Positions 1 through 64,000 of a stretch of DNA of 64,000 nucleotides are shown here, piece after piece. Each line of letters opens with the position of its first letter. The stretch's first letter is position 1. The stretch is from Dysgonomonas sp. BGC7 (GTDB taxonomy: Bacteria > Bacteroidota > Bacteroidia > Bacteroidales > Dysgonomonadaceae). The stretch covers positions 1-64,000 of the forward strand of contig NZ_CVRP01000023.1 of the NCBI RefSeq assembly GCF_001261735.1. The letters run 5' to 3'. The notes below the pieces were generated by a model. The model had not been told where the DNA came from. It saw nothing but the letters and a program-made list of their open reading frames with translations, and made no database searches. Both the position numbers and the translations under genes were made by a program.

Positions 1-8
1 ATATACCC

Positions 9-350
9 TTATGGGCGCACATGCACATGGGGATTCCCGTTGTCGAAATGGCGCACGATAATGTATTGCGTATCCGTTATATTCATTTCCCGCATATACT
101 CCTTAGCCAATGTTACCATAGCCCCGTCGGTCAGCTTCTTTTCATCATCAGGGGAATAACTTAACGAGATATGCCCTACTGGTTGCTTTATATCCGGCTT
201 CATCATGGACTGGGTAATGAAGCTTTGTATAATATTGTTCCTGTTTTGCAGGAGCACTCCGTCGGCAGCCAGCAGCTTTGTGTCTTGCTTGCCAGTCACA
301 TAACGGATACAGCCCTTAAAAGCGGCTCCCTTTGAGATTTTTCCAATCAT
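9..350 (-). pseudogene. Truncated MobB-type relaxase (N-terminal part)
   Basis: This is the N-terminal part of a relaxase/mobilization nuclease of the Bacteroides mobilizable-element type, which nicks oriT and starts conjugal transfer. The candidate motif I tyrosine lies in GCIRYVTG near residue 17. The metal-binding HxH motif is visible in NPHVHV at residues 106-111. The reading frame then gives only two more residues (RP) before a TAA at 9-11, whereas full relaxases continue well beyond this motif. Its start overlaps the end of mobC by 35 bp, the usual translationally coupled arrangement. I therefore read it as truncated by a frameshift or by a recombination junction at the window edge. Only 8 bp lie beyond the stop, so the cause cannot be seen. 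Family is confident; broken status is likely. Confidence 0.75.
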
Positions 351-696
351 CGGACAGACTGTTAATGATTTCTACTATGATCCCCTTCAATTTCGTCAGG
401 TCAACGGCAACACTCATAAAGCCGTCCTTGTTGGCGGCACGTGCCAGTTGGTTCAGGTTATTGGCTTCTCCCGCTAACTTTCGGAGCGTATCGGCATCGT
501 CTTTGCTGATCCGTTGCACGACCTTAGCCGACAATAACGCTGAACGTACAAAGCGGCTCAGGCTTACCCCTGCATCCCTTGCCCTTTTTTTCAGGGCGAG
601 ATATTCTATTGTTGTTACCCTGACACTGACGACTTTCTCTTTCAGGCGGGCAGAAACTTTATTTTTTGACACTGAATTTTCGATTTTATTTTGCAT
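316..696 (-). CDS. mobC: MobC-like relaxosome accessory protein
   Basis: This is a small basic DNA-binding protein of the MobC/ribbon-helix-helix mobilization family, which helps the relaxase open oriT. The N-terminal half carries an RHH-like stretch (VSVRVTTIEYLALKKRARDA) followed by GVSLSRFVRSALLSA. The C-terminal half has the family segment LRKLAGEANNLNQLARAANK. I chose the ATG at 696 (MQNKIEN) because the longer frame from 729 adds a hydrophobic leader unlikely in a DNA-binding protein; 708 is also possible. The gene overlaps the relaxase start by 35 bp. The non-coding stretch just upstream contains oriT-like repeats, consistent with its role. Confidence 0.8.
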   Translation of the reverse strand: MQNKIENSVSKNKVSARLKEKVVSVRVTTIEYLALKKRARDAGVSLSRFVRSALLSAKVVQRISKDDADTLRKLAGEANNLNQLARAANKDGFMSVAVDLTKLKGIIVEIINSLSDDWKNLKGSRF

Positions 697-781
697 GATT
701 CTTACCATTAAAATGAATATAAACTTCAACTTTTCCTGTATGTATCCTCTCTCAAAACTGCGACCAACGGGAGCGGTTTTC

Positions 782-834
782 CCCTGGCGGAAGCCGGGGC
801 AAGGTAGGAAATGTATACATTTCCATAACCTTGC
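782..834. other. oriT-like palindromic region
   Basis: The 167-bp gap between mobC and the DUF3408 gene holds two tight inverted repeats. The first is a hairpin with arms at 782-788 and 793-799 around a GGAA loop, with one G.T pair. The second is a nested structure: an outer GCAAGGT at 799-805 pairs with ACCTTGC at 828-834, and it encloses a perfect 18-bp palindrome at 807-824 (GGAAATGTA/TACATTTCC). A location immediately upstream of mobC-relaxase is the usual oriT position in Bacteroides mobilizable elements. The nick site itself cannot be identified from sequence alone. An operator for a mob regulator is the alternative. Confidence 0.5.
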
Positions 835-896
835 TTCGCTAACACGGCAAAGGGTGGCTTACATCCCAATCGGTATGCTTACTTTACTTGATTTAC

Positions 897-1328
897 TTAC
901 AACTTCTTCCAACTTTCGACGTCTTCCTTGTATTCTTCTAAGTGTTGAGTTACCAGATTCTCGACAAAGCCTGAAACGCTTGATTTTTCTGTACCCAGTT
1001 TACGGACTATACCGACTATCTTCTCCCGAAGTTCATTGCTGATAAATACGGTTTTGCGATCGGTAATCTTCGGAACTGAAAGAAAGGTTTGTTGATAGTC
1101 GGATAAACCGGCTTTACGTTGCTTAGAGGATACAGCCTTCTTTGTTGACTGAAGTAGCAAACTTTCTTTTTCTGACACTGCATTATCAGTAGGCTGAGTG
1201 TTTACAGTTGTCTCACTGTCCAGAGGCTGTTCAATGGGTGCAGTAGAATTACTTAATCCTTTTTGAGGATTGATATAATCATCTACATTGAAATTCTCTA
1301 CTTTTTTATTTTTTGAATTTTGACTCAT
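897..1328 (-). CDS. DUF3408 family element protein
   Basis: This 143-residue protein belongs to the DUF3408 family, which is found almost only on Bacteroidetes conjugative and mobilizable elements and is suspected to act in DNA transfer or segregation. The N-terminal half is low-complexity and polar (Ser/Thr/Gln-rich, residues 1-70). The conserved C-terminal half includes KTVFISNELREKIVGIVRKL and VSGFVENLVTQHLEEY, the pattern of a ribbon-helix-helix-like fold. Its start overlaps the end of the upstream HTH gene by 23 bp, so the two are probably translationally coupled. The precise biochemical role is unknown. Confidence 0.75.
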   Translation of the reverse strand: MSQNSKNKKVENFNVDDYINPQKGLSNSTAPIEQPLDSETTVNTQPTDNAVSEKESLLLQSTKKAVSSKQRKAGLSDYQQTFLSVPKITDRKTVFISNELREKIVGIVRKLGTEKSSVSGFVENLVTQHLEEYKEDVESWKKL

Positions 1329-1707
1329 CGTATTGTTTATTTAGTTGTTTTGATGTTTTATTAGTAGATTTCTTTCTGGCACTTTCAGCTATAGCCAAAA
1401 GTGTCTGATCCGAATTTGAAGAGGGAGTTGTTTGTCCATCTATCCATTTGAGCAGTTCAGTACGTGAGAATACAATCCTACGACCGAAATAACGGAATGG
1501 GAGTTGCTTATTGGCTGTCATCTTATAAAGCCTCGATTTGCTAAGCTTATAGCCATTTTCGGAAAGAAAAGCTAAAGCTTGTTCTACACAGCAGTTATCG
1601 GGAATTTTTTGCGGCTTTGTTTCCTGTTCTGATGGGAAGGCATTCTTTACTGCTTTGTGAACAATCTCTTCCAATTGTTCGGGGGTTGTTAAAATAAATT
1701 CTTTCAT
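1306..1707 (-). CDS. Excisionase-like helix-turn-helix protein
   Basis: This small DNA-binding protein has a MerR/excisionase-type winged helix in the middle: the stretch LSKSRLYKMTANKQLPFRYF followed by GRRIVFSRTELLKWID, about residues 55-92. Such proteins sit next to Bacteroides integrases and mob genes and act as directionality factors or regulators. The tail (residues 95-133) is Ser/Thr/Lys-rich and probably disordered. I chose the ATG at 1707 over the longer frame from 1770 because a -7 box (minus strand, 1772-1779) would put the transcription start near 1764, downstream of the first candidate. The gene leads into the DUF3408 gene with a 23-bp overlap. Confidence 0.7.
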   Translation of the reverse strand: MKEFILTTPEQLEEIVHKAVKNAFPSEQETKPQKIPDNCCVEQALAFLSENGYKLSKSRLYKMTANKQLPFRYFGRRIVFSRTELLKWIDGQTTPSSNSDQTLLAIAESARKKSTNKTSKQLNKQYDESKFKK

Positions 1708-1771
1708 ATAGTCCGATTTTAATAATTGATTACTTGCAAGCGTCCTTGCTTTACTCGTCCGAGTCTGCAAG

Positions 1772-1779
1772 CAAAGTTA
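1772..1779 (-). promoter_or_regulatory. -7 promoter box for the HTH-DUF3408 operon
   Basis: The minus strand reads TAACTTTG, an exact match to the Bacteroidetes -7 consensus TAnnTTTG, 64 bp upstream of the chosen HTH start. Between box and start lies a CTTGCA/TGCAAG inverted repeat that could be an operator. Confidence 0.5.
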
Positions 1780-1888
1780 AATCGGCTTTATATGAAGAGT
1801 TTTATGAATTATCTAACTGGGATAGGTATTCTTACATTATTTTATTCACATTCTACACCTTTGTTTATCAAATATATACACATAAAAA

Positions 1889-1914
1889 AGAGCCGAAAGG
1901 TATCTTTCGGCTCT
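1889..1914 (-). terminator. Intrinsic terminator of the abiE operon
   Basis: A perfect 11-bp stem (AGAGCCGAAAG with CTTTCGGCTCT) closes on the tetraloop GTAT. On the minus strand it is followed by a run of six T. It sits 34 bp beyond the stop of the 490-residue gene, which it should end. Confidence 0.85.
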
Positions 1915-1948
1915 GTGAATCAATATGAATTATCGTTTGTTGGTTTTC

Positions 1949-3421
1949 TTATTCGGGGAAGATGTCGGCTACTGCTTTTATAAATCTGTGGTGATTATAT
2001 ACTCCGTCTTTCTCTATAAATTGATTGGAATAAGAGGAATGTGATAAGTCATAGGCATTAAGAAAGGGAATCAGCCATTCTTTTTCATACCTATAGGTTG
2101 ATACATCGGTTCTGTGTTTCCATATTCGTTTGAGCAGATAATAAAACTGGGTCTTGTCTTTGATCTCAAATGCTTCTACTTTTTGTATTGTAGTTGCAAA
2201 AACGTTCAGAAATCCTAACACGGATATGTCTTCCCACAGGGTATTATTAAATTCTTCATGTACTTGTATCAGGGTGGATAGTTTCGTTATACAATCCGGA
2301 CGTAATTTTTCTTTGTATATTATGCCATTCGATTCTATTTGCACTTTGCCATCAACTGATTGATTGTTTTCAATCTCTATATTTTCTATAGGCTCATCAA
2401 TTGTGGTTGGCTCGTCAATTTCCTCTTCAACAATAGTTTCTGTTCTTTCTGTTTCTTCTGTATCAGGTTCCGAAATTATTTCAGCTCCGGTTTCAACAAT
2501 TGGTTTTTCTGCTTTATCTAATTCCCGAACAAAAAATATACTGCTTAATAATAGGATTAAGTGTTCGAATTGAGGTAAAGCCGTTAGATCGGTATAATCG
2601 TTTATTGAATTCTTCTCAAACTTCCAATCGTATGTAAAAGAATATTTGGAGTAGTTAAACTCAAAATACCGGGCATAGTCGGATAGATTTAGTTTTTCGA
2701 GCATATCGGATAAGATATACCCTGTTATGTGTCTTTTGTCGATACTTGGTTTTCCAAGCAGATAATCGGAAACGAAGTTACGGTCACAAAAATCAGTAGA
2801 TAGCTCTATGGCTTTATTTATATATTCAGCCTTGTATTGGTGAGTGAGTTTACCTGTTTCATTTTCTGAAACGATCCGTTTACCGTTATTAAAATCTCTG
2901 AGTAATTGTTTTGTATAGGGAGTAGTTACAATTGGTATAAAGTGATAGAGCCTCCAAAGAATATAATTATTGTCTTTGAAATAGGACTCCGGCAAGTTTG
3001 TCATTACATCTTCAAAGCCTTTATAAATAATTGGTCTTTCAAACTCATCCCGATTTTTGAAGACTTCATCTCTTATGAACTGATAGGTGTTGAAGGATAG
3101 TTCTTCGAGTTGTTTGGTTATTGGGTATTCGTTGTATAGTTGCTTGATAATGGGGTTATATTCGACTAGCAAGTCACTGTTGGCTTCGCTCAGGAATAAC
3201 AGACGGTTGATTGAACAGATAAAGTCTTCGGGGTATGCTTCTCTTCTTGATAGATTATGTTGGACTTCGGATTTAAGTTGATCGAAATCCGGCAGGGTAC
3301 TTTCAAGGAATAAGTCTATTTTTCTTTCACCGGCATAGGCTTCTTTATTGGATTTTAGCTGATATTTAATCAGACTATTGTATTGTTCTATGTAATAAAG
3401 AGTGTCTTTGATAGTATCCAT
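1949..3421 (-). CDS. Unrecognised 490-residue protein, third gene of the abiE operon
   Basis: I do not recognise this family. The protein has no signal peptide and no clear membrane segment beyond one hydrophobic stretch (HLILLLSSIFFV, about residue 287). The N-terminal two thirds look alpha-helical and rich in Tyr, Asn and Glu. A strongly acidic Glu/Thr/Ile linker spans about residues 305-355, and a second globular domain with several Trp and Tyr follows to the end (…HHRFIKAVADIFPE). It starts 11 bp after abiEii stops and is followed by a strong terminator, so it should share the AbiE promoter. It could be a third defence component or plain element cargo. AbiE systems are normally two genes, so the arrangement is unusual. 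Confidence 0.85.
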   Translation of the reverse strand: MDTIKDTLYYIEQYNSLIKYQLKSNKEAYAGERKIDLFLESTLPDFDQLKSEVQHNLSRREAYPEDFICSINRLLFLSEANSDLLVEYNPIIKQLYNEYPITKQLEELSFNTYQFIRDEVFKNRDEFERPIIYKGFEDVMTNLPESYFKDNNYILWRLYHFIPIVTTPYTKQLLRDFNNGKRIVSENETGKLTHQYKAEYINKAIELSTDFCDRNFVSDYLLGKPSIDKRHITGYILSDMLEKLNLSDYARYFEFNYSKYSFTYDWKFEKNSINDYTDLTALPQFEHLILLLSSIFFVRELDKAEKPIVETGAEIISEPDTEETERTETIVEEEIDEPTTIDEPIENIEIENNQSVDGKVQIESNGIIYKEKLRPDCITKLSTLIQVHEEFNNTLWEDISVLGFLNVFATTIQKVEAFEIKDKTQFYYLLKRIWKHRTDVSTYRYEKEWLIPFLNAYDLSHSSYSNQFIEKDGVYNHHRFIKAVADIFPE

Positions 3422-3432
3422 AATCGTAAGTT

Positions 3433-4449
3433 TTAATCCAAACTAACTTTCCTAAAACTATTGTTCAAGTCTTTTATTTTCTCAATCAGCTTATCAAAAG
3501 ATAATGAATCTCCATAAATCATAGATGATTGCATTTTACTATAGTCATCTCTCCACTTCGATAACACCTCGCTTGGAGGAACAAAAGAAATTGTTTGTGG
3601 TAGTAAAGTCTCATAATCAAAGTCTTTCAATCCAATAAACTTCTTGCGATGCTCTATTACAGCCTTATATAATTCCGTATCATCTAAAGCATCTTTCGCT
3701 ATCTCTGTATCCATCAATTTTCCTAAATCGTAAATATGCCGAGACATTCTATCTACACGAATGTCATCAGATATCTTTTGAAATTCTTCATGCAACAAAC
3801 ATGCCTTTTCCAAAAATGTACGCTTAGGAGATACTGCTTCTATTTCAAAGTTTTCCTCTGCAAAACTAACTTGGGGATAAGTTTGTGATATAATCGAATT
3901 TATTCCTATTTTCTCTTTTGGCTCATTCATTGATCTGCCACTAACCTCAACTAATACTTTATTCTGAATATAGTCAGCCTCAGAAAATACCGACTTGTAG
4001 TGGATTTCTATAATTTCAGGATCTGTTGTTGTTGTGGTTACAGTTGTTATATTAACAGTAATTGAAAATAAAGATTTATCTATACCCAAGTTAGCTAACT
4101 GCGTTGACAGTTCTGTAGTCAATATATCTCTAGTGAAAGTACATGATGCTCGTCTAAGTTTATCACTAATTTGGGTTTTTGATAATTCTCCACCAAAGCC
4201 TAAGTATTCTCTATCAACTGCAATGTCTACGTCTTCTGAGAATCGTTGTATAAGATTCCAACATTTACTTAATGATGTGCCACCCTTGAACGATAGGCTA
4301 CTTGCAAATGGAGTTGAGAACAAGGCTTTCAATACCATAGTTACCCACCAATCTTTTTCGATAGAAGCAGAAGATAAATATGTTTTACTTTCTATATCCT
4401 TAATTATATTTACTCTTCTTTCTTCTTCGACATTAAGCCAGCGATTCAT
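3433..4449 (-). CDS. abiEii: AbiEii/AbiGii-type nucleotidyltransferase toxin
   Basis: This is the toxin of a type IV toxin-antitoxin/abortive-infection system with a DNA polymerase beta-like nucleotidyltransferase fold. Family signatures are visible: the nucleotide-binding motif KGGTSLSK at residues 55-62, and the acidic metal site SEDVDIAV at residues 71-78. The length, 338 residues, is near the family's usual size. Related toxins (AbiEii, MenT) transfer nucleotides to RNA targets; the actual target here is unknown. The gene overlaps the antitoxin by 17 bp, so translation is probably coupled. It lies inside the integrative element and would stabilise it and/or protect against phage. Confidence 0.85.
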   Translation of the reverse strand: MNRWLNVEEERRVNIIKDIESKTYLSSASIEKDWWVTMVLKALFSTPFASSLSFKGGTSLSKCWNLIQRFSEDVDIAVDREYLGFGGELSKTQISDKLRRASCTFTRDILTTELSTQLANLGIDKSLFSITVNITTVTTTTTDPEIIEIHYKSVFSEADYIQNKVLVEVSGRSMNEPKEKIGINSIISQTYPQVSFAEENFEIEAVSPKRTFLEKACLLHEEFQKISDDIRVDRMSRHIYDLGKLMDTEIAKDALDDTELYKAVIEHRKKFIGLKDFDYETLLPQTISFVPPSEVLSKWRDDYSKMQSSMIYGDSLSFDKLIEKIKDLNNSFRKVSLD

Positions 4450-5053
4450 TATCTGAGGTGTTTATGAGTGATAAAATAACATCTGTAATCCAACGGGGGG
4501 CAATGTAGGCATCCGATATTACAACTTCTTTTGATTCTAGTTTCAACATTTTTCTAATCTGCTCCAACTCTTCAGTTCTTACTTTATCTTTCCCTATTTC
4601 TTTTAATGCAGAAACGACAAGCGGAGTTATTCTTCCTTTAAAGGAAAAGTTTACAGGTGCAGTTTGTTTAAATGTAATAGTTTGTTTTGCAACCTTTATT
4701 TTACGAGGAATCCCATCTGTCAGGTAAATAACATTCATCGGCACTTGTGTTGAAAGCCCTAAGCTATTTAATGCAAATAATCCTGTCGGAATTATTCTAG
4801 ACTTATCCCTTTGCGAAATAGCCTGAGCTACATTATCTACAGATGGATATAATATGCCTAATTCCTTGTCAATAATAGGATATAAGTAGACTCCTCTTGA
4901 TATTCGAATAATAGTCCCCTCTTTGCCTATACGAGAAAGAGCTTTTCGAACAGAGTCATTATTTCCTAAATGATCAAACTCTTCAGGGAAGAAAATTCTT
5001 CCTCGTTTGAAATTTTGGATTATATCTAATACCTGTTGATGAATTGATTGCAT
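4433..5053 (-). CDS. abiEi: AbiEi-like antitoxin/transcriptional regulator (DUF6088 type)
   Basis: This is the cognate antitoxin. The N-terminal winged-helix region shows RGRIFFPEEFDHLGNNDSVRKALSRI and IRISRGVYLYP (residues 17-57), the usual AbiEi/DUF6088 start in which a DNA-binding helix is followed by the 'RGVY' wing. The rest resembles the antitoxin domain that reads out as TGLFALNSLGLSTQVP and YLTDG. Known AbiEi proteins repress their own operon by binding inverted repeats; here a 10-bp inverted repeat overlaps the -7 box directly upstream. The stop overlaps the toxin start by 17 bp. Confidence 0.8.
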   Translation of the reverse strand: MQSIHQQVLDIIQNFKRGRIFFPEEFDHLGNNDSVRKALSRIGKEGTIIRISRGVYLYPIIDKELGILYPSVDNVAQAISQRDKSRIIPTGLFALNSLGLSTQVPMNVIYLTDGIPRKIKVAKQTITFKQTAPVNFSFKGRITPLVVSALKEIGKDKVRTEELEQIRKMLKLESKEVVISDAYIAPRWITDVILSLINTSDNESLA

Positions 5054-5068
5054 CTTTTATCTTCATTA

Positions 5069-5097
5069 TGTCACAAAAGTATAAGATTTTTGTGACA
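5069..5097 (-). promoter_or_regulatory. abiE promoter with overlapping operator palindrome
   Basis: TGTCACAAAA at 5069-5078 and TTTTGTGACA at 5088-5097 form a perfect 10-bp inverted repeat with a 9-bp spacer. The minus strand also reads TACTTTTG at 5081-5074, matching the -7 consensus TAnnTTTG, so one arm covers the promoter core. The abiEi start codon lies 15 bp downstream. This is the layout expected for AbiEi autorepression. Confidence 0.7.
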
Positions 5098-5104
5098 AAC
5101 TTTA

Positions 5105-6340
5105 TTAATCCTCTCCAAAATTAGTAAGAAATGCAGCATTTTTAATCCTTTCTTCTTTTTCAAATGAAGCAAGATAGGTCTCAGTCGTCTTTAAATCACT
5201 ATGTCCCAAACTTTCAGAAATATATGCAATATTAGCTCCACTCCTTTTCAATACACTGGCAAAAGAATGTCTGGCTGAATAAGTACTTAATCCCGATATG
5301 CCAATAGCCTCACCTATTTTCTTTAAGCGTTTATTAATTCGATGAGTCACATCTTGTATTGTCCGCTTCTGCTGTAAAGGTGTTTCTTCTCCTGTAAGAA
5401 AAGGGAATATGTAATTATTGGGACTTTTATCCGGATTTCCCCACTTCTCTATTATTTGTTTCATCTCTGGTGTTAACAAAGCCTCTATCTCTTTTTTCTC
5501 TTTAGATGTATGAATTGTCTTAGCTCGATAAAAATGAATTTCATCGCCATCTATATTAGAATATTTAAGCTTTAGCATATCATTTACATTGATACCATTA
5601 CACAAATAAGAAAAAAACCATAAATCACGATAGCGTTCTGTCGCCTCAAAACCATCTATAAAATTTATAATCTGTTTTATCTGCTGTAAACTTAATGCTA
5701 GCTTTCGTCCTTTACCTGAAGGAACTTCATATTTTCCTCTACCAAAAGGATACTGAGCTTCTTTGACTACTCCAATTGTTTTAGCATCATTGAATAATGC
5801 TCTGATACATCTGATATAGATTGAAATAGTAGTATAACTTTTCCCATCTTCAACCATTGCTTTTTCATATCGCTTCAACCAATCGATTGTTACGGAATCA
5901 AAGGTCACTTTGCTTCCTGCATATTTTTCTAAATATCTAAATGCCGAAGTATATACATCTGAATTACCTATTGAGCCAGACTCTATCAATGTATCTATTT
6001 TTGCTTTGAATGCCATATTTAGTGTTTCACCTGTACATTTTCCTAAATACATGTTTAAAGCATCGAAAGAAAAACGCCCTTCGCTCTCTAAAGTTTGAAC
6101 TGCATTCCTAACTTTCTCAAATGAAATTTGCAGGTCTTTTTTTACATTCAGTAACTCTGAATTCTTAGTTTTTTCAATTTTCTCCCAATCTTGTACACAC
6201 AAACTCTTTCCGGTCGAATAATATTTCCGGTCTCGTTTGTATGTTATCCGAATCTTTACAGGATAGTTCCCTGTCTTGATTTCTCGCCGATTATCAAGAA
6301 ATAATGCGATACTAATTCCATTTAAAACATAAGCATCCAT
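5105..6340 (-). CDS. int: Tyrosine recombinase/integrase
   Basis: This is the integrase of the element, in the Bacteroidetes three-domain layout. An N-terminal arm-binding domain covers about residues 1-90 (REIKTGNYPVKIRITYKRDRKYY), a SAM-like core-binding domain about 105-205, and the catalytic domain about 215-400. Catalytic residues seen are R357 (ARHSFAS), H380 (GHSDLKTT) and the nucleophile Y389 (ETYL). The position of the first catalytic arginine reads CNGIN, and the usual HxxR histidine position is Y354. Both substitutions recur in Bacteroidetes integrases such as the IntDOT group, so they do not imply inactivity. The gene lies about 180 bp from the tRNA-Pro fragment that is its probable att site. 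Confidence 0.9.
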   Translation of the reverse strand: MDAYVLNGISIALFLDNRREIKTGNYPVKIRITYKRDRKYYSTGKSLCVQDWEKIEKTKNSELLNVKKDLQISFEKVRNAVQTLESEGRFSFDALNMYLGKCTGETLNMAFKAKIDTLIESGSIGNSDVYTSAFRYLEKYAGSKVTFDSVTIDWLKRYEKAMVEDGKSYTTISIYIRCIRALFNDAKTIGVVKEAQYPFGRGKYEVPSGKGRKLALSLQQIKQIINFIDGFEATERYRDLWFFSYLCNGINVNDMLKLKYSNIDGDEIHFYRAKTIHTSKEKKEIEALLTPEMKQIIEKWGNPDKSPNNYIFPFLTGEETPLQQKRTIQDVTHRINKRLKKIGEAIGISGLSTYSARHSFASVLKRSGANIAYISESLGHSDLKTTETYLASFEKEERIKNAAFLTNFGED

Positions 6341-6357
6341 AAGCCTTTCAAGTATTC

Positions 6358-6394
6358 TGTGTGCAAATCTTTATGTGCACACAATTTGCACACA
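6358..6394. repeat. Inverted repeat cluster upstream of int
   Basis: TGTGTGCAAAT (6358-6368) and ATTTGCACACA (6384-6394) are a perfect 11-bp inverted repeat. A third related palindrome, TGTGCACA, sits between them at 6374-6381. The cluster lies between the int start codon and the att site, where integrase arm-type sites or an int operator are expected. Confidence 0.55.
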
Positions 6395-6519
6395 AGTATA
6401 CGAAATATTTGAAAATAAACAACTATTAGATAATGTTAAAAAATAATATAATCACTGTATGTCAATATAATATGCAACAAGTGAAAAGTATTGAAAACAG
6501 AAGAAAATGAAAAAATTAT

Positions 6520-6563
6520 GCTTTGGGAGCAGGGGGTCCCAGGTTCGAATCCTGGTATCCCGA
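6520..6563 (+). other. tRNA-Pro(UGG) 3' fragment, probable att site
   Basis: The sequence from GC-TTTGGGA-GCAGG onward is the 3' half of a tRNA. It has an anticodon loop with TGG (6524-6526), the 3' anticodon-stem strand GCAGG, a 5-nt variable loop, a T-arm (CCAGG/TTCGAAT/CCTGG, 6539-6555), the 3' acceptor strand TATCCCG and discriminator A at 6563. The upstream bases do not form the 5' half: only GC pairs at the loop. This is the signature of an integrative element that recombined inside a tRNA gene and left the displaced 3' end beside int. The intact gene should be at the other, unseen element end. Confidence 0.8.
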
Positions 6564-6571
6564 CAAAAGAG

Positions 6572-6602
6572 AAAGCACCTACAGATATGTAGGTGCTTTT
6601 TC
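6572..6602 (+). terminator. Terminator of the interrupted tRNA-Pro gene
   Basis: A perfect 12-bp stem (AAAGCACCTACA at 6572-6583 with 6588-6599) closes on GATA and is followed by T-rich sequence, eight bases after the tRNA fragment. It is the original terminator of the tRNA transcript. Confidence 0.8.
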
Positions 6603-6696
6603 TATTTCAGAATACTTTCCGATACCTCCTAAATGCGATAGATAAATACAGGATAATTAGAGCGTCACCACTGTGAGTTGTATTCTGTGAAAAAAT

Positions 6697-6733
6697 ATAG
6701 AAGGATAAAAGTTTCAACCTTTTATCCTTCTAT
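6697..6733 (-). terminator. Terminator of the first glycan-utilisation operon
   Basis: A 15-bp perfect inverted repeat (6697-6711 with 6719-6733) with a 7-nt loop is followed on the minus strand by six T. It lies 24 bp beyond the last GH43 gene of the minus-strand operon. The plus-strand tail is also T-rich, so it may act both ways. Confidence 0.85.
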
Positions 6734-6757
6734 TCTTTCTGTGAAATTTAGATTCCT

Positions 6758-7870
6758 TTAGAGTTTTATTCTGCTTGTGGTTGGCCCATCAACAACTAAT
6801 TGTCCATTGTCAGAGACTTCCATCTTATCAATGAATACGACTCGATTTTTTCCGGTTTTTTCAGTACGTGCATGATATACACAAAGCATCTGTCCATTAT
6901 CGAGAGTGAGCACCATGCAATGTCCTGTGCCTGTAACATCTCCTCCTTTTTCTACATTCTTTTCAAGCACAGGATTATTTTCAGCCTTAACAAATGGCCC
7001 TAATGGGTTCTTGGAAGTTGCGTAGCCTACTGCATAATTTGCTCCTCCAAAGAAATTGGCAGAGTACATCATATAAAATGTATCTCCTTTTTTGAAAATA
7101 TATGAGCCTTCTGTCCAGCGACGATTCACTTCGTGCGATGTTACAGAACGACTTTCCCATTCTGCTTGTTTATCACTCATTTTGAGAGGTGGGCGTAATA
7201 ACAGTATTGGTTCGCCAATAATGTCTGTAAAGTCAGGCTTTATTTCTATACCATAAATCCAACTTTCTTCTATCTCGTTGTACCATCCTTGCTTTTTTGC
7301 CCAATCGGCAACTTCACTTTCTACCGGATTTTTGTAACAACAACGAGAGTAATACAGATACACTTTACCTGTTTCGTCATCGAAATACAGGTTGGCATCT
7401 ATTATTGGATACCCCGGATCAAAAATAGGTTTTCCGTTCATCTCTACAAATGGCCCTGTAGGGCTATCTGCTACAGCTACGCCTATACGAAAGTTTTCAC
7501 CTTCATTTGTTGGATTATGCTTCCAATTGGCACTATACCAAATGTAATATTTACCATTCCTTTCGTACACTTCAGGAGCCCAAAAGCAATTGAGCGCCCA
7601 CGATTCTGGCGTTGCACCTTCGTATACAATACCCTTGTCTGTCCAATCTTTAAGATTATCGGATGAATATACTTTAAATCCGTTAATATTTTCGGAAGTA
7701 CCATACATGTAAAATTTCCCGTCAGAGGCTTTTAATACAAAAGGATCTCCAAACTCTACGGGCAAAGGATTTTCAATTTCTATAGCCGATTTATTCTCAG
7801 TCTTTTTGTTTTCGCTACAAGACAAGAATAAAGAGAAGGCTGTAATTACTATCAGATAAAAGATCTTCAT
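6758..7870 (-). CDS. GH43 family lipoprotein glycosidase
   Basis: This is a five-bladed beta-propeller glycosidase of family GH43, whose members are mostly alpha-L-arabinofuranosidases, arabinanases, beta-xylosidases or beta-galactosidases. A lipoprotein signal ends in SLFLSCSE near residue 19. The inverting general base is probably D42 in FGDPFVL, followed by the blade motif FWAPEV near residue 96 and DANLYFDD, which carries the expected modulating Asp. FRIGVAVADSPTGPF is a typical GH43 blade. The gene is last in the operon, 17 bp after the GH2 gene and followed by a strong terminator. Substrate specificity cannot be fixed from sequence; arabinose-containing side chains are my inference. Confidence 0.85.
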   Translation of the reverse strand: MKIFYLIVITAFSLFLSCSENKKTENKSAIEIENPLPVEFGDPFVLKASDGKFYMYGTSENINGFKVYSSDNLKDWTDKGIVYEGATPESWALNCFWAPEVYERNGKYYIWYSANWKHNPTNEGENFRIGVAVADSPTGPFVEMNGKPIFDPGYPIIDANLYFDDETGKVYLYYSRCCYKNPVESEVADWAKKQGWYNEIEESWIYGIEIKPDFTDIIGEPILLLRPPLKMSDKQAEWESRSVTSHEVNRRWTEGSYIFKKGDTFYMMYSANFFGGANYAVGYATSKNPLGPFVKAENNPVLEKNVEKGGDVTGTGHCMVLTLDNGQMLCVYHARTEKTGKNRVVFIDKMEVSDNGQLVVDGPTTSRIKL

Positions 7871-7887
7871 TTTAATATGTGTTGTAT

Positions 7888-9699
7888 TTATTTTTCATTT
7901 AAAGCATTACATATCTCCTGATTGATCCGCTTCAGACGAGCTTCATCCAACTTGATAACTTTTCTGTCGTAAGTCATTAATCCGTTAATCTCTACTTCTA
8001 CATCTGTGGTCTGGGTATAAACGGCTGCTGAAAATCCGGCTGTAATAAGTTTTTTCAAAGCTTCGGCATATTTGACATATTCGTCCGTAACTTCTTTCGA
8101 GTTTTTAAACTGTACATATCCCCAGTTTTTGTCAGGTTGCCAGAGATGATCTTTCAGTGGCAATCCTATACCTCCATATTCTCCCAGTACAGTTGCCCGC
8201 TGTGCATCGTAAAGAAACATGTCGGGGCCCGGATAATTATGTAGGTCGAGCATATCTCCACATGTATAGTGATTACCTCCACTAGCCGGATTGACAAGGC
8301 GTGTGGGATCATAAGCTTTTGTCCAGCCAACTATGTCCTGTGTTTTAAATTGCCCCCATGCTTCATTGAAAGGTACCCAAACACCAATACAGGGATATGA
8401 ATACAGATAGTCCATTATTTCTTTCCATTCTTCTCTGAAATTAGCTTCCGATTCTGTAGAACGTGTTATTTCTGCTCCTGTAAAATAGTTTCGCATTTGC
8501 CATTCGGGAGATCTGTCTCCATTTGGCATATCCTGCCATACGATAATGCCTAGTTTGTCGCAATGCGTATACCAGCGTGCCGGTTCAACCTTCACGTGTT
8601 TACGAATCATGTTGTAGCCAAAATCTTTGGTTTTGACAACATCATATTTCAAGGCTTCATCGGTTGGGGCTGTATAGAGCCCGTCAGGCCACCAGCCCTG
8701 ATCTAAAGGTCCGAACTGAAACAGGTCTTTATTATTCAGTTGGAGACGTACAATGCCATTCTTATCTCGTTTTGTTGAATACTTTCTCATGGCTGTGTAG
8801 CTTTTTACTTCGTCAATAACCTTTCCTGCACTGGACAATATTACTCTCAGATCGTATAGGTGAGGAGAATCGGGTGACCATAGTTTATAGTCTTTCATGG
8901 CTATTTCTACCTCCTGACCGCTTATAGACTTTCCTGATGCTATAACTTTTCCATTATCAAGTACCGAAACTTCAATTATATCCGCAGAGCTACTATTGTC
9001 TGTATCAGCCCAAACACTGATAATTCCTTTATCAATATCAGGTATCGTTTTTAGGTTAGTGATATAGTGTTTAGGAACAGACTCGAGCCATACTGTTTGC
9101 CATATACCCGAAACCGGTGTGTACCAAATCCCATGAGGCTTATTCACCTGTTTCCCTCTGGGTTGATACCCTGCATCGGTCGGATCCCACACTTTTACAA
9201 CGAGTTTGTTGCTTTTTTTCATCAAAGCTGCGGAAATATCGAAAGAGAAAGGGGTATACCCTCCTGTGTGGCTACCTACTTTAATATCATTTACCCAAAT
9301 TTCAGCCTTCCAGTCTACTGCTCCGAAATGTAACAATGTTTTGCCATTGTGCCATGCTGTCGGGATAGTAAACTCGCGACTATACCATAACTCATTATCT
9401 TTTCCCAATGTTTTTTGAACACCGGATAAGCTAGACTCTACAGCAAAAGGCACAAGTATCTTTCCATCAGATTGGTTCTGTTGATACTTGCCTATAGGAA
9501 CAATGGCATAATCCCATAACCCGTTCAGATTTAACCAATCGGAGCGTTCCATAATTGGTCGGGGATATTCAGGCAAGACATTGTTTACATCTATTGTCGA
9601 TGCCCATGTCGTTTTTAGTTTTTCTCCGGCAGGAGACCACTGAGAATGCCCTGTTATGGTTAACAGGCATAATGTAATTAGTAAAAATAATCGTCCCAT
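7888..9699 (-). CDS. GH2 glycosidase (short beta-galactosidase-like)
   Basis: This is an exported GH2 enzyme with a Sec signal (MGRLFLLITLCLLTITGHSQ). The order is the family's usual one: sugar-binding jelly roll (residues 45-210, with LNLNGLWDYAI and FGAVDWKAEIWVN), Ig-like domain (about 215-305) and TIM barrel to the C-terminus. The acid/base is E446 in PFNEAWG and the nucleophile is E507 in LGEYGG. At 603 residues it lacks the extra C-terminal domains of LacZ. It sits between two GH43 genes with gaps of 17 and 27 bp. Possible activities include beta-galactosidase, beta-glucuronidase and alpha-L-arabinopyranosidase-like; I cannot choose among them. Confidence 0.85.
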   Translation of the reverse strand: MGRLFLLITLCLLTITGHSQWSPAGEKLKTTWASTIDVNNVLPEYPRPIMERSDWLNLNGLWDYAIVPIGKYQQNQSDGKILVPFAVESSLSGVQKTLGKDNELWYSREFTIPTAWHNGKTLLHFGAVDWKAEIWVNDIKVGSHTGGYTPFSFDISAALMKKSNKLVVKVWDPTDAGYQPRGKQVNKPHGIWYTPVSGIWQTVWLESVPKHYITNLKTIPDIDKGIISVWADTDNSSSADIIEVSVLDNGKVIASGKSISGQEVEIAMKDYKLWSPDSPHLYDLRVILSSAGKVIDEVKSYTAMRKYSTKRDKNGIVRLQLNNKDLFQFGPLDQGWWPDGLYTAPTDEALKYDVVKTKDFGYNMIRKHVKVEPARWYTHCDKLGIIVWQDMPNGDRSPEWQMRNYFTGAEITRSTESEANFREEWKEIMDYLYSYPCIGVWVPFNEAWGQFKTQDIVGWTKAYDPTRLVNPASGGNHYTCGDMLDLHNYPGPDMFLYDAQRATVLGEYGGIGLPLKDHLWQPDKNWGYVQFKNSKEVTDEYVKYAEALKKLITAGFSAAVYTQTTDVEVEINGLMTYDRKVIKLDEARLKRINQEICNALNEK

Positions 9700-9726
9700 T
9701 TTTGATATATGTTTAATATATAGAAT

Positions 9727-10701
9727 TTAGAAATAAGGCTTTTCTATGCGTGACTGTGAAGAATAGTTTACGACAGGCCACTCGTTTTTCCATTTTACTT
9801 TGTTCAGCATCAAGACTCTTCCATGAGGATTGTCTTTATCAATCGCATGATAGAAAAGCCAGTCTTGCCCTTTCTTATCTTGAACAATTTCGGAATTATG
9901 TCCTGTGCCTACAAAGCGTTCGTTTGCACTAATAAGTATTTCGTGATGATTGTTCATCATAGATTCACCTTTTTTATTTACATAAGGGCCAAACAGATCT
10001 TTAGAACGTCCCACAACCGTTGTGTAGGTACTATTTACTCCCTCACAACAAGAACCTATGGAGGCAAACAGATAGTAAAAACCATCGTGTTTGTGGATGT
10101 ATGTTCCTTCATACGCTGTTCCTGCAATCTGTACTTTTTCACTACCTTTCTTGAGTGCAAGCCCGTCGTCTTCTAATTCTATTCCGTATATTCCTCTGAA
10201 ACTTCCCCAAAATAGATATTTTCTCCCATTATCCTCTATGTAGAAAGGGTCTATCGAATTCTGTACTCCTATGGTATTACTTCTGAATAACATCCTTTTG
10301 TCAGTAAAAGGTCCGCTAGGCGTATCGGCTACTGCTACCCCTATACCGCATGTCCACTCTTTACCCCAAACTGACATAGAATAATAGAGTATATACTTGC
10401 CGTTGATAATGTTAATGTCCGGCGCCCATAGTCCTCCGCGAGGTTCGAATGTAGGGCGGGTTTGTTTAGAGAAGACGGTTCCTGTCAGTTCCCAGTCGAT
10501 TAGATTTTTCGATTTATGAATAGGTATATTGGGTATGTCTTCTGTGGCATATAAGTAGAAGTAACCGTCAGGAGCTTGTATAATTGAAGGATCGGGTAAA
10601 CTATAATTGATTACCGGATTTGAATATACTGCCTTAGTTCGGCAGCCACTCATTCCTAAACTGAATATTGATATTAGATAAATGAAAACAAATTTGGACA
10701 T
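9727..10701 (-). CDS. GH43 family lipoprotein glycosidase
   Basis: This 324-residue GH43 enzyme consists of essentially one propeller domain after a lipoprotein signal (LGMSGCRT, lipid-bearing Cys near residue 20). The general base is probably D37 in SLPDPSII. Further blade motifs are GLWAPDINIINGKYILYYS, then IDPFYIEDNGRKYLFWG, where the Asp is the expected pKa modulator, and GTAYEGTYI, where the Glu is the likely acid. VGTGHNSEIV supplies the His often seen at the GH43 active-site centre. Gaps of 26-27 bp to both neighbours indicate one operon. The three GH43 proteins of this operon differ clearly from one another, suggesting different linkages on one branched glycan. Confidence 0.85.
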   Translation of the reverse strand: MSKFVFIYLISIFSLGMSGCRTKAVYSNPVINYSLPDPSIIQAPDGYFYLYATEDIPNIPIHKSKNLIDWELTGTVFSKQTRPTFEPRGGLWAPDINIINGKYILYYSMSVWGKEWTCGIGVAVADTPSGPFTDKRMLFRSNTIGVQNSIDPFYIEDNGRKYLFWGSFRGIYGIELEDDGLALKKGSEKVQIAGTAYEGTYIHKHDGFYYLFASIGSCCEGVNSTYTTVVGRSKDLFGPYVNKKGESMMNNHHEILISANERFVGTGHNSEIVQDKKGQDWLFYHAIDKDNPHGRVLMLNKVKWKNEWPVVNYSSQSRIEKPYF

Positions 10702-10727
10702 TAATATGTAATTATTATGTTTTATAA

Positions 10728-12089
10728 TTAATGACTTTCTCCGGAGGGTATCGCAACTTTCTCTCCCCAGCCTACAGGAGTACCGAAGTCGGGAGTGCCG
10801 TCAGACTTCCATTTGAAACTTTGCATAAATGTTGATCTTCCAGATTCATAAGTTGCGTCATTGCGATTTTTTACATGGTATACAATCCAATCCTCTGTCT
10901 CGTCCGGCGATTTTGTGAAACTACAATGTCCTACACCATTAACTCCATTTACACTAGAAGTCTCGTCGCATCGGGTAAATACCGAAGCCGAAGATTTAGT
11001 CCAGTTTGTTCTTACCGTAGGATCTTTCAGGGTATCACTTAGCATTACATAGCCTAAGCGATAGTTCTTCGTCCATGATCCATTGCATGAATATACGACA
11101 AAAAATTTATTCTTCTCTTTATTTTTTAGAAATGCCGGACCTTCATTTATCTTTGTTGAGGAAGCGACTAGCTCCCAATATTGATCGGCTCTTGATATTA
11201 TGTGCCTTTTGCTGCTAATAGTATAAGGATTAGACATTTTTGCAATATAAAGTATTTGTTCGGAGGTGCCTTCCGGATATCCAGACCATACAGCATAGAG
11301 TTGCTTGTTAAGGTTGAATACGCCAAGGTCTATAGCATAATATGTATTGGCTATAGTAGGTTTTGTTCCTTCTTGATAATTATCTCCTGTATATAGCATT
11401 CCCATATCTTCCCATTCACCCATCGGGTCGTCAGTCTTAGCTCTCAGCACCCCGCTTCTCTGTTGATAATATCCCAACTCGGACTTTGGACGCCCTGCTG
11501 CATAATATATATACCATCTCCCATCTACACGGTGGAGCTCAGGAGCCCAAACATGTGTAACATTCCATGGCTTTTCGTTTCCTTTGTCTACCGGAGCTTT
11601 CCATACACTTTTAGTTGCTGTTATTTCAGAAAGCTTACCGGATCTGGAAATATTGATCCCATCTCCTTGGGCTTTACAGATATAATAATATTCCTTGTGT
11701 TTAATGATCCAAGGATCGGGTATTCCTGCTATTGGGTTTGTAAAGGTAAGTTCGCTTTGCGTAATGGTTAGTTCTACAGATTTTAAACCATTGCTGCTTA
11801 ATGTTATAATGCCGGTACGCTTGTTCGTTGAGTTTTCATCATATACTATCTTTATAGTAGCATTTCCTGTACCATCTTTCTTTTCAGGTCTTAGCCACGA
11901 AGCGTTTGTCTCTATTTTCCAAGACGTATTTGACGTGATATAAAGGTTGAAAAATCCGGATGGATTAGCCACTAATTTCTCTTGTGTATTTATACTTAAA
12001 TACGGCTTTTCTTTATTTTCTGTCTCACCAGAGCTGTCTCCACAACTTAAACATAGGAGAAAAATAATAATTAAATGTAAGTGTTTCAT
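10728..12089 (-). CDS. BACON-GH43 lipoprotein glycosidase
   Basis: A lipoprotein signal (LLCLSCGD) is followed by a BACON domain at about residues 28-112, recognisable from TSWKIETNASWLRPEKKDGTG and the closing VELTITQS. BACON domains occur in Bacteroidetes surface glycosidases and are thought to act as spacers or carbohydrate/mucin contacts. The GH43 propeller follows, with general base D125 in GIPDPWII, THVWAPELHRVDGRWYIYYA, and EGPAFL supplying the likely acid Glu. VGHCSFTKS is the late His-bearing blade. The gene lies 40 bp after the FAD oxidoreductase gene and belongs to the same transcript. The acidic residues just after the lipid Cys fit surface exposure. Confidence 0.85.
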   Translation of the reverse strand: MKHLHLIIIFLLCLSCGDSSGETENKEKPYLSINTQEKLVANPSGFFNLYITSNTSWKIETNASWLRPEKKDGTGNATIKIVYDENSTNKRTGIITLSSNGLKSVELTITQSELTFTNPIAGIPDPWIIKHKEYYYICKAQGDGINISRSGKLSEITATKSVWKAPVDKGNEKPWNVTHVWAPELHRVDGRWYIYYAAGRPKSELGYYQQRSGVLRAKTDDPMGEWEDMGMLYTGDNYQEGTKPTIANTYYAIDLGVFNLNKQLYAVWSGYPEGTSEQILYIAKMSNPYTISSKRHIISRADQYWELVASSTKINEGPAFLKNKEKNKFFVVYSCNGSWTKNYRLGYVMLSDTLKDPTVRTNWTKSSASVFTRCDETSSVNGVNGVGHCSFTKSPDETEDWIVYHVKNRNDATYESGRSTFMQSFKWKSDGTPDFGTPVGWGEKVAIPSGESH

Positions 12090-12129
12090 ATTATTAAATT
12101 AATGGTTATGTATAATTGTTTAAAAGATA

Positions 12130-13989
12130 TTATCGAAGATTCTTGAAAAGAGTGTGAATAACTTCTCGTCGGGTTTTTCCTATATTATCAATCTCTTTCC
12201 CTGAGAGTTTTTTCCACAATGCAGCAGTTATATTGTCTAATGGTTTATCTAGTCGAGCATCCCAGTTTGGGAAGAATCCTTTTAAAGCTAATTTTTGCAC
12301 TAAAGAAAAATCCGGATCAGTATTCTTCAGATCCTTGAAATATATAAGTGTTGCCCCATTGGACAAAAGCTTTTCTTGTAAACTAAATGGAGAAATATTC
12401 CGAACATTCCCGGAGTTGTCTATTGCGATTGAAGCGGCAATTCCGGCAGCTTCGCCCAGTGCCATCCAACAAGGTTCCATACGTAGAGTAGAAAAACCGA
12501 CATGACTACCTGAAACTGCTACGGGAAACAATAGATTATCTATTGTTTGGGGAACCATAACTCCATATGGAACAGTATATACTGCTGATGGATAACTGAA
12601 AAAACCATCGAGATGTATTCTTTCCGGCTCACGCTTGCGTACAGCATGAGAATCCAGTGCATAATGACTAGCGGTAATGGATGATAGATGGATCGGAGGA
12701 CGTCCTCCTTTTGCTGAAGGTAGAGCATCATTGGCTGTAAAAAAGTGTATTCCTTCCAGACGTCTGCCTTCGCGTACATAAACTTGTCGGGGAAATCCGT
12801 CATTGTCAGGGTATTCATCTTTGGCCAATCCCCATTGTTTACACGCTTCTCGGAAATGAGCCGGTAAAGCATCATCATTTTGTGCAAACCATAGTAGTCC
12901 TAAAGTGTACGATTTGAGTCTCTCTGCAAAACGATCTCTCCATTCCCATCCTGAAGTAGGCCACGGCCAGTTTTCTTCTGGAAGGTCTGTTGATATAAGA
13001 GCGAGATGTTGATTGTTGGCATCTGTTTTTCCATTCGGAAGTTTAGTCATACTGCTTAACTTTGCTATTCCCCATATATCTCCTAAGGCGGAGGAACGTT
13101 CTCCTCTTGAAACTTTTTTTCTGTTTTCCTCTATTTTTGCCTCATCCATCTCCTTAAAACGGATATCTGTATTGCGGCCAGTAAACACATCATCAATGAG
13201 AGAAATATACTCAAGTCTATTATAATTGTCAGGTTTTGAAATCAGCTTGCGGATGTTTGCCTCATTGGTAAGGCAAAGACGGTAATTATATGCCTGTATT
13301 GCATTGTCTCCCTGATAGGTTGTACCTTCTGCATCAGGTCCATGTTTCCACCATCGGTATATTTTTCCGGCACAAGGCTCGCTGTATTCTTCTGCTCCCT
13401 CTCGCCCAAGTTTAAATGGGATACCTGCCGCCGCACCTAGATCACCTTCGTATGTGGCATCTATAAATATTTTACCTGTGTAAAATTCTTCTTCTCCTGT
13501 TTCTCTATTCAATATGCGTATAGAGTGTATTCGATTCCCTTGCTTAGTTACATAGCGAGGCTCAGAATCAAATTGACGTAGTTTCAGTATTGTAATCTTA
13601 CCACTCTTTGTTTGACGAAGCATTCTCTCGAAAGTTTTGGCTGCCACATGAGGTTCGAAATGATAACCATCGCTACAATCCTGAACCTGTACTGACTGTG
13701 CTCCATATTTTTCGATATAGTATGCTTTATTTAAAGCAACAAACTGTTCGAATAGTCCGGTAGTTGCTCCTCGTGTTCCAATGTCAGTTGCTCCTAATCC
13801 GTTGACCGGTAAGCCTCCAATATGTTCTGTTCTTTCCAGAATCACACAGTTTTTGCCTTCTCTGGCTGCGGCTATAGCTGCAGTAATACCTGCCGGATTG
13901 CCTCCGACTATCACTAAATCATAATCGGATGCGTAAGAACTATGGCTGATAACTGATAAAAGGAGAAGTAAGATTACAATCTTTTTCAT
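12130..13989 (-). CDS. Exported FAD-dependent oxidoreductase (PF12831-type)
   Basis: This is a 619-residue flavoprotein with a cleavable Sec signal (residues 1-20). Directly after the signal comes the ADP-binding Rossmann motif in DYDLVIVGGNPAGITAA, with a Glu-ending second strand (VILERTEHIGG). GKIFIDATYEGDLGAAAG is the second FAD contact typical of the FAD_oxidored family, and GSHVGFSTLRMEPCWMALGEAAGIAA near the C-terminus is the conserved closing FAD motif. Members are common in Bacteroidetes PULs but mostly uncharacterised; some are labelled xanthan-lyase-related without proof. It sits 20 bp after the DUF1080 gene and close to the Gfo/Idh/MocA gene, suggesting a shared role in oxidising a sugar substrate in the periplasm. 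That role is inference. Confidence 0.8.
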   Translation of the reverse strand: MKKIVILLLLLSVISHSSYASDYDLVIVGGNPAGITAAIAAAREGKNCVILERTEHIGGLPVNGLGATDIGTRGATTGLFEQFVALNKAYYIEKYGAQSVQVQDCSDGYHFEPHVAAKTFERMLRQTKSGKITILKLRQFDSEPRYVTKQGNRIHSIRILNRETGEEEFYTGKIFIDATYEGDLGAAAGIPFKLGREGAEEYSEPCAGKIYRWWKHGPDAEGTTYQGDNAIQAYNYRLCLTNEANIRKLISKPDNYNRLEYISLIDDVFTGRNTDIRFKEMDEAKIEENRKKVSRGERSSALGDIWGIAKLSSMTKLPNGKTDANNQHLALISTDLPEENWPWPTSGWEWRDRFAERLKSYTLGLLWFAQNDDALPAHFREACKQWGLAKDEYPDNDGFPRQVYVREGRRLEGIHFFTANDALPSAKGGRPPIHLSSITASHYALDSHAVRKREPERIHLDGFFSYPSAVYTVPYGVMVPQTIDNLLFPVAVSGSHVGFSTLRMEPCWMALGEAAGIAASIAIDNSGNVRNISPFSLQEKLLSNGATLIYFKDLKNTDPDFSLVQKLALKGFFPNWDARLDKPLDNITAALWKKLSGKEIDNIGKTRREVIHTLFKNLR

Positions 13990-14009
13990 CTATAGTAAAA
14001 GACTTGTCT

Positions 14010-14732
14010 TTACAGTTCTTTGATTTTTACATTCTTAAACCATACTTCATCACCATGATCCTGTAGAAGAATATTCCCTTCTGTTACATTACCAAAGTTT
14101 GCCCAGTTGCGATATTTACTGTATGCAACCAGTGCATTCCACATCTGATTGTTGCGTTCGTATTCTATCAGTTTTACTCCGTTGAGCCAGTGTTCTACTT
14201 TATTATCTTTCACAATAACCATAGCCGTATTAAACTCACCTTTTTTGAAAGGCTTGTTGTCCGGGGCAGGTATCAGATCGTATAAAGCGCCTAGCTTACG
14301 GTTACCTTTCACTCCTAGTTTTGCATCGGGATGCTTATCGTCATCCAATATCTGAAATTCGCATCCGATAGAAGAACCGGCTCCTTTGTTTGTCTCCGTG
14401 TCTACAAAGTATTTAATTCCGCTATTAGCACCTTCCGTTATTTTGAAGTCTACTTTGATAATAAAATTCTTGTATTTGCGGGTAGTTACTATATCTCCTC
14501 CATTCGCAGATTCTCCTCCTCCGCTCTTCATTACTTTAAGTATTCCATTATTTATAACCCAGCCTTTAGCAGGAAAAGAATTTAGTTTAGCTCCACGCCA
14601 CCCGTTACTGGTTTTTCCATCCCACAAGAGTTGCCAGCCTTCTCTTTTCTCTTGTTCTGTTAGCGTATTGTCCTGTGCATATATTGATAATGAAAACAGG
14701 CATATGATGAGCACTGATATATATTTTTTCAT
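14010..14732 (-). CDS. DUF1080 / 3-keto-disaccharide hydrolase family protein
   Basis: This exported protein has a Sec signal ending around YAQDN and a concanavalin-like beta-sandwich of the DUF1080 family, now named 3-keto-disaccharide hydrolase (PF06439). Family motifs are [59 protein letters not shown] and the closing [19 protein letters not shown]. Characterised relatives act on 3-oxo-glycosides, releasing the 3-keto sugar after an oxidoreductase has oxidised C3. I chose the ATG at 14732 because it gives a proper signal peptide; the longer frame from 14780 would overlap the upstream gene. The neighbours on both sides are exported oxidoreductases, exactly the partners this chemistry needs. 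Confidence 0.8.
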
Positions 14733-14755
14733 TTGTTGTTTATTTTGATTTATTA

Positions 14756-16174
14756 TTACACTATATAGAAATCTTCCCAACCTTTTCTTGGCGGTAACCC
14801 GGAGAGCATTGCATTGGCAAACTTGTCGTTGGTTATCTGGTTTGTACGGCTGTCGAAATAAAGCTTCCTGTTCAGGCGCTGAGCTATAACACCAAGAGAA
14901 AATACCTGACTAAGTGGCCCGTGTATCTCGAATGGTGAACGTGTCTTCTCTAGTCCCTGACAGGCCAGCAGGAAGTTCTCAAAATGATTGGACGGGCTTT
15001 TGGGTACTTCGGGTAGTCTGGAAGCCATTTCCTTCGCTTTCGATTCGGGTATAATAGACAGTGTACTGCCATGTGAAGCTCCTTTGAAGGTCAGCTCCTT
15101 ACCATAGATGATCTTGCCGGGATTGATCTTTTGTTTCTTTATCTCTCCCACACTCGATGCAGGTATATTCGGATCTATGGCAGACTCTCCGTAACCTTCC
15201 GGCAATGGAGGCAGGTTGTCCACCCCATCGTACCATGTCACATCGCAAGCCGGCATCTCTCCTCTGGGACCGAATTTGAACAGGATGGTCGAAGACATCG
15301 GATAGAAAAAGTCGTTATGCCCTGTCAGCTTCACAGGGTTGATTTCGTATGGAAGTCCCAGTTCCAGAAATTCATGTACCGTGTCCAGTATATGGGCACC
15401 CCAGTCTCCCATAGCTCCCATACCATAGTCGAACCAACTGCGCCATTCTCCGTAATGATATACTTTGTTGTATTCGTGGTAAGGAACAGCACAATTCCAG
15501 TTGATCCAGTCCAATGTCGGAGGTATAGGCTCTGCATCGGGATATTTATACATGTTCACATCCCATGTATGCCAGCGGCGGGGATTGTTCATATGCGCAG
15601 CAACGGCTGTTATGTCTTTGATGATACCTGCATCCTGCCATGCCTTGAACTGGAAGTAGTTGGCTTCGGAGTGCCCCTGATTACCCACCTGTGTCACTAC
15701 TTTGGAGTATTTACGGGCTGCCTGCATCATCAGGTCGGCCTCGAGAAAAGTACGGGCCATCGGTTTCTCTACAAATACGTGCTTACCATAAGCCATAGCC
15801 ATCATACAGATAGGGAAATGCGAATGGTCGGGCGTGGCTATGGCCACAGCTTCTATCTGATTGCCCATTTTGTCAAACATTTGGCGGAAATCCTGAAACT
15901 GTTTTGCCTTCGGGTATTTGGCCATTACTTTTTGGGTATGTTTTGCTCCCATGTCTATATCACACAGGGCTACCACATTTACCATACCTGTTTTCTCAAA
16001 ATCACCGATGATCTGTTCTCCTCTGTTGCCGATGCCGACATAGGCGATGTTGATCTTTCGTGACGAACCGACAATTCTGTTATAGCTTTGGCCGGACATC
16101 GCATTGACGCCGCTTACGGCCAGACCGGCGGAGGCTAACGCTGCCGTCTTTAGAAAATTCCTTCGTGTTTGCAT
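14756..16174 (-). CDS. Tat-exported Gfo/Idh/MocA family oxidoreductase
   Basis: This is a 472-residue NAD(P)-dependent sugar oxidoreductase with a twin-arginine signal ([15 protein letters not shown]), so it should be folded with its cofactor and exported to the periplasm. The Rossmann region gives [16 protein letters not shown] at about residue 39. The catalytic lysine is expected in [10 protein letters not shown] near residue 132, as in the family. The C-terminal half matches the bacterial oxidoreductase extension seen in PUL members. Related B. thetaiotaomicron proteins oxidise glycosides at C3 before a DUF1080 enzyme cleaves them, and a DUF1080 gene follows 23 bp downstream. The gene is visibly richer in G+C than its neighbours, which suggests a separate origin. 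Confidence 0.85.
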
Positions 16175-16336
16175 ATGTTTTATAATTGTTAAATTCCGAT
16201 TTGACTAATGGTTGTAGTTTCGGATGGTTGTATTTCCCCTTACATCTTAATGATTAAGAAAGCTGGAAATGGAAATGATTTATTCTCAAAATGCTGGTAA
16301 AGATTTAATTAATAGGTGTTAGATATTTTCCATTCT

Positions 16337-19057
16337 TTATTTTATTTTAACTTTGAACTCCTGCTTTTCTATATTAAACCCTCTAATTATAAGTTTATAC
16401 TCACTTTTTGTGAGTTTTTTTATGTCGGTCTCAATTTTTATATGTTCACCTTCACTCGGTAATAGGCATAAAAAATTGTTTGTGTAAAAGGAAGGTCTTA
16501 TGGGTTTTCCTTCATAATCAAGCCATTGTACTTGAGTGAAAAAGGAGAGAGACTTACTTGTATTTTTCAGATCGAGATTGATAATATGTTTTCCATTTTC
16601 TACAGAAGTAGTATATTTTACATTGATTTTAGCTTTTGCCAGATCTTTAATATCCTGAAAACCTGCTGTTGCTGGTCCGGTAATTGTTTTACGTCCTTCA
16701 TACTTATTGTTCGATCGCCAATAAAAATTGCTTCCTACCTGCTTATTCTTATTGTCGAATAGTCTGAGCTTTATAAATTGGATAGAAGTTGTCGCCGAAG
16801 AAAAATCAATATTGAATACATCATTTATAACACCGTCTTCGGGAAGGTTAACTATTGCTTCCTTCGTGAAAATCTTTTTCATATTAAGGTCGTATACATC
16901 GGCTGTTACTTTATAATTATTGAATGATTTATAATAGTCATTTACAACAGATACAGTATTTTTCAAATAGTCGAACTGAGGATGTAACGGTTCACAAGCG
17001 TTTTGTGCGGCATATAGAGCAGCCGTAGGCTCGAGAGACCAATCCCACATACGCCCGCAGACTTGTCGTATAGGAGAATTGTGATACCAATAGAGAACAC
17101 CTGAGGTATAGCGGTCTCCATAATGTAACTTATTGTAGTTCCAAACTTCCCAGATACTTTTATAGTTTAACGCTCCTACGAATTGAGCTTTTTCAGCAAA
17201 TTCGTCTATGCTATTAGATATTCCATATTCATTAGTCATATCGGTATACATAGTAGACATCAGATGAAAACCATTACCATCCGAATAGTCCCATACTTCT
17301 TTGTTTATTGGCCACAGGTCTTTTTCGTCCATCATTTCACGAAGACATTCTACTGTCGGGAGGCAAGGCGCTCCGTATTCCGGATTGAAGCCGTCGACAC
17401 GGCTTCCTCTATCCGATGCTGTGTTTTCATAATGTGTCATTATATTTACTTGCTTGTAAGGGCTGCCATCATGTATACCGTCACATTCCGATTCCATTTG
17501 GTAGCCGCGTGTACCGTCAAGTTTATTTATTAATTCTTTTGCGTGAGGCATTTCAGAACTCTCGTTGGATGAAACGTAATATGCCAGACTTGGATGATTG
17601 CGTATTCGTTTTACGGTTGATGTTAAGTTTGAAAGATACATATCTCTATCTACAGGATGTTTTGTATCCCCTGTCATCCAAAATTCTTGCCATACAAGTA
17701 TTCCCAGCTCATCGCATAGTTGGAAAAAATAATCGGATTCAGTAATGCCACCGCCCCAAAATCGGATGAGATTTATTCCCGATTGTGCAGAATATTTTAA
17801 TTCGGCATAAGTTCGCTCATCTGAAGTTCGCAACATGTTTTCAGGTAACCAGTTTGTACCTCTTATGAAAATTGGTTTGCCATTGATGTAAAATGTGCGG
17901 GATTTGTCAGGTGTATTTGTAGAAGAGGTTATTTCTCTTATTCCGAATCGGGTAGATATAGAATCGGTTATCTCTCCGTTTATTTCAGTTTTGAAGACAA
18001 GATCGTACAACTCTTGACTTCCTTTATTTACCGGCCACCATAAGCGAGGATTGTTTATTACAAGTTGAGGAAACTCTTCGGGAGTAAAGATAACCTCTTG
18101 AACTTCTTCTCTGAATAGGGATATTTCTTTTTCGAATAGGATTCCCTCACTTTTTATTTCTCCAATTACTTTTACCTTTTGGCGACGGTTTTGCTGAAGG
18201 TAGTTCGGGTATGCAACTTCTACCGAAATGGTTTGACGAGAAGAGTTATAGCCGGGTTTGGATAATTCTGATTTTACGAAGGGATGATTCAGTTTCGTCC
18301 TTCCTGTTGCGAAAATTGAGATGTCTTTCCATATGCCTGTATTCCTGTCTCTGATACCATCGAGAAAAGTAAAATCCCAGCCTACTGTCATAAGCTGCGT
18401 TACATTTTTACCGATTTCGCCATTTCCTCCATTTTGAAACTCTCCGGTTGCACCGAAAGATTTCCCTCCTTTGGGTTTGATGGTTCCCGGCACATCTATA
18501 GGATAAACTTTTACCGACAGGATATTTTCTTTATCGAAGACTACCTTGTCTGAGATGTCTATTTGTCTTTGTTGAAACATTCCTGCTATATTACCAACCA
18601 TACTCCCATTAAGCCATACTTCGGCTCTGTAGTTGATGCCATCCACTTGTAGCCATACCTTCTTGTTTTTAAATTGTTCTCTGTCGAGATTAAATTCGGT
18701 ACGAAACCAATAGGTGTAAAAGTCTCTGCCGGAATGAAAAAGGTCGGGTATTAGTTCCGATTCCAACTTATTATTTATACCATAGTATGGTTCAGGGTAT
18801 TTTTTATTATAAACAAGAGAATTTAAGACTGTACCGGGTACAACTGCGGGCATCCAATCCGAGTCGTCTATTTTGTCTGTAGAAATATCCTCGCTGCGTA
18901 CGTTCAATTCATTTGCCTTTTTCATTTTCCAGACAAATTTTCCATTATGTCCGTCGGTTGAAGTTAACGTGTGATTGTAATGACGTTCTTTGTGCACATT
19001 TTGTGCTGAAGAAAAAATAGTAATAATAAAAAGTAAGATAAATAATAAATTTTTCAT
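16337..19057 (-). CDS. GH2 glycosidase (exo-beta-glucosaminidase/beta-mannosidase-like)
   Basis: This large 906-residue exported GH2 enzyme is first in the operon. A Sec signal ends near FSSAQN. The sugar-binding domain covers about residues 45-245, followed by an Ig-like domain, the TIM barrel (about 370-690) and two more beta-sandwich domains. Motifs FIRGTNWLPENML and INLIRFWGGGITESDYF match the subfamily of exo-beta-D-glucosaminidases, endo-beta-mannosidases and beta-mannosidases rather than LacZ. The acid/base is E499 in SSNESSEM and the nucleophile is probably E610 in TNEYGIS. A 162-bp gap separates it from the Gfo/Idh gene, so a second promoter there is possible. The start lies 245 bp from the divergent HTCS gene. 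Confidence 0.85.
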   Translation of the reverse strand: MKNLLFILLFIITIFSSAQNVHKERHYNHTLTSTDGHNGKFVWKMKKANELNVRSEDISTDKIDDSDWMPAVVPGTVLNSLVYNKKYPEPYYGINNKLESELIPDLFHSGRDFYTYWFRTEFNLDREQFKNKKVWLQVDGINYRAEVWLNGSMVGNIAGMFQQRQIDISDKVVFDKENILSVKVYPIDVPGTIKPKGGKSFGATGEFQNGGNGEIGKNVTQLMTVGWDFTFLDGIRDRNTGIWKDISIFATGRTKLNHPFVKSELSKPGYNSSRQTISVEVAYPNYLQQNRRQKVKVIGEIKSEGILFEKEISLFREEVQEVIFTPEEFPQLVINNPRLWWPVNKGSQELYDLVFKTEINGEITDSISTRFGIREITSSTNTPDKSRTFYINGKPIFIRGTNWLPENMLRTSDERTYAELKYSAQSGINLIRFWGGGITESDYFFQLCDELGILVWQEFWMTGDTKHPVDRDMYLSNLTSTVKRIRNHPSLAYYVSSNESSEMPHAKELINKLDGTRGYQMESECDGIHDGSPYKQVNIMTHYENTASDRGSRVDGFNPEYGAPCLPTVECLREMMDEKDLWPINKEVWDYSDGNGFHLMSTMYTDMTNEYGISNSIDEFAEKAQFVGALNYKSIWEVWNYNKLHYGDRYTSGVLYWYHNSPIRQVCGRMWDWSLEPTAALYAAQNACEPLHPQFDYLKNTVSVVNDYYKSFNNYKVTADVYDLNMKKIFTKEAIVNLPEDGVINDVFNIDFSSATTSIQFIKLRLFDNKNKQVGSNFYWRSNNKYEGRKTITGPATAGFQDIKDLAKAKINVKYTTSVENGKHIINLDLKNTSKSLSFFTQVQWLDYEGKPIRPSFYTNNFLCLLPSEGEHIKIETDIKKLTKSEYKLIIRGFNIEKQEFKVKIK

Positions 19058-19132
19058 AATATTGACATGTTATATCGTATTTGGTTTCTATTCTGTGGAA
19101 TAAAATTAGATTGACAAGAGTTAATCGTTATC

Positions 19133-19200
19133 CTCATTTTTGCCAAATGAGGTCTCTTGAGTGTGATTGCTGGATTGAGGACATTTTTGGCAAAAATGAG
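19133..19200. promoter_or_regulatory. Inverted repeats between divergent PUL and HTCS genes
   Basis: CTCATTTTTGCC at 19133-19144 and GGCAAAAATGAG at 19189-19200 form a perfect 12-bp inverted repeat 44 bp apart. Each arm is also part of a smaller palindrome: CTCATTT...AAATGAG at 19133-19151, and CATTTTTG-G-CAAAAATG at 19182-19198. The position between the GH2 operon and its regulator suggests HTCS binding sites. Confidence 0.5.
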
Positions 19201-19266
19201 TACATATGTAGGTTGGAAGCGCATATTAATTAGCTTCCCGAGGGTTTTATTACTTTAATAAAAATA

Positions 19267-19274
19267 TATCTTTG
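19267..19274 (+). promoter_or_regulatory. -7 promoter box of the HTCS gene
   Basis: TATCTTTG matches TAnnTTTG exactly. It lies 27 bp before the ATG at 19302, giving a short leader. Confidence 0.6.
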
Positions 19275-19301
19275 TAAAAGCCTTTTAAATCAAAGTAGCA
19301 A

Positions 19302-22300
19302 ATGAAGCACCTCCGACCAATTCTATTACTGTTTTTATTTGTTAGTGTTTCATCTTATCTGAAAGCATATAATATCCGGCAAATTAGCAGCAGGGATGGG
19401 CTGTCTAACAGTGCTGTTATATGTTTATTTGAGGATAAGGAGCGTTATCTATGGATAGGTACTTATGATGGTCTTAACAAATACAATGGGATTGATCTGA
19501 AAATCTACAAACCTGACATTAACGATAAGAACAGCCTTTCAGGGAATGTAATAAGAAGAATAGTGGAATCGAAAGACGGCTATTTATGGATTATGACCAG
19601 ATGGGGGTTAAATAAGTATTCGAAAAAAGAGGACAAAGTAGAAGCCTATTTCAATGAATTTAAAGAAGACTCTGTAATAGCTTCGGATAGCGATGGTAAT
19701 ATTTTTGTACTTACCCAGTCCGGATTGTTTTATTATTATGATTTTGAAGCAAAGCAGTTTAAAGAAATTCTTTTTCCAGGATCTAAGGAATATAAAAGCT
19801 GGGTAAGCCTTATTATTAATTCGAAGGATGAACTACTGATTACCAATAATGGAGTAATTAAGCAGTATCGTCTCGATTGGACAGACTGCTTAAAGCCTCA
19901 ATTAGTGAATATAGGAAAACTTGATCATACAGAATCTGTCAGCTATATTTTTAATAATGATAATCATTTATTTATTGTTGATAGAATCGGCGATTTATTT
20001 TTTATTGAGTCCGGAAAGAAAACTTTTATAAGAAATATAAAATCGCTTATTGCTGAATATGGCGATATTACTTCTGTTATTTTCGATGACAATGATATTC
20101 TTATCGGATTCAGAACAAATGGATTGATTAGACTCGATTACAAGAAAAAATATGAGATGGAGAAAATGCCCATAAATTGCGGTGTTTTTTCGTTGTTGAA
20201 AGATAAAGTGCAAGATATACTATGGGTTGGTACTGATGGACAAGGTGTGTACGCTTGTACAAAACAGGAATTCACCTTCAAGGGAATCAATCTGGAAGAA
20301 CTGCCTGTAAAAAAACAAAGACCAGTCCGCGCTATTTATAGCGATCAGGATAATTCTCTGTGGTTAGGAACCAAAGGAAATGGTATTATTAAAATAGAAA
20401 ATTATGGTAGCGCAACAGAATATGATCGGCAAAATGTTAAGCATCTTACTATAGATAATGGCTTGAGCAATAATGCCGTTTTTGCTTTCGAAAAGAGTTG
20501 TCGAAATGATATTCTTTGGATAGGCTCTAGTGGTCCCAATCTGAACTATTATTCGTATAACGATAAGAAAATACATATCCTGAAAAATCAAGGAGCTATT
20601 CGCTTTGCAGAGGTACATAGCTTATTGGAAACTTCCGATTCTGTTCTTTGGGTTGCTTCTTTAAATTATCTGTTTAAGGTAAATATTTTTAGAAATAAAA
20701 ATGTACTGGAAATAAGAAATATTCGTAGGTATGAATTTGATATAAAAAACAAACAGATCTTTAATCAAATTTATTCCATATGCCCCGAAAATGATTCTAT
20801 AATGTGGTTGGCGATGCGGGGTAACGGAGCTATCAGATTGAATTGTAATAGCGGAGAATACAAGCTCATTACATTCGAAAAGAATGGTATTGCACCAATG
20901 GATGATGTGTTAAGTATATATATAGACAAAAGAGGGAACAGGTGGTTTGGCTCGAGCTATGGAATAAATGATCTGAAAGTGCTGCCTGATGGAATATTCG
21001 ACTATAGGAATTTTAATGTAAATGATGGTTTGCCAAACAATACAATTCATGGAATACTGGAAAATTCTGATGGTAGATTGTGGTTAAGCAGCAACGCCGG
21101 AATTGTTCTTTTCGATCCAATTAAAGAGACTTTTCGTAGCTTCAATCAGCGAACAGGACTGAAAGTGATGGAGTTCAGTGATAATGCCTATCACAAAGAT
21201 GAGCAGTTGTCCCGATATTTCTTTGGTGGGGTGGATGGAATTGTATGGATAGACTACAAAGAGCAGATAAAGAAAGATAATTTTCTTTCGATAAATTTCT
21301 CAAAGCTTCGTGTCTTCAATGAGGAATATAATATTGATAATTTTCTCGAACATGGAGCAGACGAGAGGTACTTGAAACTGAAACATGATCAGAACTTCTT
21401 TACTATTTCCTTTGTTGCAAACGATTTTATCAATGGAGCCAGTGGTAAATATTCTTACAAGTTAGATTATTTTAATGAAGTTTGGATGAATTCTAATAAT
21501 CGTGAAGCACAGTTTACGAATATTCCACCGGGAAAATACACCCTGATCGTAAAATATGATGATTTGTCGGGAGGAAAAGTTCAGATTGCCAGCCTTAATA
21601 TTGTGATAGTGCCCCCTTGGTATTTAAGTATATATGCTAAAATTATATATGCTATCGGATTCATACTTCTATTAATAATATCTTTTCTATATCTGAAAAA
21701 GAAATATGAAAGAAAGAAAGTTAAAATAGAACAACAACTTGATCAGAAATATAAGGAAGAGATGTATGAAGGAAAGTTACATTTCTTTACCAATATAACA
21801 CATGAGTTTTGTACTCCTCTAACATTGATCTACACACCTAGCGAACGTTTGCTAAACTATGCAGGGAGCGATTCTTTTATAAAACGATATGCTCAGATTA
21901 TTAAGACTAATGCCGAAAGACTAAACGATCTCATTCAGGAAATAATCGATTTTCGCCGGATGGAGAGCGGAAATAAAATATGTAAGATTGAGGCTTGTGA
22001 TATAAACGATATTTTTACAGAAATAGCAGAATCATTCACTGATTTGGCAGAAGAAAATCATATTAATTTTAGCCTGAATATTCCTCCTGCAACAGTCTGG
22101 AATTCTGATAGGAGTTGCATTACTAAGATTCTAAACAACTTAATCTCCAATGCCTTCAAATATACAGTCGAAAATGGGACAATAGGTGTCGCTGTTAGTG
22201 TAGAGAATGAAGAATTGATCTTTAGGGTATACAATACGGGTAGAGGCATAAGAAAAGATGATATACCATATATTTTTAACCGATACTCTGTATTGGACAA

Positions 22301-23324
22301 TGTAGAATCAAACTCGCTGAAAGGCCTTTCGTCAAGAAATGGGCTAGGTTTAGCCATTTGTAAAATGATGGTAGACTTACTGCAAGGAACCATAGAGGTA
22401 GAAAGTGAAGAGGGAGAATACGCCAGATTTATAGTAAAACTTCCATTCATGGGGTCAGATAATATTAATGTTGCTAATGAAACCAATGATAGAGATAAAC
22501 TAATCATTGCCGATAGGGAAAGAGAAGAGGTGAAAAGTCTTTTACATAATTCGGGTAGCCGTCATACTATATTGATTATTGATGATAATGACGATGTGCT
22601 TTGGTTGTTGGAGGATATTCTCTCCGAAGACTATAATATACAAATAGCAAGAGATGGAGAAGAAGGTTACAATAAGCTTCAGAATATGATGCCGGATCTT
22701 GTGATAACCGATGTGATGATGCCAAAACAAGACGGTGTATCTCTCACAAGGCTGATAAAAGGCAATCCGTACACGATGCACATACCTCTTATTATCCTTT
22801 CAGCAAAATCTTCGATAGACAGCAGAATAGAAGGAATAGACTCCGGTGCAGATGCTTATATCTCCAAGCCCTTTGATATTCTCTATCTGAAAGCACAAAT
22901 AAGGCAGTTGATAGATAAAAAGAAAAAACTACAGGATTATTATAATAGTTCAGCAAGTGCGTTCGACTTAGTTAACGGTCAGTTATTGGCTAAAGAAGAC
23001 CGTGATTTTATTCAGAAGGCGGTGCAGATTGTAGAGAAAAATATAAGTAATGCAGAATTTAGTCCCGAAGACTTGGCCGATGGTTTGCAGGTAAGTATCA
23101 GAACTCTTTACCGTAAATTTAAGGATTTGGAATTACTTTCTCCCAAAGACTTTATAAAAGATCAGCGCATAGTATATGCTGCTAAATTAATATTAAGCAC
23201 TACTCTGACTATTCAGGAAATAATGTTTAGTGCAGGTTTTACGACAAGATCACACTTTTATAAAGAATTTACAAAACGCTTTGATCGATCTCCGAAAGAA
23301 TATAGAGAAGATCATAGTATATAA
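19302..23324 (+). CDS. Hybrid two-component system regulator (HTCS)
   Basis: This single-chain PUL regulator senses an oligosaccharide in the periplasm and activates transcription. After a Sec signal, about 670 residues form two beta-propellers of Reg_prop repeats (recurrent motifs such as GLSNNAVFAFEKS and DGRLWLSSNAGIVLFDP). A Y_Y_Y domain (about 700-770) and one membrane helix (about 779-802) follow. The kinase has H834 in THEFCTPLTLI, N-box NNLISNAFKYT and G-box GLGLAICK. The receiver carries phospho-acceptor D1137 in VITDVMMP. The C-terminus is an AraC-type HTH (about 1246-1336). The gene is divergent from the GH43/GH2 operon and is its natural regulator, perhaps also of the plus-strand locus downstream. 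Confidence 0.95.
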   Translation: MKHLRPILLLFLFVSVSSYLKAYNIRQISSRDGLSNSAVICLFEDKERYLWIGTYDGLNKYNGIDLKIYKPDINDKNSLSGNVIRRIVESKDGYLWIMTRWGLNKYSKKEDKVEAYFNEFKEDSVIASDSDGNIFVLTQSGLFYYYDFEAKQFKEILFPGSKEYKSWVSLIINSKDELLITNNGVIKQYRLDWTDCLKPQLVNIGKLDHTESVSYIFNNDNHLFIVDRIGDLFFIESGKKTFIRNIKSLIAEYGDITSVIFDDNDILIGFRTNGLIRLDYKKKYEMEKMPINCGVFSLLKDKVQDILWVGTDGQGVYACTKQEFTFKGINLEELPVKKQRPVRAIYSDQDNSLWLGTKGNGIIKIENYGSATEYDRQNVKHLTIDNGLSNNAVFAFEKSCRNDILWIGSSGPNLNYYSYNDKKIHILKNQGAIRFAEVHSLLETSDSVLWVASLNYLFKVNIFRNKNVLEIRNIRRYEFDIKNKQIFNQIYSICPENDSIMWLAMRGNGAIRLNCNSGEYKLITFEKNGIAPMDDVLSIYIDKRGNRWFGSSYGINDLKVLPDGIFDYRNFNVNDGLPNNTIHGILENSDGRLWLSSNAGIVLFDPIKETFRSFNQRTGLKVMEFSDNAYHKDEQLSRYFFGGVDGIVWIDYKEQIKKDNFLSINFSKLRVFNEEYNIDNFLEHGADERYLKLKHDQNFFTISFVANDFINGASGKYSYKLDYFNEVWMNSNNREAQFTNIPPGKYTLIVKYDDLSGGKVQIASLNIVIVPPWYLSIYAKIIYAIGFILLLIISFLYLKKKYERKKVKIEQQLDQKYKEEMYEGKLHFFTNITHEFCTPLTLIYTPSERLLNYAGSDSFIKRYAQIIKTNAERLNDLIQEIIDFRRMESGNKICKIEACDINDIFTEIAESFTDLAEENHINFSLNIPPATVWNSDRSCITKILNNLISNAFKYTVENGTIGVAVSVENEELIFRVYNTGRGIRKDDIPYIFNRYSVLDNVESNSLKGLSSRNGLGLAICKMMVDLLQGTIEVESEEGEYARFIVKLPFMGSDNINVANETNDRDKLIIADREREEVKSLLHNSGSRHTILIIDDNDDVLWLLEDILSEDYNIQIARDGEEGYNKLQNMMPDLVITDVMMPKQDGVSLTRLIKGNPYTMHIPLIILSAKSSIDSRIEGIDSGADAYISKPFDILYLKAQIRQLIDKKKKLQDYYNSSASAFDLVNGQLLAKEDRDFIQKAVQIVEKNISNAEFSPEDLADGLQVSIRTLYRKFKDLELLSPKDFIKDQRIVYAAKLILSTTLTIQEIMFSAGFTTRSHFYKEFTKRFDRSPKEYREDHSI

Positions 23325-23388
23325 TCTTTTATTAATTATACATATGAATAACACATTATGAATTTGAGAACTTGTAAAATAAGTTATT

Positions 23389-23949
23389 ATGAAAAAAGAT
23401 GAAGCTGACGATCCCGTTTTATTATGGAATAGTTTCAGGAATGGTAATGACGAAGCTTATATTCTCATTTATAAGAAGTACACCCAGAGTTTATATTATC
23501 AGGGACTTCAGTTTACTCAGAATAAAGAGATTATCAAGGACTGTATTCAGGATGTTTTTACCAAGCTATATAAATATCGTTCCAATTTGGGAGATACCGA
23601 CAATATAAAATACTATCTGTTGACTTCGATGCGCAACCAGTTACTGACTGCTACTGCTAAAGAAAAAGTATATGCCGATATGCAGCCCGAATGTACAAAT
23701 GTAGAAACCCTTTCTGAAAGAAATGTAGAAGATATTCTTATCGAAAAAGAAGATAGTATAGCCACCGAGGATAAAGTAACCTTTGTGATGTCTCTACTAA
23801 CCGACAGACAAAGGGAGGCTGTCCGTTATCGTTATATAGAATGTCTTAGTACCGAAGAAATATGCACTTTGATGGATTTAAATTATCAATCGTTGCAGAA
23901 TATTCTATCCCGTTCTCTGAAGAAAATTAGAGAACACCTAAAAAAATAA
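23389..23949 (+). CDS. ECF-type RNA polymerase sigma-70 factor
   Basis: This is a 186-residue ECF sigma factor of the Bacteroidetes PUL type. Sigma region 2 spans about residues 20-90, with DCIQDVFTKLYKYR as region 2.3/2.4. Region 4 spans about 125-182, with LTDRQREAVRYRYIECLSTEEIC and a helix-turn-helix in YQSLQNILSRSLKKIRE. It lies 57 bp before an anti-sigma factor and in front of a SusC that carries an STN domain. This is the standard transenvelope signalling unit, in which glycan uptake by SusC frees the sigma factor from FecR. It starts 65 bp after the HTCS gene, so the locus carries two unrelated glycan sensors. Confidence 0.9.
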   Translation: MKKDEADDPVLLWNSFRNGNDEAYILIYKKYTQSLYYQGLQFTQNKEIIKDCIQDVFTKLYKYRSNLGDTDNIKYYLLTSMRNQLLTATAKEKVYADMQPECTNVETLSERNVEDILIEKEDSIATEDKVTFVMSLLTDRQREAVRYRYIECLSTEEICTLMDLNYQSLQNILSRSLKKIREHLKK

Positions 23950-24006
23950 TTTTTTAGTGAGTATTAAAAATATAAACCGAAGTTATATATATAAAACCAG
24001 CTTAAT

Positions 24007-25206
24007 ATGTTTAATTCAGATCATAGAGAGAAATACTCAACATATACAGCAGAAGATTTTCTTTTGGACTCTTTCTTTATACAATCAATTAAAGAGCCAA
24101 CAGAAGAATCTGATATTTTCTGGTTTGATTTTACAGAAAGTGATCCGGCGAATATACATGAATTTATTCAGGCAAAGGAAATTCTCCTAGCCATAAAGGA
24201 TGATCAAAACAAGATGTTGTCCGAGCTGGAAATGGATCAGCTTTTAGATAATATAATGGTTATAAACCATGCAACCCGTCAGAGAAGAAAGAGTAGTCTG
24301 AAATATTGGATGGGAGCTGCTGTAGGTGTCGCCGCATGTGTTGTTGCTGCCATACTTTTATTTCCAAGAGCCGAACAGTTACCTATAGCCAACGAAGAAA
24401 TTCTTTCATATATAGAAAAAAATAAAACAGTCGATCTGAGAGACACTACCGTTAAACTCATTATTTCGGATAAGAAAATGATTATAGCAGAAGAATCAGA
24501 ACCAGCTATTACATATGACTCTGATGATATAAAACTGGCAACAGAGGAGATCTCTAAAGAAGAATCTTCGGAGTTTAACCAGCTAATTGTTCCTTATGGA
24601 AAAAGATCGAGGCTGACTTTGTCGGATGGTACTAAAATATGGGTGAATGCGGGGACAGTGGTTACCTATCCTATAGAATTTGGAGAAAAAGGAAAGAGAG
24701 AAATTTATGTTAATGGGGAAGCGTATCTAGACGTAAAAAAAGATACAGACCGTCCATTTATTGTAAAGACAGATAAATTCGACATTCAGGTTCTAGGCAC
24801 AAAATTTAATGTTTCTACATACGAAAATGAAATAAATAATGTTGTTTTAGCTTCGGGAGCAGTAAAAATATTATCATCCAATACTAATAGTCCGGCTGTA
24901 TTCTTAAAACCGAACGAAATGTATCTGCTCGATAATGGCAAATCTATAAAAAAACAAGTCAATGTAGAATACTATACTTCGTGGATTAATGGATTGTATA
25001 TATTTGAAAATGAACAACTAGGTGTGATAATGAAGCGTCTTTCCAAATATTATGGCAAGTCAATAAAGTGTAGTCCCGAAATTAGTAAACTGGAATGTTC
25101 CGGTAAGCTTGATTTAAAAGAAAGCTTGAACGATATTTTGAATAATTTGAGTACGATTTCTTCCATGAAATATACATCTGATAATAATAATTATCAAATT
25201 TATTAG
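24007..25206 (+). CDS. FecR family anti-sigma factor
   Basis: This 399-residue inner-membrane protein holds the neighbouring ECF sigma factor inactive until SusC signals. The N-terminal cytoplasmic part (residues 1-97) is acidic. One membrane helix (about 99-119, MGAAVGVAACVVAAILLF) follows. The periplasmic FecR domain (about 197-300) shows VPYGKRSRLTLSDGTKIWVNA, YVNGEAYLDVKKD and FDIQVLGTKFNVSTY. The C-terminal DUF4974 domain (about 325-399) shows YIFENEQLGVIMKRLSKYYG; this domain contacts the STN domain of the transporter. The usual next gene, SusC, is displaced 2.8 kb downstream by a GH105 and an SGNH gene. Confidence 0.9.
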   Translation: MFNSDHREKYSTYTAEDFLLDSFFIQSIKEPTEESDIFWFDFTESDPANIHEFIQAKEILLAIKDDQNKMLSELEMDQLLDNIMVINHATRQRRKSSLKYWMGAAVGVAACVVAAILLFPRAEQLPIANEEILSYIEKNKTVDLRDTTVKLIISDKKMIIAEESEPAITYDSDDIKLATEEISKEESSEFNQLIVPYGKRSRLTLSDGTKIWVNAGTVVTYPIEFGEKGKREIYVNGEAYLDVKKDTDRPFIVKTDKFDIQVLGTKFNVSTYENEINNVVLASGAVKILSSNTNSPAVFLKPNEMYLLDNGKSIKKQVNVEYYTSWINGLYIFENEQLGVIMKRLSKYYGKSIKCSPEISKLECSGKLDLKESLNDILNNLSTISSMKYTSDNNNYQIY

Positions 25207-25259
25207 CCTCAATAATATTAACAAACCTAATCGAAGAATACTATGAAAAGAAATACAAT

Positions 25260-25324
25260 AAAGGCTATAGCATGAATGTAAAGTAACAAAAGGAGGAGAA
25301 GTTCTCTTCACTATTTTAGCCTTT
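25260..25324 (+). repeat. Intergenic stem-loop after fecR
   Basis: The 276-bp gap between fecR and the GH105 gene contains an 8-bp perfect inverted repeat (AAAGGCTA at 25260-25267, TAGCCTTT at 25317-25324). A smaller palindrome, GAGAA-G-TTCTC, sits inside it. No T-run follows, so it is not a clear terminator. I see no gene in this gap beyond an 11-codon frame. Confidence 0.4.
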
Positions 25325-25482
25325 CCAAGATCTAAAAGATAACCCTTTTTATATCAGTATTCTGACTGTGTTAATTAATTACGATATTAATTCAGATGGC
25401 GAAGCTGTGTCCCTTTCCATAACTGAGATCTTACTTGTATGATATAAATTATGTTTATTAAATCAAAAATTATTTTTAGTTT

Positions 25483-26703
25483 ATGAAAAAAAGAATTTTA
25501 TTATTAATTACTCAAACACTTTTTTCTCTATTTATTGTGTCTGATTTATATGGATGTTCTTCCGAGAATCCATTAGATGAGAACAATACTTCAAAAACAG
25601 AACAGGAAAATTATGATTTGAAAAAATTTCCAGAAGGATGCGATCCTAAGGAAATAGGTATAAAATTAACTGAAAGATACCTGCAAACCCCACATTCATT
25701 TTGGGGAAATGTTAGTTCAGATAAAAAAGTTACCCTTGTTACCTACCCGGACGTATGTGCATGGTTAGGAGCTTTGTGGTTTACTCAATCTGTAAAAGAA
25801 GAAAATCTGTACAACCGATTAGTCGACAGATTTGAGCCTCTTTTCACTACCGACAAGATTTTGCAACCAAGCATGCGCCCCAATGTAGGTAATGTGGTTG
25901 ATTTTTATGTGTTTGGAGCAGTGCTATTGGAAATATACAAAAAAAGAAAAGAACAAAAATATCTCGACTTAGGTATGAAGTATGCCGATGGTCAATGGAC
26001 ATTACCGGCTAATGCTAGCGCAACGGAAAAGAAATGGCAAGACCAGGACTATTCATGGCAAACCCGCCTTTGGATCGATGATATGTTTATGATAACTGCT
26101 CTTCAGGATCAGGCATATCTAATCACAGGCGATAGAAAATATATCGACAGGTCGTCTCGTGAGATGGTGATGTATCTGAATGAAATACAAAGAGATAACG
26201 GATTGTTTTATCATGCTCCTGACGCACCTTTCTTTTGGGGAAGAGGAGATGGTTGGATGGCTGTAGGGATGGCTCAGAATCTGAGGATAATACCTAAAGA
26301 TAACCCAAATAGAGCAAAGATAGAAGAGGCCTATAAGAAGATGATGAAGACCTTGTTGCGTTATCAGGGACGAGATGGAATGTGGGGACAACTTATTGAC
26401 GATCCTAATTCGTGGCGAGAAACATCTGCGACAGCTATGTTTACATATGCCATGATTGTTGGAGTGAAGAATGGCTGGCTCGACAAAAAAACATATGGTG
26501 CTGCTGCACGCAAAGCATGGTTAGCTCTCTTAACATATCTGAATGAAGATTACAATCTAAGAAATGTATGTGAAGGTACAGGGACTAAAAACGATTATAA
26601 CCATTACATTAATCGTAAAAGATTGGTTGGCGATCTGCATGGGCAAGCTGCTCTTATGTGGTGTGCTTATGCTTTAGCTACCGATGAGGTAAAAAGAAAA
26701 TAA
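25483..26703 (+). CDS. GH105 unsaturated uronyl hydrolase (YteR-like) lipoprotein
   Basis: This (alpha/alpha)6-barrel enzyme belongs to GH105/GH88 and removes the unsaturated uronate left at the non-reducing end by polysaccharide lyases, typically on rhamnogalacturonan-I. A lipoprotein signal ends at LYGCSSE. The conserved TRLWIDDMFMI places the catalytic acid at D199 or D200. RGDGWMAVGMAQ and WRETSATAMFTYAM are further family motifs, and LVGDLHGQAALMWC closes the barrel. The gene sits between fecR and an SGNH gene. Together with the GH93-like and GH43 enzymes nearby it supports pectin side-chain or rhamnogalacturonan breakdown. No polysaccharide lyase lies in this locus, so substrate must be made elsewhere. 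Confidence 0.85.
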   Translation: MKKRILLLITQTLFSLFIVSDLYGCSSENPLDENNTSKTEQENYDLKKFPEGCDPKEIGIKLTERYLQTPHSFWGNVSSDKKVTLVTYPDVCAWLGALWFTQSVKEENLYNRLVDRFEPLFTTDKILQPSMRPNVGNVVDFYVFGAVLLEIYKKRKEQKYLDLGMKYADGQWTLPANASATEKKWQDQDYSWQTRLWIDDMFMITALQDQAYLITGDRKYIDRSSREMVMYLNEIQRDNGLFYHAPDAPFFWGRGDGWMAVGMAQNLRIIPKDNPNRAKIEEAYKKMMKTLLRYQGRDGMWGQLIDDPNSWRETSATAMFTYAMIVGVKNGWLDKKTYGAAARKAWLALLTYLNEDYNLRNVCEGTGTKNDYNHYINRKRLVGDLHGQAALMWCAYALATDEVKRK

Positions 26704-26792
26704 AGTAATATTGTATTATACGAGTAAAGTAGTAAAGAGAATAATAATTCTAAAGATATATTTATCTGTCGAATAATGTGTTGGATTCTAAG

Positions 26793-26833
26793 AACGGATT
26801 GGGAGGATGTCTCTCAAGTCTGCCCAATCCGTT
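26793..26833 (+). terminator. Possible terminator after the GH105 gene
   Basis: AACGGATTGGG (26793-26803) and CCCAATCCGTT (26823-26833) form a perfect 11-bp stem with a 19-nt loop, followed by a loose T-rich tail. It stands 90 bp after the GH105 stop and 78 bp before the SGNH start. It could be an attenuating terminator or an mRNA stabilising hairpin. Confidence 0.5.
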
Positions 26834-26911
26834 TCTTTCGGTTCTTATTGTATTCTTCTTTCTTTAAATCTAATTCTAATTCTCAATATCATATTCCTAA
26901 ATCAACGTATT

Positions 26912-27757
26912 ATGAAAAATATATTCTTCTTCTTATTCTTTCCTGCATTTCTTCTTCTCACATGTTCTAGTGATGAAACTAAAGAAGATTTGAAAAAAGA
27001 GGGGTCGGTAAAGTCTGTTTTCAAGGATAAAAATCTGGTAACCTTTGGGAATAGTATAACAGCTGCCGAAAATAGCTGGGCTTATCAGGCCTATAGTAGA
27101 TTGCAATTTGGTAATTTGTACAATGGAGCTGTAGGCGGTGCTATCTGGAGCAAACGGGAAAGAAGAAATAGCAATGGTAATACAATAAGAACGCAAAACT
27201 ACAACGATCCTGATTTTGCAGGAATAAGCAATAGTAATACTGCAAATCCGGATGATTTGGAATATCAGAAACGCATCAATAATTGCGCCATAGTGCATAT
27301 CCAAAAATATTTGAGTGAAAAAAAATCCTTGACACCGGACTTTATAATTCTATCCTATGGAACAAATGACCTGAGCAGCGTAGCTGTAATGGGAAATGCC
27401 GAATTGGCGTTGCAAGAAACGAATTTAGACAATCTTGATCTGTATACAATGGCAGGAGCCATAAAATGGAGTATAGGTACATTGCAGGTAAAGTTTCCTA
27501 AGGCTAAACTATATATTTCGTTTCCTATACAGGCCAAAAGTGATGGAAAAAATACCGACAACTTGAAAAAAATAGAAGTAATAAGGACGATCTGTGAAGG
27601 AATGTCGGTACCTTATTTTAATTGTTATGCAGAATGCGAAATTACACAGGAAAACCAAGAGCGATTTCTTCGTGATGGGCTACATCCTAACGAAGCAGGA
27701 AAGGTCGTGCATGGAACTTATATAATAAAGAAACTGAAAGAGGCCAATAAAGAGTAG
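26912..27757 (+). CDS. SGNH/GDSL-type hydrolase lipoprotein
   Basis: This is a probable carbohydrate esterase or deacylase. The SGNH blocks are all visible: the serine in LVTFGNSITAA (block I, where GNSI replaces the usual GDSI), glycine in GAVGGAIWS (block II), asparagine in SYGTNDLS (block III) and the Asp-His pair in DGLHPNEAG (block V). I chose the ATG at 26912, which gives a lipoprotein signal ending in LLLTCSSD; the longer frame starts inside an upstream hairpin. In pectin-related PULs such enzymes remove acetyl groups from galacturonate or rhamnose, and the GH105 neighbour fits that. The substrate is inferred, not seen. Confidence 0.8.
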   Translation: MKNIFFFLFFPAFLLLTCSSDETKEDLKKEGSVKSVFKDKNLVTFGNSITAAENSWAYQAYSRLQFGNLYNGAVGGAIWSKRERRNSNGNTIRTQNYNDPDFAGISNSNTANPDDLEYQKRINNCAIVHIQKYLSEKKSLTPDFIILSYGTNDLSSVAVMGNAELALQETNLDNLDLYTMAGAIKWSIGTLQVKFPKAKLYISFPIQAKSDGKNTDNLKKIEVIRTICEGMSVPYFNCYAECEITQENQERFLRDGLHPNEAGKVVHGTYIIKKLKEANKE

Positions 27758-27961
27758 ACACGCCCATTCACGTTTCTGTTTATGATGGAAATATACAAAA
27801 TGCTTTGGTAGAGAAACTGATAACTAGTTCATTATTAATATTTTAAAGAGAATAATTTAACTTATACAAGTAACATAAAACGATAACATGAGTAATAATT
27901 ATAACAAAAATAATCAGCCTATGAATAACTCATAAACAATAGTAAAGAGAGACTAAAACAC

Positions 27962-27993
27962 GACTGGACGATACTCCTACATGCCGTCCAGTC
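27962..27993 (+). repeat. Hairpin in the susC leader
   Basis: GACTGGACG (27962-27970) and CGTCCAGTC (27985-27993) form a perfect 9-bp stem with a 14-nt loop, 56 bp before the SusC start. No T-run follows. It probably lies in the 5' leader of the susCD transcript. Confidence 0.45.
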
Positions 27994-28048
27994 TGGTTTC
28001 AGAAAGTTAACCGATATTTTTAACTCATTAAAAACCATTTACAAATGT

Positions 28049-31000
28049 ATGAGAAAATTTGAGAATTATGGTGTCAAAGACACCATCAATATTCGTTTAT
28101 TACGTATTATGAAAATAACGGCCATATTATTATTTACCTGTATTGGAGTCTGTCAGGCGGTTAGTAGCTATTCGCAAAGTACTAACCTTACGCTAAACCT
28201 CAGAGATAAGACCATAAAAGAGGTTTTCAAAGAAATCGAAAGGAACAGCGAATTCGTTTTTTTCTATTTTGATAAAGATGTCGACCTGAATAGGAAGGTT
28301 TCAGTAAATGTCAAAGGAAAGAAAGTGAATGAGGTTCTCGACCAGATTTTTACAGCGACGGATACTGGTTACCTTATAAAAGACAGACAGGTGTATATCT
28401 CAAAAAAAGCACCTGAAGAAGTAAAACAAAATAAGAAGAAACGCATAACGGGTACGGTTAGTGACTCAAATGGCGATCCATTGATTGGCGTTACGGTATC
28501 TGTTAAGAATACCACTAATGGTACTGTTTCCAATATCGAAGGGTTGTACGTTATTGATGCTCTCGAAACTGATGAGCTTGTATTTAATTATGTGGGGTTT
28601 CTTAAACAGGAAGTTCGGGTAGGAAACAAAGGTGTAATAAACATAACCCTCCAAGAGGACGAACAAATGCTTGAAGAGGTTGTTATTGTTGGCTACGGAC
28701 AACAGAATAAGGCAAGTGTAGTAAGTTCTGTAAGTACAGTTACTTCCAAAGAATTGTCAGCCCCTACCAGTAACCTCACCAATAATTTGGGTGGACAACT
28801 TGCCGGATTGATAAGTATTCAGCGTTCGGGGGAACCCGGACGGGATGATGCCGAATTTTGGATACGTGGTATCAGTACATTCAAAGGAGGAACAAAGCCA
28901 TTGGTCTTAGTTGATGGAATACCACGGGCTATAAGCAATATTGAACCGGACGAAATAGAGACTTTCTCCCTGCTCAAGGATGCTGCGGCTACAGCCGTAT
29001 ACGGGGCCGAAGGCGCTAACGGCGTTATCCTAATAACCTCTAAGCGTGGTAACATATCTAAACCAAAGATATCTTTTCGTGGAGAATATTCGGTATCTAA
29101 ACCTACCCGGTTGCCGGACTTTGTTGATTCATGGGACTATCTGGAGCTGGTAAATGAGGCAAATTTTAACGATGGTGAGAGTCCTTACAAATATCCGGAA
29201 GAAATAGAAAAATACCGTAACAGAGTAGATAACGATCTGTATCCGAATAGCAAATGGATGGATGAACTGTTGGCAAAGAATACTCACAACCAACGATATA
29301 CTCTGAACTTTAGAGGAGGTGCCGAAAACGCAAAATATTTTGTGTCGATGGCTTATTTTCAACAAGATGGTATCTTCAAACAAAATCCAATGAATAAATA
29401 TAAAGGAAACTTTGGATTTGAACGTTATAATCTGAGAAGTAACATCGATCTGAGAGTGAGTAAATCTACTACTCTGAATATCGACTTGAGTGGACAATAT
29501 GTAAGTCGTACTACTTCAAATCGTTCTCCCGGCGATATTTTCAGATTTATGCTCCATACTCCGCCTCACCTTTTTCCTGCTATATATAGTGATGGTACTC
29601 TTGCTACTTATCTCACGCAGAGCGATAGTAACAACCGAAATCCATATAATATGCTAATGAATCAAGGGTATAGGAAAGAATGGGGAACAATGATACAATC
29701 GAATGTCGGGGTCAATCAGGATCTTAGCTTCATTACTCCAGGCCTCAAGTTTAATGGAAAAGTCGGATTAGACTATGATGGAAATTATTCTACATTGAGA
29801 GATTTCTGGCCAAGCCTGTTTTTTGCTACCGGACGAGATGAAGAAGGGAATCTAATATTTCAGACTTCTGTGTCCGGATCACCTGAACTGCAAAATGCCG
29901 CAGAAACAGGCAATGAGTCTATACGTAAAATATATATAGAAGGTGCTTTCAACTATCTCCGCACATTCAATGAAAAGCACACTGTAGGAGGTATGTTTTT
30001 GTATATGCAGAAAGAAAGACAAGTGAGCGGTACTGTTCTGCCATACAGAAAACAAAGTGCTGTAGGGCGTGCAACATATTCGTATGACAATAAATATTTT
30101 ATAGAAGGTAGCTTTGGATATACAGGAAGTGAAATTTTTGCAAGTGGAAAAAAATTCGGATTCTTCCCTGCTGTAGGATTAAGCTATTACATATCAAACG
30201 AATCATTTTATCCCACAGCATTGAGCAAAGTTATGGATAAAGTGAAAATACGGGCTTCGTACGGAAAAGCCGGAAATGATGATATAGGCAGCTCCGATCG
30301 TTTCTTATATAGAGCTACATTTAATGAAGGCGCTGACGGATTCGATCAGGGAATAGGCTCCAATGGTGGTACTAATGGACTTGGTAAAGGGATAAAAGAT
30401 GTAAGATTTGTCAATAATAATATTCAGTGGGAAATAGAGCAAAAGAGGAATGTCGGAGTTGATTTGGGTTTCTTTAACAACAAGATTGAGTTGACAGCAG
30501 ACTATTTCAACAACCGAAGAGAGAATATCTTGATGCAAAGAAACACTATCCCCGGTGTAGCCGGCTTCCATTCCAATCCATGGGCAAACTATGGAATTGT
30601 AGATAATTGGGGTACTGATGCAAGTCTGAATGTTCGTAGAGATTTTGGTCCTGTAAAGGTGAGTATGAGAGGTACATTTACTTTTGCACGTAATAAAATT
30701 ATAGAGTATGATGAATTAGTTCCTGAATACCCATGGATGGCAGCTACCGGTTCTAGGGTTGGTGATCAATATTTGTATATTGCAGAAAGGCTTTATACTG
30801 AAGACGATTTCATAAAAACACAAAAGGATAATGGCACATATATCTATGAGTTGAAGCCTGGAATGCCAAAAGTTACTCTGGATGGAAAAATAGGACCTGG
30901 AGATATCAAATACCGAGATATGAATAATGACGGAACAATCGATAATTTCGATAAAGTCAGAGGGGTAGGATACCCATACAATCCGGAAATAAATTATGGA

Positions 31001-31480
31001 TTTGGATTTAATGTCGAATACAAAGGTTTCTATGTAAGTGCTTTTTTCCAGGGAACAGGAAATTCCTCTATTCTTTTGGCTAGTGGTAATAATACATTTT
31101 GGCCTTTCAACTGGGGAGTGGAAAAATCGAATTATCGTAAAGAATTCTTGAATAGATGGACCGCCGACAATCCACGTCAGGATGTACTGATGCCAAGGCT
31201 ACATGTTGGCTATGCCAATAATGTGAACAAGGAACCGAGTACATGGTGGTTGAGAAATGGACGTTTCCTTCGTTTCAAGAATCTTGAATTTGGATATGAT
31301 ATACCCAAAAAACATACTAAAAAACTACTGATAGATGGAGCCAGAGTATATGTACAAGGATACAATATATGTGTATGGGATGATGTGAAGTATTGGGATC
31401 CTGAGCTTGGCAACGCGAATGGAGGTAATAGTTATCCGCTACCTCGCACATTTACATTTGGTGTTGAAATAAACTTTTAA
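28049..31480 (+). CDS. SusC-like TonB-dependent transporter with STN domain
   Basis: This 1143-residue outer-membrane transporter imports oligosaccharides. After the signal peptide come an STN domain (about residues 55-112, IKEVFKEIERNSEFVFFY), a carboxypeptidase-regulatory-like beta-sandwich (about 130-205, ITGTVSDSNGDPLIGVTVSV), a TonB box region (EEVVIVGYG), the plug (about 220-340, with LVDGIPRAISNIEPDEIE and AVYGAEGANGVILITSK) and a 22-strand barrel ending in FTFGVEINF. The STN domain marks transporters that signal to FecR/ECF sigma, and both lie upstream. The start could also be the internal ATG at residue 21. It pairs with SusD 11 bp downstream. Confidence 0.95.
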   Translation: MRKFENYGVKDTINIRLLRIMKITAILLFTCIGVCQAVSSYSQSTNLTLNLRDKTIKEVFKEIERNSEFVFFYFDKDVDLNRKVSVNVKGKKVNEVLDQIFTATDTGYLIKDRQVYISKKAPEEVKQNKKKRITGTVSDSNGDPLIGVTVSVKNTTNGTVSNIEGLYVIDALETDELVFNYVGFLKQEVRVGNKGVINITLQEDEQMLEEVVIVGYGQQNKASVVSSVSTVTSKELSAPTSNLTNNLGGQLAGLISIQRSGEPGRDDAEFWIRGISTFKGGTKPLVLVDGIPRAISNIEPDEIETFSLLKDAAATAVYGAEGANGVILITSKRGNISKPKISFRGEYSVSKPTRLPDFVDSWDYLELVNEANFNDGESPYKYPEEIEKYRNRVDNDLYPNSKWMDELLAKNTHNQRYTLNFRGGAENAKYFVSMAYFQQDGIFKQNPMNKYKGNFGFERYNLRSNIDLRVSKSTTLNIDLSGQYVSRTTSNRSPGDIFRFMLHTPPHLFPAIYSDGTLATYLTQSDSNNRNPYNMLMNQGYRKEWGTMIQSNVGVNQDLSFITPGLKFNGKVGLDYDGNYSTLRDFWPSLFFATGRDEEGNLIFQTSVSGSPELQNAAETGNESIRKIYIEGAFNYLRTFNEKHTVGGMFLYMQKERQVSGTVLPYRKQSAVGRATYSYDNKYFIEGSFGYTGSEIFASGKKFGFFPAVGLSYYISNESFYPTALSKVMDKVKIRASYGKAGNDDIGSSDRFLYRATFNEGADGFDQGIGSNGGTNGLGKGIKDVRFVNNNIQWEIEQKRNVGVDLGFFNNKIELTADYFNNRRENILMQRNTIPGVAGFHSNPWANYGIVDNWGTDASLNVRRDFGPVKVSMRGTFTFARNKIIEYDELVPEYPWMAATGSRVGDQYLYIAERLYTEDDFIKTQKDNGTYIYELKPGMPKVTLDGKIGPGDIKYRDMNNDGTIDNFDKVRGVGYPYNPEINYGFGFNVEYKGFYVSAFFQGTGNSSILLASGNNTFWPFNWGVEKSNYRKEFLNRWTADNPRQDVLMPRLHVGYANNVNKEPSTWWLRNGRFLRFKNLEFGYDIPKKHTKKLLIDGARVYVQGYNICVWDDVKYWDPELGNANGGNSYPLPRTFTFGVEINF

Positions 31481-31491
31481 AAAAGAATAGT

Positions 31492-33330
31492 ATGAAAATC
31501 AAATTTATAAAAATATTGATAATAGGCTTGCTTTTCGGTTCTTTAAATTCCTGTTCGGACTATTTAGACGTATCAGACGAACAGGCAGGAGGACTCACTG
31601 ATATCAATCAGGTCTTTGAAAATGTAGACTATACCAAGAGATGGTATGCGAATGTTTTTAACAAGCGACCTGATTATTCTCGTTTTTGTCATCCAAATGG
31701 TATGGGAGGTATATGGAGTGCCTATACGGATGAGGTTTATAACAGATGGGCTAATAATACAGGGAGATATAACGACTGGAATGCCTCTAATAACAATTCG
31801 GAAAGATGGGTTGAGCTATATGAGAGCATAAGACAAGCAAATATATTCTTAGAAAAGGCTAAAGCTATAGAAAAAGAGGGTGGAGCTAATGCAGCTGTAT
31901 TAACTCAGGCCGAAGTAGATCGTTACAAGGCTAATGTGCGTTTTATGAGAGCATTATATCATTTCTACCTGATGGAATTAAATGGCCCTATACCTATCGT
32001 TACCAGATCTCTCACACTAGAGGACGATTTGGATATTCCTCGTGGCTCTTTGGATGAAGTGATTAATTTCATCGATAGCGAATTAAGAGAAGCTATGCAA
32101 GGAATGGAGCAAGAACCATATCACGATAATGAAGATTTCAGAGCAGTACCTACAAAGGGAGTCGCTTTAGCTGTTCTTGCAAAACTGTGGATGTATGCTG
32201 CTAGTCCTCTTTACAATGGAGAATATACAGAAGCCTTACAATTGCAAAATAAAGATGGCAAACATTTATTTCCGGCTAAAGATGATAGTAAGAAGCAAAA
32301 AGCACTTGATGCTTGCAAGGCTTTTATCGATTATGCAGAAGAAGGTAATAGGTATGAGCTTTATAAGGCTCTGAAGAAAGATGGAACAATTGATCCCGAT
32401 TTGTCTATTTATGAGGTTTTCCAGATTTATAATAAAGAAATGATCTGGGCAAGTTCTGTAACCTCGTGGGGAGGTGCAGATGGAAATAATTACGATACTT
32501 TTACTACACCACGTAGTGAGAGCAAAGGATTAGGCGATATCGCTCTTGTGCAAGAACTTGTCGACGATTTTTATATGAAGGATGGTTTGCCTATAAAAAG
32601 TACTTCCTTTCTCCCTAAATCGACTCTGTATAGTGAGACAGGTTTTGCTGCTTATAATGGTTTAGAAGTCTCTAAAATGTACGTTGATCGTGAGCCAAGA
32701 TTTTATAGCACAGTGACTTTTTCGGGCAAGAAGTGGCATGTAAGTAATAATGAGGTTCAGTTTTATAAAGGAGGTAATGCCGACAATCGGGTAGAAGGAT
32801 CTCCTAAAACAGGTTACTTGTTGTATAAGAGAGTAAACAGGACTGTACATATGAATTCTCCGGGAGTAAAAACTAAATTCAGACCTTCTATTATTTTCCG
32901 TTTGGCAGATCTCTATCTGTTATATGCGGAAGCTTTGAACGAAGTAGATCCATCAGACGCAAATGTATTGGAATATGTGAACCGTATACGAGAACGTGCG
33001 GGGTTGGCTAAACTGGAAGATCTTAATCCTGCAATAAAAGGCAATCAACAAATGCAAAGAGAAGCCATTCGCAGAGAAAGACGAATTGAGCTGGCTACAG
33101 AAGGACAGCGCTATTTTGATGTAAGAAGATGGATGATTGCAGAGAATAGTCCCGGACAAGGAGGGCAGGGAGGAGACTTTACCGGTATGAATATGGATGG
33201 AAATAAAACAACTTTTCATACAAGAACTAAGATTCAGACTCGTAGCTTTAGAAGGAAAAATTATTTTGATCCTATACCATATATGGCAATACAAAAAAGT
33301 AAACTTCTGGTTCAGAATCCCGGATGGTAA
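31492..33330 (+). CDS. SusD/RagB family glycan-binding lipoprotein
   Basis: This 612-residue surface lipoprotein caps the SusC transporter and binds the glycan before import. The signal ends at SLNSCSDYLDV, the near-universal SusD start. The N-terminal SusD-like region includes YKANVRFMRALYHFYLMELNGPIPIV, the TPR-rich core of the fold. The C-terminal RagB region has FRLADLYLLYAEALNEVDPSD, YVNRIRERAGL and RRERRIELATEGQRYFDVRRW, all classic. It starts 11 bp after SusC. A 338-bp gap with a large imperfect inverted repeat separates it from the next gene, which may set a different expression level for the genes beyond. Confidence 0.95.
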   Translation: MKIKFIKILIIGLLFGSLNSCSDYLDVSDEQAGGLTDINQVFENVDYTKRWYANVFNKRPDYSRFCHPNGMGGIWSAYTDEVYNRWANNTGRYNDWNASNNNSERWVELYESIRQANIFLEKAKAIEKEGGANAAVLTQAEVDRYKANVRFMRALYHFYLMELNGPIPIVTRSLTLEDDLDIPRGSLDEVINFIDSELREAMQGMEQEPYHDNEDFRAVPTKGVALAVLAKLWMYAASPLYNGEYTEALQLQNKDGKHLFPAKDDSKKQKALDACKAFIDYAEEGNRYELYKALKKDGTIDPDLSIYEVFQIYNKEMIWASSVTSWGGADGNNYDTFTTPRSESKGLGDIALVQELVDDFYMKDGLPIKSTSFLPKSTLYSETGFAAYNGLEVSKMYVDREPRFYSTVTFSGKKWHVSNNEVQFYKGGNADNRVEGSPKTGYLLYKRVNRTVHMNSPGVKTKFRPSIIFRLADLYLLYAEALNEVDPSDANVLEYVNRIRERAGLAKLEDLNPAIKGNQQMQREAIRRERRIELATEGQRYFDVRRWMIAENSPGQGGQGGDFTGMNMDGNKTTFHTRTKIQTRSFRRKNYFDPIPYMAIQKSKLLVQNPGW

Positions 33331-33424
33331 ATAAGGCGATTTAAATTAGACTTGATTTACTAAATGATGCAAATCGGTAATAAAATACTTATTTATACTG
33401 TTTTTTTAATTCATTAGTTTGTTT

Positions 33425-33568
33425 GTAGTTGGTAGATGGAAAAAGACAAAGTTTTTTGAACAGGGGTAAAATGTGAAGACTAGAGCTTTCTTGTTATTCT
33501 ATAAGATTTTACAAGTAAGCACGTGAGCAAGATGTAAGGCTTGTTCTGGGTCTTTATCTACCGACTAC
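33425..33568 (+). repeat. 144-nt imperfect inverted repeat / structured RNA candidate
   Basis: In the gap between SusD and the Ig-like lipoprotein, GTAGTTGGTAGAT (33425-33437) pairs with ATCTACCGACTAC (33556-33568) through 13 bp with one G.T. The stem continues inward, after a GGAA bulge, with AAAGAC and GTCTTT. Inside, GAACA/TGTTC and GTAAAAT/ATTTTAC can also pair. No ORF of note lies here. Confidence 0.45.
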
Positions 33569-33668
33569 ATACTGCTAATGAGATATTCTCTGGCAAAATA
33601 ATATTGTATTACTCGAATTACTGATTTACATCAATAGTTTTAATTCCATAAAATTTGATTATAATATT

Positions 33669-34808
33669 ATGAAAAAAAATAGACTAATATTCCTCTTTAT
33701 AGTATCCTTATTTATTGGAACATTGTTTACGGGATGCGATGATAATATACCTAAATATGATAATGTTAAAGTAGAGAGAGTAGAATGGAACGAAGACCTT
33801 AAAATGGGGGTGGAGATAGAGATTGGCTACGAGTTGTTGAAAGTTGCAGACCGATTAACTGTTTTCCCGGAAAATGCAACTGATAAGATGCAGACATTTT
33901 CCTCGTCAGATTCAGAAGTTGCAATAGTTGATGCCAGAGGCTTAGTAAAAACTAATTCGGTAGGTACTACAACTATTACAGTAACTGTGGATGGAAAGTC
34001 GGATGAATTTACTTTAACTGTTACAGAAAAAGCAGTTATAGAAGTAACTGAAATCCAGATTGCAGCTCCTGATATTGAAATAATGGCCGGAGTTAAGAGA
34101 GATCTTTCTATTGAAGTGACTGTATTACCTGATAATGCAGTAGACAAAAGCCTGTCTTATACTTCAGCTGATCCTGCGACTGTACAGGTCGATGAAAAAG
34201 GAATCATTAAAGCTCTTAAAATAGGAACAACGAAAGTAACCGTTTCTTCCAACGATGTGCCGACTATTAAAGGAGAGTTTAATATAACAGTAAAAGAATT
34301 TGAAGGCGATTATCCTCGAGAGGGATGGACATTAACAGCTTCTCAAAATCCACTTTTCAATGAATCTCCTAATTCTCTTACCAGCCCTTTAGATGGCGAT
34401 TTAGCTACATGGATGGGGCTTGTAAAACCGGGTAAGACACACACTACTATAACCGTTCCACCTGCTGCTCAGGGAGGTAATATTTACTTCATTGTAGACA
34501 TGAAAGAGTCTCGTGATGTCAATTATTTTAGAATTTACCATAGAAATGGAACAGATGTCCTTCTTAGATATTATATGATCGAGGAGATATCGGGTAGTGA
34601 TGATGGTATCAACTTTACGCCTATTGCTACTAATGTTGTTATACCTGATGCCGCCAAGGCTGAGGTTATGGAAACTCCTAATCTATCTATTCCTAAGACG
34701 AAGTATAGATACCTGAAATTCTTCTGTTCAAAAGATGCTTGCTTCAATTCGGCAGGTACCAGAGGTTCAGTTCAGTTCGCGGAAATCTATATTGGCTTGA
34801 AAAAATAG
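33669..34808 (+). CDS. Surface lipoprotein with two BIG2-type Ig domains and a discoidin-like C-terminus
   Basis: This protein stands where SusE/F or other surface glycan-binding proteins occur in PULs. A lipoprotein signal ends at LFTGCDDN. Two bacterial Ig-like (BIG2) repeats follow. The first, about residues 35-118, has FSSSDSEVAIVDARGLVKTNSVGTT; the second, about 123-213, has YTSADPATVQVDEKGIIKALKIGTT. The C-terminal part (about 218-379) resembles a galactose-binding/F5-8 type C (discoidin, CBM32-like) fold, with DLATWMG, DMKESRDVNYFRIYH and RYLKFFCSKD. I infer an extended surface binder that presents a lectin domain on two Ig spacers. It may hold polysaccharide for the SusCD pair. Confidence 0.75.
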   Translation: MKKNRLIFLFIVSLFIGTLFTGCDDNIPKYDNVKVERVEWNEDLKMGVEIEIGYELLKVADRLTVFPENATDKMQTFSSSDSEVAIVDARGLVKTNSVGTTTITVTVDGKSDEFTLTVTEKAVIEVTEIQIAAPDIEIMAGVKRDLSIEVTVLPDNAVDKSLSYTSADPATVQVDEKGIIKALKIGTTKVTVSSNDVPTIKGEFNITVKEFEGDYPREGWTLTASQNPLFNESPNSLTSPLDGDLATWMGLVKPGKTHTTITVPPAAQGGNIYFIVDMKESRDVNYFRIYHRNGTDVLLRYYMIEEISGSDDGINFTPIATNVVIPDAAKAEVMETPNLSIPKTKYRYLKFFCSKDACFNSAGTRGSVQFAEIYIGLKK

Positions 34809-34834
34809 TAAGTCGGTGGGTTGATTACTTAATT

Positions 34835-34905
34835 ATAGCTCGTGGTGCATGAAAGTCGATTGTTTGGTTTTATTGTAAAATAAAGTAAGATGCATCACGA
34901 GTTAT
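34835..34905 (+). repeat. Intergenic hairpin before the GH93-like gene
   Basis: ATAGCTCGTGGTGCAT at 34835-34850 pairs with 34890-34905 through 16 bp, including two G.T pairs, with a 39-nt loop. Both mismatches being G.U-compatible suggests an RNA structure. No T-run follows. Confidence 0.5.
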
Positions 34906-35053
34906 TATGAGAGAAGATAATTCTAGTAATTTGTAACATAGATTGTCGATCTGTTGCTGATAGTATTTTGATTGTAAGAGGAGAGGGGTAATAAAACACT
35001 GCAGAAATAACTTTAAATACACGTATGAATAACCGTATAAAAAATAGAATTTT

Positions 35054-36838
35054 ATGAAGAGTTTTTTCAGGACAACAGCTCTGTTGACTATAATATGTTG
35101 TAGTCTTATGGCTTGCGGAGACAAAGATGAAGACGGTGCCGGAGGTGGTGATAATGGAAATCCCGAACAGCCAACTCTCAAAATTACACCTATCGACAAA
35201 CTCAATCAGGGTACAACGACACTCAATTCGCATGCCGATGTTACATCCCGTTCGTCATTAAAGATGAATTATAGAAGCTATATTAGTCTGGGTAAAAGTG
35301 CTTTGGGGGTGGATAAACCTCATTATCCACGGATTAAAAAAATGGCTAATGGTAATTATATAATGTTCTTCCACAATAATCAGATTGGAGCTAGCTGCTA
35401 CTATGCATATAGCCAAGATCTTAAGCTGTGGAGTGCTAAGGGCAAGATATTTTCTAACTATAGTATTACCGATAGTAAAGGCAATGCTAACGAACGTCGT
35501 TTTTCTAATAGCGATGGGTTAGTGCTTTCTAATGGAGATATTCTGGTCGTAGCTTCATATCGGGCTAATGAAGGATATAAAGATTTGCCTCTTGATGCCG
35601 GACTGGTAATGAGCCGTAGCACCGATAATGGCGCCAGATGGAGTACGCCGATTTCTATATATCAGGGAGTGAACTGGGAGCCATACTTGCTGCAATTACC
35701 TTCGGGTGAAATACACTGCTATTTTACAGATAGTAGCCGTACCAATATTGAAGGTACCGATACGGGAACAGCAATGATAGTTTCCAAAGATAATGGTAAA
35801 ACGTGGACTCCCGGCTTTGGAAGTGTTCCTTTCTATGTGATACGTACAAAACATGTGAAAAACGGAAATACATATTTTAATAATCAAATGCCATCTGTTA
35901 TAAAACTCAATGGCAGTAACGAATTGGCTGCGGCTTTGGAAGCTAATATTGGTTCTTACAATATATCGTTTGCTTATTCGGGCGAAGATGGAGAATGGGA
36001 GTATCTTAAGGTAAATGAAGAAGGGCCGATAGATCGTCATGATTCGGCTTTCGAAGGTAGTGCTCCATATTTAGTACAATTTCCTTCCGGTGAAACAGTT
36101 GTTTCGTACAATAAATCATCTACTTATTATATGAAGATGGGAGATGCAAAATCACGTAATTTCGCAGATAAGTCTTATGCTCCTTTCCCGGGGAAAGGCT
36201 TTTGGGGAACGTTGGAACGTATAGATGAACATCAGCTTTTGGGAGCAATGCCTAATACTGCCGATGGGATAATTATGTTGGCACCATTTATACTCAATCA
36301 TCGTATAACGGCTGCACGCCGGAACATTAAGGTAGATGGCGACAACTCTGAATGGAATAATACTGACCATGCACTTTTTGTCGGAGACAAATCGCAGGCA
36401 CAAGGGACTCTTAGATGTACGTTTGATAATGACAATGTATATTTTCTTGTCGAAGTCCTTGATAAATCGATATCAAAAGACGACTATGCAACCATATATA
36501 TAAGCCCTGTTACTGAAAACGGTAAACTGACTAATGAAGCTTGCCGGATAAGAGTATCACATGATGGACTAAGAAGCTCTGATGTCTATAGTGGAAGCTG
36601 GACAGGAGCTAATCTTAATCTCTCTGTAGGTGCTGCATTTCAAGGTACTGTTTTTAATAGCTATGATGAAGACTATGGGTATATTGTCGAAATAGCTATC
36701 CCCCGTTCGAAACTTAACGTTAAGTCGGGAGAAATTCTTGTCAACTTTTCCATATTCGATAGCCAGGGAGGTGAAGATGCTGTCAGCGATACTTCTGTGG
36801 CAAGTACAGTGAATTGGATACCAATTAATGGATTGTAA
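35054..36838 (+). CDS. GH93/sialidase-like propeller lipoprotein with CBM9-like C-terminus
   Basis: The lipid-bearing Cys is in LMACGDKDED; the acidic residues after it fit a surface-export signal. Residues about 70-425 form a six-bladed sialidase/BNR-type propeller with MSRSTDNGARWS and SKDNGKTWTPGFG as Asp-box repeats. ERRFSNSDGLVL, VNWEPYLLQLPSGEIHCYFTD and NQMPSVIKL resemble GH93 exo-alpha-1,5-L-arabinanases more than GH33 sialidases. Residues about 432-594 resemble a family 9 carbohydrate-binding domain (ARRNIKVDGDNSEWN, VYFLVEVLDKSISKDD, YIVEIAIPRSKLNV). The gene is last in the locus and followed by a strong terminator. Exo-arabinanase activity is inferred; a galactan-active or sialidase role is not excluded. 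Confidence 0.7.
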   Translation: MKSFFRTTALLTIICCSLMACGDKDEDGAGGGDNGNPEQPTLKITPIDKLNQGTTTLNSHADVTSRSSLKMNYRSYISLGKSALGVDKPHYPRIKKMANGNYIMFFHNNQIGASCYYAYSQDLKLWSAKGKIFSNYSITDSKGNANERRFSNSDGLVLSNGDILVVASYRANEGYKDLPLDAGLVMSRSTDNGARWSTPISIYQGVNWEPYLLQLPSGEIHCYFTDSSRTNIEGTDTGTAMIVSKDNGKTWTPGFGSVPFYVIRTKHVKNGNTYFNNQMPSVIKLNGSNELAAALEANIGSYNISFAYSGEDGEWEYLKVNEEGPIDRHDSAFEGSAPYLVQFPSGETVVSYNKSSTYYMKMGDAKSRNFADKSYAPFPGKGFWGTLERIDEHQLLGAMPNTADGIIMLAPFILNHRITAARRNIKVDGDNSEWNNTDHALFVGDKSQAQGTLRCTFDNDNVYFLVEVLDKSISKDDYATIYISPVTENGKLTNEACRIRVSHDGLRSSDVYSGSWTGANLNLSVGAAFQGTVFNSYDEDYGYIVEIAIPRSKLNVKSGEILVNFSIFDSQGGEDAVSDTSVASTVNWIPINGL

Positions 36839-36874
36839 AACTACGATGTGTTAATTCTGTATCTGAACTGATAG

Positions 36875-36916
36875 GCCGGACGATCTCATTTTTTTGAGCC
36901 TCCGGCTTTTTCTTTT
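36875..36916 (+). terminator. Terminator of the SusCD locus
   Basis: GCCGGA (36875-36880) pairs with TCCGGC (36901-36906), with an inner CTCA/TGAG stem, followed by TTTTTCTTTT. It lies 37 bp after the GH93-like gene. Confidence 0.85.
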
Positions 36917-36932
36917 AGCTTAAGGAGTAGCT

Positions 36933-36973
36933 TTCTAATGTATTTCTAATCTTTCTCTAATCTTCATCTAATC
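36933..36973 (+). promoter_or_regulatory. Four 11-bp-phased direct repeats upstream of the efflux operon
   Basis: Near-identical octamers stand exactly 11 bp apart: TTCTAATG (36933), TTCTAATC (36944), CTCTAATC (36955) and ATCTAATC (36966). A weaker TTTTAATC at 36988 keeps the same phase. Direct repeats on one helix face, 11 bp apart, are how OmpR/PhoB-type regulators bind. The operon includes such a regulator. Confidence 0.65.
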
Positions 36974-37004
36974 TTGCTCAAAGAGGCTTTTAATCTTTAG
37001 AAAA

Positions 37005-37012
37005 TATATTTG
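37005..37012 (+). promoter_or_regulatory. -7 promoter box of the efflux operon
   Basis: TATATTTG matches TAnnTTTG. It lies 23 bp before the ATG at 37036 and 31 bp after the last strong repeat, a spacing suited to activation. Confidence 0.6.
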
Positions 37013-37035
37013 CAGCAAAATATTTTGATCCTGAT

Positions 37036-38331
37036 ATGATGAAAAAATATGTGTTTTTGCTGTTAATATTATTAAGTTATTTAGATACAAGAGCTCAGGA
37101 AGAACAAGTACTCAGATTAAATGCGGAGCAGATAGAGGCTTTATTTCTGAAGAACAATTTAGAACTGATTGCTTCTCGGTTCAATATTGATATCGCCGAT
37201 GCTGCTATTCTGCAAGCCCGGTTGTGGGACAATCCCTCTTTATCGATAGGAGATGTAAATTTATGGAGTACACGGTCTCAGCGCGAAGGAGAAAAAGAGG
37301 TCATACCTCCGTTGTTTGGTTCTTTTGCAAGAAATACTGAGTTTAGTATCGAACTCAGTCAACTGGTGCAAACCGCAAACAAGAGGGGTAAACTAATTAA
37401 TAGAGAGAAAGTATCTAAAGAAATTGCTACTCAGGAATTTGAAGATGTCCTTCGAAGTTTAAAAACAGAATTGAGAAAATCTATTTTCGAAATACAATAT
37501 CTACAATCTTATCTTAATATTTTGAAGAACCAAAGTTCTTCTATGGAACAGGTTATAAATTCGTATAAAAAATCGGTAGAACAAGGTAATGTTGCAAAGA
37601 GTGAATTGCTCAGACTCCAATCTTCGTTTCTGGAATTAGAAAGTGAAATAAACGATACTTATACCGATCTGAATGATGAACAAAGAACCTTAAAAGTCCT
37701 ATTAAATGCAGATCCTCTTATTCGTATAGAGATAGACGAAAGCCCTTTGTCTACTAAAAATCCCGAAGATTTATCTTTTGTGCATTTGCTTGAAATCGCA
37801 AATAGATCACGTCCTGATATGAAAGCCTATAAACTACAAACACAATTTCATGAAAAGTCTTTAGCTTATGAAAAGTCTTTGCGAATTCCCGACCTAACAT
37901 TTAGTGCCAGTTATGATCGTCATGGTGGTGTGTGGGGTAATTTTATAGGTTTTGGTGTAAGCATGGATCTTCCTTTCTTTAACCGGAATCAAGGAAATGT
38001 TAAGGCTGCCAAAATCAGCCGCGACCAAAGCCAATATTTAGTTCAACAACAACAAAATGTTATTGAGCATGAGGTGGCTGCTGCGTATCGTAATTATGCC
38101 TTTGCTTATAAATTTTATGAGAAACTCAATGGTGATAGCCTGTTGCCCGAATTAGATAATATATTAGGAATGTATTATAAAAACTTATTAAGCAGAAATG
38201 TAAGTATGCTCGAATACATTGACTTTCTCGATGCATACAAAACAAATAAGCAAACGATGCTTACAGCTAAAAAAAAGATTTATACTCTGTTTGAAGAGTT
38301 ACAATATACAATAGGAACAGAAATAAAATAG
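37036..38331 (+). CDS. TolC/CusC-type outer-membrane efflux protein
   Basis: This is the outer-membrane channel of a tripartite efflux pump. A Sec signal (ending TRAQ, residue about 20) precedes two outer-membrane-efflux-protein repeats with long amphipathic helices, for example KSIFEIQYLQSYLNIL and QGNVAKSELLRLQSSFLELESEINDTY. The 431-residue length is usual for CzcC/CusC-like members of Bacteroidetes. It has no lipobox. It starts the operon and ends 4 bp before the membrane-fusion protein gene, so the pump proteins are probably made together. Regulation by the linked OmpR-type protein is suggested by the phased repeats upstream. Confidence 0.85.
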   Translation: MMKKYVFLLLILLSYLDTRAQEEQVLRLNAEQIEALFLKNNLELIASRFNIDIADAAILQARLWDNPSLSIGDVNLWSTRSQREGEKEVIPPLFGSFARNTEFSIELSQLVQTANKRGKLINREKVSKEIATQEFEDVLRSLKTELRKSIFEIQYLQSYLNILKNQSSSMEQVINSYKKSVEQGNVAKSELLRLQSSFLELESEINDTYTDLNDEQRTLKVLLNADPLIRIEIDESPLSTKNPEDLSFVHLLEIANRSRPDMKAYKLQTQFHEKSLAYEKSLRIPDLTFSASYDRHGGVWGNFIGFGVSMDLPFFNRNQGNVKAAKISRDQSQYLVQQQQNVIEHEVAAAYRNYAFAYKFYEKLNGDSLLPELDNILGMYYKNLLSRNVSMLEYIDFLDAYKTNKQTMLTAKKKIYTLFEELQYTIGTEIK

Positions 38332-38335
38332 AATT

Positions 38336-39418
38336 ATGATAAACAAATTGTTATATATGGCTTGTATTGGCCTGCTGGTGTCCTGTTCGGGCAGTGATAA
38401 TAAGGCTTCTGTCTCTGAGAAAAATAATATAAATGAGGCTTTTCTGAAAAACGTAAAAACGGTGAAAGCTGAGATTAGTAACCATAACGAGGAATTGGTT
38501 CTTACCGGGAAAGTCGAATATGATCCCGACAAAGTAATCAATTATGTATCACTTGTAAACGGTGTTGCCGATCGTACATATTTCTCTTTGGGTGATAAAG
38601 TACAAAAAGGGCAGGTGTTGCTTGATCTCAGGAGTTCCGATCTTAGTACTCTTCAGGCGGAAGCTGTTTCAGCAGAATCGGATGTGAAAATCGCACAGCG
38701 TGAACTCCTGACAACTCAGTCAATGTATGAAGACAACCTGTTGTCTGAAAAAGATTTGCTCGAATCACAGGCGAAACTGAATCAAGCAAAGGCTGTATAT
38801 GATAAAGTTCAGAGCGATATAAGTGTGCACGGAACAAATAGAGGTAACGGCAGATTTTCTATAAAATCACCTATGAGTGGGTATATTGTAAATAAGAATG
38901 TGTCGTCAGGTAGCACGGTGTCTACAGATAGCGAGCCGCTATTTACTGTTGCCGATCTGAATACAGTTTGGGTGACAGCCAATGTGTATGCAAGTAACCT
39001 GTTATTTGTAAGAGAAGGAATGGATGTCTCCATAAGTTCTCTCTCCTATCCGGGCGAAGAGTTTGTAGGTAAAGTCAATACGTTGTCTCAGGTGTTTGAT
39101 CCGGAAGAAAAAGTACTAAAAGCTCGCATTGTACTATCTAATAAAGACTTGAAACTGAAGCCGGAGATGTCTGTGGTCATAAAATTGAAAAATGAAGTTC
39201 ATAATAGATTTATCTCTATACCTACCGATGCTCTGATTTTCGACGACGATCGTTACTTTGTTGTAGTAGAAAACGAGGATAGTCAATTTAAAGTAAAAGA
39301 AGTTGCCCTTGTAGGACACAATAAGAAGGTTACATACATAGCTTCGGGTCTGGCAGAGGGGGATAATGTAGTGGTGAAAAATCAGTTGTTAATTTTCTCA
39401 GGGCTTAAGGAGGACTAA
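38336..39418 (+). CDS. RND efflux periplasmic adaptor (CusB/CzcB-like) lipoprotein
   Basis: This is a membrane-fusion protein linking the inner-membrane pump to the outer-membrane channel. A lipoprotein signal ends at LLVSCSGSD. The split lipoyl/biotinyl domain is visible as GDKVQKGQVLLDLRSSDLS before and FSIKSPMSGYIVNKNVSSG after a helical hairpin (about residues 105-155). The beta-barrel domain (VWVTANVYASNLLFVREGMDV) and the membrane-proximal domain follow. At 360 residues it matches the metal-efflux subgroup. It has no His- or Met-rich N-terminal metal-binding tail, so the transported ion is not apparent. Spacing is 4 bp to the channel gene and 3 bp to the pump gene. Confidence 0.9.
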   Translation: MINKLLYMACIGLLVSCSGSDNKASVSEKNNINEAFLKNVKTVKAEISNHNEELVLTGKVEYDPDKVINYVSLVNGVADRTYFSLGDKVQKGQVLLDLRSSDLSTLQAEAVSAESDVKIAQRELLTTQSMYEDNLLSEKDLLESQAKLNQAKAVYDKVQSDISVHGTNRGNGRFSIKSPMSGYIVNKNVSSGSTVSTDSEPLFTVADLNTVWVTANVYASNLLFVREGMDVSISSLSYPGEEFVGKVNTLSQVFDPEEKVLKARIVLSNKDLKLKPEMSVVIKLKNEVHNRFISIPTDALIFDDDRYFVVVENEDSQFKVKEVALVGHNKKVTYIASGLAEGDNVVVKNQLLIFSGLKED

Positions 39419-39421
39419 ACT

Positions 39422-42400
39422 ATGCATAAGTTTGTAGAAAAAATAATAGCGTTTGCACTACGCAATCATGTACTTGTTCTTTTTCTTACTATATTACTTT
39501 TCGTGGCGGGTATTGCCTGTTACATCAATACGCCTATCGAAGCCTATCCCGATGTAACTAATACCCGTGTACGAATAATAACTCAATGGTCGGGGCGAAG
39601 TGCTGAGGAAGTAGAGAAGTTTGTTACTCTCCCTATTATGAGAGAAATGAACACCATTCCCCGAAAGACAGACGTACGGTCTACTTCGCTGTTTGGGCTT
39701 TCTGTTGTTACAGTTATTTTCGAAGATGGAGTAGATGATTTTTTTGCTCAGCAATATTCTTCAAACAGGATGCAGGATCTTGATTTGCCAGAAGGTGCAG
39801 ATCCTTCTATCGAGCCGCCTTCGGGAGCTACAGGTGAGATTTATCGTTATGTTTTGAGGAGTGACTTACCCATCAGAGAGGTAGCTGCTATAAATGAATG
39901 GGTTGTCGAGAGAGAACTGCTTTCTGTTCCGGGAGTTGCTAGTATAGCCAGCTTTGGAGGCGAAGAAAAAATATTTGAGATAAAAGTGAATCCGGCAGAA
40001 CTCAACAATTTTAGTCTGTCTCCATTAGAAGTCTATGAAGCTGTATCAAAGAGTAATATCAATGTAGGAGGCGATATTATTCAAAAAGGAAGTCAGGCAT
40101 ACGTTGTCAGAGGTATAGGGTTGTTGGAAAGTGTAGAGGATATTGAAAATATACTTATAGAAGTAAAAGGAGGAACCCCGATAAGAGTAAAGCAGGTAGC
40201 CTCAGTCAGTGTTTCTTCAAAGCCTCGTCTGGGACAGGTTGGGCTCGATGATGAAGATGATATTGTACAGGGAATAGTGATTATGCTTCGGGGGCAAAAT
40301 CCCGGAGAAGTAATAGGGCATCTCAAAGAGAAGATAACAGAACTCAATGAGCGAATACTGCCTCAAGATGTAAAAATAGAGCCATTCCTTGATCGCACAA
40401 CCTTAGTGGACTCCACAGTGCATACGGTTATTAAGAATTTGCTGGAAGGAATTATTTTAGTTTCCATTGTCGTTTTCATTTTTCTTTTCAACTGGCGTAC
40501 TACTCTTATTGTAGCCACTGTGATTCCACTATCGTTTTTGTTTGCTATTATAATGTTACGGATTCAGGGGTTGCCTGCTAATCTGATATCAATGGGAGCT
40601 TTGGACTTTGGGTTGCTGCTCGAAGGAACTTTGGTTATAGTCGAAATTATTTTTGTGGCTATGGAACGGCGATCGGGGCAACTCGGTATTCGTTTTAATC
40701 AGGTCGCAAAAAGCGGGCTTATAAAGAAAAGTGCGGGTAGTGTGGCTTCTCATATTTTCTTTGCCCAGATTATCCTTGTGGTAGCGCTTTTTCCTATTTT
40801 TTCTTTTCAGAAAGTAGAAGGTAAAATGTTTTCGCCTCTGGCTTTTACACTCGGATATGCTTTGTTGGGCTCATTGATATTGTCTCTTACCTATGTGCCT
40901 GTAATGTGTAAGATGCTGTTGACAAAGCCGGTCAAAGAGAAAACTAACTTTATCAGTAGATTCTTTACTACAAGATTGTATAAGATATTCTCGTTTAGTT
41001 CACGATACAGAAAAGGAACAATTCTTGCTTTTTGTCTGCTCTTGCTGATCTGTGTTGTACGCTTTTGTTTTTGGGGTACAGAATTTATCCCAAGTATGAA
41101 TGAGGGTGCAATCTATATTCGGGCAACATTGCCAAATAGTATCAATCTGGATGAGTCGGTGAAGATTACAAAGCAGATGAAACAAAAGCTACGTGAGTTT
41201 GATGAAATCCAATTTATACTGTCGCAGACAGGGCGCCCTAATGACGGTACCGATGCCACAGGATTCTTTAATATAGAGTTTCATGCTCAGCTAAAACCTG
41301 AAAAGGAATGGACGCGAAAGTTGAAAAAAGACGATTTGATAAAAGAAATAAATGATTCGCTGGATATATATCCGGGAGTAATTCTTGCCTTTAGTCAACC
41401 TATTCAGGATAATGTAGAAGAATATGTTGCCGGAGTGAAAAGTTCTCTTGTTATAAAACTTTTTGGGAACGACCTTCACCAACTGGAAACTCTTGCCGAT
41501 CAGACAGCAGCGGCAATAAAAGATGTACAGGGTATAGAAGATGTGAATGTATTCAGAAGCATTGGATTGCCCGAACTACAGATAAAACTCGAAGAATCGA
41601 GGATGGCCAACTATGCAGTGTCGATGGCAGATGCTCAGGCTGTGGTAGAGATGGCGATAGGAGGAAAGGCTGCAACTAAGTTTTATGAAGGTGAACGTAC
41701 CTTCGATGTTCAGCTGCGTTTTCAGAAAGAATATAGGGATAACGAAGACAAAATTGGCAATATACTAATCCCTACAATGGATGGTAAATACGTTCCTTTG
41801 AAAGAAATTGCCGATATAACATTTATTACCGGCCCCACTTTTATTTACCGTGAAGGTAGTAGTCGCTATGTCGGGGTAGGGTTTAGCATCCGCGACAGAG
41901 ATTTGGGCTCCGCTATTGCTGAGGCTCAGAAACGAGTAAGTGAAAGAGTAGAGTTGAAGACAGAAAATAAAATGGTGTGGGCTGGAGAGTTCGAAAGTCA
42001 GCAACGTGCTACAGCCCGCCTGATGATTATTATTCCGGTAGTCGTCTTGCTCATAATGTTCCTTTTGTATCTCAATTTTGGAACTGTGAAAGATACCCTT
42101 ATTGCGGCTAGTGCTATGCCATATGCTTTCATTGGTGGCTTTATTTCATTGTGGGCAACAGGTACTGTGTTTGGTATTTCTGCTGGTATCGGGTTCATTA
42201 TTTTATTCGGAATAACGGCAATAGACAGTATTCTCTTGATTGTATTGATGAAGGAGCGTATGCAAAACACCCGAAACTTACGTCTTGCTATAAATGATGC
42301 TGTCACGAGCCGTATTCGCCCGGTACTGATGATAGCTCTTATGGGGTCGATGGGGCTGTTTCCTGCGGCACTGTCTACCGGGATGGGATCGGAGATACAA

Positions 42401-42517
42401 AGACCTTTGGCCATAATGATAGTAGGGGGAATACTTATATGTATGATATTGTCATTTACCGTTTTACCTCAGGTGTTCTATTTTGCATACAGAAGAGATA
42501 AACGGCTAAAAGAATAG
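39422..42517 (+). CDS. CusA/CzcA-type RND efflux pump
   Basis: This is a 1031-residue heavy-metal-efflux-type RND transporter with twelve predicted membrane helices and two large periplasmic loops. Its N-terminus has TPIEAYPDVTNTRVRIITQW and SAEEVEKFVTLPIMREMN, the HME subfamily signature. In membrane helix 4 the proton-relay segment reads ALDFGLLLEGTLVIVE: Asp, Glu and Glu stand where CzcA has Asp, Asp and Glu, a conservative change. Cations such as copper, silver, zinc or cobalt are possible; the sequence does not decide. It is third in the operon and is followed after 59 bp by a response regulator. Confidence 0.9.
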   Translation: MHKFVEKIIAFALRNHVLVLFLTILLFVAGIACYINTPIEAYPDVTNTRVRIITQWSGRSAEEVEKFVTLPIMREMNTIPRKTDVRSTSLFGLSVVTVIFEDGVDDFFAQQYSSNRMQDLDLPEGADPSIEPPSGATGEIYRYVLRSDLPIREVAAINEWVVERELLSVPGVASIASFGGEEKIFEIKVNPAELNNFSLSPLEVYEAVSKSNINVGGDIIQKGSQAYVVRGIGLLESVEDIENILIEVKGGTPIRVKQVASVSVSSKPRLGQVGLDDEDDIVQGIVIMLRGQNPGEVIGHLKEKITELNERILPQDVKIEPFLDRTTLVDSTVHTVIKNLLEGIILVSIVVFIFLFNWRTTLIVATVIPLSFLFAIIMLRIQGLPANLISMGALDFGLLLEGTLVIVEIIFVAMERRSGQLGIRFNQVAKSGLIKKSAGSVASHIFFAQIILVVALFPIFSFQKVEGKMFSPLAFTLGYALLGSLILSLTYVPVMCKMLLTKPVKEKTNFISRFFTTRLYKIFSFSSRYRKGTILAFCLLLLICVVRFCFWGTEFIPSMNEGAIYIRATLPNSINLDESVKITKQMKQKLREFDEIQFILSQTGRPNDGTDATGFFNIEFHAQLKPEKEWTRKLKKDDLIKEINDSLDIYPGVILAFSQPIQDNVEEYVAGVKSSLVIKLFGNDLHQLETLADQTAAAIKDVQGIEDVNVFRSIGLPELQIKLEESRMANYAVSMADAQAVVEMAIGGKAATKFYEGERTFDVQLRFQKEYRDNEDKIGNILIPTMDGKYVPLKEIADITFITGPTFIYREGSSRYVGVGFSIRDRDLGSAIAEAQKRVSERVELKTENKMVWAGEFESQQRATARLMIIIPVVVLLIMFLLYLNFGTVKDTLIAASAMPYAFIGGFISLWATGTVFGISAGIGFIILFGITAIDSILLIVLMKERMQNTRNLRLAINDAVTSRIRPVLMIALMGSMGLFPAALSTGMGSEIQRPLAIMIVGGILICMILSFTVLPQVFYFAYRRDKRLKE

Positions 42518-42576
42518 ATGCTTCGACTAACTTGAAACTAAAATGATTACTTTTATAATTCTAAAACTTATGCGTT

Positions 42577-43260
42577 ATGGAATTACTATTGGTAGAGGAC
42601 AATGCCCGTATCAGTGAATTTATAGTCAAAGGGTTGGAGGAGAACGGCTACTCTGTCGTTCTTTCCGACAATGGCGTCGATGCCCGTAGCAGGATTGCAC
42701 AAAAAGAATGGGACTTGATTTTGCTGGATATAATGTTACCCGACATTGACGGAATAGAATTGTTACAATACGCCCGTTTCAAGAAAATATATACACCTAT
42801 TCTGGTGATAAGTGCATTAGGAGAGCCTGACGATAAAGTAAAAGCGTTGGATTATGGTGCAGATGACTATCTGTCTAAGCCTTTTCATTTCAAAGAACTT
42901 ATTGCCCGTATCAATGCTTTGACACGTAGGGCGAAACTAAGATATGACGATACTTCCGATATTCTTAAATGTGAAGATCTTGTCCTTTATATAGATAAAC
43001 ATAAAGTGGAGAGAGGAGGTAGAGAAATAAAACTCACTTTACAGGAATTTAAGCTCCTCAAACTTCTTATGGAAAATAAGAACAGGGTTTTGGCTCGTAC
43101 TCAGATATTAGACACTGTCTGGGGTATAAATTATGATACCAATACCAATGTGGTAGATGTATATATATCTTATCTTCGTAACAAAATAGATGTAGAAGGG
43201 ACTGCGAAACTTATAGATACCGTAAAAGGACGGGGCTATCTGATCCGCACTCACGACTGA
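42577..43260 (+). CDS. OmpR/PhoB-family response regulator
   Basis: This 227-residue regulator has a receiver domain (residues 1-115; phospho-acceptor D51 in LILLDIMLPD; conserved Lys in YLSKPFHF) and a winged-helix DNA-binding domain (about 128-225; LTLQEFKLLKLLMENKNRVL, TNVVDVYISYLRNKID and the wing GRGYLIRT). It closely resembles CusR/RprY-type regulators of metal efflux. It lies between the pump gene and its sensor kinase. The four direct repeats at 36933-36973, spaced 11 bp, are its likely binding sites, which would make the operon self-regulated. Confidence 0.9.
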   Translation: MELLLVEDNARISEFIVKGLEENGYSVVLSDNGVDARSRIAQKEWDLILLDIMLPDIDGIELLQYARFKKIYTPILVISALGEPDDKVKALDYGADDYLSKPFHFKELIARINALTRRAKLRYDDTSDILKCEDLVLYIDKHKVERGGREIKLTLQEFKLLKLLMENKNRVLARTQILDTVWGINYDTNTNVVDVYISYLRNKIDVEGTAKLIDTVKGRGYLIRTHD

Positions 43261-43364
43261 GATATAATATTTTGCTGTTTTGTTAAGTATAAAAACGGTA
43301 AGTCATTTCCTTTATCAGAGATGTTTCTAAATACTTCCTATTTCTTTATAAAAAGTGTTTATGT

Positions 43365-44711
43365 ATGAAAGTTCAGACTCGTTTAAGTTTGTTTTGTTCT
43401 CTTGTTTTTGGAGTCATCTTTGCTATTATATCTTTGCTTATATATGGCTTGTATTATAATAATACTGAGAAGTCTGTTTATAAAGGACTTGAAAAAACTG
43501 CCTATATTTCCGCTTTTTTCTATCTCGAAGAAGATGAACTGAATATTTCTGAATTTGAAAAAGTAAAAAAACAATTTAAAGAGCTTGTCCCCGATTCCGG
43601 CTATCAGATTTATGCAGAAGACAATACCATTGCATATGGTGCACTGGGAGATGAGATTGCTCCCGAAATTCTGGAAAAAATAAGGAAGCAGGAAAATCTT
43701 TCATTTTCAGTCAATGAATATTTTTGTTATGGTATTTTCTATCGGGACAATCAGGGTGATTTTGTCGTTGTGGCAAAAGAGAAAAAAAGTGTGCTCGAAG
43801 AGCAGATCAATTTGTTGCTAGGTATTCTTACTGCTTCCTTTTTTATCGGATTATTTGCTATTATTATTTTTAGTCGATGGGTATCGCATATAGCTTATCG
43901 TCCCTTTAGTAATGTGATAGAGCAGGTGAAGAATATATCGACAAATAATCTTGATGTACAGATAGACTTACCTGCGACCAAAGATGAACTTCGAGACCTT
44001 ACGGCTACTTTCAATGAACTTCTGGGCAAAATTTCAGAAACATTTGTCATCCAAAAGAATTTTGTAAGTTATGTTTCTCACGAATTTAAAACTCCGTTGG
44101 CTTCTATATTGGGAAATCTGGAAGTTTTTTCTATAAAGGACAGAAGCCCCGAAGAATATAAAGATCTATCAGAGAGGCTGATTCAGCAGATATATCAACT
44201 GGAAGAAATACTGAATACCTTAATTATTATTTCCGATCTGCGAAAAGATACAGATACCGTTTCGCAAATGAGGCTCGACGATCTGATTTGGGAAATTATA
44301 AATAAAATAACTGTACGTTACTCTAACTCCAAGGTCTTGGTGGATGTAGATATATTGCCCGAAGATGAGCAACTTATGTCGGTGACTACAGATCGCACAC
44401 AGTTACTGATGGCTTTGTTTAACTTGATTGAGAATGCCGTTAAATACTCTCTTGGAAAAACTGTGGATATAAAAATTTATAAAGAGTCGGGTAAGTTAGG
44501 TTTATCGATAACCGATAGAGGAATTGGTATACCAAACGACCAGATGGAAAACATAAGTAAGCCTTTTTTTCGTGCCGACAATTCCGGACAGATGCAAGGT
44601 AATGGCATCGGTTTATCTATAGCTTTACGGATTTTAGAAAAAAATAAGATAAACTATCGTATAGAATCGAAGATCGATATGGGAACAAAAGTGTCTTTGA
44701 TCTTCGGATGA
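43365..44711 (+). CDS. Sensor histidine kinase of the efflux system
   Basis: This is a 448-residue membrane kinase. Helix 1 covers about residues 8-30 and helix 2 about 149-170, enclosing a periplasmic sensor of some 115 residues with no known metal motif that I can see. A HAMP segment follows (PFSNVIEQVKNISTNNLDV). The dimerisation/phospho-acceptor domain has H239 in SYVSHEFKTPLASILGN. The ATPase domain shows NLIENAVKYS, DRGIGIPNDQ and GNGIGLSIALRILE. It is the partner of the response regulator 104 bp upstream and should sense the pump's substrate or envelope stress. Confidence 0.9.
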   Translation: MKVQTRLSLFCSLVFGVIFAIISLLIYGLYYNNTEKSVYKGLEKTAYISAFFYLEEDELNISEFEKVKKQFKELVPDSGYQIYAEDNTIAYGALGDEIAPEILEKIRKQENLSFSVNEYFCYGIFYRDNQGDFVVVAKEKKSVLEEQINLLLGILTASFFIGLFAIIIFSRWVSHIAYRPFSNVIEQVKNISTNNLDVQIDLPATKDELRDLTATFNELLGKISETFVIQKNFVSYVSHEFKTPLASILGNLEVFSIKDRSPEEYKDLSERLIQQIYQLEEILNTLIIISDLRKDTDTVSQMRLDDLIWEIINKITVRYSNSKVLVDVDILPEDEQLMSVTTDRTQLLMALFNLIENAVKYSLGKTVDIKIYKESGKLGLSITDRGIGIPNDQMENISKPFFRADNSGQMQGNGIGLSIALRILEKNKINYRIESKIDMGTKVSLIFG

Positions 44712-44767
44712 AAAGTATCATCAGATAAATAAGTATTATTAAACAGCCATGACTGCATAAAAAAATG

Positions 44768-44775
44768 TAATTTTG
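44768..44775 (+). promoter_or_regulatory. -7 promoter box of recF
   Basis: TAATTTTG matches TAnnTTTG, 19 bp before the recF ATG at 44795. It separates the recF operon from the efflux operon. Confidence 0.55.
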
Positions 44776-44794
44776 TATCTTCAATAATACTAGC

Positions 44795-45901
44795 ATGATT
44801 TTAGAGCGATTATCCATACTGAATTATAAAAATATAGAACAAGCCGAATTGAGCCTGTCTCCTAAGATCAATTGTTTCTTGGGTAGTAATGGTATGGGAA
44901 AGACCAATCTTTTGGATGCTATTTTTTATTTGTCGTTCTGCAAAAGCCATAATAATCCGGTCGATTCTCAGAATATCAATCATCAAGCAGAGTTTTCTGT
45001 TATTCAGGGCTGGTATCAGTTCGATAATAAACAGGAAGAATTTTTCTGTAGTTTTAGGCGAAAACAGAAAAAGCAGTTTAAGAAAAACAAAAAGGAATAT
45101 GAGCGCTTGTCTGACCATATCGGGGTATTACCCCTGATAATGGTATCGCCATCAGACACAAGCCTTATAAGCGGAGGAAGTGACGAGCGTCGTCGGTTTA
45201 TGGATATATTCCTGTCTCAGTTCGATAAAGAATACCTTCATGCTCTGATTCGTTACAACAAAGCCTTACAGCAAAGAAATGCACTTTTGAAACAAGACGG
45301 TTTTTCGGATGATACCCTGTTCGATCTTTGGGATCAGCAATTGGCAGAAGAAGGTTCTGTGATATACAGAAAAAGAAAAGACTTTATAGATAAATTTATT
45401 CCTACTTTTCAAAAATTCTATGATTTCATTTGCCTGTCGAATGAGAAGGTAGAACTCACATACGATTCGCACTTCGAAAAAGGAGATTTTCTTGCGTTGC
45501 TGAAACAAAGAAAAGAACGTGATCGTATAATAGGTTATACCAGTGTGGGAATCCATAAAGACGATCTTGATATGTGTATGGATGGTTATTCGATAAAGCG
45601 TGTCGGATCACAAGGGCAAAATAAGACCTATGTAGTTGCTCTAAAGCTCGCACAATTCGACTTTTTGCGCAAAGCTACAGACACTACACCTATTTTGTTA
45701 CTTGACGATATTTTCGATAAATTGGATTCGTCTCGTGTAGAACAGATAATTAAACTTGTGTTAGATAAAGATTTTGGTCAGATATTTGTCACAGATACCA
45801 ATCGTGAACATCTGGATGAAATACTGTCGCATACCAACAGCAATTATCTTCTGTACGAAGTTGAACAGGGTGAAGTTGTTTTAAAGAATCCCGATTTATG
45901 A
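44795..45901 (+). CDS. recF: DNA replication and repair protein RecF
   Basis: This is an SMC-like ATPase that loads RecA at single-strand gaps with RecO and RecR. The Walker A motif is GSNGMGKT at residues 30-37. The ABC signature lies in RVGSQGQNKTYVVALKLAQF, and Walker B with the D-loop is PILLLDDIFDKLDSSRV. A length of 368 residues is normal for Bacteroidetes RecF. Its stop overlaps the start of the DUF721 gene in the sequence ATGA, so translation is coupled. The recF-DUF721 pair is a conserved neighbourhood in this phylum. Confidence 0.95.
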   Translation: MILERLSILNYKNIEQAELSLSPKINCFLGSNGMGKTNLLDAIFYLSFCKSHNNPVDSQNINHQAEFSVIQGWYQFDNKQEEFFCSFRRKQKKQFKKNKKEYERLSDHIGVLPLIMVSPSDTSLISGGSDERRRFMDIFLSQFDKEYLHALIRYNKALQQRNALLKQDGFSDDTLFDLWDQQLAEEGSVIYRKRKDFIDKFIPTFQKFYDFICLSNEKVELTYDSHFEKGDFLALLKQRKERDRIIGYTSVGIHKDDLDMCMDGYSIKRVGSQGQNKTYVVALKLAQFDFLRKATDTTPILLLDDIFDKLDSSRVEQIIKLVLDKDFGQIFVTDTNREHLDEILSHTNSNYLLYEVEQGEVVLKNPDL

Positions 45902-46191
45902 GAAAGCGAAATACGGAAAGTCTGGGGGAGGCTTTGAGGCAATATTTCGAAGAAAACCCTTTTTTTAGGAGAAAGATTGCTGAAAGCAGAGCTGTTACCG
46001 GTTGGCAAACATTGTTGGGCTCTATGATCAGCTCTTATACTACAAATATTTATTTACGAAATAATATATTATATGTCTCTCTTAGTTCGGCTGCTCTGCG
46101 GGCAGAATTGCAAATGGCTAAAGACAGACTTATTTCTAAATTGAACGAACATGCGGGTATGCATGTTGTAAACGATATTGTATTCAGATAA
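45898..46191 (+). CDS. DUF721 (DciA-like) protein
   Basis: This 97-residue protein is of the DUF721 family, whose member DciA helps load the replicative helicase in bacteria without DnaC. Family features visible are WQTLLGSMISSYTTNIYLRNNILYVSLSSAALRAELQMAKDRLISKLNEH, a compact KH-like fold (here cited in pieces: WQTLLG, ILYVSLSSAALRAEL, RLISKLNEH). The N-terminus (residues 1-25) is basic. It overlaps recF by 4 bp. The start of the thioesterase gene follows 1 bp after its stop, so all three are one operon. The helicase-loading role is by homology only. Confidence 0.85.
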   Translation: MRKRNTESLGEALRQYFEENPFFRRKIAESRAVTGWQTLLGSMISSYTTNIYLRNNILYVSLSSAALRAELQMAKDRLISKLNEHAGMHVVNDIVFR

Positions 46192-46192
46192 A

Positions 46193-46627
46193 ATGAAAGA
46201 AGTAAAATCAGAGACCTTTAGGGCTTCATTGCCTATTCAGATACGATTTAGTGATGTAGATGCTTTGGGGCATATCAATAATAATCTATATTTTAGTTAT
46301 TTCGATTTGGGGAAAACCAGCTACTTTGAAAAAATAAAGCCTTCTGCCGTTAGTTGGACTGATGGACTTATTGTATTGGCTCATCTCGAAACCGATTTTC
46401 TTTCTCCTGTTTATTACAAGGAGAATATAGCCGTAGACACAAAAGTGATAAAACTGGGCGAAAAGAGTGGTGTTTTTTTACAGCAGATACGCAATATAAA
46501 GACAGGAGAAATAAAGTGTCGTTGCGAATCTGTTTTTGTAACATTCAATGCTCATACACAGTCTTCTATGCCTATACCCGATTCATGGAGGGTAGTTATA
46601 TCGGAATACGAAGGTTTAGATTTCTAA
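46193..46627 (+). CDS. Acyl-CoA thioesterase (4HBT hot-dog fold)
   Basis: This is a single-domain hot-dog thioesterase of the YbgC/FadM type, which hydrolyses acyl-CoA or acyl-ACP. The catalytic segment is SDVDALGHINNNLYFSYFD, in which the Asp and the following His-Ile-Asn-Asn are the family signature. The chosen ATG lies 1 bp after the DUF721 stop; an upstream TTG at 46178 would extend into that gene and is less likely. Length is 144 residues, normal for the family. The physiological acyl chain cannot be told. Confidence 0.85.
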   Translation: MKEVKSETFRASLPIQIRFSDVDALGHINNNLYFSYFDLGKTSYFEKIKPSAVSWTDGLIVLAHLETDFLSPVYYKENIAVDTKVIKLGEKSGVFLQQIRNIKTGEIKCRCESVFVTFNAHTQSSMPIPDSWRVVISEYEGLDF

Positions 46628-46652
46628 GATTCTACATTGTTTTTATTAATAT

Positions 46653-47189
46653 ATGGAAGGCTACTCTTTCTGTAGAATAAAAGGCGAAGAGGACAAATAT
46701 TATAAACAGTTTCTTTCTGTATATAAGTCCTCATTTCCTGTTTTTGAGCAGCGAAGTCAGGAACAACAATCGGCTGCTTTCAAAAATAATAGCTATTGCC
46801 TTGTAGCATTGGTAAAGGGCGATAAACTAGCCTCTTTTATATCCTATTGGGAGTTCGATGACTATATCTACATAGAGCATTTAGCCGTGAACTCTGAGCT
46901 GAGGGGACAGAATATAGGAAGTTTTACTCTTAGTAAGTTCGCACAAAATAATCGTAAAATACTCTTGCTCGAAATTGATCCATTGGTCGATGAGGTATCT
47001 AAAAGAAGGCTTTGTTTCTACAAGAAGCTAGGATACAAAGTAAACCCTTATCACCATCACCATCCTGCATACAGGCAGGGCTATGATTCCCACGAATTGC
47101 TGGTTCTTAGTTTAAGTGAGGTATTGAGTGAGAATATGTATAATCGATTTTACTCCGATCTGGTACAGGTGGTAATGAATGCCGATTGA
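46653..47189 (+). CDS. GNAT family N-acetyltransferase
   Basis: This 178-residue GCN5-related acetyltransferase has motif A in YIEHLAVNSELRGQNIGSFTL, where RGQNIGS binds the acetyl-CoA pyrophosphate. The acceptor substrate is unknown. A short histidine run (YHHHHPAYRQGY) near residue 132 is typical of one Bacteroidetes GNAT subgroup and may contact the substrate or a metal. The gene is 25 bp downstream of the thioesterase gene and ends the recF operon, just before rnpB. Confidence 0.8.
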   Translation: MEGYSFCRIKGEEDKYYKQFLSVYKSSFPVFEQRSQEQQSAAFKNNSYCLVALVKGDKLASFISYWEFDDYIYIEHLAVNSELRGQNIGSFTLSKFAQNNRKILLLEIDPLVDEVSKRRLCFYKKLGYKVNPYHHHHPAYRQGYDSHELLVLSLSEVLSENMYNRFYSDLVQVVMNAD

Positions 47190-47241
47190 GATTAAGCCGT
47201 ATAATTTTTAGTCTTATAAGTCACATCTGTTTTTTTATCTC

Positions 47242-47249
47242 TATCTTTG
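47242..47249 (+). promoter_or_regulatory. -7 promoter box of rnpB
   Basis: TATCTTTG matches TAnnTTTG. It sits about 10 bp before the 5' end of the RNase P RNA. Confidence 0.65.
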
Positions 47250-47259
47250 CAATCCAATA

Positions 47260-47612
47260 ACAGTAGGCCGGTTTGTCGCTGGCTGCCGTAAGGCAGAAAG
47301 AGGAAAGTCCGGGCAACACAGAGCATCGTACTTCTTAATGGGAAGCTGTTCGTGAGGGCAGAGTTTAAGGTAACAGAAAATGACCGCCTTAGGGTAAGGG
47401 TGAAAAGGTGAGGTAAGAGCTCACCGGTCTGTATAGCAATATACAGAGCCGTACTACTTGCGAGTTGTAAGACCATGTATACCGGCGTATGTAGGGCTGC
47501 TCGCCCGATGTCGGGGGGTAGGTTGCTAGAGTCTGTCGGTGACGGCTGGCGTAGATAAATGACAAACACCTGTTTCTACAGGACACAGAACCCGGCTTAC
47601 AGGCTTACTGTT
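47260..47612 (+). ncRNA. rnpB: RNase P RNA, bacterial class A
   Basis: This is the catalytic RNA that trims tRNA 5' ends. The universal 5' core is visible as GAGGAAAGUCCGGGC (conserved region I, about 47309-47323). GGTAAGAGCUCACC lies in the specificity region, and AGAUAAAUGAC with ACAGAACCCGGCUUAC is the 3' core. Helix P1 forms between ACAGTAGGCC at 47260-47269 and GGCTTACTGT at 47602-47611 (one G.U pair), which sets both ends. The T-run after P1 makes it self-terminating. The convergent tonB gene ends at 47616, right against it. Confidence 0.95.
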
Positions 47613-47615
47613 TTT

Positions 47616-48095
47616 TTAGTTATTCAGTTTAAATATGATGGGGATAGTATAATATACGGGAACAGTTTTTCCGTCTTGGCTTCCGGGTATCCATCTCGGC
47701 ATTGATTTTAGCATACGCACTACTTCTTTATCACACTCGGGATCTATTCCCCTTAGAATTACCGTATTGGTTATATCTCCTTGTTTCGATACCACAAAGC
47801 GTACTGTCACTCTGCCTTGTATTCCTTCTTCCTTAGCTTTTTCCGGATATTTCAGGTTACTTGCAATATATTTATGCATTTCAGCCTCTCCTCCCGGAAA
47901 TGAAGGCATTTGCTCTACAGTCATAAATGGTTTTTCATTGTCCTCGCTTATTATAGCTTTTTCTCTGCTATTTTCTTTTTCTATATTTTCTTTTTCAGGT
48001 GCAGAAGAAGAAAAGATAAAGTCTTTGTAGTTGTAGTATAATAAAAGAATACTGGGGATTATAATCAATAGTATGATATAGACTATCGGACGCAC
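47616..48095 (-). CDS. Short TonB-domain protein, possibly N-terminally frameshifted
   Basis: This is an energy-transducer TonB-like protein with one membrane helix (VYIILLIIIPSILLLYY, residues 4-20), an acidic/Lys linker, and a C-terminal TonB domain (about 72-158) with FPGGEAEMHKYIASNLKYPEKAKEEGIQGRV in pieces (FPGGEAEM, YPEKAKEEGIQGRVTVRFVV) and MPRWIPGSQDGK. The frame has only a GTG start at 48095. A 17-codon ATG frame (48118-48171) overlaps the end of the upstream gene and stops just before, in the other phase. A single +1 shift would join the two into a natural N-terminus. The protein may therefore be translated from GTG, made by frameshifting, or be a decaying gene. Confidence 0.75.
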   Translation of the reverse strand: MRPIVYIILLIIIPSILLLYYNYKDFIFSSSAPEKENIEKENSREKAIISEDNEKPFMTVEQMPSFPGGEAEMHKYIASNLKYPEKAKEEGIQGRVTVRFVVSKQGDITNTVILRGIDPECDKEVVRMLKSMPRWIPGSQDGKTVPVYYTIPIIFKLNN

Positions 48096-48160
48096 CGAGA
48101 GCCCCTTCTTTTCATTTTTATCGTATCAGTCTGTATTTTGTATATATGCCATATTCGATG

Positions 48161-48724
48161 TTATTTTTCATTTTTGATGTAGGATTTCTGTTCTTTTATC
48201 AGGCTCGGATTGAAAGAGGGGTTTCTATAGATATATTCTTTATCTAAAAATAATCTGTCTCGGAAAGGTTCTTTCTTCAGTTCGAAGGTTGCAGTCATAT
48301 AACGTAGAAGAGCAATGGGTTCATCTATTTTTGATGCCTGCAAACCTCGTGTGTGGCCGGTGGTAAATGTGAATTTCTTATCAAAAAAAGAGAGTTTGAT
48401 ATCTGATTGGCATTTAGAATCGATAATATCGTCTCCAATTAGATATTCCAGACCTTCTGCTTTTGTTTTATATATTTCCTTTCCGTAGTAGAAAATGGAT
48501 ATTTCATTGTCGTGATTAAAGGTGATTTTCACTCTACGTACAAAAAAAGTAAAGAGAAATAATGTCCAAATAAAGATAGCCAAAAAGAAATATATAAAAT
48601 GAGAGGTAATGTAAGAAATATCAGTGAAGAAAATAAATAATACCATTATAATACCCACAGGCATAGTAATCAGCATGATTTGTTTGAGAGAATAGGGAAT
48701 TGCCCAAAATTTGAATTCTTTCAT
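48161..48724 (-). CDS. Small membrane protein of unknown function
   Basis: I do not recognise this 187-residue protein. It has two membrane helices (about residues 14-34 and 39-60) followed by a basic turn (FFVRRVKITF) and a cytoplasmic beta-rich domain (about 65-165) that resembles PH-like domains of other two-helix Bacteroidetes proteins; that resemblance is weak. A -7 box on the minus strand lies at 48744-48751. It is followed by the short tonB gene, whose likely original ATG overlaps its stop by 11 bp, so the two appear to form an operon. Confidence 0.7.
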   Translation of the reverse strand: MKEFKFWAIPYSLKQIMLITMPVGIIMVLFIFFTDISYITSHFIYFFLAIFIWTLFLFTFFVRRVKITFNHDNEISIFYYGKEIYKTKAEGLEYLIGDDIIDSKCQSDIKLSFFDKKFTFTTGHTRGLQASKIDEPIALLRYMTATFELKKEPFRDRLFLDKEYIYRNPSFNPSLIKEQKSYIKNEK

Positions 48725-48743
48725 AGTATATTGATTTGTTATT

Positions 48744-48751
48744 CAAACTTA
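48744..48751 (-). promoter_or_regulatory. -7 promoter box of the small membrane protein gene
   Basis: The minus strand reads TAAGTTTG, matching TAnnTTTG, 19 bp before the ATG at 48724. Confidence 0.5.
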
Positions 48752-48941
48752 CATAAAAATAACAGTATATGAAATAGTCAGATAAATAATTATCTATACA
48801 GAACTATCTATGCTAATGAATGCCAGGACAGAAAAGTTGTATATATGAAAACAAGCGTAAATGTATACAAGTTTGTCAGGTTTTAGTTAAAATGAATATT
48901 AAACATTGTGATAAAAATGAGTTTTCTATAAAAGAACAAAC

Positions 48942-48949
48942 TATCTTTG
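48942..48949 (+). promoter_or_regulatory. -7 promoter box of the yihY-like gene
   Basis: TATCTTTG matches TAnnTTTG. It overlaps the earlier candidate start at 48947 and so decides for the ATG at 48971. Confidence 0.6.
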
Positions 48950-48970
48950 CCAATATTTTGTTTCAAATAT

Positions 48971-50284
48971 ATGATTGAGAAAATAAAACAATTTGCGACA
49001 AAGCTTATTCGTTTTCTCTCCTATGGTATCTGGCGAGTAAACAAACAAGATCATTCTTCGAAAAAGAACAGTCTTTATGATATAATAAAAGCTTTTATTC
49101 TTGCTATTCGAAATATTGACGGGGGACAGTTATTTACCCGTGCTTCAGCTTTGACTTACAGTACACTATTGTCTATTGTGCCTATGCTTGCTGTCTTGTT
49201 TGCGATAGCAAGGGGTTTTGGTTTTCAGAATATTGTTAAAAGCCAGCTGTTTACATACTTTTCGGGGCAAGAGGAGATATTGAATAAAGCAACTGCTTTT
49301 ATCGACAAGTCGATAGAATATGCACAGGGAGGGGTTTTCCTTGGTATAGGTATTGTATTATTACTATACACAGTTATAAATCTGCTTTCGAATATCGAAG
49401 ACAATTTCAATCAAATATGGCAAATAAAGAAAGGTCGTACCTACTTCCGTATGTTTACGGACTATTTGGCTCTGATTATTATAGCTCCTGTTTTTCTTGT
49501 CTGTAATGCAGGGCTTACTCTTATATTGAATACGACAGCCGAAGAACAGCATGTGATTGGATTGGTAATTACTCCTTTTATAAAATTACTTCCTTTTCTG
49601 GTAACAATGTTGTTGTTCGTTATCCTTAATATATATATCCCAAATACAAAGGTTAAATTTACAAGTGCCTTGCTTGGAGGTGTCTTTACCGGAATATGTT
49701 TTCAAGTGTTTCAGACTCTTTATATAAGCGGACAGATATGGATTTCGAAATATAACGCTATTTATGGTAGTTTTGCTGCATTGCCGTTATTGTTACTGTG
49801 GTTGCAACTAACTTGGTTCTTTGTCCTGTTTGGTGTGCAACTAACTTTTGCCTATCAGAATGTAAATAAGTACAGCTTCGAACACGAAACGTCTAACATT
49901 AGTCGCCGTTATAAGGATTTTATTATTCTTCTGATAATGACTTTGATTGTTAAGCGTTTTGAAAAAGGATCTACTCCATATACTGCCGACGAACTGTCGG
50001 AGCATTATAAGATTCCTACAAGGCTGACAGGAGATACTTTGTTTTATCTGCAACAAATAGGAATGATTGTAGAAACTCCTTCCGATGATCATCTTGTGCC
50101 CGCATATATCCCTGCTATGGATATAAATCATATTTCTGTAGGATCGCTATTTGAGAAAATAGATGTATATGGATCCGAAGATTTTGCCATTGATACCGAC
50201 ATTGAGTTTTGTAACGAATGGAATGCTATTCTTCGGTTAAAAGGAGTGGCACAGTCCGAAACCAGACTGTTGAAAGATTTATAA
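48971..50284 (+). CDS. YihY/BrkB family inner-membrane protein
   Basis: This is a 437-residue member of the YihY (formerly RNase BN/BrkB) family. The family start is LTYSTLLSIVPMLAVLFAIARGFG, with six membrane helices over residues about 50-300 (for example ALIIIAPVFLVCNAGLTLIL and LPLLLLWLQLTWFFVLFGVQL, the closing family motif). The C-terminal 130 residues are cytoplasmic and resemble a winged helix (YTADELSEHYKIPTRLTGDTLFYLQQIGMI), an extension often seen in Bacteroidetes. Function is unproven; lipid transport and envelope roles have been proposed for relatives. The start follows from the -7 box at 48942. Confidence 0.85.
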   Translation: MIEKIKQFATKLIRFLSYGIWRVNKQDHSSKKNSLYDIIKAFILAIRNIDGGQLFTRASALTYSTLLSIVPMLAVLFAIARGFGFQNIVKSQLFTYFSGQEEILNKATAFIDKSIEYAQGGVFLGIGIVLLLYTVINLLSNIEDNFNQIWQIKKGRTYFRMFTDYLALIIIAPVFLVCNAGLTLILNTTAEEQHVIGLVITPFIKLLPFLVTMLLFVILNIYIPNTKVKFTSALLGGVFTGICFQVFQTLYISGQIWISKYNAIYGSFAALPLLLLWLQLTWFFVLFGVQLTFAYQNVNKYSFEHETSNISRRYKDFIILLIMTLIVKRFEKGSTPYTADELSEHYKIPTRLTGDTLFYLQQIGMIVETPSDDHLVPAYIPAMDINHISVGSLFEKIDVYGSEDFAIDTDIEFCNEWNAILRLKGVAQSETRLLKDL

Positions 50285-50305
50285 TCCTATGAATTTGTTG
50301 TATAA

Positions 50306-51679
50306 ATGAAATCAGGAATTTTAAATCTTACAGAAGGGAAAATCTTTTCTACCCTTATTCGTTTGGCTTTGCCTCTTATGGGAACGAGTTTTCTGCAAAT
50401 GGCATATACTCTGATGGCAATGTCGTGGGTAGGTCGTTTGGGTACTGTTTCACATCCCGAAATAGCAACAAAGTCGGAAGCTGCAATAGGTGCAATAGGA
50501 ATGTTACTTTGGTTGACGGCGTCTGTGGCATATCTGGCTATGATTGGTTCGGAAGTCGCTGTTGGGCAATCTATAGGGGCAAAGAAAATGAAGCGAGCTG
50601 CTATATACGCATCTCATTCTACCACAACCTCTATTGTGTTGAGTGTTCTGTGGGTTTCCTTATTGGCTATATTTGCTTATCCAATACTCTCATTTTTCAA
50701 GTTGGAAGCCGATATTACAGCCGATGCTGTATTGTATCTGCGTATTTTGACTATCAGCCTGCCATTCCAATTCCTGTCCTATAATTTCACAGGTATATAT
50801 AACGGAGCAGGGCGAAGTATAATCCCTTTCCGGAACAATGCAGCAGGACTGGTACTCAATATGATACTTGATCCTATACTCATGTTTGCTATGGGAATGG
50901 GACTACACGGTGCTGCTATCGGTACTGTAGTTTCGCAACTATTCGTTTTTGCCTTGTTTTATTATCAGATACGGCATGGAAATAAGATATTAGGGTATTT
51001 TCCTTTCTTTATAAAACCGAAGTTAATGTACCTCAAGCGTATATTCTTTTTGGGAACTCCCGTTTCTGTTATGAATTCCTTATATGCTATTATAAATATG
51101 AATCTGGCTCGCGTGGCATCTATTCACGGAGGACATTTGGGGATGATGGCTCAAACTACAGGGGGGCAGATTGAGGCAGTTACGTGGAATACTTCTCAGG
51201 GGTTTTCTACAGCATTGAGTGCCTTTGTCGCTCAGAACTATGCGGCGAATAAAATAGAAAGAGGTAGGAAAGCTTATATCTACACTATACGGGTAATGCT
51301 TACCTTGGGTGTGGCTGTCAGTATCTGTTTTATCTTGTTCGGAGCTCAAATATTCGGTATTATTGTACCCGAAGAAAATGCGATGAGGGCTGGAGCCGAG
51401 TATTTATTCGTAATGGGCTTAGTCCAGATATTTATGATGTTTGAGCTAACTACTCAGGGTATGTTTAATGGTATAGGGCGAACTATTGAGCCTGCTGTTA
51501 TTAGTATAACATTCAATGCTCTGCGCATACCACTAGCGTATTATCTAGCTTCGCAGATGGGAATAACGGGAGTATGGTGGGCTATTGCAATATCCACTAT
51601 TTGTAAGGGAATAATACTGCCAACTTGGTTTGCAGTAGTTTATAGGCGTATCAGAAGAAGAAAGCCTAAAATAGGGTAG
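50306..51679 (+). CDS. MATE family efflux transporter
   Basis: This 457-residue inner-membrane transporter of the multidrug and toxin extrusion family is probably Na+ or H+ coupled. It has twelve predicted helices in two related halves: IRLALPLMGTSFLQMAYTL starts the first, and FFLGTPVSVMNSLYAIINMNL the second. Family motifs include NFTGIYNGAGRSIIPF and its second-half counterpart TTQGMFNGIGRTIEPA. It starts 22 bp after the YihY-like gene and may be cotranscribed with it. Its substrate is unknown. It converges on queF with only 6 bp between the stops. Confidence 0.9.
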   Translation: MKSGILNLTEGKIFSTLIRLALPLMGTSFLQMAYTLMAMSWVGRLGTVSHPEIATKSEAAIGAIGMLLWLTASVAYLAMIGSEVAVGQSIGAKKMKRAAIYASHSTTTSIVLSVLWVSLLAIFAYPILSFFKLEADITADAVLYLRILTISLPFQFLSYNFTGIYNGAGRSIIPFRNNAAGLVLNMILDPILMFAMGMGLHGAAIGTVVSQLFVFALFYYQIRHGNKILGYFPFFIKPKLMYLKRIFFLGTPVSVMNSLYAIINMNLARVASIHGGHLGMMAQTTGGQIEAVTWNTSQGFSTALSAFVAQNYAANKIERGRKAYIYTIRVMLTLGVAVSICFILFGAQIFGIIVPEENAMRAGAEYLFVMGLVQIFMMFELTTQGMFNGIGRTIEPAVISITFNALRIPLAYYLASQMGITGVWWAIAISTICKGIILPTWFAVVYRRIRRRKPKIG

Positions 51680-51685
51680 GTAGCC

Positions 51686-52153
51686 TTATTTATAAGTATG
51701 TTGAGGAGTATGTCTTAATAACCTTTCTTTTGCCATGCTTTCATATTCGGTACCCTTGCGTCCATAGTTGCAAAATGGGTAAATGCTGATCCCTCCGCGG
51801 GGAGTAAATATGCCGACAACCTCAATGTATCTGGGATTCATGAGTTTGATAAGGTCTTTCATTATGATGTTTACACAGTCTTCGTGGAAAGCTCCATGAT
51901 TGCGAAAGCTGAACAGATACAATTTCAAGGCCTTGCTTTCTACCATCTTTACATCCGGCAGATAGTTGATGTGGATGGTTGCAAAATCCGGCTGTCCTGT
52001 AATAGGGCATAGACTGGTAAACTCGGGGCAATTGAATGTTACCCAATAGTCATTTCCCTGATGTTTGTTTTCGAAAGCTTCCAGTACCTCGGGTGCATAG
52101 TCGTCTTTGTATTCTGTTTTACCACCTAAGTGGCTCAATCCTTCTATTGTCAT
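51686..52153 (-). CDS. queF: NADPH-dependent 7-cyano-7-deazaguanine (preQ0) reductase
   Basis: QueF reduces preQ0 to preQ1 in queuosine biosynthesis. At 155 residues this is the short, unimodular type. The catalytic cysteine is C49 in [11 protein letters not shown] and the proton-donating Asp is D56 in the same motif. [21 protein letters not shown] is the QueF signature that binds NADPH and substrate. The gene starts 1 bp after the queC stop, so the two successive pathway steps share a transcript. Confidence 0.95.
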
Positions 52154-52154
52154 A

Positions 52155-52817
52155 TTAGTCTTTGTCTTTTATTGATAGATAATTGTCTAAGCCTTGATTA
52201 CGTAGCTTACATGCGGGGCAATGTCCACATCCATCGGCAATGATGCCATTGTAGCAGGTCAAGGTTTGTGTTCGTACTATGTCGAATACTCCTAGTTCAT
52301 CCGCAAGCTGCCATACAGCAGTCTTATCTCTCCACATTAGTGGTGTATGGATCTGGAAATGCTCGTCCATAGCCAGATTGATAGATGCATTTGCCGACAG
52401 AATAAATGTGTCTCTGCAATCGGGATAGCCGCTATAGTCTGCTTCCGATACTCCGGTTACAATGTGGCGTATACCATGCGAACGTGCTATGACCGCAGCA
52501 AAAGTAAGAAACAGCAGGTTGCGTCCGGGAACGAAGGTGTTGGGATATGAGTCGGCGGGCTTCTCTTGGTCCATTACAATATCGCTGGTAAGGGAGTTGA
52601 CTGATAGCTGGCTGATGATAGACGCATCCAATAGTTGAAACGGCACATTCGCTTCTTGTGCTATTGACTGTGCTATTTCTACCTCCTTCGAATGTCTCTG
52701 ACCGTATGTGAAACAGAGTGTACGTACCGATGAAAAGTTTTTCAATGCCCAATATAGGCATGTTGTAGAGTCTTGTCCTCCGGAGAACAAAACTAAAGCG
52801 GATTCTTTTTTGTTCAT
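52155..52817 (-). CDS. queC: 7-cyano-7-deazaguanine synthase
   Basis: QueC makes preQ0 from carboxy-deazaguanine, ATP and ammonia. The PP-loop ATP-binding motif SGGQDS lies at residues 12-17. The zinc site is the C-terminal Cys set C188, C197, C200 and C203 (CxxCxxC in CGHCPAC). The 220-residue length is normal. The leader (52818-52872) can fold as a small pseudoknot whose last strand ends close to the ATG, a possible preQ1-type control. queF follows at once. Confidence 0.95.
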
Positions 52818-52819
52818 AA

Positions 52820-52856
52820 ATCTTTGTTTTTTACGTGGTTAATTCTAAGATACACG
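52820..52856 (-). promoter_or_regulatory. Candidate pseudoknot in the queC leader
   Basis: On the minus strand, CGTG (52856-52853) pairs with CACG (52837-52834), and ATCTT (52851-52847) in the loop pairs with AAGAT (52824-52820). Between the last two strands lies the A-rich stretch TAAAAAACA. This order and the A-rich linker recall preQ1-I riboswitches, but the stems are short and the consensus match is poor. Confidence 0.3.
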
Positions 52857-52879
52857 GAAAGATGCTTTTCTTTCGGGTA

Positions 52880-52887
52880 CAAATGTA
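52880..52887 (-). promoter_or_regulatory. -7 promoter box of queC-queF
   Basis: The minus strand reads TACATTTG, matching TAnnTTTG, 63 bp before the queC ATG. This predicts a leader of about 55 nt. Confidence 0.55.
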
Positions 52888-52939
52888 GTTATTTTAAGAG
52901 TTTATTGCCGAAAAAGTTTCTTAAAAAGAATAATTGTTT

Positions 52940-52947
52940 TACTTTTG
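52940..52947 (+). promoter_or_regulatory. -7 promoter box of tRNA-Lys
   Basis: TACTTTTG matches TAnnTTTG, 13 bp before the tRNA 5' end. Confidence 0.6.
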
Positions 52948-52960
52948 CATCATCAAAAAA

Positions 52961-53033
52961 GACTCCGTAGCTCAGCTGGTAGAGCAATTGACTCTTAATC
53001 AATGGGTCGAGGGTTCGAGCCCCTCCGGGGTCA
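52961..53033 (+). tRNA. tRNA-Lys(CUU)
   Basis: The cloverleaf is complete. Acceptor GACTCCG pairs with CGGGGTC, with discriminator A at 53033. The D-arm holds AGCTCAGCTGGTAGAGC. The anticodon stem ATTGA/TCAAT encloses the loop CTCTTAA with anticodon CTT. The T-arm is GAGGG-TTCGAGC-CCCTC. CCA is not encoded, as is usual in this phylum. Confidence 0.95.
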
Positions 53034-53051
53034 CTTTTAGGCTTTTGTAAG

Positions 53052-53088
53052 ACGTTGTAATCAAACCGATTGCAACGTTTTCTTTTTC
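53052..53088 (+). terminator. Terminator of tRNA-Lys
   Basis: ACGTTGTAATC (53052-53062) pairs with GATTGCAACGT (53068-53078) with one G.T, followed by TTTTCTTTTT, 18 bp after the tRNA. Confidence 0.8.
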
Positions 53089-53134
53089 ATGTGAGTACAC
53101 GTAAGTAGTAGAGCTTATGAATACGGGCATATAG

Positions 53135-53166
53135 AAGCCTCTTAATGTATTAATATTAAGAGGCTT
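53135..53166. terminator. Probable terminator between tRNA-Lys and the GH3 operon
   Basis: AAGCCTCTTAAT (53135-53146) and ATTAAGAGGCTT (53155-53166) form a perfect 12-bp stem with an 8-nt loop. The tail is T-rich on the plus strand. It lies 44 bp beyond the minus-strand GH3 stop and may serve both directions. Confidence 0.6.
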
Positions 53167-53210
53167 TTGTGTATTTTTCGTTACGATTACAGATCTGTTC
53201 TAAATAGTTC

Positions 53211-55415
53211 CTAATCCTGAACTTCTACTTTTATCTTTTTATCCTTTACAATGATGTAATATTCACCAGCCTCAAGAAATTTTTCTCCTTTTCCGTTTAC
53301 GAAGCCTAAATCTCTGATCGGATCAATATTGAATGTAAAGGTTTTTGTCTGACCTTTTTCTATCATCTGTTTTTCAAAGTGCTTAAGTTCTTTGACCGGA
53401 CGGGAGATAGTTGATACCGGATCGCTAATAAACCAATGTACAGTCTCTAATCCATCCATATTTCCTGTATTTGTAACAGCAATACTCACGGATAATTTGT
53501 TTCCTTTTTTTATCTTAAGAGCTGATGGTTGTAATTCACCATATTCATAGGAGGTATAGCTCAGGCCATGCGCAAATTCGTAGAGAGGAGTGCTTGGTAT
53601 ATCCTGATATTTGCCTTGATGTGGACGGGCACTCTGTCTGTGGTTGTAATAGATTGGTATTTGCCCTGTCGAGTAAGGGAAAGTAATAGACAGTTTTCCT
53701 GATGGATTTATACGTCCCGAAACAATGCCTGCAATAGGATTTGCTCCCGCAATACCCGGTTGCCAAATCTGTAACATCGCATTGCTAAGCTTATCTAATC
53801 TATTTAGTTCCAAAGGTCGTCCGCTTGATAGTAATAGTATGACAGGCTTCCCTAGCTTCTTTAGTTCGGCTACCAGTTCTTCTTGTATCTGAGGTAGAGT
53901 AATTGTTGATCTGGATGCATTTTCGCCACTCCATTGAGCTTTCTCTCCTAAACAAAGAATGATTGCATCTGCATTTTTTGCTATGGACTTTGCTTCTTCA
54001 AAACCAGATTTATCATCTCCTTCAAAATCGCAACCGGATGCATATGATAATTGAGCCTTATTTTTGAATTCATTTTCTAACCCTTCAAATAGAGAGATAG
54101 CATCATCTGATTGTCCTTGTGCTCTCCATGAACCTAACAGGTGCCATTTACTTTTAGCCATTGGTCCTACAACAGCTATCTTTGAGATATTAGTAAGAGG
54201 TAAAGTCTTATTGTCATTCTTTAGCAGTACAATAGACTCTTCTGCTAGCTTCTCTGCAATCTCAAGACTTTTGGGTAATAGAAAACGATCCTTCTCCGCA
54301 CCATTAGGTGTATACGGCTTATCGAATAGTCCTAATCTGAATTTTATCCTTAAAACACGTTTTACCGCATCGTTCAGCTTTTCTTCAGATACTTTTCCCT
54401 CTTTTACAAGCTCTGCTAAGTGATTGTCGTAAGACCTGTTCATCATGTCCATTTCTACTCCGGCATTGAATGCTTTTAGTGCCGCTTCTTTTTTATCTTT
54501 GGCAACTCCTTGAGGACGTAGCTGTTCTATTGATCCCCAGTCGGATACAACAAAACCATCATGTCCCCAACGCTCTTTTAATATTTCAGTGAGAGTATAA
54601 TGGTTGGCTGAACCGGGAGTCCCACTAATGTCGTTGAAAGAACTCATTAGCGTGGCAGCTCCGGCTTTTACTCCCTCCTCGTATGGGTGCATATAGGTAT
54701 CCCATAGGGTTTGTTGGGATATTTCTGTATATACATAGTCTCGTCCGGCCTCAGAAGCACCATAGCCAATATAATGTTTCAGACAGGCAGCCACATTTTG
54801 AGGATTGGAAAGGTCATTCCCCTGATAACCTTTTACTGAGGCTACTCCAAACACAGCATTTGTATAAGGGTCTTCGCCATATCCTTCGGCTACTCTGCCC
54901 CAACGAGGATCACGAGCTACATCTATCATCGGAGAAAAAGTCCAGTCGACACCCGACATACGAGCCTCTTGTGCGGCAACAGCACATGCTTTTTCTACAA
55001 GGTCAGTATTCCATGAACATGCTTGAGCTAAAGATATTGGATAAACTGTTCTGTAGCCATGAATTACGTCATAACCAAATATTACTGGTATGCCTAGACG
55101 GGTTTCTTTCATCGCTCTTTTTTGCACTCTATTGCGTAGTTCAGGGTTGCTGCTAAAGTAAATAAGTGAGCCTATTCCGGGCGGAATGTCGTTTACCGGA
55201 TCTGCCATATTATTTGCATTGTCGTTTCTGCCCAATGTGTATTGATTTAGCTGAAGAACTTTTTCTTCCACTGTCATTTGCGACACAAGGTCATTTACTC
55301 TTTCTTCGACAGATCTTTTTGCATCTTTGTAAATAGGCATGCTTTTTTTATTTTGAGCACCTAGTATACATGAGACTGCTAGTAGCAATCCTAAAATAAT
55401 TTTTCTATTTCTCAT
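53211..55415 (-). CDS. GH3 beta-glycosidase (BglX-like)
   Basis: This 734-residue exported GH3 enzyme usually acts as a beta-glucosidase or beta-xylosidase. After the signal (ending ILGAQN) come the TIM-barrel domain (about 35-380), the alpha/beta sandwich (about 400-600) and a C-terminal FnIII domain (about 650-734). The nucleophile is D292 in FVVSDWGSI. Substrate contacts are expected in DPRWGRVAEGYGEDP and CLKHYIGYGA. The acid/base Glu is probably in the second domain near LCLGEKAQWSGENASRS. It is the last gene of the third glycan operon and starts 40 bp after the jelly-roll gene stops. It would remove terminal glucose or xylose from imported or surface oligosaccharides. Confidence 0.9.
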   Translation of the reverse strand: MRNRKIILGLLLAVSCILGAQNKKSMPIYKDAKRSVEERVNDLVSQMTVEEKVLQLNQYTLGRNDNANNMADPVNDIPPGIGSLIYFSSNPELRNRVQKRAMKETRLGIPVIFGYDVIHGYRTVYPISLAQACSWNTDLVEKACAVAAQEARMSGVDWTFSPMIDVARDPRWGRVAEGYGEDPYTNAVFGVASVKGYQGNDLSNPQNVAACLKHYIGYGASEAGRDYVYTEISQQTLWDTYMHPYEEGVKAGAATLMSSFNDISGTPGSANHYTLTEILKERWGHDGFVVSDWGSIEQLRPQGVAKDKKEAALKAFNAGVEMDMMNRSYDNHLAELVKEGKVSEEKLNDAVKRVLRIKFRLGLFDKPYTPNGAEKDRFLLPKSLEIAEKLAEESIVLLKNDNKTLPLTNISKIAVVGPMAKSKWHLLGSWRAQGQSDDAISLFEGLENEFKNKAQLSYASGCDFEGDDKSGFEEAKSIAKNADAIILCLGEKAQWSGENASRSTITLPQIQEELVAELKKLGKPVILLLSSGRPLELNRLDKLSNAMLQIWQPGIAGANPIAGIVSGRINPSGKLSITFPYSTGQIPIYYNHRQSARPHQGKYQDIPSTPLYEFAHGLSYTSYEYGELQPSALKIKKGNKLSVSIAVTNTGNMDGLETVHWFISDPVSTISRPVKELKHFEKQMIEKGQTKTFTFNIDPIRDLGFVNGKGEKFLEAGEYYIIVKDKKIKVEVQD

Positions 55416-55455
55416 TTTCTTATTGTTGATTATCTTTCAAAGATATTTCCTTTGA

Positions 55456-56226
55456 TTATTTAAACAAGGGTTGATTGGATAATTTCATCAATCGTTGCTT
55501 ATTATTTTTCAATTCGAATACAATCACTTCATTACTTCCTTGTTTCAAAATACTTTCAGAGACTTGTATTGATTGTTGTTTTTCTTCTTCCCAATATGAT
55601 CCTAAGTAGACGCCATTGATCCAAACTTCGCCCATTCCCCACCCTGATATGTCTAGATAGGTGTCCTTAGGATTAGTCACTTCTAAGAATCCTTTATGAA
55701 AAGAAGGCCTTTCATCTGCTTGTTCTGTTGTGAATTGTAGCTTGTTCATATCACACTCTTTTATGTTTAAAGGAATTATTTCCCAGTTGGAGACATCTTC
55801 TCCATCTATAGTTATACTTCCGAACAAACCTTTTGAATTGTCTAGTATCTCGGGACCGTAAGTTATGCGTCCTATGTTTTCGACATAAAGTTCAAGTACA
55901 TATTTCCCCGGGGCTATGTTTATAGTTATTTTCTTTTTGTTATCTGTAAGTACGCCTTGTAGTTTTCCTTCAAGAAATACGACAGCATAGTCTCGTACAT
56001 TCTCTATTTCTAATTCTGTATTTTCTTCTTCTATATTTATCTCCGCCTTATAAAGAACATAGCCAAATTCTATATTGAGATCATTGAACGGAAGCAGAGT
56101 TTCTGATTCTGTAATATCTTCATATACCTGTTCTAAAGAAGCTGTTTCGGTCATTTGTATCTCTTGTCCGTATATTACCACGTTGATACAAAGAAATACA
56201 GCTAAAAATAAATATACTTTCTTCAT
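55456..56226 (-). CDS. Orphan GH35-type C-terminal jelly-roll protein
   Basis: This exported 256-residue protein resembles only the C-terminal beta-sandwich domains of GH35 beta-galactosidases. GRITYGPEILDNSKGLFGSI and VSNWEIIPLNI (about residues 115-150) match the first jelly roll. FHKGFLEVTNPKDTYLDISGWGMGEVWINGVYLGSYW and GSNEVIVFELKN match the second, the part that normally closes GH35 enzymes (cited here in pieces: DTYLDISGWGMGEVWINGVYLG, in the family's WGKGxVWVNG pattern). The TIM barrel with both catalytic Glu is absent. A proper signal peptide and clean start suggest a stable stand-alone protein, perhaps a galactan or arabinogalactan binder, rather than debris. Confidence 0.7.
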   Translation of the reverse strand: MKKVYLFLAVFLCINVVIYGQEIQMTETASLEQVYEDITESETLLPFNDLNIEFGYVLYKAEINIEEENTELEIENVRDYAVVFLEGKLQGVLTDNKKKITINIAPGKYVLELYVENIGRITYGPEILDNSKGLFGSITIDGEDVSNWEIIPLNIKECDMNKLQFTTEQADERPSFHKGFLEVTNPKDTYLDISGWGMGEVWINGVYLGSYWEEEKQQSIQVSESILKQGSNEVIVFELKNNKQRLMKLSNQPLFK

Positions 56227-56298
56227 AATTCTTAAATGTTAAAACAGGGTGACAAAAGTTACAGATTTTATAATGTTTTCTATTGTCACCTTTTTGTA

Positions 56299-59031
56299 TT
56301 ATTTTGTCAAGAATGATTGAATGAACGATTCTTCAACTTTTATCTGAGGGTTGAATTTGTCACTTTTTACATATTTGTCAACGCTCTCTAGTAGTTGCCT
56401 TGTTGCCGGACGTTCATCCATTTTCTTCTGTGTATCTACAGATAAAACTAATAATTTTCCACCGTTCACATTTGCTTCGAAGCCTATGCCCAATTTCTGA
56501 TTATTGTCGTAAGAGTCTATCACCTGAATAAATGGTCTAAGTTCCTTAGGTGTGTCTTGCATTTCTATTACTTTAGCATTTTCGAGTATATCCCACCATT
56601 GCCAGTCGGTATGGTATGAAGTTACAAAATCGTTGAATACAGGCTCTTTGTCGTGGATAAGACATCCTATAGTCATTGGTGCCCATGCAAACATGATTGG
56701 ATTCCAGAAGTGGTTGTGGAATTTCGATTTACGGCCTTTCACATTGTTAGGCATCGGGCAAAGGACTACCTTCTTTCCTTTGGCTAATTGTTGTTTTGCT
56801 TTATCGTCATATACGTTTGTATATAATACTTCATCAGTCGAAACCATTAGTGTTTCATTTTTAGGATATACCCATATATTCCAGTTGTTTTTTATTTTAT
56901 CGTTGATTGATAAATGTACTGTCAGCATCTGAGGTGTAGACATTCCTTTCAGATCGAAAGAAAATTCTCCAACAGGAAATACATCATCGTTCCCGATTGT
57001 CTGCGTTTTCAGATTCCCTTTTCTAAGAATTTTTCCGGTGTTATCTGTAAGTGCCCATTTTATTTTAGCATTCTTTAGTGCCGACGAACTGAAATTATAT
57101 ACTTCTGCTTTTCCCGTAAATGTTTCATTGTTAAAATACGAGCTTTTTGCGTAACGAAGCAAAGCTACTGTGGGCGCACATGATTCTCTGAATTTCTCCG
57201 GAGTAACCAGTCCTTTCGAGTCCCAGAAAGGATCGAGGATACCAACCGGAGCATATCCCTGCCCGGGAAAATCGTTTATACTCAATAGCTGAAAACCTGC
57301 CGATTTAGATGAACGTAGTAAGGTTTCTGTCACGGCTTTGTATTCTAACACAGTGAGTGCTCCCGATGCACGGAAAAAGTCGTGTGCCTGATCGAGCATT
57401 CCATTCTGATCGAGCATTTCTCGGAATACTTCAAAGTTGCGAGCCTCTACCGGGCTGTTTGCATACTTCTCTATTTCGCGAAAATCAGGATAAATACAGC
57501 GTTGCCCTGCTTCGTGAGAAATGACTGGGACATCTATATCAGATTCTTTATTTCTGTCCCAATCGGTATATGGTAGCCCTTCATATACTTTTACAGGACC
57601 TTTGTTTGTCTGTTGAGATACATAGTATTGATCAGATTTAACTCTGGTACGAGCAGTAGAGCCACTAAAAAGGTGTCGGTTGTCTAGTTTTCTTCCCGTA
57701 CCTGTAAGTTCTTCTATGAAGTCGAAGTTTCCTGTTATCTCATTTCCATTACAATACAAAATAAAAGACGGATGATTTCCATATTCTTTCAAGATAGCCC
57801 GCATTTCGCGACGGAAGAAGTTGTAACGTTCTTCATCCTGCTCGGCATCTTTGCCCCACATAGGCATCTCTACTTCTAAGTATATACCATATTTATCAGC
57901 CATGCGAAATGCTGCCCGTGGAGGACACCATGAGTGAAATCGCATATGATTCATTCCGTAGTCCTTCATCAGTTTCATTATACGTTCCCATTCTTCATCT
58001 TCTACGGGAGCATAACCTGTTTTTGGAAAAACTGCATTTTCTACAGTTCCTCTAAGGTGTATAGGGCGATCGTTGAGTAGTATATGGTTTTTACCCTGTT
58101 TCACTTCACGCATACCAAAATCAGCAGACTTTTCATGTTGATATTTAGCATTGCCATTATTTGTGTTCAACTGACAGGTTATCTTATATATGTTGGGATT
58201 AAATTCATTCCATAATTTTATGTTTTTTCCTAATTGAATAACATTTTCGAAATCAATTATAGAGTCGTTTCCTTTTATTGCGATTTCTTTGCTAATGCTA
58301 TAGTCCTTCCCTGTTATCGTGAATGTTGCATTACCTGAAATTTGTTTCTTTGTATAGTTATTTACCTGCATTTTCACCTTTACAGAATTGTCTTTAATGT
58401 CAGGATATACCTGCAAGTCTTCAATATATACAGGATCGATCGCTACAAGTTTCATTTCTCCGAGTATTCCGTTCCAGTTAATCTGAGTAAACTCGGTATG
58501 GGCATGATCCCATTTGTGGGTATTATATTGGAAACGATTGTCGATGCAAACTGTAAAGCGATGTGTTTTACCCGGTGTAACAAATTCTGTAAGATCATGA
58601 TTGTGAGGTACACTGACATAATCAATTCTACTTACTTCTTTTGTATCTATATAAATTGAGCTGAGCCAGTGTGTGCGTTCGAAATACATAAAGATGCGTT
58701 TGCCTTTCCATTCTTTGGGTATTTCTATATCTCGTTGGTACCATGCAGGCCCCATATACTCATATTTACGGGTTAATCTGTCTATGTATTTGTACGGGAC
58801 TTTATATCCAATCTTATAGTCATCGGTAATGCCGGGCAGTGTGATTGTTTCCTGCAATTTGTGATTATAGCGTGGAGACAAGGAGCCTCTGCGAAAATCC
58901 ATTACGTCGGTCTGAAACCCCCAAGAACCTGTTAAATCTATAGACTGCGTTTGGGCTTTAATATACGGCACTTGTATAATAAAAAGCAGCACAGTTAGGG
59001 CAATCCTCAAAGATACTTTTAAAATTTCCAT
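56299..59031 (-). CDS. Large GH2 glycosidase
   Basis: This 910-residue exported GH2 enzyme (signal ends at YIKAQT) has a sugar-binding jelly roll (about 35-215), an Ig-like domain (about 220-310), a TIM barrel (about 315-640) and a long C-terminal region of beta-sandwiches and a possible glutamine-amidotransferase-like segment. The acid/base is E431 in YCNGNEITG and the nucleophile is probably E507 in ISHEAGQRC. MNHMRFHSWCPPRAAFRMADKYG is typical of the subgroup found in pectin, arabinogalactan and ulvan PULs. It differs strongly from the second GH2 of this operon, so the two should cut different bonds. A 237-bp gap without any gene precedes it; I see no strong promoter box there. Confidence 0.85.
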   Translation of the reverse strand: MEILKVSLRIALTVLLFIIQVPYIKAQTQSIDLTGSWGFQTDVMDFRRGSLSPRYNHKLQETITLPGITDDYKIGYKVPYKYIDRLTRKYEYMGPAWYQRDIEIPKEWKGKRIFMYFERTHWLSSIYIDTKEVSRIDYVSVPHNHDLTEFVTPGKTHRFTVCIDNRFQYNTHKWDHAHTEFTQINWNGILGEMKLVAIDPVYIEDLQVYPDIKDNSVKVKMQVNNYTKKQISGNATFTITGKDYSISKEIAIKGNDSIIDFENVIQLGKNIKLWNEFNPNIYKITCQLNTNNGNAKYQHEKSADFGMREVKQGKNHILLNDRPIHLRGTVENAVFPKTGYAPVEDEEWERIMKLMKDYGMNHMRFHSWCPPRAAFRMADKYGIYLEVEMPMWGKDAEQDEERYNFFRREMRAILKEYGNHPSFILYCNGNEITGNFDFIEELTGTGRKLDNRHLFSGSTARTRVKSDQYYVSQQTNKGPVKVYEGLPYTDWDRNKESDIDVPVISHEAGQRCIYPDFREIEKYANSPVEARNFEVFREMLDQNGMLDQAHDFFRASGALTVLEYKAVTETLLRSSKSAGFQLLSINDFPGQGYAPVGILDPFWDSKGLVTPEKFRESCAPTVALLRYAKSSYFNNETFTGKAEVYNFSSSALKNAKIKWALTDNTGKILRKGNLKTQTIGNDDVFPVGEFSFDLKGMSTPQMLTVHLSINDKIKNNWNIWVYPKNETLMVSTDEVLYTNVYDDKAKQQLAKGKKVVLCPMPNNVKGRKSKFHNHFWNPIMFAWAPMTIGCLIHDKEPVFNDFVTSYHTDWQWWDILENAKVIEMQDTPKELRPFIQVIDSYDNNQKLGIGFEANVNGGKLLVLSVDTQKKMDERPATRQLLESVDKYVKSDKFNPQIKVEESFIQSFLTK

Positions 59032-59268
59032 GTTTCTTTTCTTATTCTTATATATTTAGTAATATGTCCTTTATGAATAACGTTAGTTTTTATTCATTTT
59101 ATGGTATTGATTATTAGTGTTTTTGTCGTATTTATTTAGATGTAGTAATATTTCTCTATTATATCTAAGTTAAAATTAAAGAGAGTTGTGTCATAAGACT
59201 TACTCCTTTTGCTATATCTTTTATTCAAATCGTTAAATTGAAAAAGAACCTTTTTCTAGTGTACATCT

Positions 59269-60477
59269 CTATTTTTCGTATTTTTTCTTTAGTCTTGTCA
59301 ATGCTTCAAGATAGTAATAGTCAGCATATGTAAGAGGTACATCTACTTCCGACTTGAACGGATAACCTCCTGTACTGTGCTTTAAGATGAAATCTCCATT
59401 TTCGCCAAGCTTTGCAGTATATTGCTCCGAAGCCAGTGTCCGAATTTGCTTCTCTATAACATTCATATATTCTTTGGCTTGTGTAGCATTTACATAATCT
59501 ATCAATTCACTAAGTGCCGAAAGCATGATACATGCTGCTGAAGCATCACGAGGGGTATTGGGTATATCTGGAGAGTTGAAGTCCCAATAAGGAATATAAT
59601 CGTCAGGCATATTAGGATGATGAATTACAAAATTTGCTATATTTTTTGCCTGTTCCAGATATCGCTCTTCGCCTGTTTCTCTATACAGATAAGTGTACCC
59701 GTATAGACCCCAAGCTTGTCCACGGCTCCAAGCCGATTCGTCTGAATAGCCCTGATGGGTTTGCTTTAGGTGAGGCAATCCTGTGATGGTATCATATGAC
59801 ACAACATGATAGGAACTGTAATCGGGACGGAAGTGATGCTCTATTGTTTTGTCTGCATGAGAAATTGCTATATTTTTGAATGTTGAATCTTCAGAGTTTT
59901 TCGCTGCCCATAGTAATAATTCCAGATTCATTATATTATCTATGATAACAGGATATTGCCAGTTCTCCTTGTTATGATCCCACGAGCGTATAAGTCCTAC
60001 ATTGGTATTGTACCTTGTGCCCAAAGATTTTGCACCTGTCATTAACACTTCTTTGTATCTTTCTTCTCCTGTAAGACGCAGCCCGTTGCCAAAGCTACAA
60101 TAGAGCATAAAACCTACATCATGGTTATCTGTTGTAAATTTTTCTCTTTCTACTCGGTCGGTATATAATTGTGCATAGTTCAGTGTTTCTGGGTTTTTAC
60201 TGTTTTCGTATATATACCATAATGATCCGGGGAAGAAACCACTGCACCACCAACGGGAGTCAGACGACATATCTTTCCCGTCCTGATAAGTCTTAGGTAA
60301 TCTCCCGTCCTGAGTTTCATACTTTTTTGCCATCAATAGCGATTGTTGTTCGGCAAAGGATAATGCACTGTCTATAATCGGTAGTAGAGCATCACTGTAG
60401 AGATTGTCTGAATTATGCTTCTTCGTACAAGAAAAGAATGCTATGATAAGTAATATATATAAAGTTGTTTTTTTCAT
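59269..60477 (-). CDS. GH88 unsaturated glucuronyl hydrolase lipoprotein
   Basis: This enzyme removes delta-4,5-unsaturated uronate from lyase products. The lipoprotein signal ends at AFFSCTKK. The (alpha/alpha)6 barrel carries the two conserved Asp of GH88: one in NHDVGFMLYCSFG and one in VIIDNIMNLELLLWA. SAWSRGQAWGLYGYTYLYRETG, RWWCSGFFPGSLWYIYENS and SAACIMLSALSEL are further signatures. I chose the ATG at 60477 because it gives the lipobox and leaves 20 bp after the GH2 stop, whereas the longer frame overlaps that gene by 40 bp. The enzyme implies a polysaccharide lyase acting upstream, but none is in view. Confidence 0.9.
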   Translation of the reverse strand: MKKTTLYILLIIAFFSCTKKHNSDNLYSDALLPIIDSALSFAEQQSLLMAKKYETQDGRLPKTYQDGKDMSSDSRWWCSGFFPGSLWYIYENSKNPETLNYAQLYTDRVEREKFTTDNHDVGFMLYCSFGNGLRLTGEERYKEVLMTGAKSLGTRYNTNVGLIRSWDHNKENWQYPVIIDNIMNLELLLWAAKNSEDSTFKNIAISHADKTIEHHFRPDYSSYHVVSYDTITGLPHLKQTHQGYSDESAWSRGQAWGLYGYTYLYRETGEERYLEQAKNIANFVIHHPNMPDDYIPYWDFNSPDIPNTPRDASAACIMLSALSELIDYVNATQAKEYMNVIEKQIRTLASEQYTAKLGENGDFILKHSTGGYPFKSEVDVPLTYADYYYLEALTRLKKKYEK

Positions 60478-60497
60478 TTTATATTTTTTATATGTCA

Positions 60498-62285
60498 TTA
60501 TTTTATGGCGTCGTAATATTCTTTCATTATATACCATGCTTTTTTTCTATAGCCTTGATCAGATACTAAGCCTTTTCTGTTCCAGTCTTCCTGATTGGTA
60601 GGGTGAAAGCGAAAAGGAGAACGAAAATCGAACAATACCCAAGGACTTGTCCCTCTTAGGTTAGGAATGTTTTTGAACATCTCCAGATTGTCTCTGAAAA
60701 GTGTTGCCTGATAGTCTTCACTCCACGAACTTACTACATCTGCTTGCCCCAACTGTCCGTAAAGCGCTTCTCCACCAAATTCGGAAATTATCAGAGGTTG
60801 CCCTTTAGCTACATCCCATATTGCTTTGTCTGGGGTTACAGGCCATTGGTGGTACCATCCCATATATTTATTGACTGCTACCACATCCAGTTCTTTTATG
60901 AACGGATCGTTCATAACAAAGACTTGTCTTTCTTTATTGAATCTGACGAGATCGAATGCAGCCGTTATCAGCCGTGTAGTGTCTATGTCTTTACAGCATT
61001 GGATCAAATATTTAAGAAATTCGTTTCGCGGCTCAGATGGTTGCGTTTCGTTTGCCACACCCCAGAATGAGAGAGAACAACGGTTCTTGTCACGCATAAC
61101 CATTTCTTTTATCATATTGCCTGCTTTCAGCTTTGTATCCGTATTTTCAAAATCTATTCCTTGCCAGATCGGTATTTCTTCCCAAAGCAGGAAGCCTATT
61201 TTTTCTGCCATTCTCACTATATATTCATTTTGCGGATAATGAGCCAAACGAATCATATTGCATCCAAGGGCTTTTGCTTCCGATAGGAGCATAGCTGCGT
61301 CAGGTTCAGAAAAAGCTCGCCCTTTGCGCTGTGGTATTTCCTCGTGGAAACTGATAGATTTCAGAAAGATGGGTTTGTCGTTGAGATAAATATCTTCTCC
61401 TTTTACCCATATGTTGCGAAAACCGATCATTTCTTCTATTCTGTCATTATCTGAAGAAACAATAACTTTATATAACTTAGGCGAATCCGGAGACCAACGC
61501 TCCAACTTCTTTACATTGAATGAGATTTCAGCTACACCTTCATTGTTTGTTTTCAGGTTTTGTTTAACCTTCAGTTCGGGAATTTCTATATCAATAGATG
61601 TATTTGCTGTTTTCGCTGATAGTTTTATACTTGCGTTTATCTTGTCTGCTTTGTATTTGTCTAATTGTATAAAATAGTCTTCTATAAAAGTTTTTGGTGT
61701 GTTCACCAACATCACATCACGCGTGATCCCTCCATAGTTCCACCAATCGAATGCCATGGCGGGAATAGCGTCTACGGTACGTGTGTTGTTTACCTCCAAA
61801 GCAAGAAAATTATCTTTGTCTTTTACCAGATCAGTAACCTCTATCTGAAAAGGAGTAAAACCTCCTTCGTGTGAGCCTATTTCTCTTCCGTTCAGATATA
61901 TGCGACAACGATAGCTCACTGCCCCAAAGTATAGAAATAGTCGTTTATCTGCCGACTTGTCTGTATCGAACCGACGGGCATACCATACAGTACCTTCATA
62001 ATACTTCAATTCGGGCATTTGGCTGTTCCAATCGGAAGGAACATTGAGGCGCAGACCGTGATCGAATGAATATTCGTAAAAGTCGGTTTTTCCTTCGGGC
62101 TTGTTATTCAGGTAAATTTTATTCTTACGTCCCTGGTCGTATAGGTCTATAATAGCATCCCATTTGCCGTTCAGAGATTGATACTTTCTCCCGTACACAT
62201 TGGTTATCAACTCCTGAGCCGATATGTTTACTAAGCTGAGGCATAGGAGAATAATTGATACAATAGTCGTTGTTTTGAATTTCAT
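60498..62285 (-). CDS. GH2 glycosidase (beta-glucuronidase/beta-galactosidase-like)
   Basis: This 595-residue exported GH2 enzyme has the minimal three-domain form: jelly roll (about 30-195; FGAVSYRCRIYLNGREIGSHEGG), Ig-like (about 200-290) and TIM barrel to the end. The acid/base is E413 in GVANETQ and the nucleophile is E502 in LIISEFGGEAL. The signal ends near NISAQE. LNGKWDAIIDLYDQG and FHEEIPQRKGRAFSEPDAAML resemble beta-glucuronidase-like members in Bacteroidetes PULs. It lies 13 bp after the GH97 gene and 20 bp before GH88. Beta-glucuronidase or beta-galactosidase are the likeliest activities. Confidence 0.85.
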   Translation of the reverse strand: MKFKTTTIVSIILLCLSLVNISAQELITNVYGRKYQSLNGKWDAIIDLYDQGRKNKIYLNNKPEGKTDFYEYSFDHGLRLNVPSDWNSQMPELKYYEGTVWYARRFDTDKSADKRLFLYFGAVSYRCRIYLNGREIGSHEGGFTPFQIEVTDLVKDKDNFLALEVNNTRTVDAIPAMAFDWWNYGGITRDVMLVNTPKTFIEDYFIQLDKYKADKINASIKLSAKTANTSIDIEIPELKVKQNLKTNNEGVAEISFNVKKLERWSPDSPKLYKVIVSSDNDRIEEMIGFRNIWVKGEDIYLNDKPIFLKSISFHEEIPQRKGRAFSEPDAAMLLSEAKALGCNMIRLAHYPQNEYIVRMAEKIGFLLWEEIPIWQGIDFENTDTKLKAGNMIKEMVMRDKNRCSLSFWGVANETQPSEPRNEFLKYLIQCCKDIDTTRLITAAFDLVRFNKERQVFVMNDPFIKELDVVAVNKYMGWYHQWPVTPDKAIWDVAKGQPLIISEFGGEALYGQLGQADVVSSWSEDYQATLFRDNLEMFKNIPNLRGTSPWVLFDFRSPFRFHPTNQEDWNRKGLVSDQGYRKKAWYIMKEYYDAIK

Positions 62286-62298
62286 AAGTAGAATATCT

Positions 62299-64000
62299 TT
62301 ATTTTTTATAGATTTTCATTGCAAATCCGCCTCCTTGAGCCATTGATATGGTAAGCTTTTTATCGGTCGGAATGGCTATTGTTTCTTTTTTGTAGTCGGA
62401 GGCTATTCTGTTTGCATTAGCTCCGTCTTTATATATTTCAGCATGGAAACTGCCTTCTCCTAAGAATGAAAGATCGAGTTTCAGGGTGCGTGTATCCCAG
62501 TTTGTTAGCGATCCTACATACCATATCTCACCTTTGCGGCGAGCTATCGAAATATATTTGCCGATTTCTCCATTCATAGCAACGGTATTGTCCCATACTG
62601 TAGGTATTGCCGATATAAAATCGGTACACTCTTGTTCCTTCTCGTAGTTTGTCGGGCTATCGCAAAGCATATTCAGTGGTGATTCGAATATTACGTACTC
62701 AGCCAATTGTCGACAACGTGTACCCTGACTCATCGGCTGATCGTTTATACCCCTATGTGTTCTTTTTGTACCATTGCGCATCGCTCCCTGAGTATAGTCG
62801 ACAGGTCCGGCAACCATGCGGATAAATGGAAAAGTAACATCATAAGTTACTTGATCTAGTTCTGTGCCATTCCACTTCATTTGTTCCAATCCGTTTACTG
62901 CCTCATAATTAATTACATTCGGATAGGTGCGGTTAAGTCCTGTAGGCTTGTAGGTTCCATGAAAATCGACTAACATTTTATATTTTGCTGCTATTTCGGC
63001 CGCTCGATAATGGAAATTTACCATAGGCTGGTCGTCCCTGTCCATGAAATCTATTTTAAAACCCCTGATGCCCATTTCGGAATAGTGTTTACAAACCCTT
63101 TCCGTTTCACGTTCGAAGGCATAATAACCAGCCCATAGTATAAGTCCTACATTTTTAGATTTTCCGTAATCAATAAGTTTTTGAAGGTCTATTTCGGGTA
63201 CAACCTGAAACAAGTCTGCTTTTAGGTTTACAGCCCATCCTTCGTCAAGTATAACATATTCTATCCCATTTTTTGAAGCAAAATCAATATATGCCATATA
63301 GGTTTCATTGTTTACTCCGGCAGTGAAATTTACGCCTGATAATCCCCAATGATTCCACCATTCCCAGGCTACTTTTCCCGGTTTTATCCACGATACGTCC
63401 TGTATGCGCGACGGAGCAGCGAGCTTATATACTATATCGCTATCAGCTAACTCTTTATCGTCGGAAGAAACGATCACTATACGCCATGGGAATTTGGCGC
63501 CAGCTTTGCATTTGGCAATGTAAGGAGCACGTGCTGTCACCACTTGTTGCAACAGATTGTGGCCTCCTTGCTCGGTAGTAATAGGATAGGGGGCAAAGTT
63601 TGATTTTAGTGAGGATGTTCCATCTGTGTTGATGAGGAACATCCCGGGATAGCTTTCGAGATCAGATTCTGCTATACAAACTTTTTTGCCCCCGTCCATT
63701 TCGATAACCAATGGTGTAAATGACAACCTTTCCTTGTTCATTTTACTCAATAGTGTATATTCATACTTATTTTCAAATGAGTTGAAATATTGCCCTTCTA
63801 TATTTTTTGCTTTACTATTCACATAGGGTATGTAAGCGTTATAGTCCTTCTTGAAGTTGAATGTTGCTTGTTCGTTTTCTACAATAAAGTCTGTTTTACC
63901 TGTAGATACAAAGCGATAAGCTATACCTTCATTATAGGCACGGAAAATAATATTGAAATCTTCTTTGAAGTTTAATGTAAGTTCATTGTAATGATCTATT
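62299..64000 (-). CDS. GH97 glycosidase (5' end beyond the window)
   Basis: The frame stays open to the window edge; a GTG at 63822 is not the start, since homologous-looking sequence (YRFVSTGKTDFIVENEQATF) continues upstream. What is visible is the end of the N-terminal beta-sandwich, the TIM barrel and the C-terminal beta domain. GIRGFKIDFMDRDDQPMV carries an Asp where retaining GH97 enzymes (for example the B. thetaiotaomicron alpha-galactosidase BtGH97b) have their nucleophile, and NYEAVNGLEQMKW carries the acid/base region. SusB-type inverting members lack this Asp. I therefore infer a retaining alpha-galactosidase or beta-L-arabinopyranosidase. The Ca2+-binding Glu cannot all be checked. 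Confidence 0.9.
   Translation of the reverse strand, partial: IDHYNELTLNFKEDFNIIFRAYNEGIAYRFVSTGKTDFIVENEQATFNFKKDYNAYIPYVNSKAKNIEGQYFNSFENKYEYTLLSKMNKERLSFTPLVIEMDGGKKVCIAESDLESYPGMFLINTDGTSSLKSNFAPYPITTEQGGHNLLQQVVTARAPYIAKCKAGAKFPWRIVIVSSDDKELADSDIVYKLAAPSRIQDVSWIKPGKVAWEWWNHWGLSGVNFTAGVNNETYMAYIDFASKNGIEYVILDEGWAVNLKADLFQVVPEIDLQKLIDYGKSKNVGLILWAGYYAFERETERVCKHYSEMGIRGFKIDFMDRDDQPMVNFHYRAAEIAAKYKMLVDFHGTYKPTGLNRTYPNVINYEAVNGLEQMKWNGTELDQVTYDVTFPFIRMVAGPVDYTQGAMRNGTKRTHRGINDQPMSQGTRCRQLAEYVIFESPLNMLCDSPTNYEKEQECTDFISAIPTVWDNTVAMNGEIGKYISIARRKGEIWYVGSLTNWDTRTLKLDLSFLGEGSFHAEIYKDGANANRIASDYKKETIAIPTDKKLTISMAQGGGFAMKIYKK

Follow-up and report, generated by a model that had tools for sequence, protein, structure and literature searches.

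Gene content of the locus

The genes described here lie in a stretch of 64,000 nucleotides from Dysgonomonas sp. BGC7 that was analysed as a whole (the window), within a region that is a Dysgonomonas polysaccharide-utilisation operon. On the minus strand, in order of transcription, the operon encodes a GH2 protein of 906 residues whose nearest solved relative is the exo-beta-D-glucosaminidase 2vzs (16337..19057), a Tat-type Gfo/Idh/MocA dehydrogenase of 472 residues that is likely a glycoside 3-dehydrogenase (GFO; 14756..16174), a single-domain protein of DUF1080, the 3-keto-disaccharide hydrolase family, with its own putative signal peptide (240 residues; 14010..14732), and a PF12831 flavoprotein of 619 residues that is predicted to be exported (FAD; 12130..13989). 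These are followed by a GH43 gene with a BACON domain (10728..12089), a second GH43 gene (9727..10701) whose nearest NCBIfam model is arabinanase AbnA at 163.7 bits, under the cut-off of 480, a second GH2 gene (7888..9699) and a third GH43 gene (6758..7870). The intergenic gaps are 162 bp from the GH2 stop to the GFO start, 23 bp from GFO to DUF1080, 20 bp from DUF1080 to FAD and 40 bp from FAD to GH43. The set of three genes that the original prediction had singled out is thus real and in its predicted place, all three being open reading frames on the minus strand, and the GH43/GH2 operon setting was upheld by Pfam, with three GH43 and two GH2 genes. Divergent from the operon, the plus strand carries a hybrid two-component regulator (HTCS; 19302..23324), a sigma factor gene (23389-23949), a FecR-type anti-sigma gene (24007-25206), a PF07470 (GH88/GH105) unsaturated uronyl hydrolase-like gene with 3k11 and YteR (1nc5) as nearest solved relatives (25483..26703), a GDSL esterase gene (26807..27757), SusC (28049-31480) and SusD (31492-33330). 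Among the families scored, GH130 had no match in the window.

The flavoprotein matches PF12831 (FAD_oxidored) over the full length of the model (1-416 of 416) at 271 bits, and its Rossmann glycines G29, G30 and G34 are at least 90% conserved across 61 alignment rows. Its N-terminus resembles a Sec signal peptide by eye, and a twin-arginine-like motif occurs within the first 25 residues in one of 59 FAD frames of 580-640 residues (L092). Known FAD-dependent glycoside 3-oxidases and dehydrogenases have a GMC fold; none of the 10 Pfam matches with E<=0.01 is to a GMC family. Covalent flavinylation by the ApbE that is encoded near related GFO-DUF1080 pairs, for which [ST]GA[ST] is the site motif, was considered and set aside, the motif being common in none of the scored families. 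Members of the group turn up, though rarely, in SusC/SusD-type loci across several families of Bacteroidota. No characterised member was found in the PDB or in the part of the literature sampled; in the portions consulted, two papers mention an FAD-dependent oxidoreductase near SusC/SusD or GH3 genes and give no function there (PMC11345257, PMC6987092), and a third deals with other proteins (PMC9045290).

GFO carries PF01408 (73.8 bits) and the C-terminal domain PF19051 (48.4 bits), each over its cut-off. Its Tat signal is recognised by the NCBIfam TAT domain (23.0 bits, over the cut-off of 16.7) and falls under the Pfam TAT_signal cut-off (19.8 against 22.7); TatC is encoded in the host genome. 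Among 52 solved matches in all, only 8tdf/8tdh reach E<=1e-30, at about 1e-55 (8tdf, 8.5e-56 over residues 37-449), and the alignment with 8tdf has a common VEKP stretch; we take EKP to be a mark of Gfo/Idh/MocA glycoside dehydrogenases. The top NCBIfam model, glycoside 3-dehydrogenase BT_2158_fam (NF058561), aligns to residues 3-450 at 289.7 bits against an equivalog cut-off of 750, which makes GFO a relative rather than a member, and since the score lies so far under that cut-off the position of oxidation is not fixed by it. GFO does fall within a looser class defined by a Rossmann domain with EKP, a Tat signal (by NCBIfam only) and an adjoining DUF1080 gene.

The DUF1080 protein matches all of PF06439 (1-187 of 187) at 156.7 bits, against a cut-off of 26.8, and has 13 solved relatives. 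Its 240 residues are counted from an internal ATG, the mechanical list of open reading frames beginning at a TTG at 14780, and its N-terminus was judged by eye to be Sec-signal-like. In the consulted part of a review, a different DUF1080 protein is described as an endo-glucanase/xanthanase of the ordinary kind (PMC10881899). GFO and DUF1080 genes adjoin at 21 of 28 GFO places, in loci hand-chosen from match lists, 17 of them by an adjacency rule and four by hand (the window's own locus, labelled WIN, and L034, where the open frames overlap; L118 and L131, where DUF1080 lies immediately upstream). The two genes recur side by side and their products are relatives of solved 3-keto-type enzymes; the pair likely cleaves glycosides via a 3-keto intermediate, as judged from sequence; homology and adjacency together back the original prediction on this point.

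Neighbourhoods of the flavoprotein in relatives

Our survey of 80 loci of FAD relatives places the flavoprotein in different company. The window's GH2 family lies upstream of FAD in 30 of the 80 loci, on the same strand in all 30, and in 26 of these no gene of a scored family, the only genes counted as lying between, separates the two. GH130 and/or PF07470 intervene in L022, L023, L026 and L028, and GFO-DUF1080 does so only in the window. GH130 neighbours FAD in 10 of the 30 GH2 loci and is fused to it in eight further loci of the 80, which fall in two separate clades (L029, L030, L035, L037, L038, L041 and L042 in one, L093 in the other; Pfam was run on four of the eight). In three of these fusions (L037, L038, L041) a GDSL esterase of the same family as the window's is additionally fused behind. 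Distances among the GH2 proteins correlate with those among the flavoproteins (r=0.921 over 31 pairs; at most 0.254 in 2000 shuffles), a correlation that partly reflects shared species descent.

The GH2 protein is not dependent on FAD, since in an even draw of 396 genomes of the class two of the three strong GH2 places (L135, L136) lacked FAD within the 18-20 kb around them. FAD (at E<=1e-150) and GH2 each occur in three of the 396 genomes, too rarely for genome co-occurrence to be tested; both are present in G000 and G212, and their location on different contigs in G212 speaks against an obligatory pair. Relatives' loci also hold GH130, GH115 and GH92 genes, which point to a mannose- or glucuronic-acid-containing glycan at least as well as to the pectin side chain suggested earlier.

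On these counts we reject the three-gene module as a conserved unit: its GFO-DUF1080 part stands as a recurrent pair, and the flavoprotein drops out as a conserved member, with a strong GFO match within 10 kb in only six of the 80 loci (L034, L064, L072, L076, L080, L081). The proposal that FAD is a new oxidant, or a re-oxidant, of the 3-keto pathway, working with GFO and DUF1080 as a functional three-enzyme module, is consequently one we consider unlikely. Those six loci do speak for it, as do the adjoining of the three genes in one likely operon in the window, GFO genes 28 kb and 19 kb from FAD in the genomes of L083 and L088 respectively, a DUF1080 gene 22 kb from FAD on one contig of the metagenome-assembled genome (MAG) G026, and the FAD tree, on which the label 'GH2 + GFO' takes three changes, losses possibly included. 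In seven of eight Bacteroides-clade genomes examined, as well as in the window, no more than about 30 kb separates GFO from GH2-FAD, a linkage that could reflect joint work; in two of the seven it is 19-28 kb off, beyond another SusC/SusD. Against this stand the partners that FAD keeps elsewhere. Its neighbours are GH2 and GH130, its fusion partner is GH130 (eight families tested, GFO and DUF1080 not among them), and the four FAD proteins scanned with Pfam had no GFO or DUF1080 fusion. In 20 of the 80 loci a second PF12831 gene lies upstream, and one of these 20 has another scored enzyme family above 100 bits, weaker matches being to DUF1080 in L056 and to GFO in L047, L067 and L068. The MAG G113 has GH2-FAD but neither a GFO match at E<=1e-100 nor a DUF1080 match above the curated cut-off, absences that are not firm in such an assembly, and the flavoprotein itself is without a GMC-type domain.

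A near-identical second copy of the dehydrogenase gene

The GFO gene is 98.6% identical in DNA to a second, chromosomal copy in the same genome (G000:C4:25159-26574), with 20 mismatches in 1430 bp, dN 0.004 and dS 0.055, and the block of identity runs from 4 bp ahead of the start to 7 bp past the stop. Set against domain 2 of the C4 paralogue, the DUF1080 gene is a mosaic at the DNA level, with patchy identity and a different signal peptide. Together these features indicate recent copying or gene conversion. Simple insertion of a copied pair is weakened as an explanation, and gene conversion fits better, because the identity around GFO ends 4 and 7 bp beyond the coding sequence and the DUF1080 identity is patchy, with another signal peptide. 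The divergent start of DUF1080 is no nearer to single-domain L110 and L113 (67% and 63% by DNA) than to C4 (68%), which singles out none of them as donor of that part.

Such recency raises the prospect that the operon copy is a bystander, a recent duplication of a chromosomal pair with no role for the glycan handled here. Only 3 of 472 GFO residues differ from the C4 copy at that dS, the D. hofstadii GH2-FAD locus lacks the pair, and the sequence upstream of FAD in the CALNCC MAG is without it too, on a contig that stops just past FAD. We nevertheless find this quite unlikely, as GFO has a dN/dS of about 0.07, the frames are intact, DUF1080 has a separate signal peptide and the same pair is linked to such loci in Bacteroides. 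Very improbable is a reading of GFO as an NAD-dependent glycosidase of GH109 type, or another Gfo/Idh/MocA enzyme, in place of a 3-dehydrogenase: the GH109 structure 6t2b is among its solved matches, but aligns only to residues 39-174 at E 3e-6, far short of 8tdf, which leads us to reject GH109, and the PF19051 domain and recurrent DUF1080 neighbour also count against this reading.

Proposed reading and comparison with known systems

Gene content, neighbourhoods, fusions and the near-identity of the GFO copies, all observed directly, lead us to a reading that we hold to be probable, in which two units meet in this polysaccharide-utilisation locus: GH2-FAD, joined by GH130 in relatives, and the GFO-DUF1080 3-keto pair, with FAD belonging to the GH2/GH130 branch. 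The pair sits between GH2 and FAD, and presumably was either copied recently or is an older pair altered by gene conversion. We infer every reaction in the scheme that follows. Tat-exported GFO would oxidise a sugar at C3 using bound NAD, DUF1080 would then cleave the 3-keto glycoside, and the two may thereby open a linkage left by the GH2, GH43 and PF07470 enzymes. FAD would work alongside GH2 and GH130, its substrate being a sugar from the same glycan or a product of it, and would not serve as the oxidant of the 3-keto pair.

More tentatively, the FAD group may form a periplasmic, flavin-based class of glycan processing that acts with GH2 and GH130, even within a single chain that includes GH130 and an esterase, and supplies the main enzymes at loci with SusC-SusD, two or three PF12831 genes and an MFS transporter, GFO-DUF1080 being an interchangeable second redox route. 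A SusC-SusD-FAD-FAD-MFS locus of this kind occurs in Chryseolinea serpens. If this is true, multi-PF12831 SusC-SusD loci with an MFS transporter perform sugar-uptake enzymology without the usual hydrolases, and the NAD-based pair was recruited to the same glycan as the FAD route. Under our preferred reading of two units, separating FAD from the 3-keto pair averts a wrong annotation, the FAD-GH130 fusions in two clades offer a direct handle on the FAD substrate, and the 3-keto pair would be one that moves between, or is homogenised across, sugar-degradation loci.

A 3-keto glycoside pathway encoded by BT2156-BT2160 in Bacteroides thetaiotaomicron, with a counterpart in Alistipes, was reportedly described by Nasseri et al. 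in 2024. Like that set, the window has a Tat-type GFO nearest BT_2158_fam and a PF06439 protein; unlike it, the eight operon genes scanned comprise one GFO, one DUF1080 and neither AP_endonuc_2 nor a second GFO, and the full set is found elsewhere in the same genome, at G000:C14, with ApbE, DoxX and TatC. One paper, in the part consulted, calls BT2157 a 3-ketotrehalose hydrolase (PMC9007349). The GFO and DUF1080 families of the window recur in GFO-DUF1080-ApbE clusters (L110, L113, L125, L126, L130, L131), which differ in having ApbE and mostly a second dehydrogenase (GFO2 in all but L125). FAD was not found in the covered stretches of these six; PF07470/GH43 genes lie beside several, and a GH2-FAD locus lies 28 kb from L125 and 19 kb from L126.

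A comparable scheme, with oxidation in the periplasm and a DUF1080 protein acting next, is proposed for lactose in Caulobacter, where, according to the part consulted, 3-oxidation by LacABC comes first (PMC9007349); the oxidant there is a membrane LacABC dehydrogenase, whereas the window's flavoprotein belongs to PF12831 and has no GMC domain. The SusC-SusD loci with two PF12831 genes hold the same flavoprotein family, about 60% identical, without GH2, GFO or DUF1080 above 100 bits, and their upstream PF12831 protein carries Golvesin_C in both cases tested (L046, L047). The eight loci of the GH2/PF12831-GH130(-GDSL) kind have the window's GH2 and flavoprotein families, with an HTCS in several, and differ in that flavoprotein and GH130 form one polypeptide, which in three also includes the GDSL esterase that the window encodes as a separate gene.

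The GFO–DUF1080 pair and its surroundings

The window (contig C23 of the host genome, G000; genus Dysgonomonas) contains a polysaccharide-utilisation region in which four minus-strand genes are transcribed in the order GH2 glycosidase (16337-19057), Tat-type Gfo/Idh/MocA oxidoreductase (GFO, 14756-16174), DUF1080 protein (PF06439, 14010-14732) and exported PF12831 flavoprotein (FAD, 12130-13989), the last three with the coordinates and family names of the original prediction. Genes for a GH43 with BACON, a GH43, a GH2 and a GH43 continue on this strand 3' of FAD, down to 6758, and on the plus strand an HTCS regulator starting at 19302 is followed by a sigma factor, a FecR-type anti-sigma factor, a PF07470 hydrolase, a GDSL esterase, SusC, SusD and more proteins. 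At the downstream end of the operon, a phage-type integrase (5105-6340) and a gene pair that is AbiE-like by eye (3433-5053) occupy a region (3433-6340) that may be a mobile island. Just past the window, another PF12831 protein (L106, C23:67149-68903) lies in an adjacent SusC/SusD locus that also carries DUF5040 and GH97 genes, and the genome's third full-length PF12831 protein (L123, C7:492000-511000) neighbours DUF4434, a sugar transporter, a GlcNAc 2-epimerase family protein and a GDSL esterase.

The only solved relatives of GFO at E<=1e-30 were 8tdf and 8tdh (about 1e-55), which we take to be glycoside 3-dehydrogenases from a 2024 Nature study. Its nearest NCBIfam model is the BT_2158_fam glycoside 3-dehydrogenase, at 289.7 bits far below the equivalog cut-off of 750. 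DUF1080 matched 13 solved sequences, most closely domain 2 of 4jqt, a two-domain protein. Of 101 genomes in the host's family, 71 contain a close GFO relative (E<=1e-80), and the host genome carries eight DUF1080 domain matches in five places, with a GFO match no more than about 4 kb away at four of them. Among 28 GFO places (frames above 600 bits in a local model, window included, in loci mostly hand-picked from search hit lists), DUF1080 directly adjoins GFO at 21, namely 17 by a scripted rule together with the window and L034, which have overlapping open frames, and L118 and L131, in which DUF1080 lies immediately upstream. The two lie 1.2 kb apart in L081 and 8 kb apart in L076 and L080, and DUF1080 was not found in the stretch read around GFO in L064, L127, L128 and L129. 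Judged from homology and gene order, 3-keto cleavage is the best-supported function of the pair: GFO would oxidise the sugar at C3, DUF1080 would then cleave the 3-keto glycoside, and glycosidases would continue from there.

Elsewhere in the host genome, a cluster of GFO, DoxX, GFO, GFO, DUF1080, AP_endonuc_2, ApbE and TatC (L120, C14:62001-82000) places a 3-keto set beside Tat and flavin-transfer genes. ApbE-family genes lie in or near the GFO–DUF1080 clusters of L113 and L080 (Pfam) and of L110, L125, L126, L130, L131 and L076 (local model); no conserved flavinylation-type motif was found in any scored family.

The window GFO and a copy on contig C4 (25159-26574) differ at 20 bp in 1430 and at 3 residues in 472 (dN 0.004, dS 0.055), and the near-identity begins 4 bp ahead of the start and ends 7 bp past the stop. 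The DUF1080 partner is two-domain at C4 and single-domain, with a different signal peptide, in the window; aligned to C4 domain 2, the window gene shows DNA identities of 68-88% in the first 60 codons, 92-98% over alignment codons 60-180, 77% in codons 180-200 and 89-92% beyond. Past the signal, the window protein resembles the single-domain DUF1080 of L110 (NTLTEQE..REGW), and its DNA there is 67% identical to L110 and 68% to C4, so no nearer L110. Gene conversion of an older GFO–DUF1080 pair fits this mosaic best; an inserted copy fits less well. Such homogenisation across loci may recur, since in B. bouchesdurhonensis and B. faecalis the GFO and PF07470 genes are 96-98% DNA-identical between two loci whose SusC-SusD are about 71% identical.

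GH2 and GH130 around the flavoprotein

Searches of genome contigs gave 243 FAD relatives, and neighbours within 10 kb of FAD, as far as contigs reach, were counted for the best 80 (56-75% identical over their best segment). Thirty of these 80 loci have a strong homologue of the GH2 that precedes GFO in the window, 27 have PF07470 and 18 the GH43a family (>200 bits), but strong GFO is present at 6 and DUF1080 (>200 bits) at 5. GH2 and FAD share a strand in all 30 GH2 loci, with no scored gene between them in 26 and GH130 and/or PF07470 between them in four (L022, L023, L026, L028); GFO plus DUF1080 intervene in the window only. Four of 13 measured GH2/FAD junctions are four-base overlaps, and the protein distances of the two are correlated (r=0.921, 31 pairs; maximum 0.254 in 2000 shuffles), which partly reflects shared species descent. 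On the FAD tree (80 rows: the window and 79 of the 80 loci, L089 being left out for a broken frame), Flavobacteriaceae L026 and L028 are nested within the Dysgonomonas group (99 for the group as a whole, 91 and 83 for its inner forks), and their GH2 is about as close to the window's (77-78%) as that of the Dysgonomonas MAG L022 (77%), which suggests a joint transfer of GH2 and FAD. The FAD gene of L095, on a contig titled Clostridiales, sits beside Muribaculaceae L092 on this tree (100, short branches), and the contig is perhaps mis-binned.

A tight pairing is weakened by several facts. At 50 of the 80 loci no strong GH2 lies within the distance covered. When 396 genomes of the class were drawn evenly, three had FAD (E<=1e-150) and three had GH2 (E<=1e-250); G000 and G212 have both, but G212 carries them on separate contigs. 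No FAD was found in the 18-20 kb read around GH2 in L135 and L136, the former also containing GH130 and SusC/SusD.

Eight of the 80 flavoprotein frames continue into a GH130 domain, seven of them one clade (L029, L030, L035, L037, L038, L041, L042) and L093 in a separate Bacteroides clade, with Pfam confirming L029, L030, L042 and L093. In L037, L038 and L041 the frame (~1240-1280 aa) runs on into a GDSL-type domain of the window esterase's family, a call made outside Pfam, and would, if real, encode a three-part exported enzyme. All eight fusions are GH2 loci; with separate GH130 genes at ten more, GH130 reaches 18 of 30 GH2-FAD loci, against none, separate or fused, over the thresholds used at the 50 loci without GH2. 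The window has no GH130 match among the families scored. Glycan enzymes in relatives' loci include GH130, GH115 (6/30 GH2 loci), GH92, GH43 and PF07470.

A ~672-aa family (for example L029:910-2931, minus strand, and L113:11054-13066; also L030, L110, L125, L081 and others) occurs in 14 of 30 GH2-FAD loci versus 0 of 50 other FAD loci, and also in GFO–DUF1080 loci L110, L113 and L125. It had no Pfam match in three members scanned and no NCBIfam match in one, and may be an enzyme for the same glycan that has yet to be described.

A single-sequence search with FAD matched solved structures in the nucleotide-binding region only, and the best 60 of 141 profile matches were likewise confined to it. 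Y404, R406, E407, R409, R410 and R503 are invariant across 61 aligned relatives, within the consensus motifs YVREGRR and RMEP.

Linkage of the two gene sets and competing readings

The genome-wide GFO search covered 15 genomes (13 behind hand-chosen FAD loci, plus G005 and G026), eight being Bacteroides-clade genomes with GH2-FAD. The sole GFO copy lies within 10 kb of FAD in the genomes of L064, L072 and L081, as does one of two copies in those of L076 and L080; a sole copy lies 28 kb (L083) and 19 kb (L088) away, past another SusC/SusD pair. L093, from a MAG (G113), has GH2-FAD with no GFO at E<=1e-100 and no DUF1080 over the curated cut-off. One of two copies in Alistipes L034 is 4.5 kb from FAD on the opposite strand, the genes are on different contigs in L024, L039, G005 and G026 (in G026 a DUF1080 shares FAD's contig, 22 kb away), and the L026 and L028 genomes gave no GFO at E<=1e-100. 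The label 'GH2 + GFO' requires three changes, gains or losses, on the FAD tree. A shared substrate for GFO–DUF1080 and GH2-FAD is plausible because, by our own arithmetic, chance alone would place a given gene no more than 30 kb from another in about 1% of 5-Mb genomes.

At 20 of the 80 loci a second PF12831 protein lies upstream of FAD, bearing a Golvesin_C domain in both cases tested (L046, L047); five have a third, of about 1000 aa, between the two, with a Tat signal in the one tested (L047). Thirteen of the 20 are SusD-adjacent by a strict rule and seven have an MFS-family gene downstream. The scoring here covered window- and cluster-derived families, and a few genes on the flanks were scanned with Pfam; of the scored families, one other enzyme family exceeded 100 bits, at one locus (GH43, L047), and 3-keto matches stayed below 100 bits (DUF1080 in L056; GFO in L047, L067, L068). 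SusC, SusD, two PF12831 genes and an MFS-family gene stand in a row in L045, L046, L050 and L061, and also in L053, L073 and L090; read gene by gene, the first four have a sigma-like and a FecR-like gene before the row (Pfam calls: FecR in L045, sigma in L046 only).

Our best explanation, that GFO and DUF1080 are a likely 3-keto pair and that FAD would work in a GH2/GH130 branch, is held with moderate confidence, unchanged because the looseness of GH2-FAD and the GFO linkage are set against the fusions. The PF12831 group might be a periplasmic flavin-based glycan-processing class, working with GH2/GH130 or, elsewhere, without the usual hydrolases, with GFO–DUF1080 an interchangeable redox route; the GH130 fusions make this likelier than before, and we regard it as a tentative reading. 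That FAD is an extra oxidant in a three-enzyme module with GFO and DUF1080, as originally predicted, became slightly less likely with the fusions and is now improbable.

Relation to known systems

Our literature search, largely of journals open without subscription and of sources seen in part, returned no report of an association of GH2 with FAD-GH130, nor of SusC-SusD loci with two PF12831 genes. For the pair favoured here as a 3-keto system, the portions of the literature consulted give one DUF1080 protein as an endo-glucanase, a caution for the 3-keto assignment (PMC10881899), and link DUF1080 to 3-ketotrehalose hydrolysis and, as a proposal, to 3'-ketolactose hydrolysis (PMC9007349). The chemistry of GFO–DUF1080 is of an already known kind.
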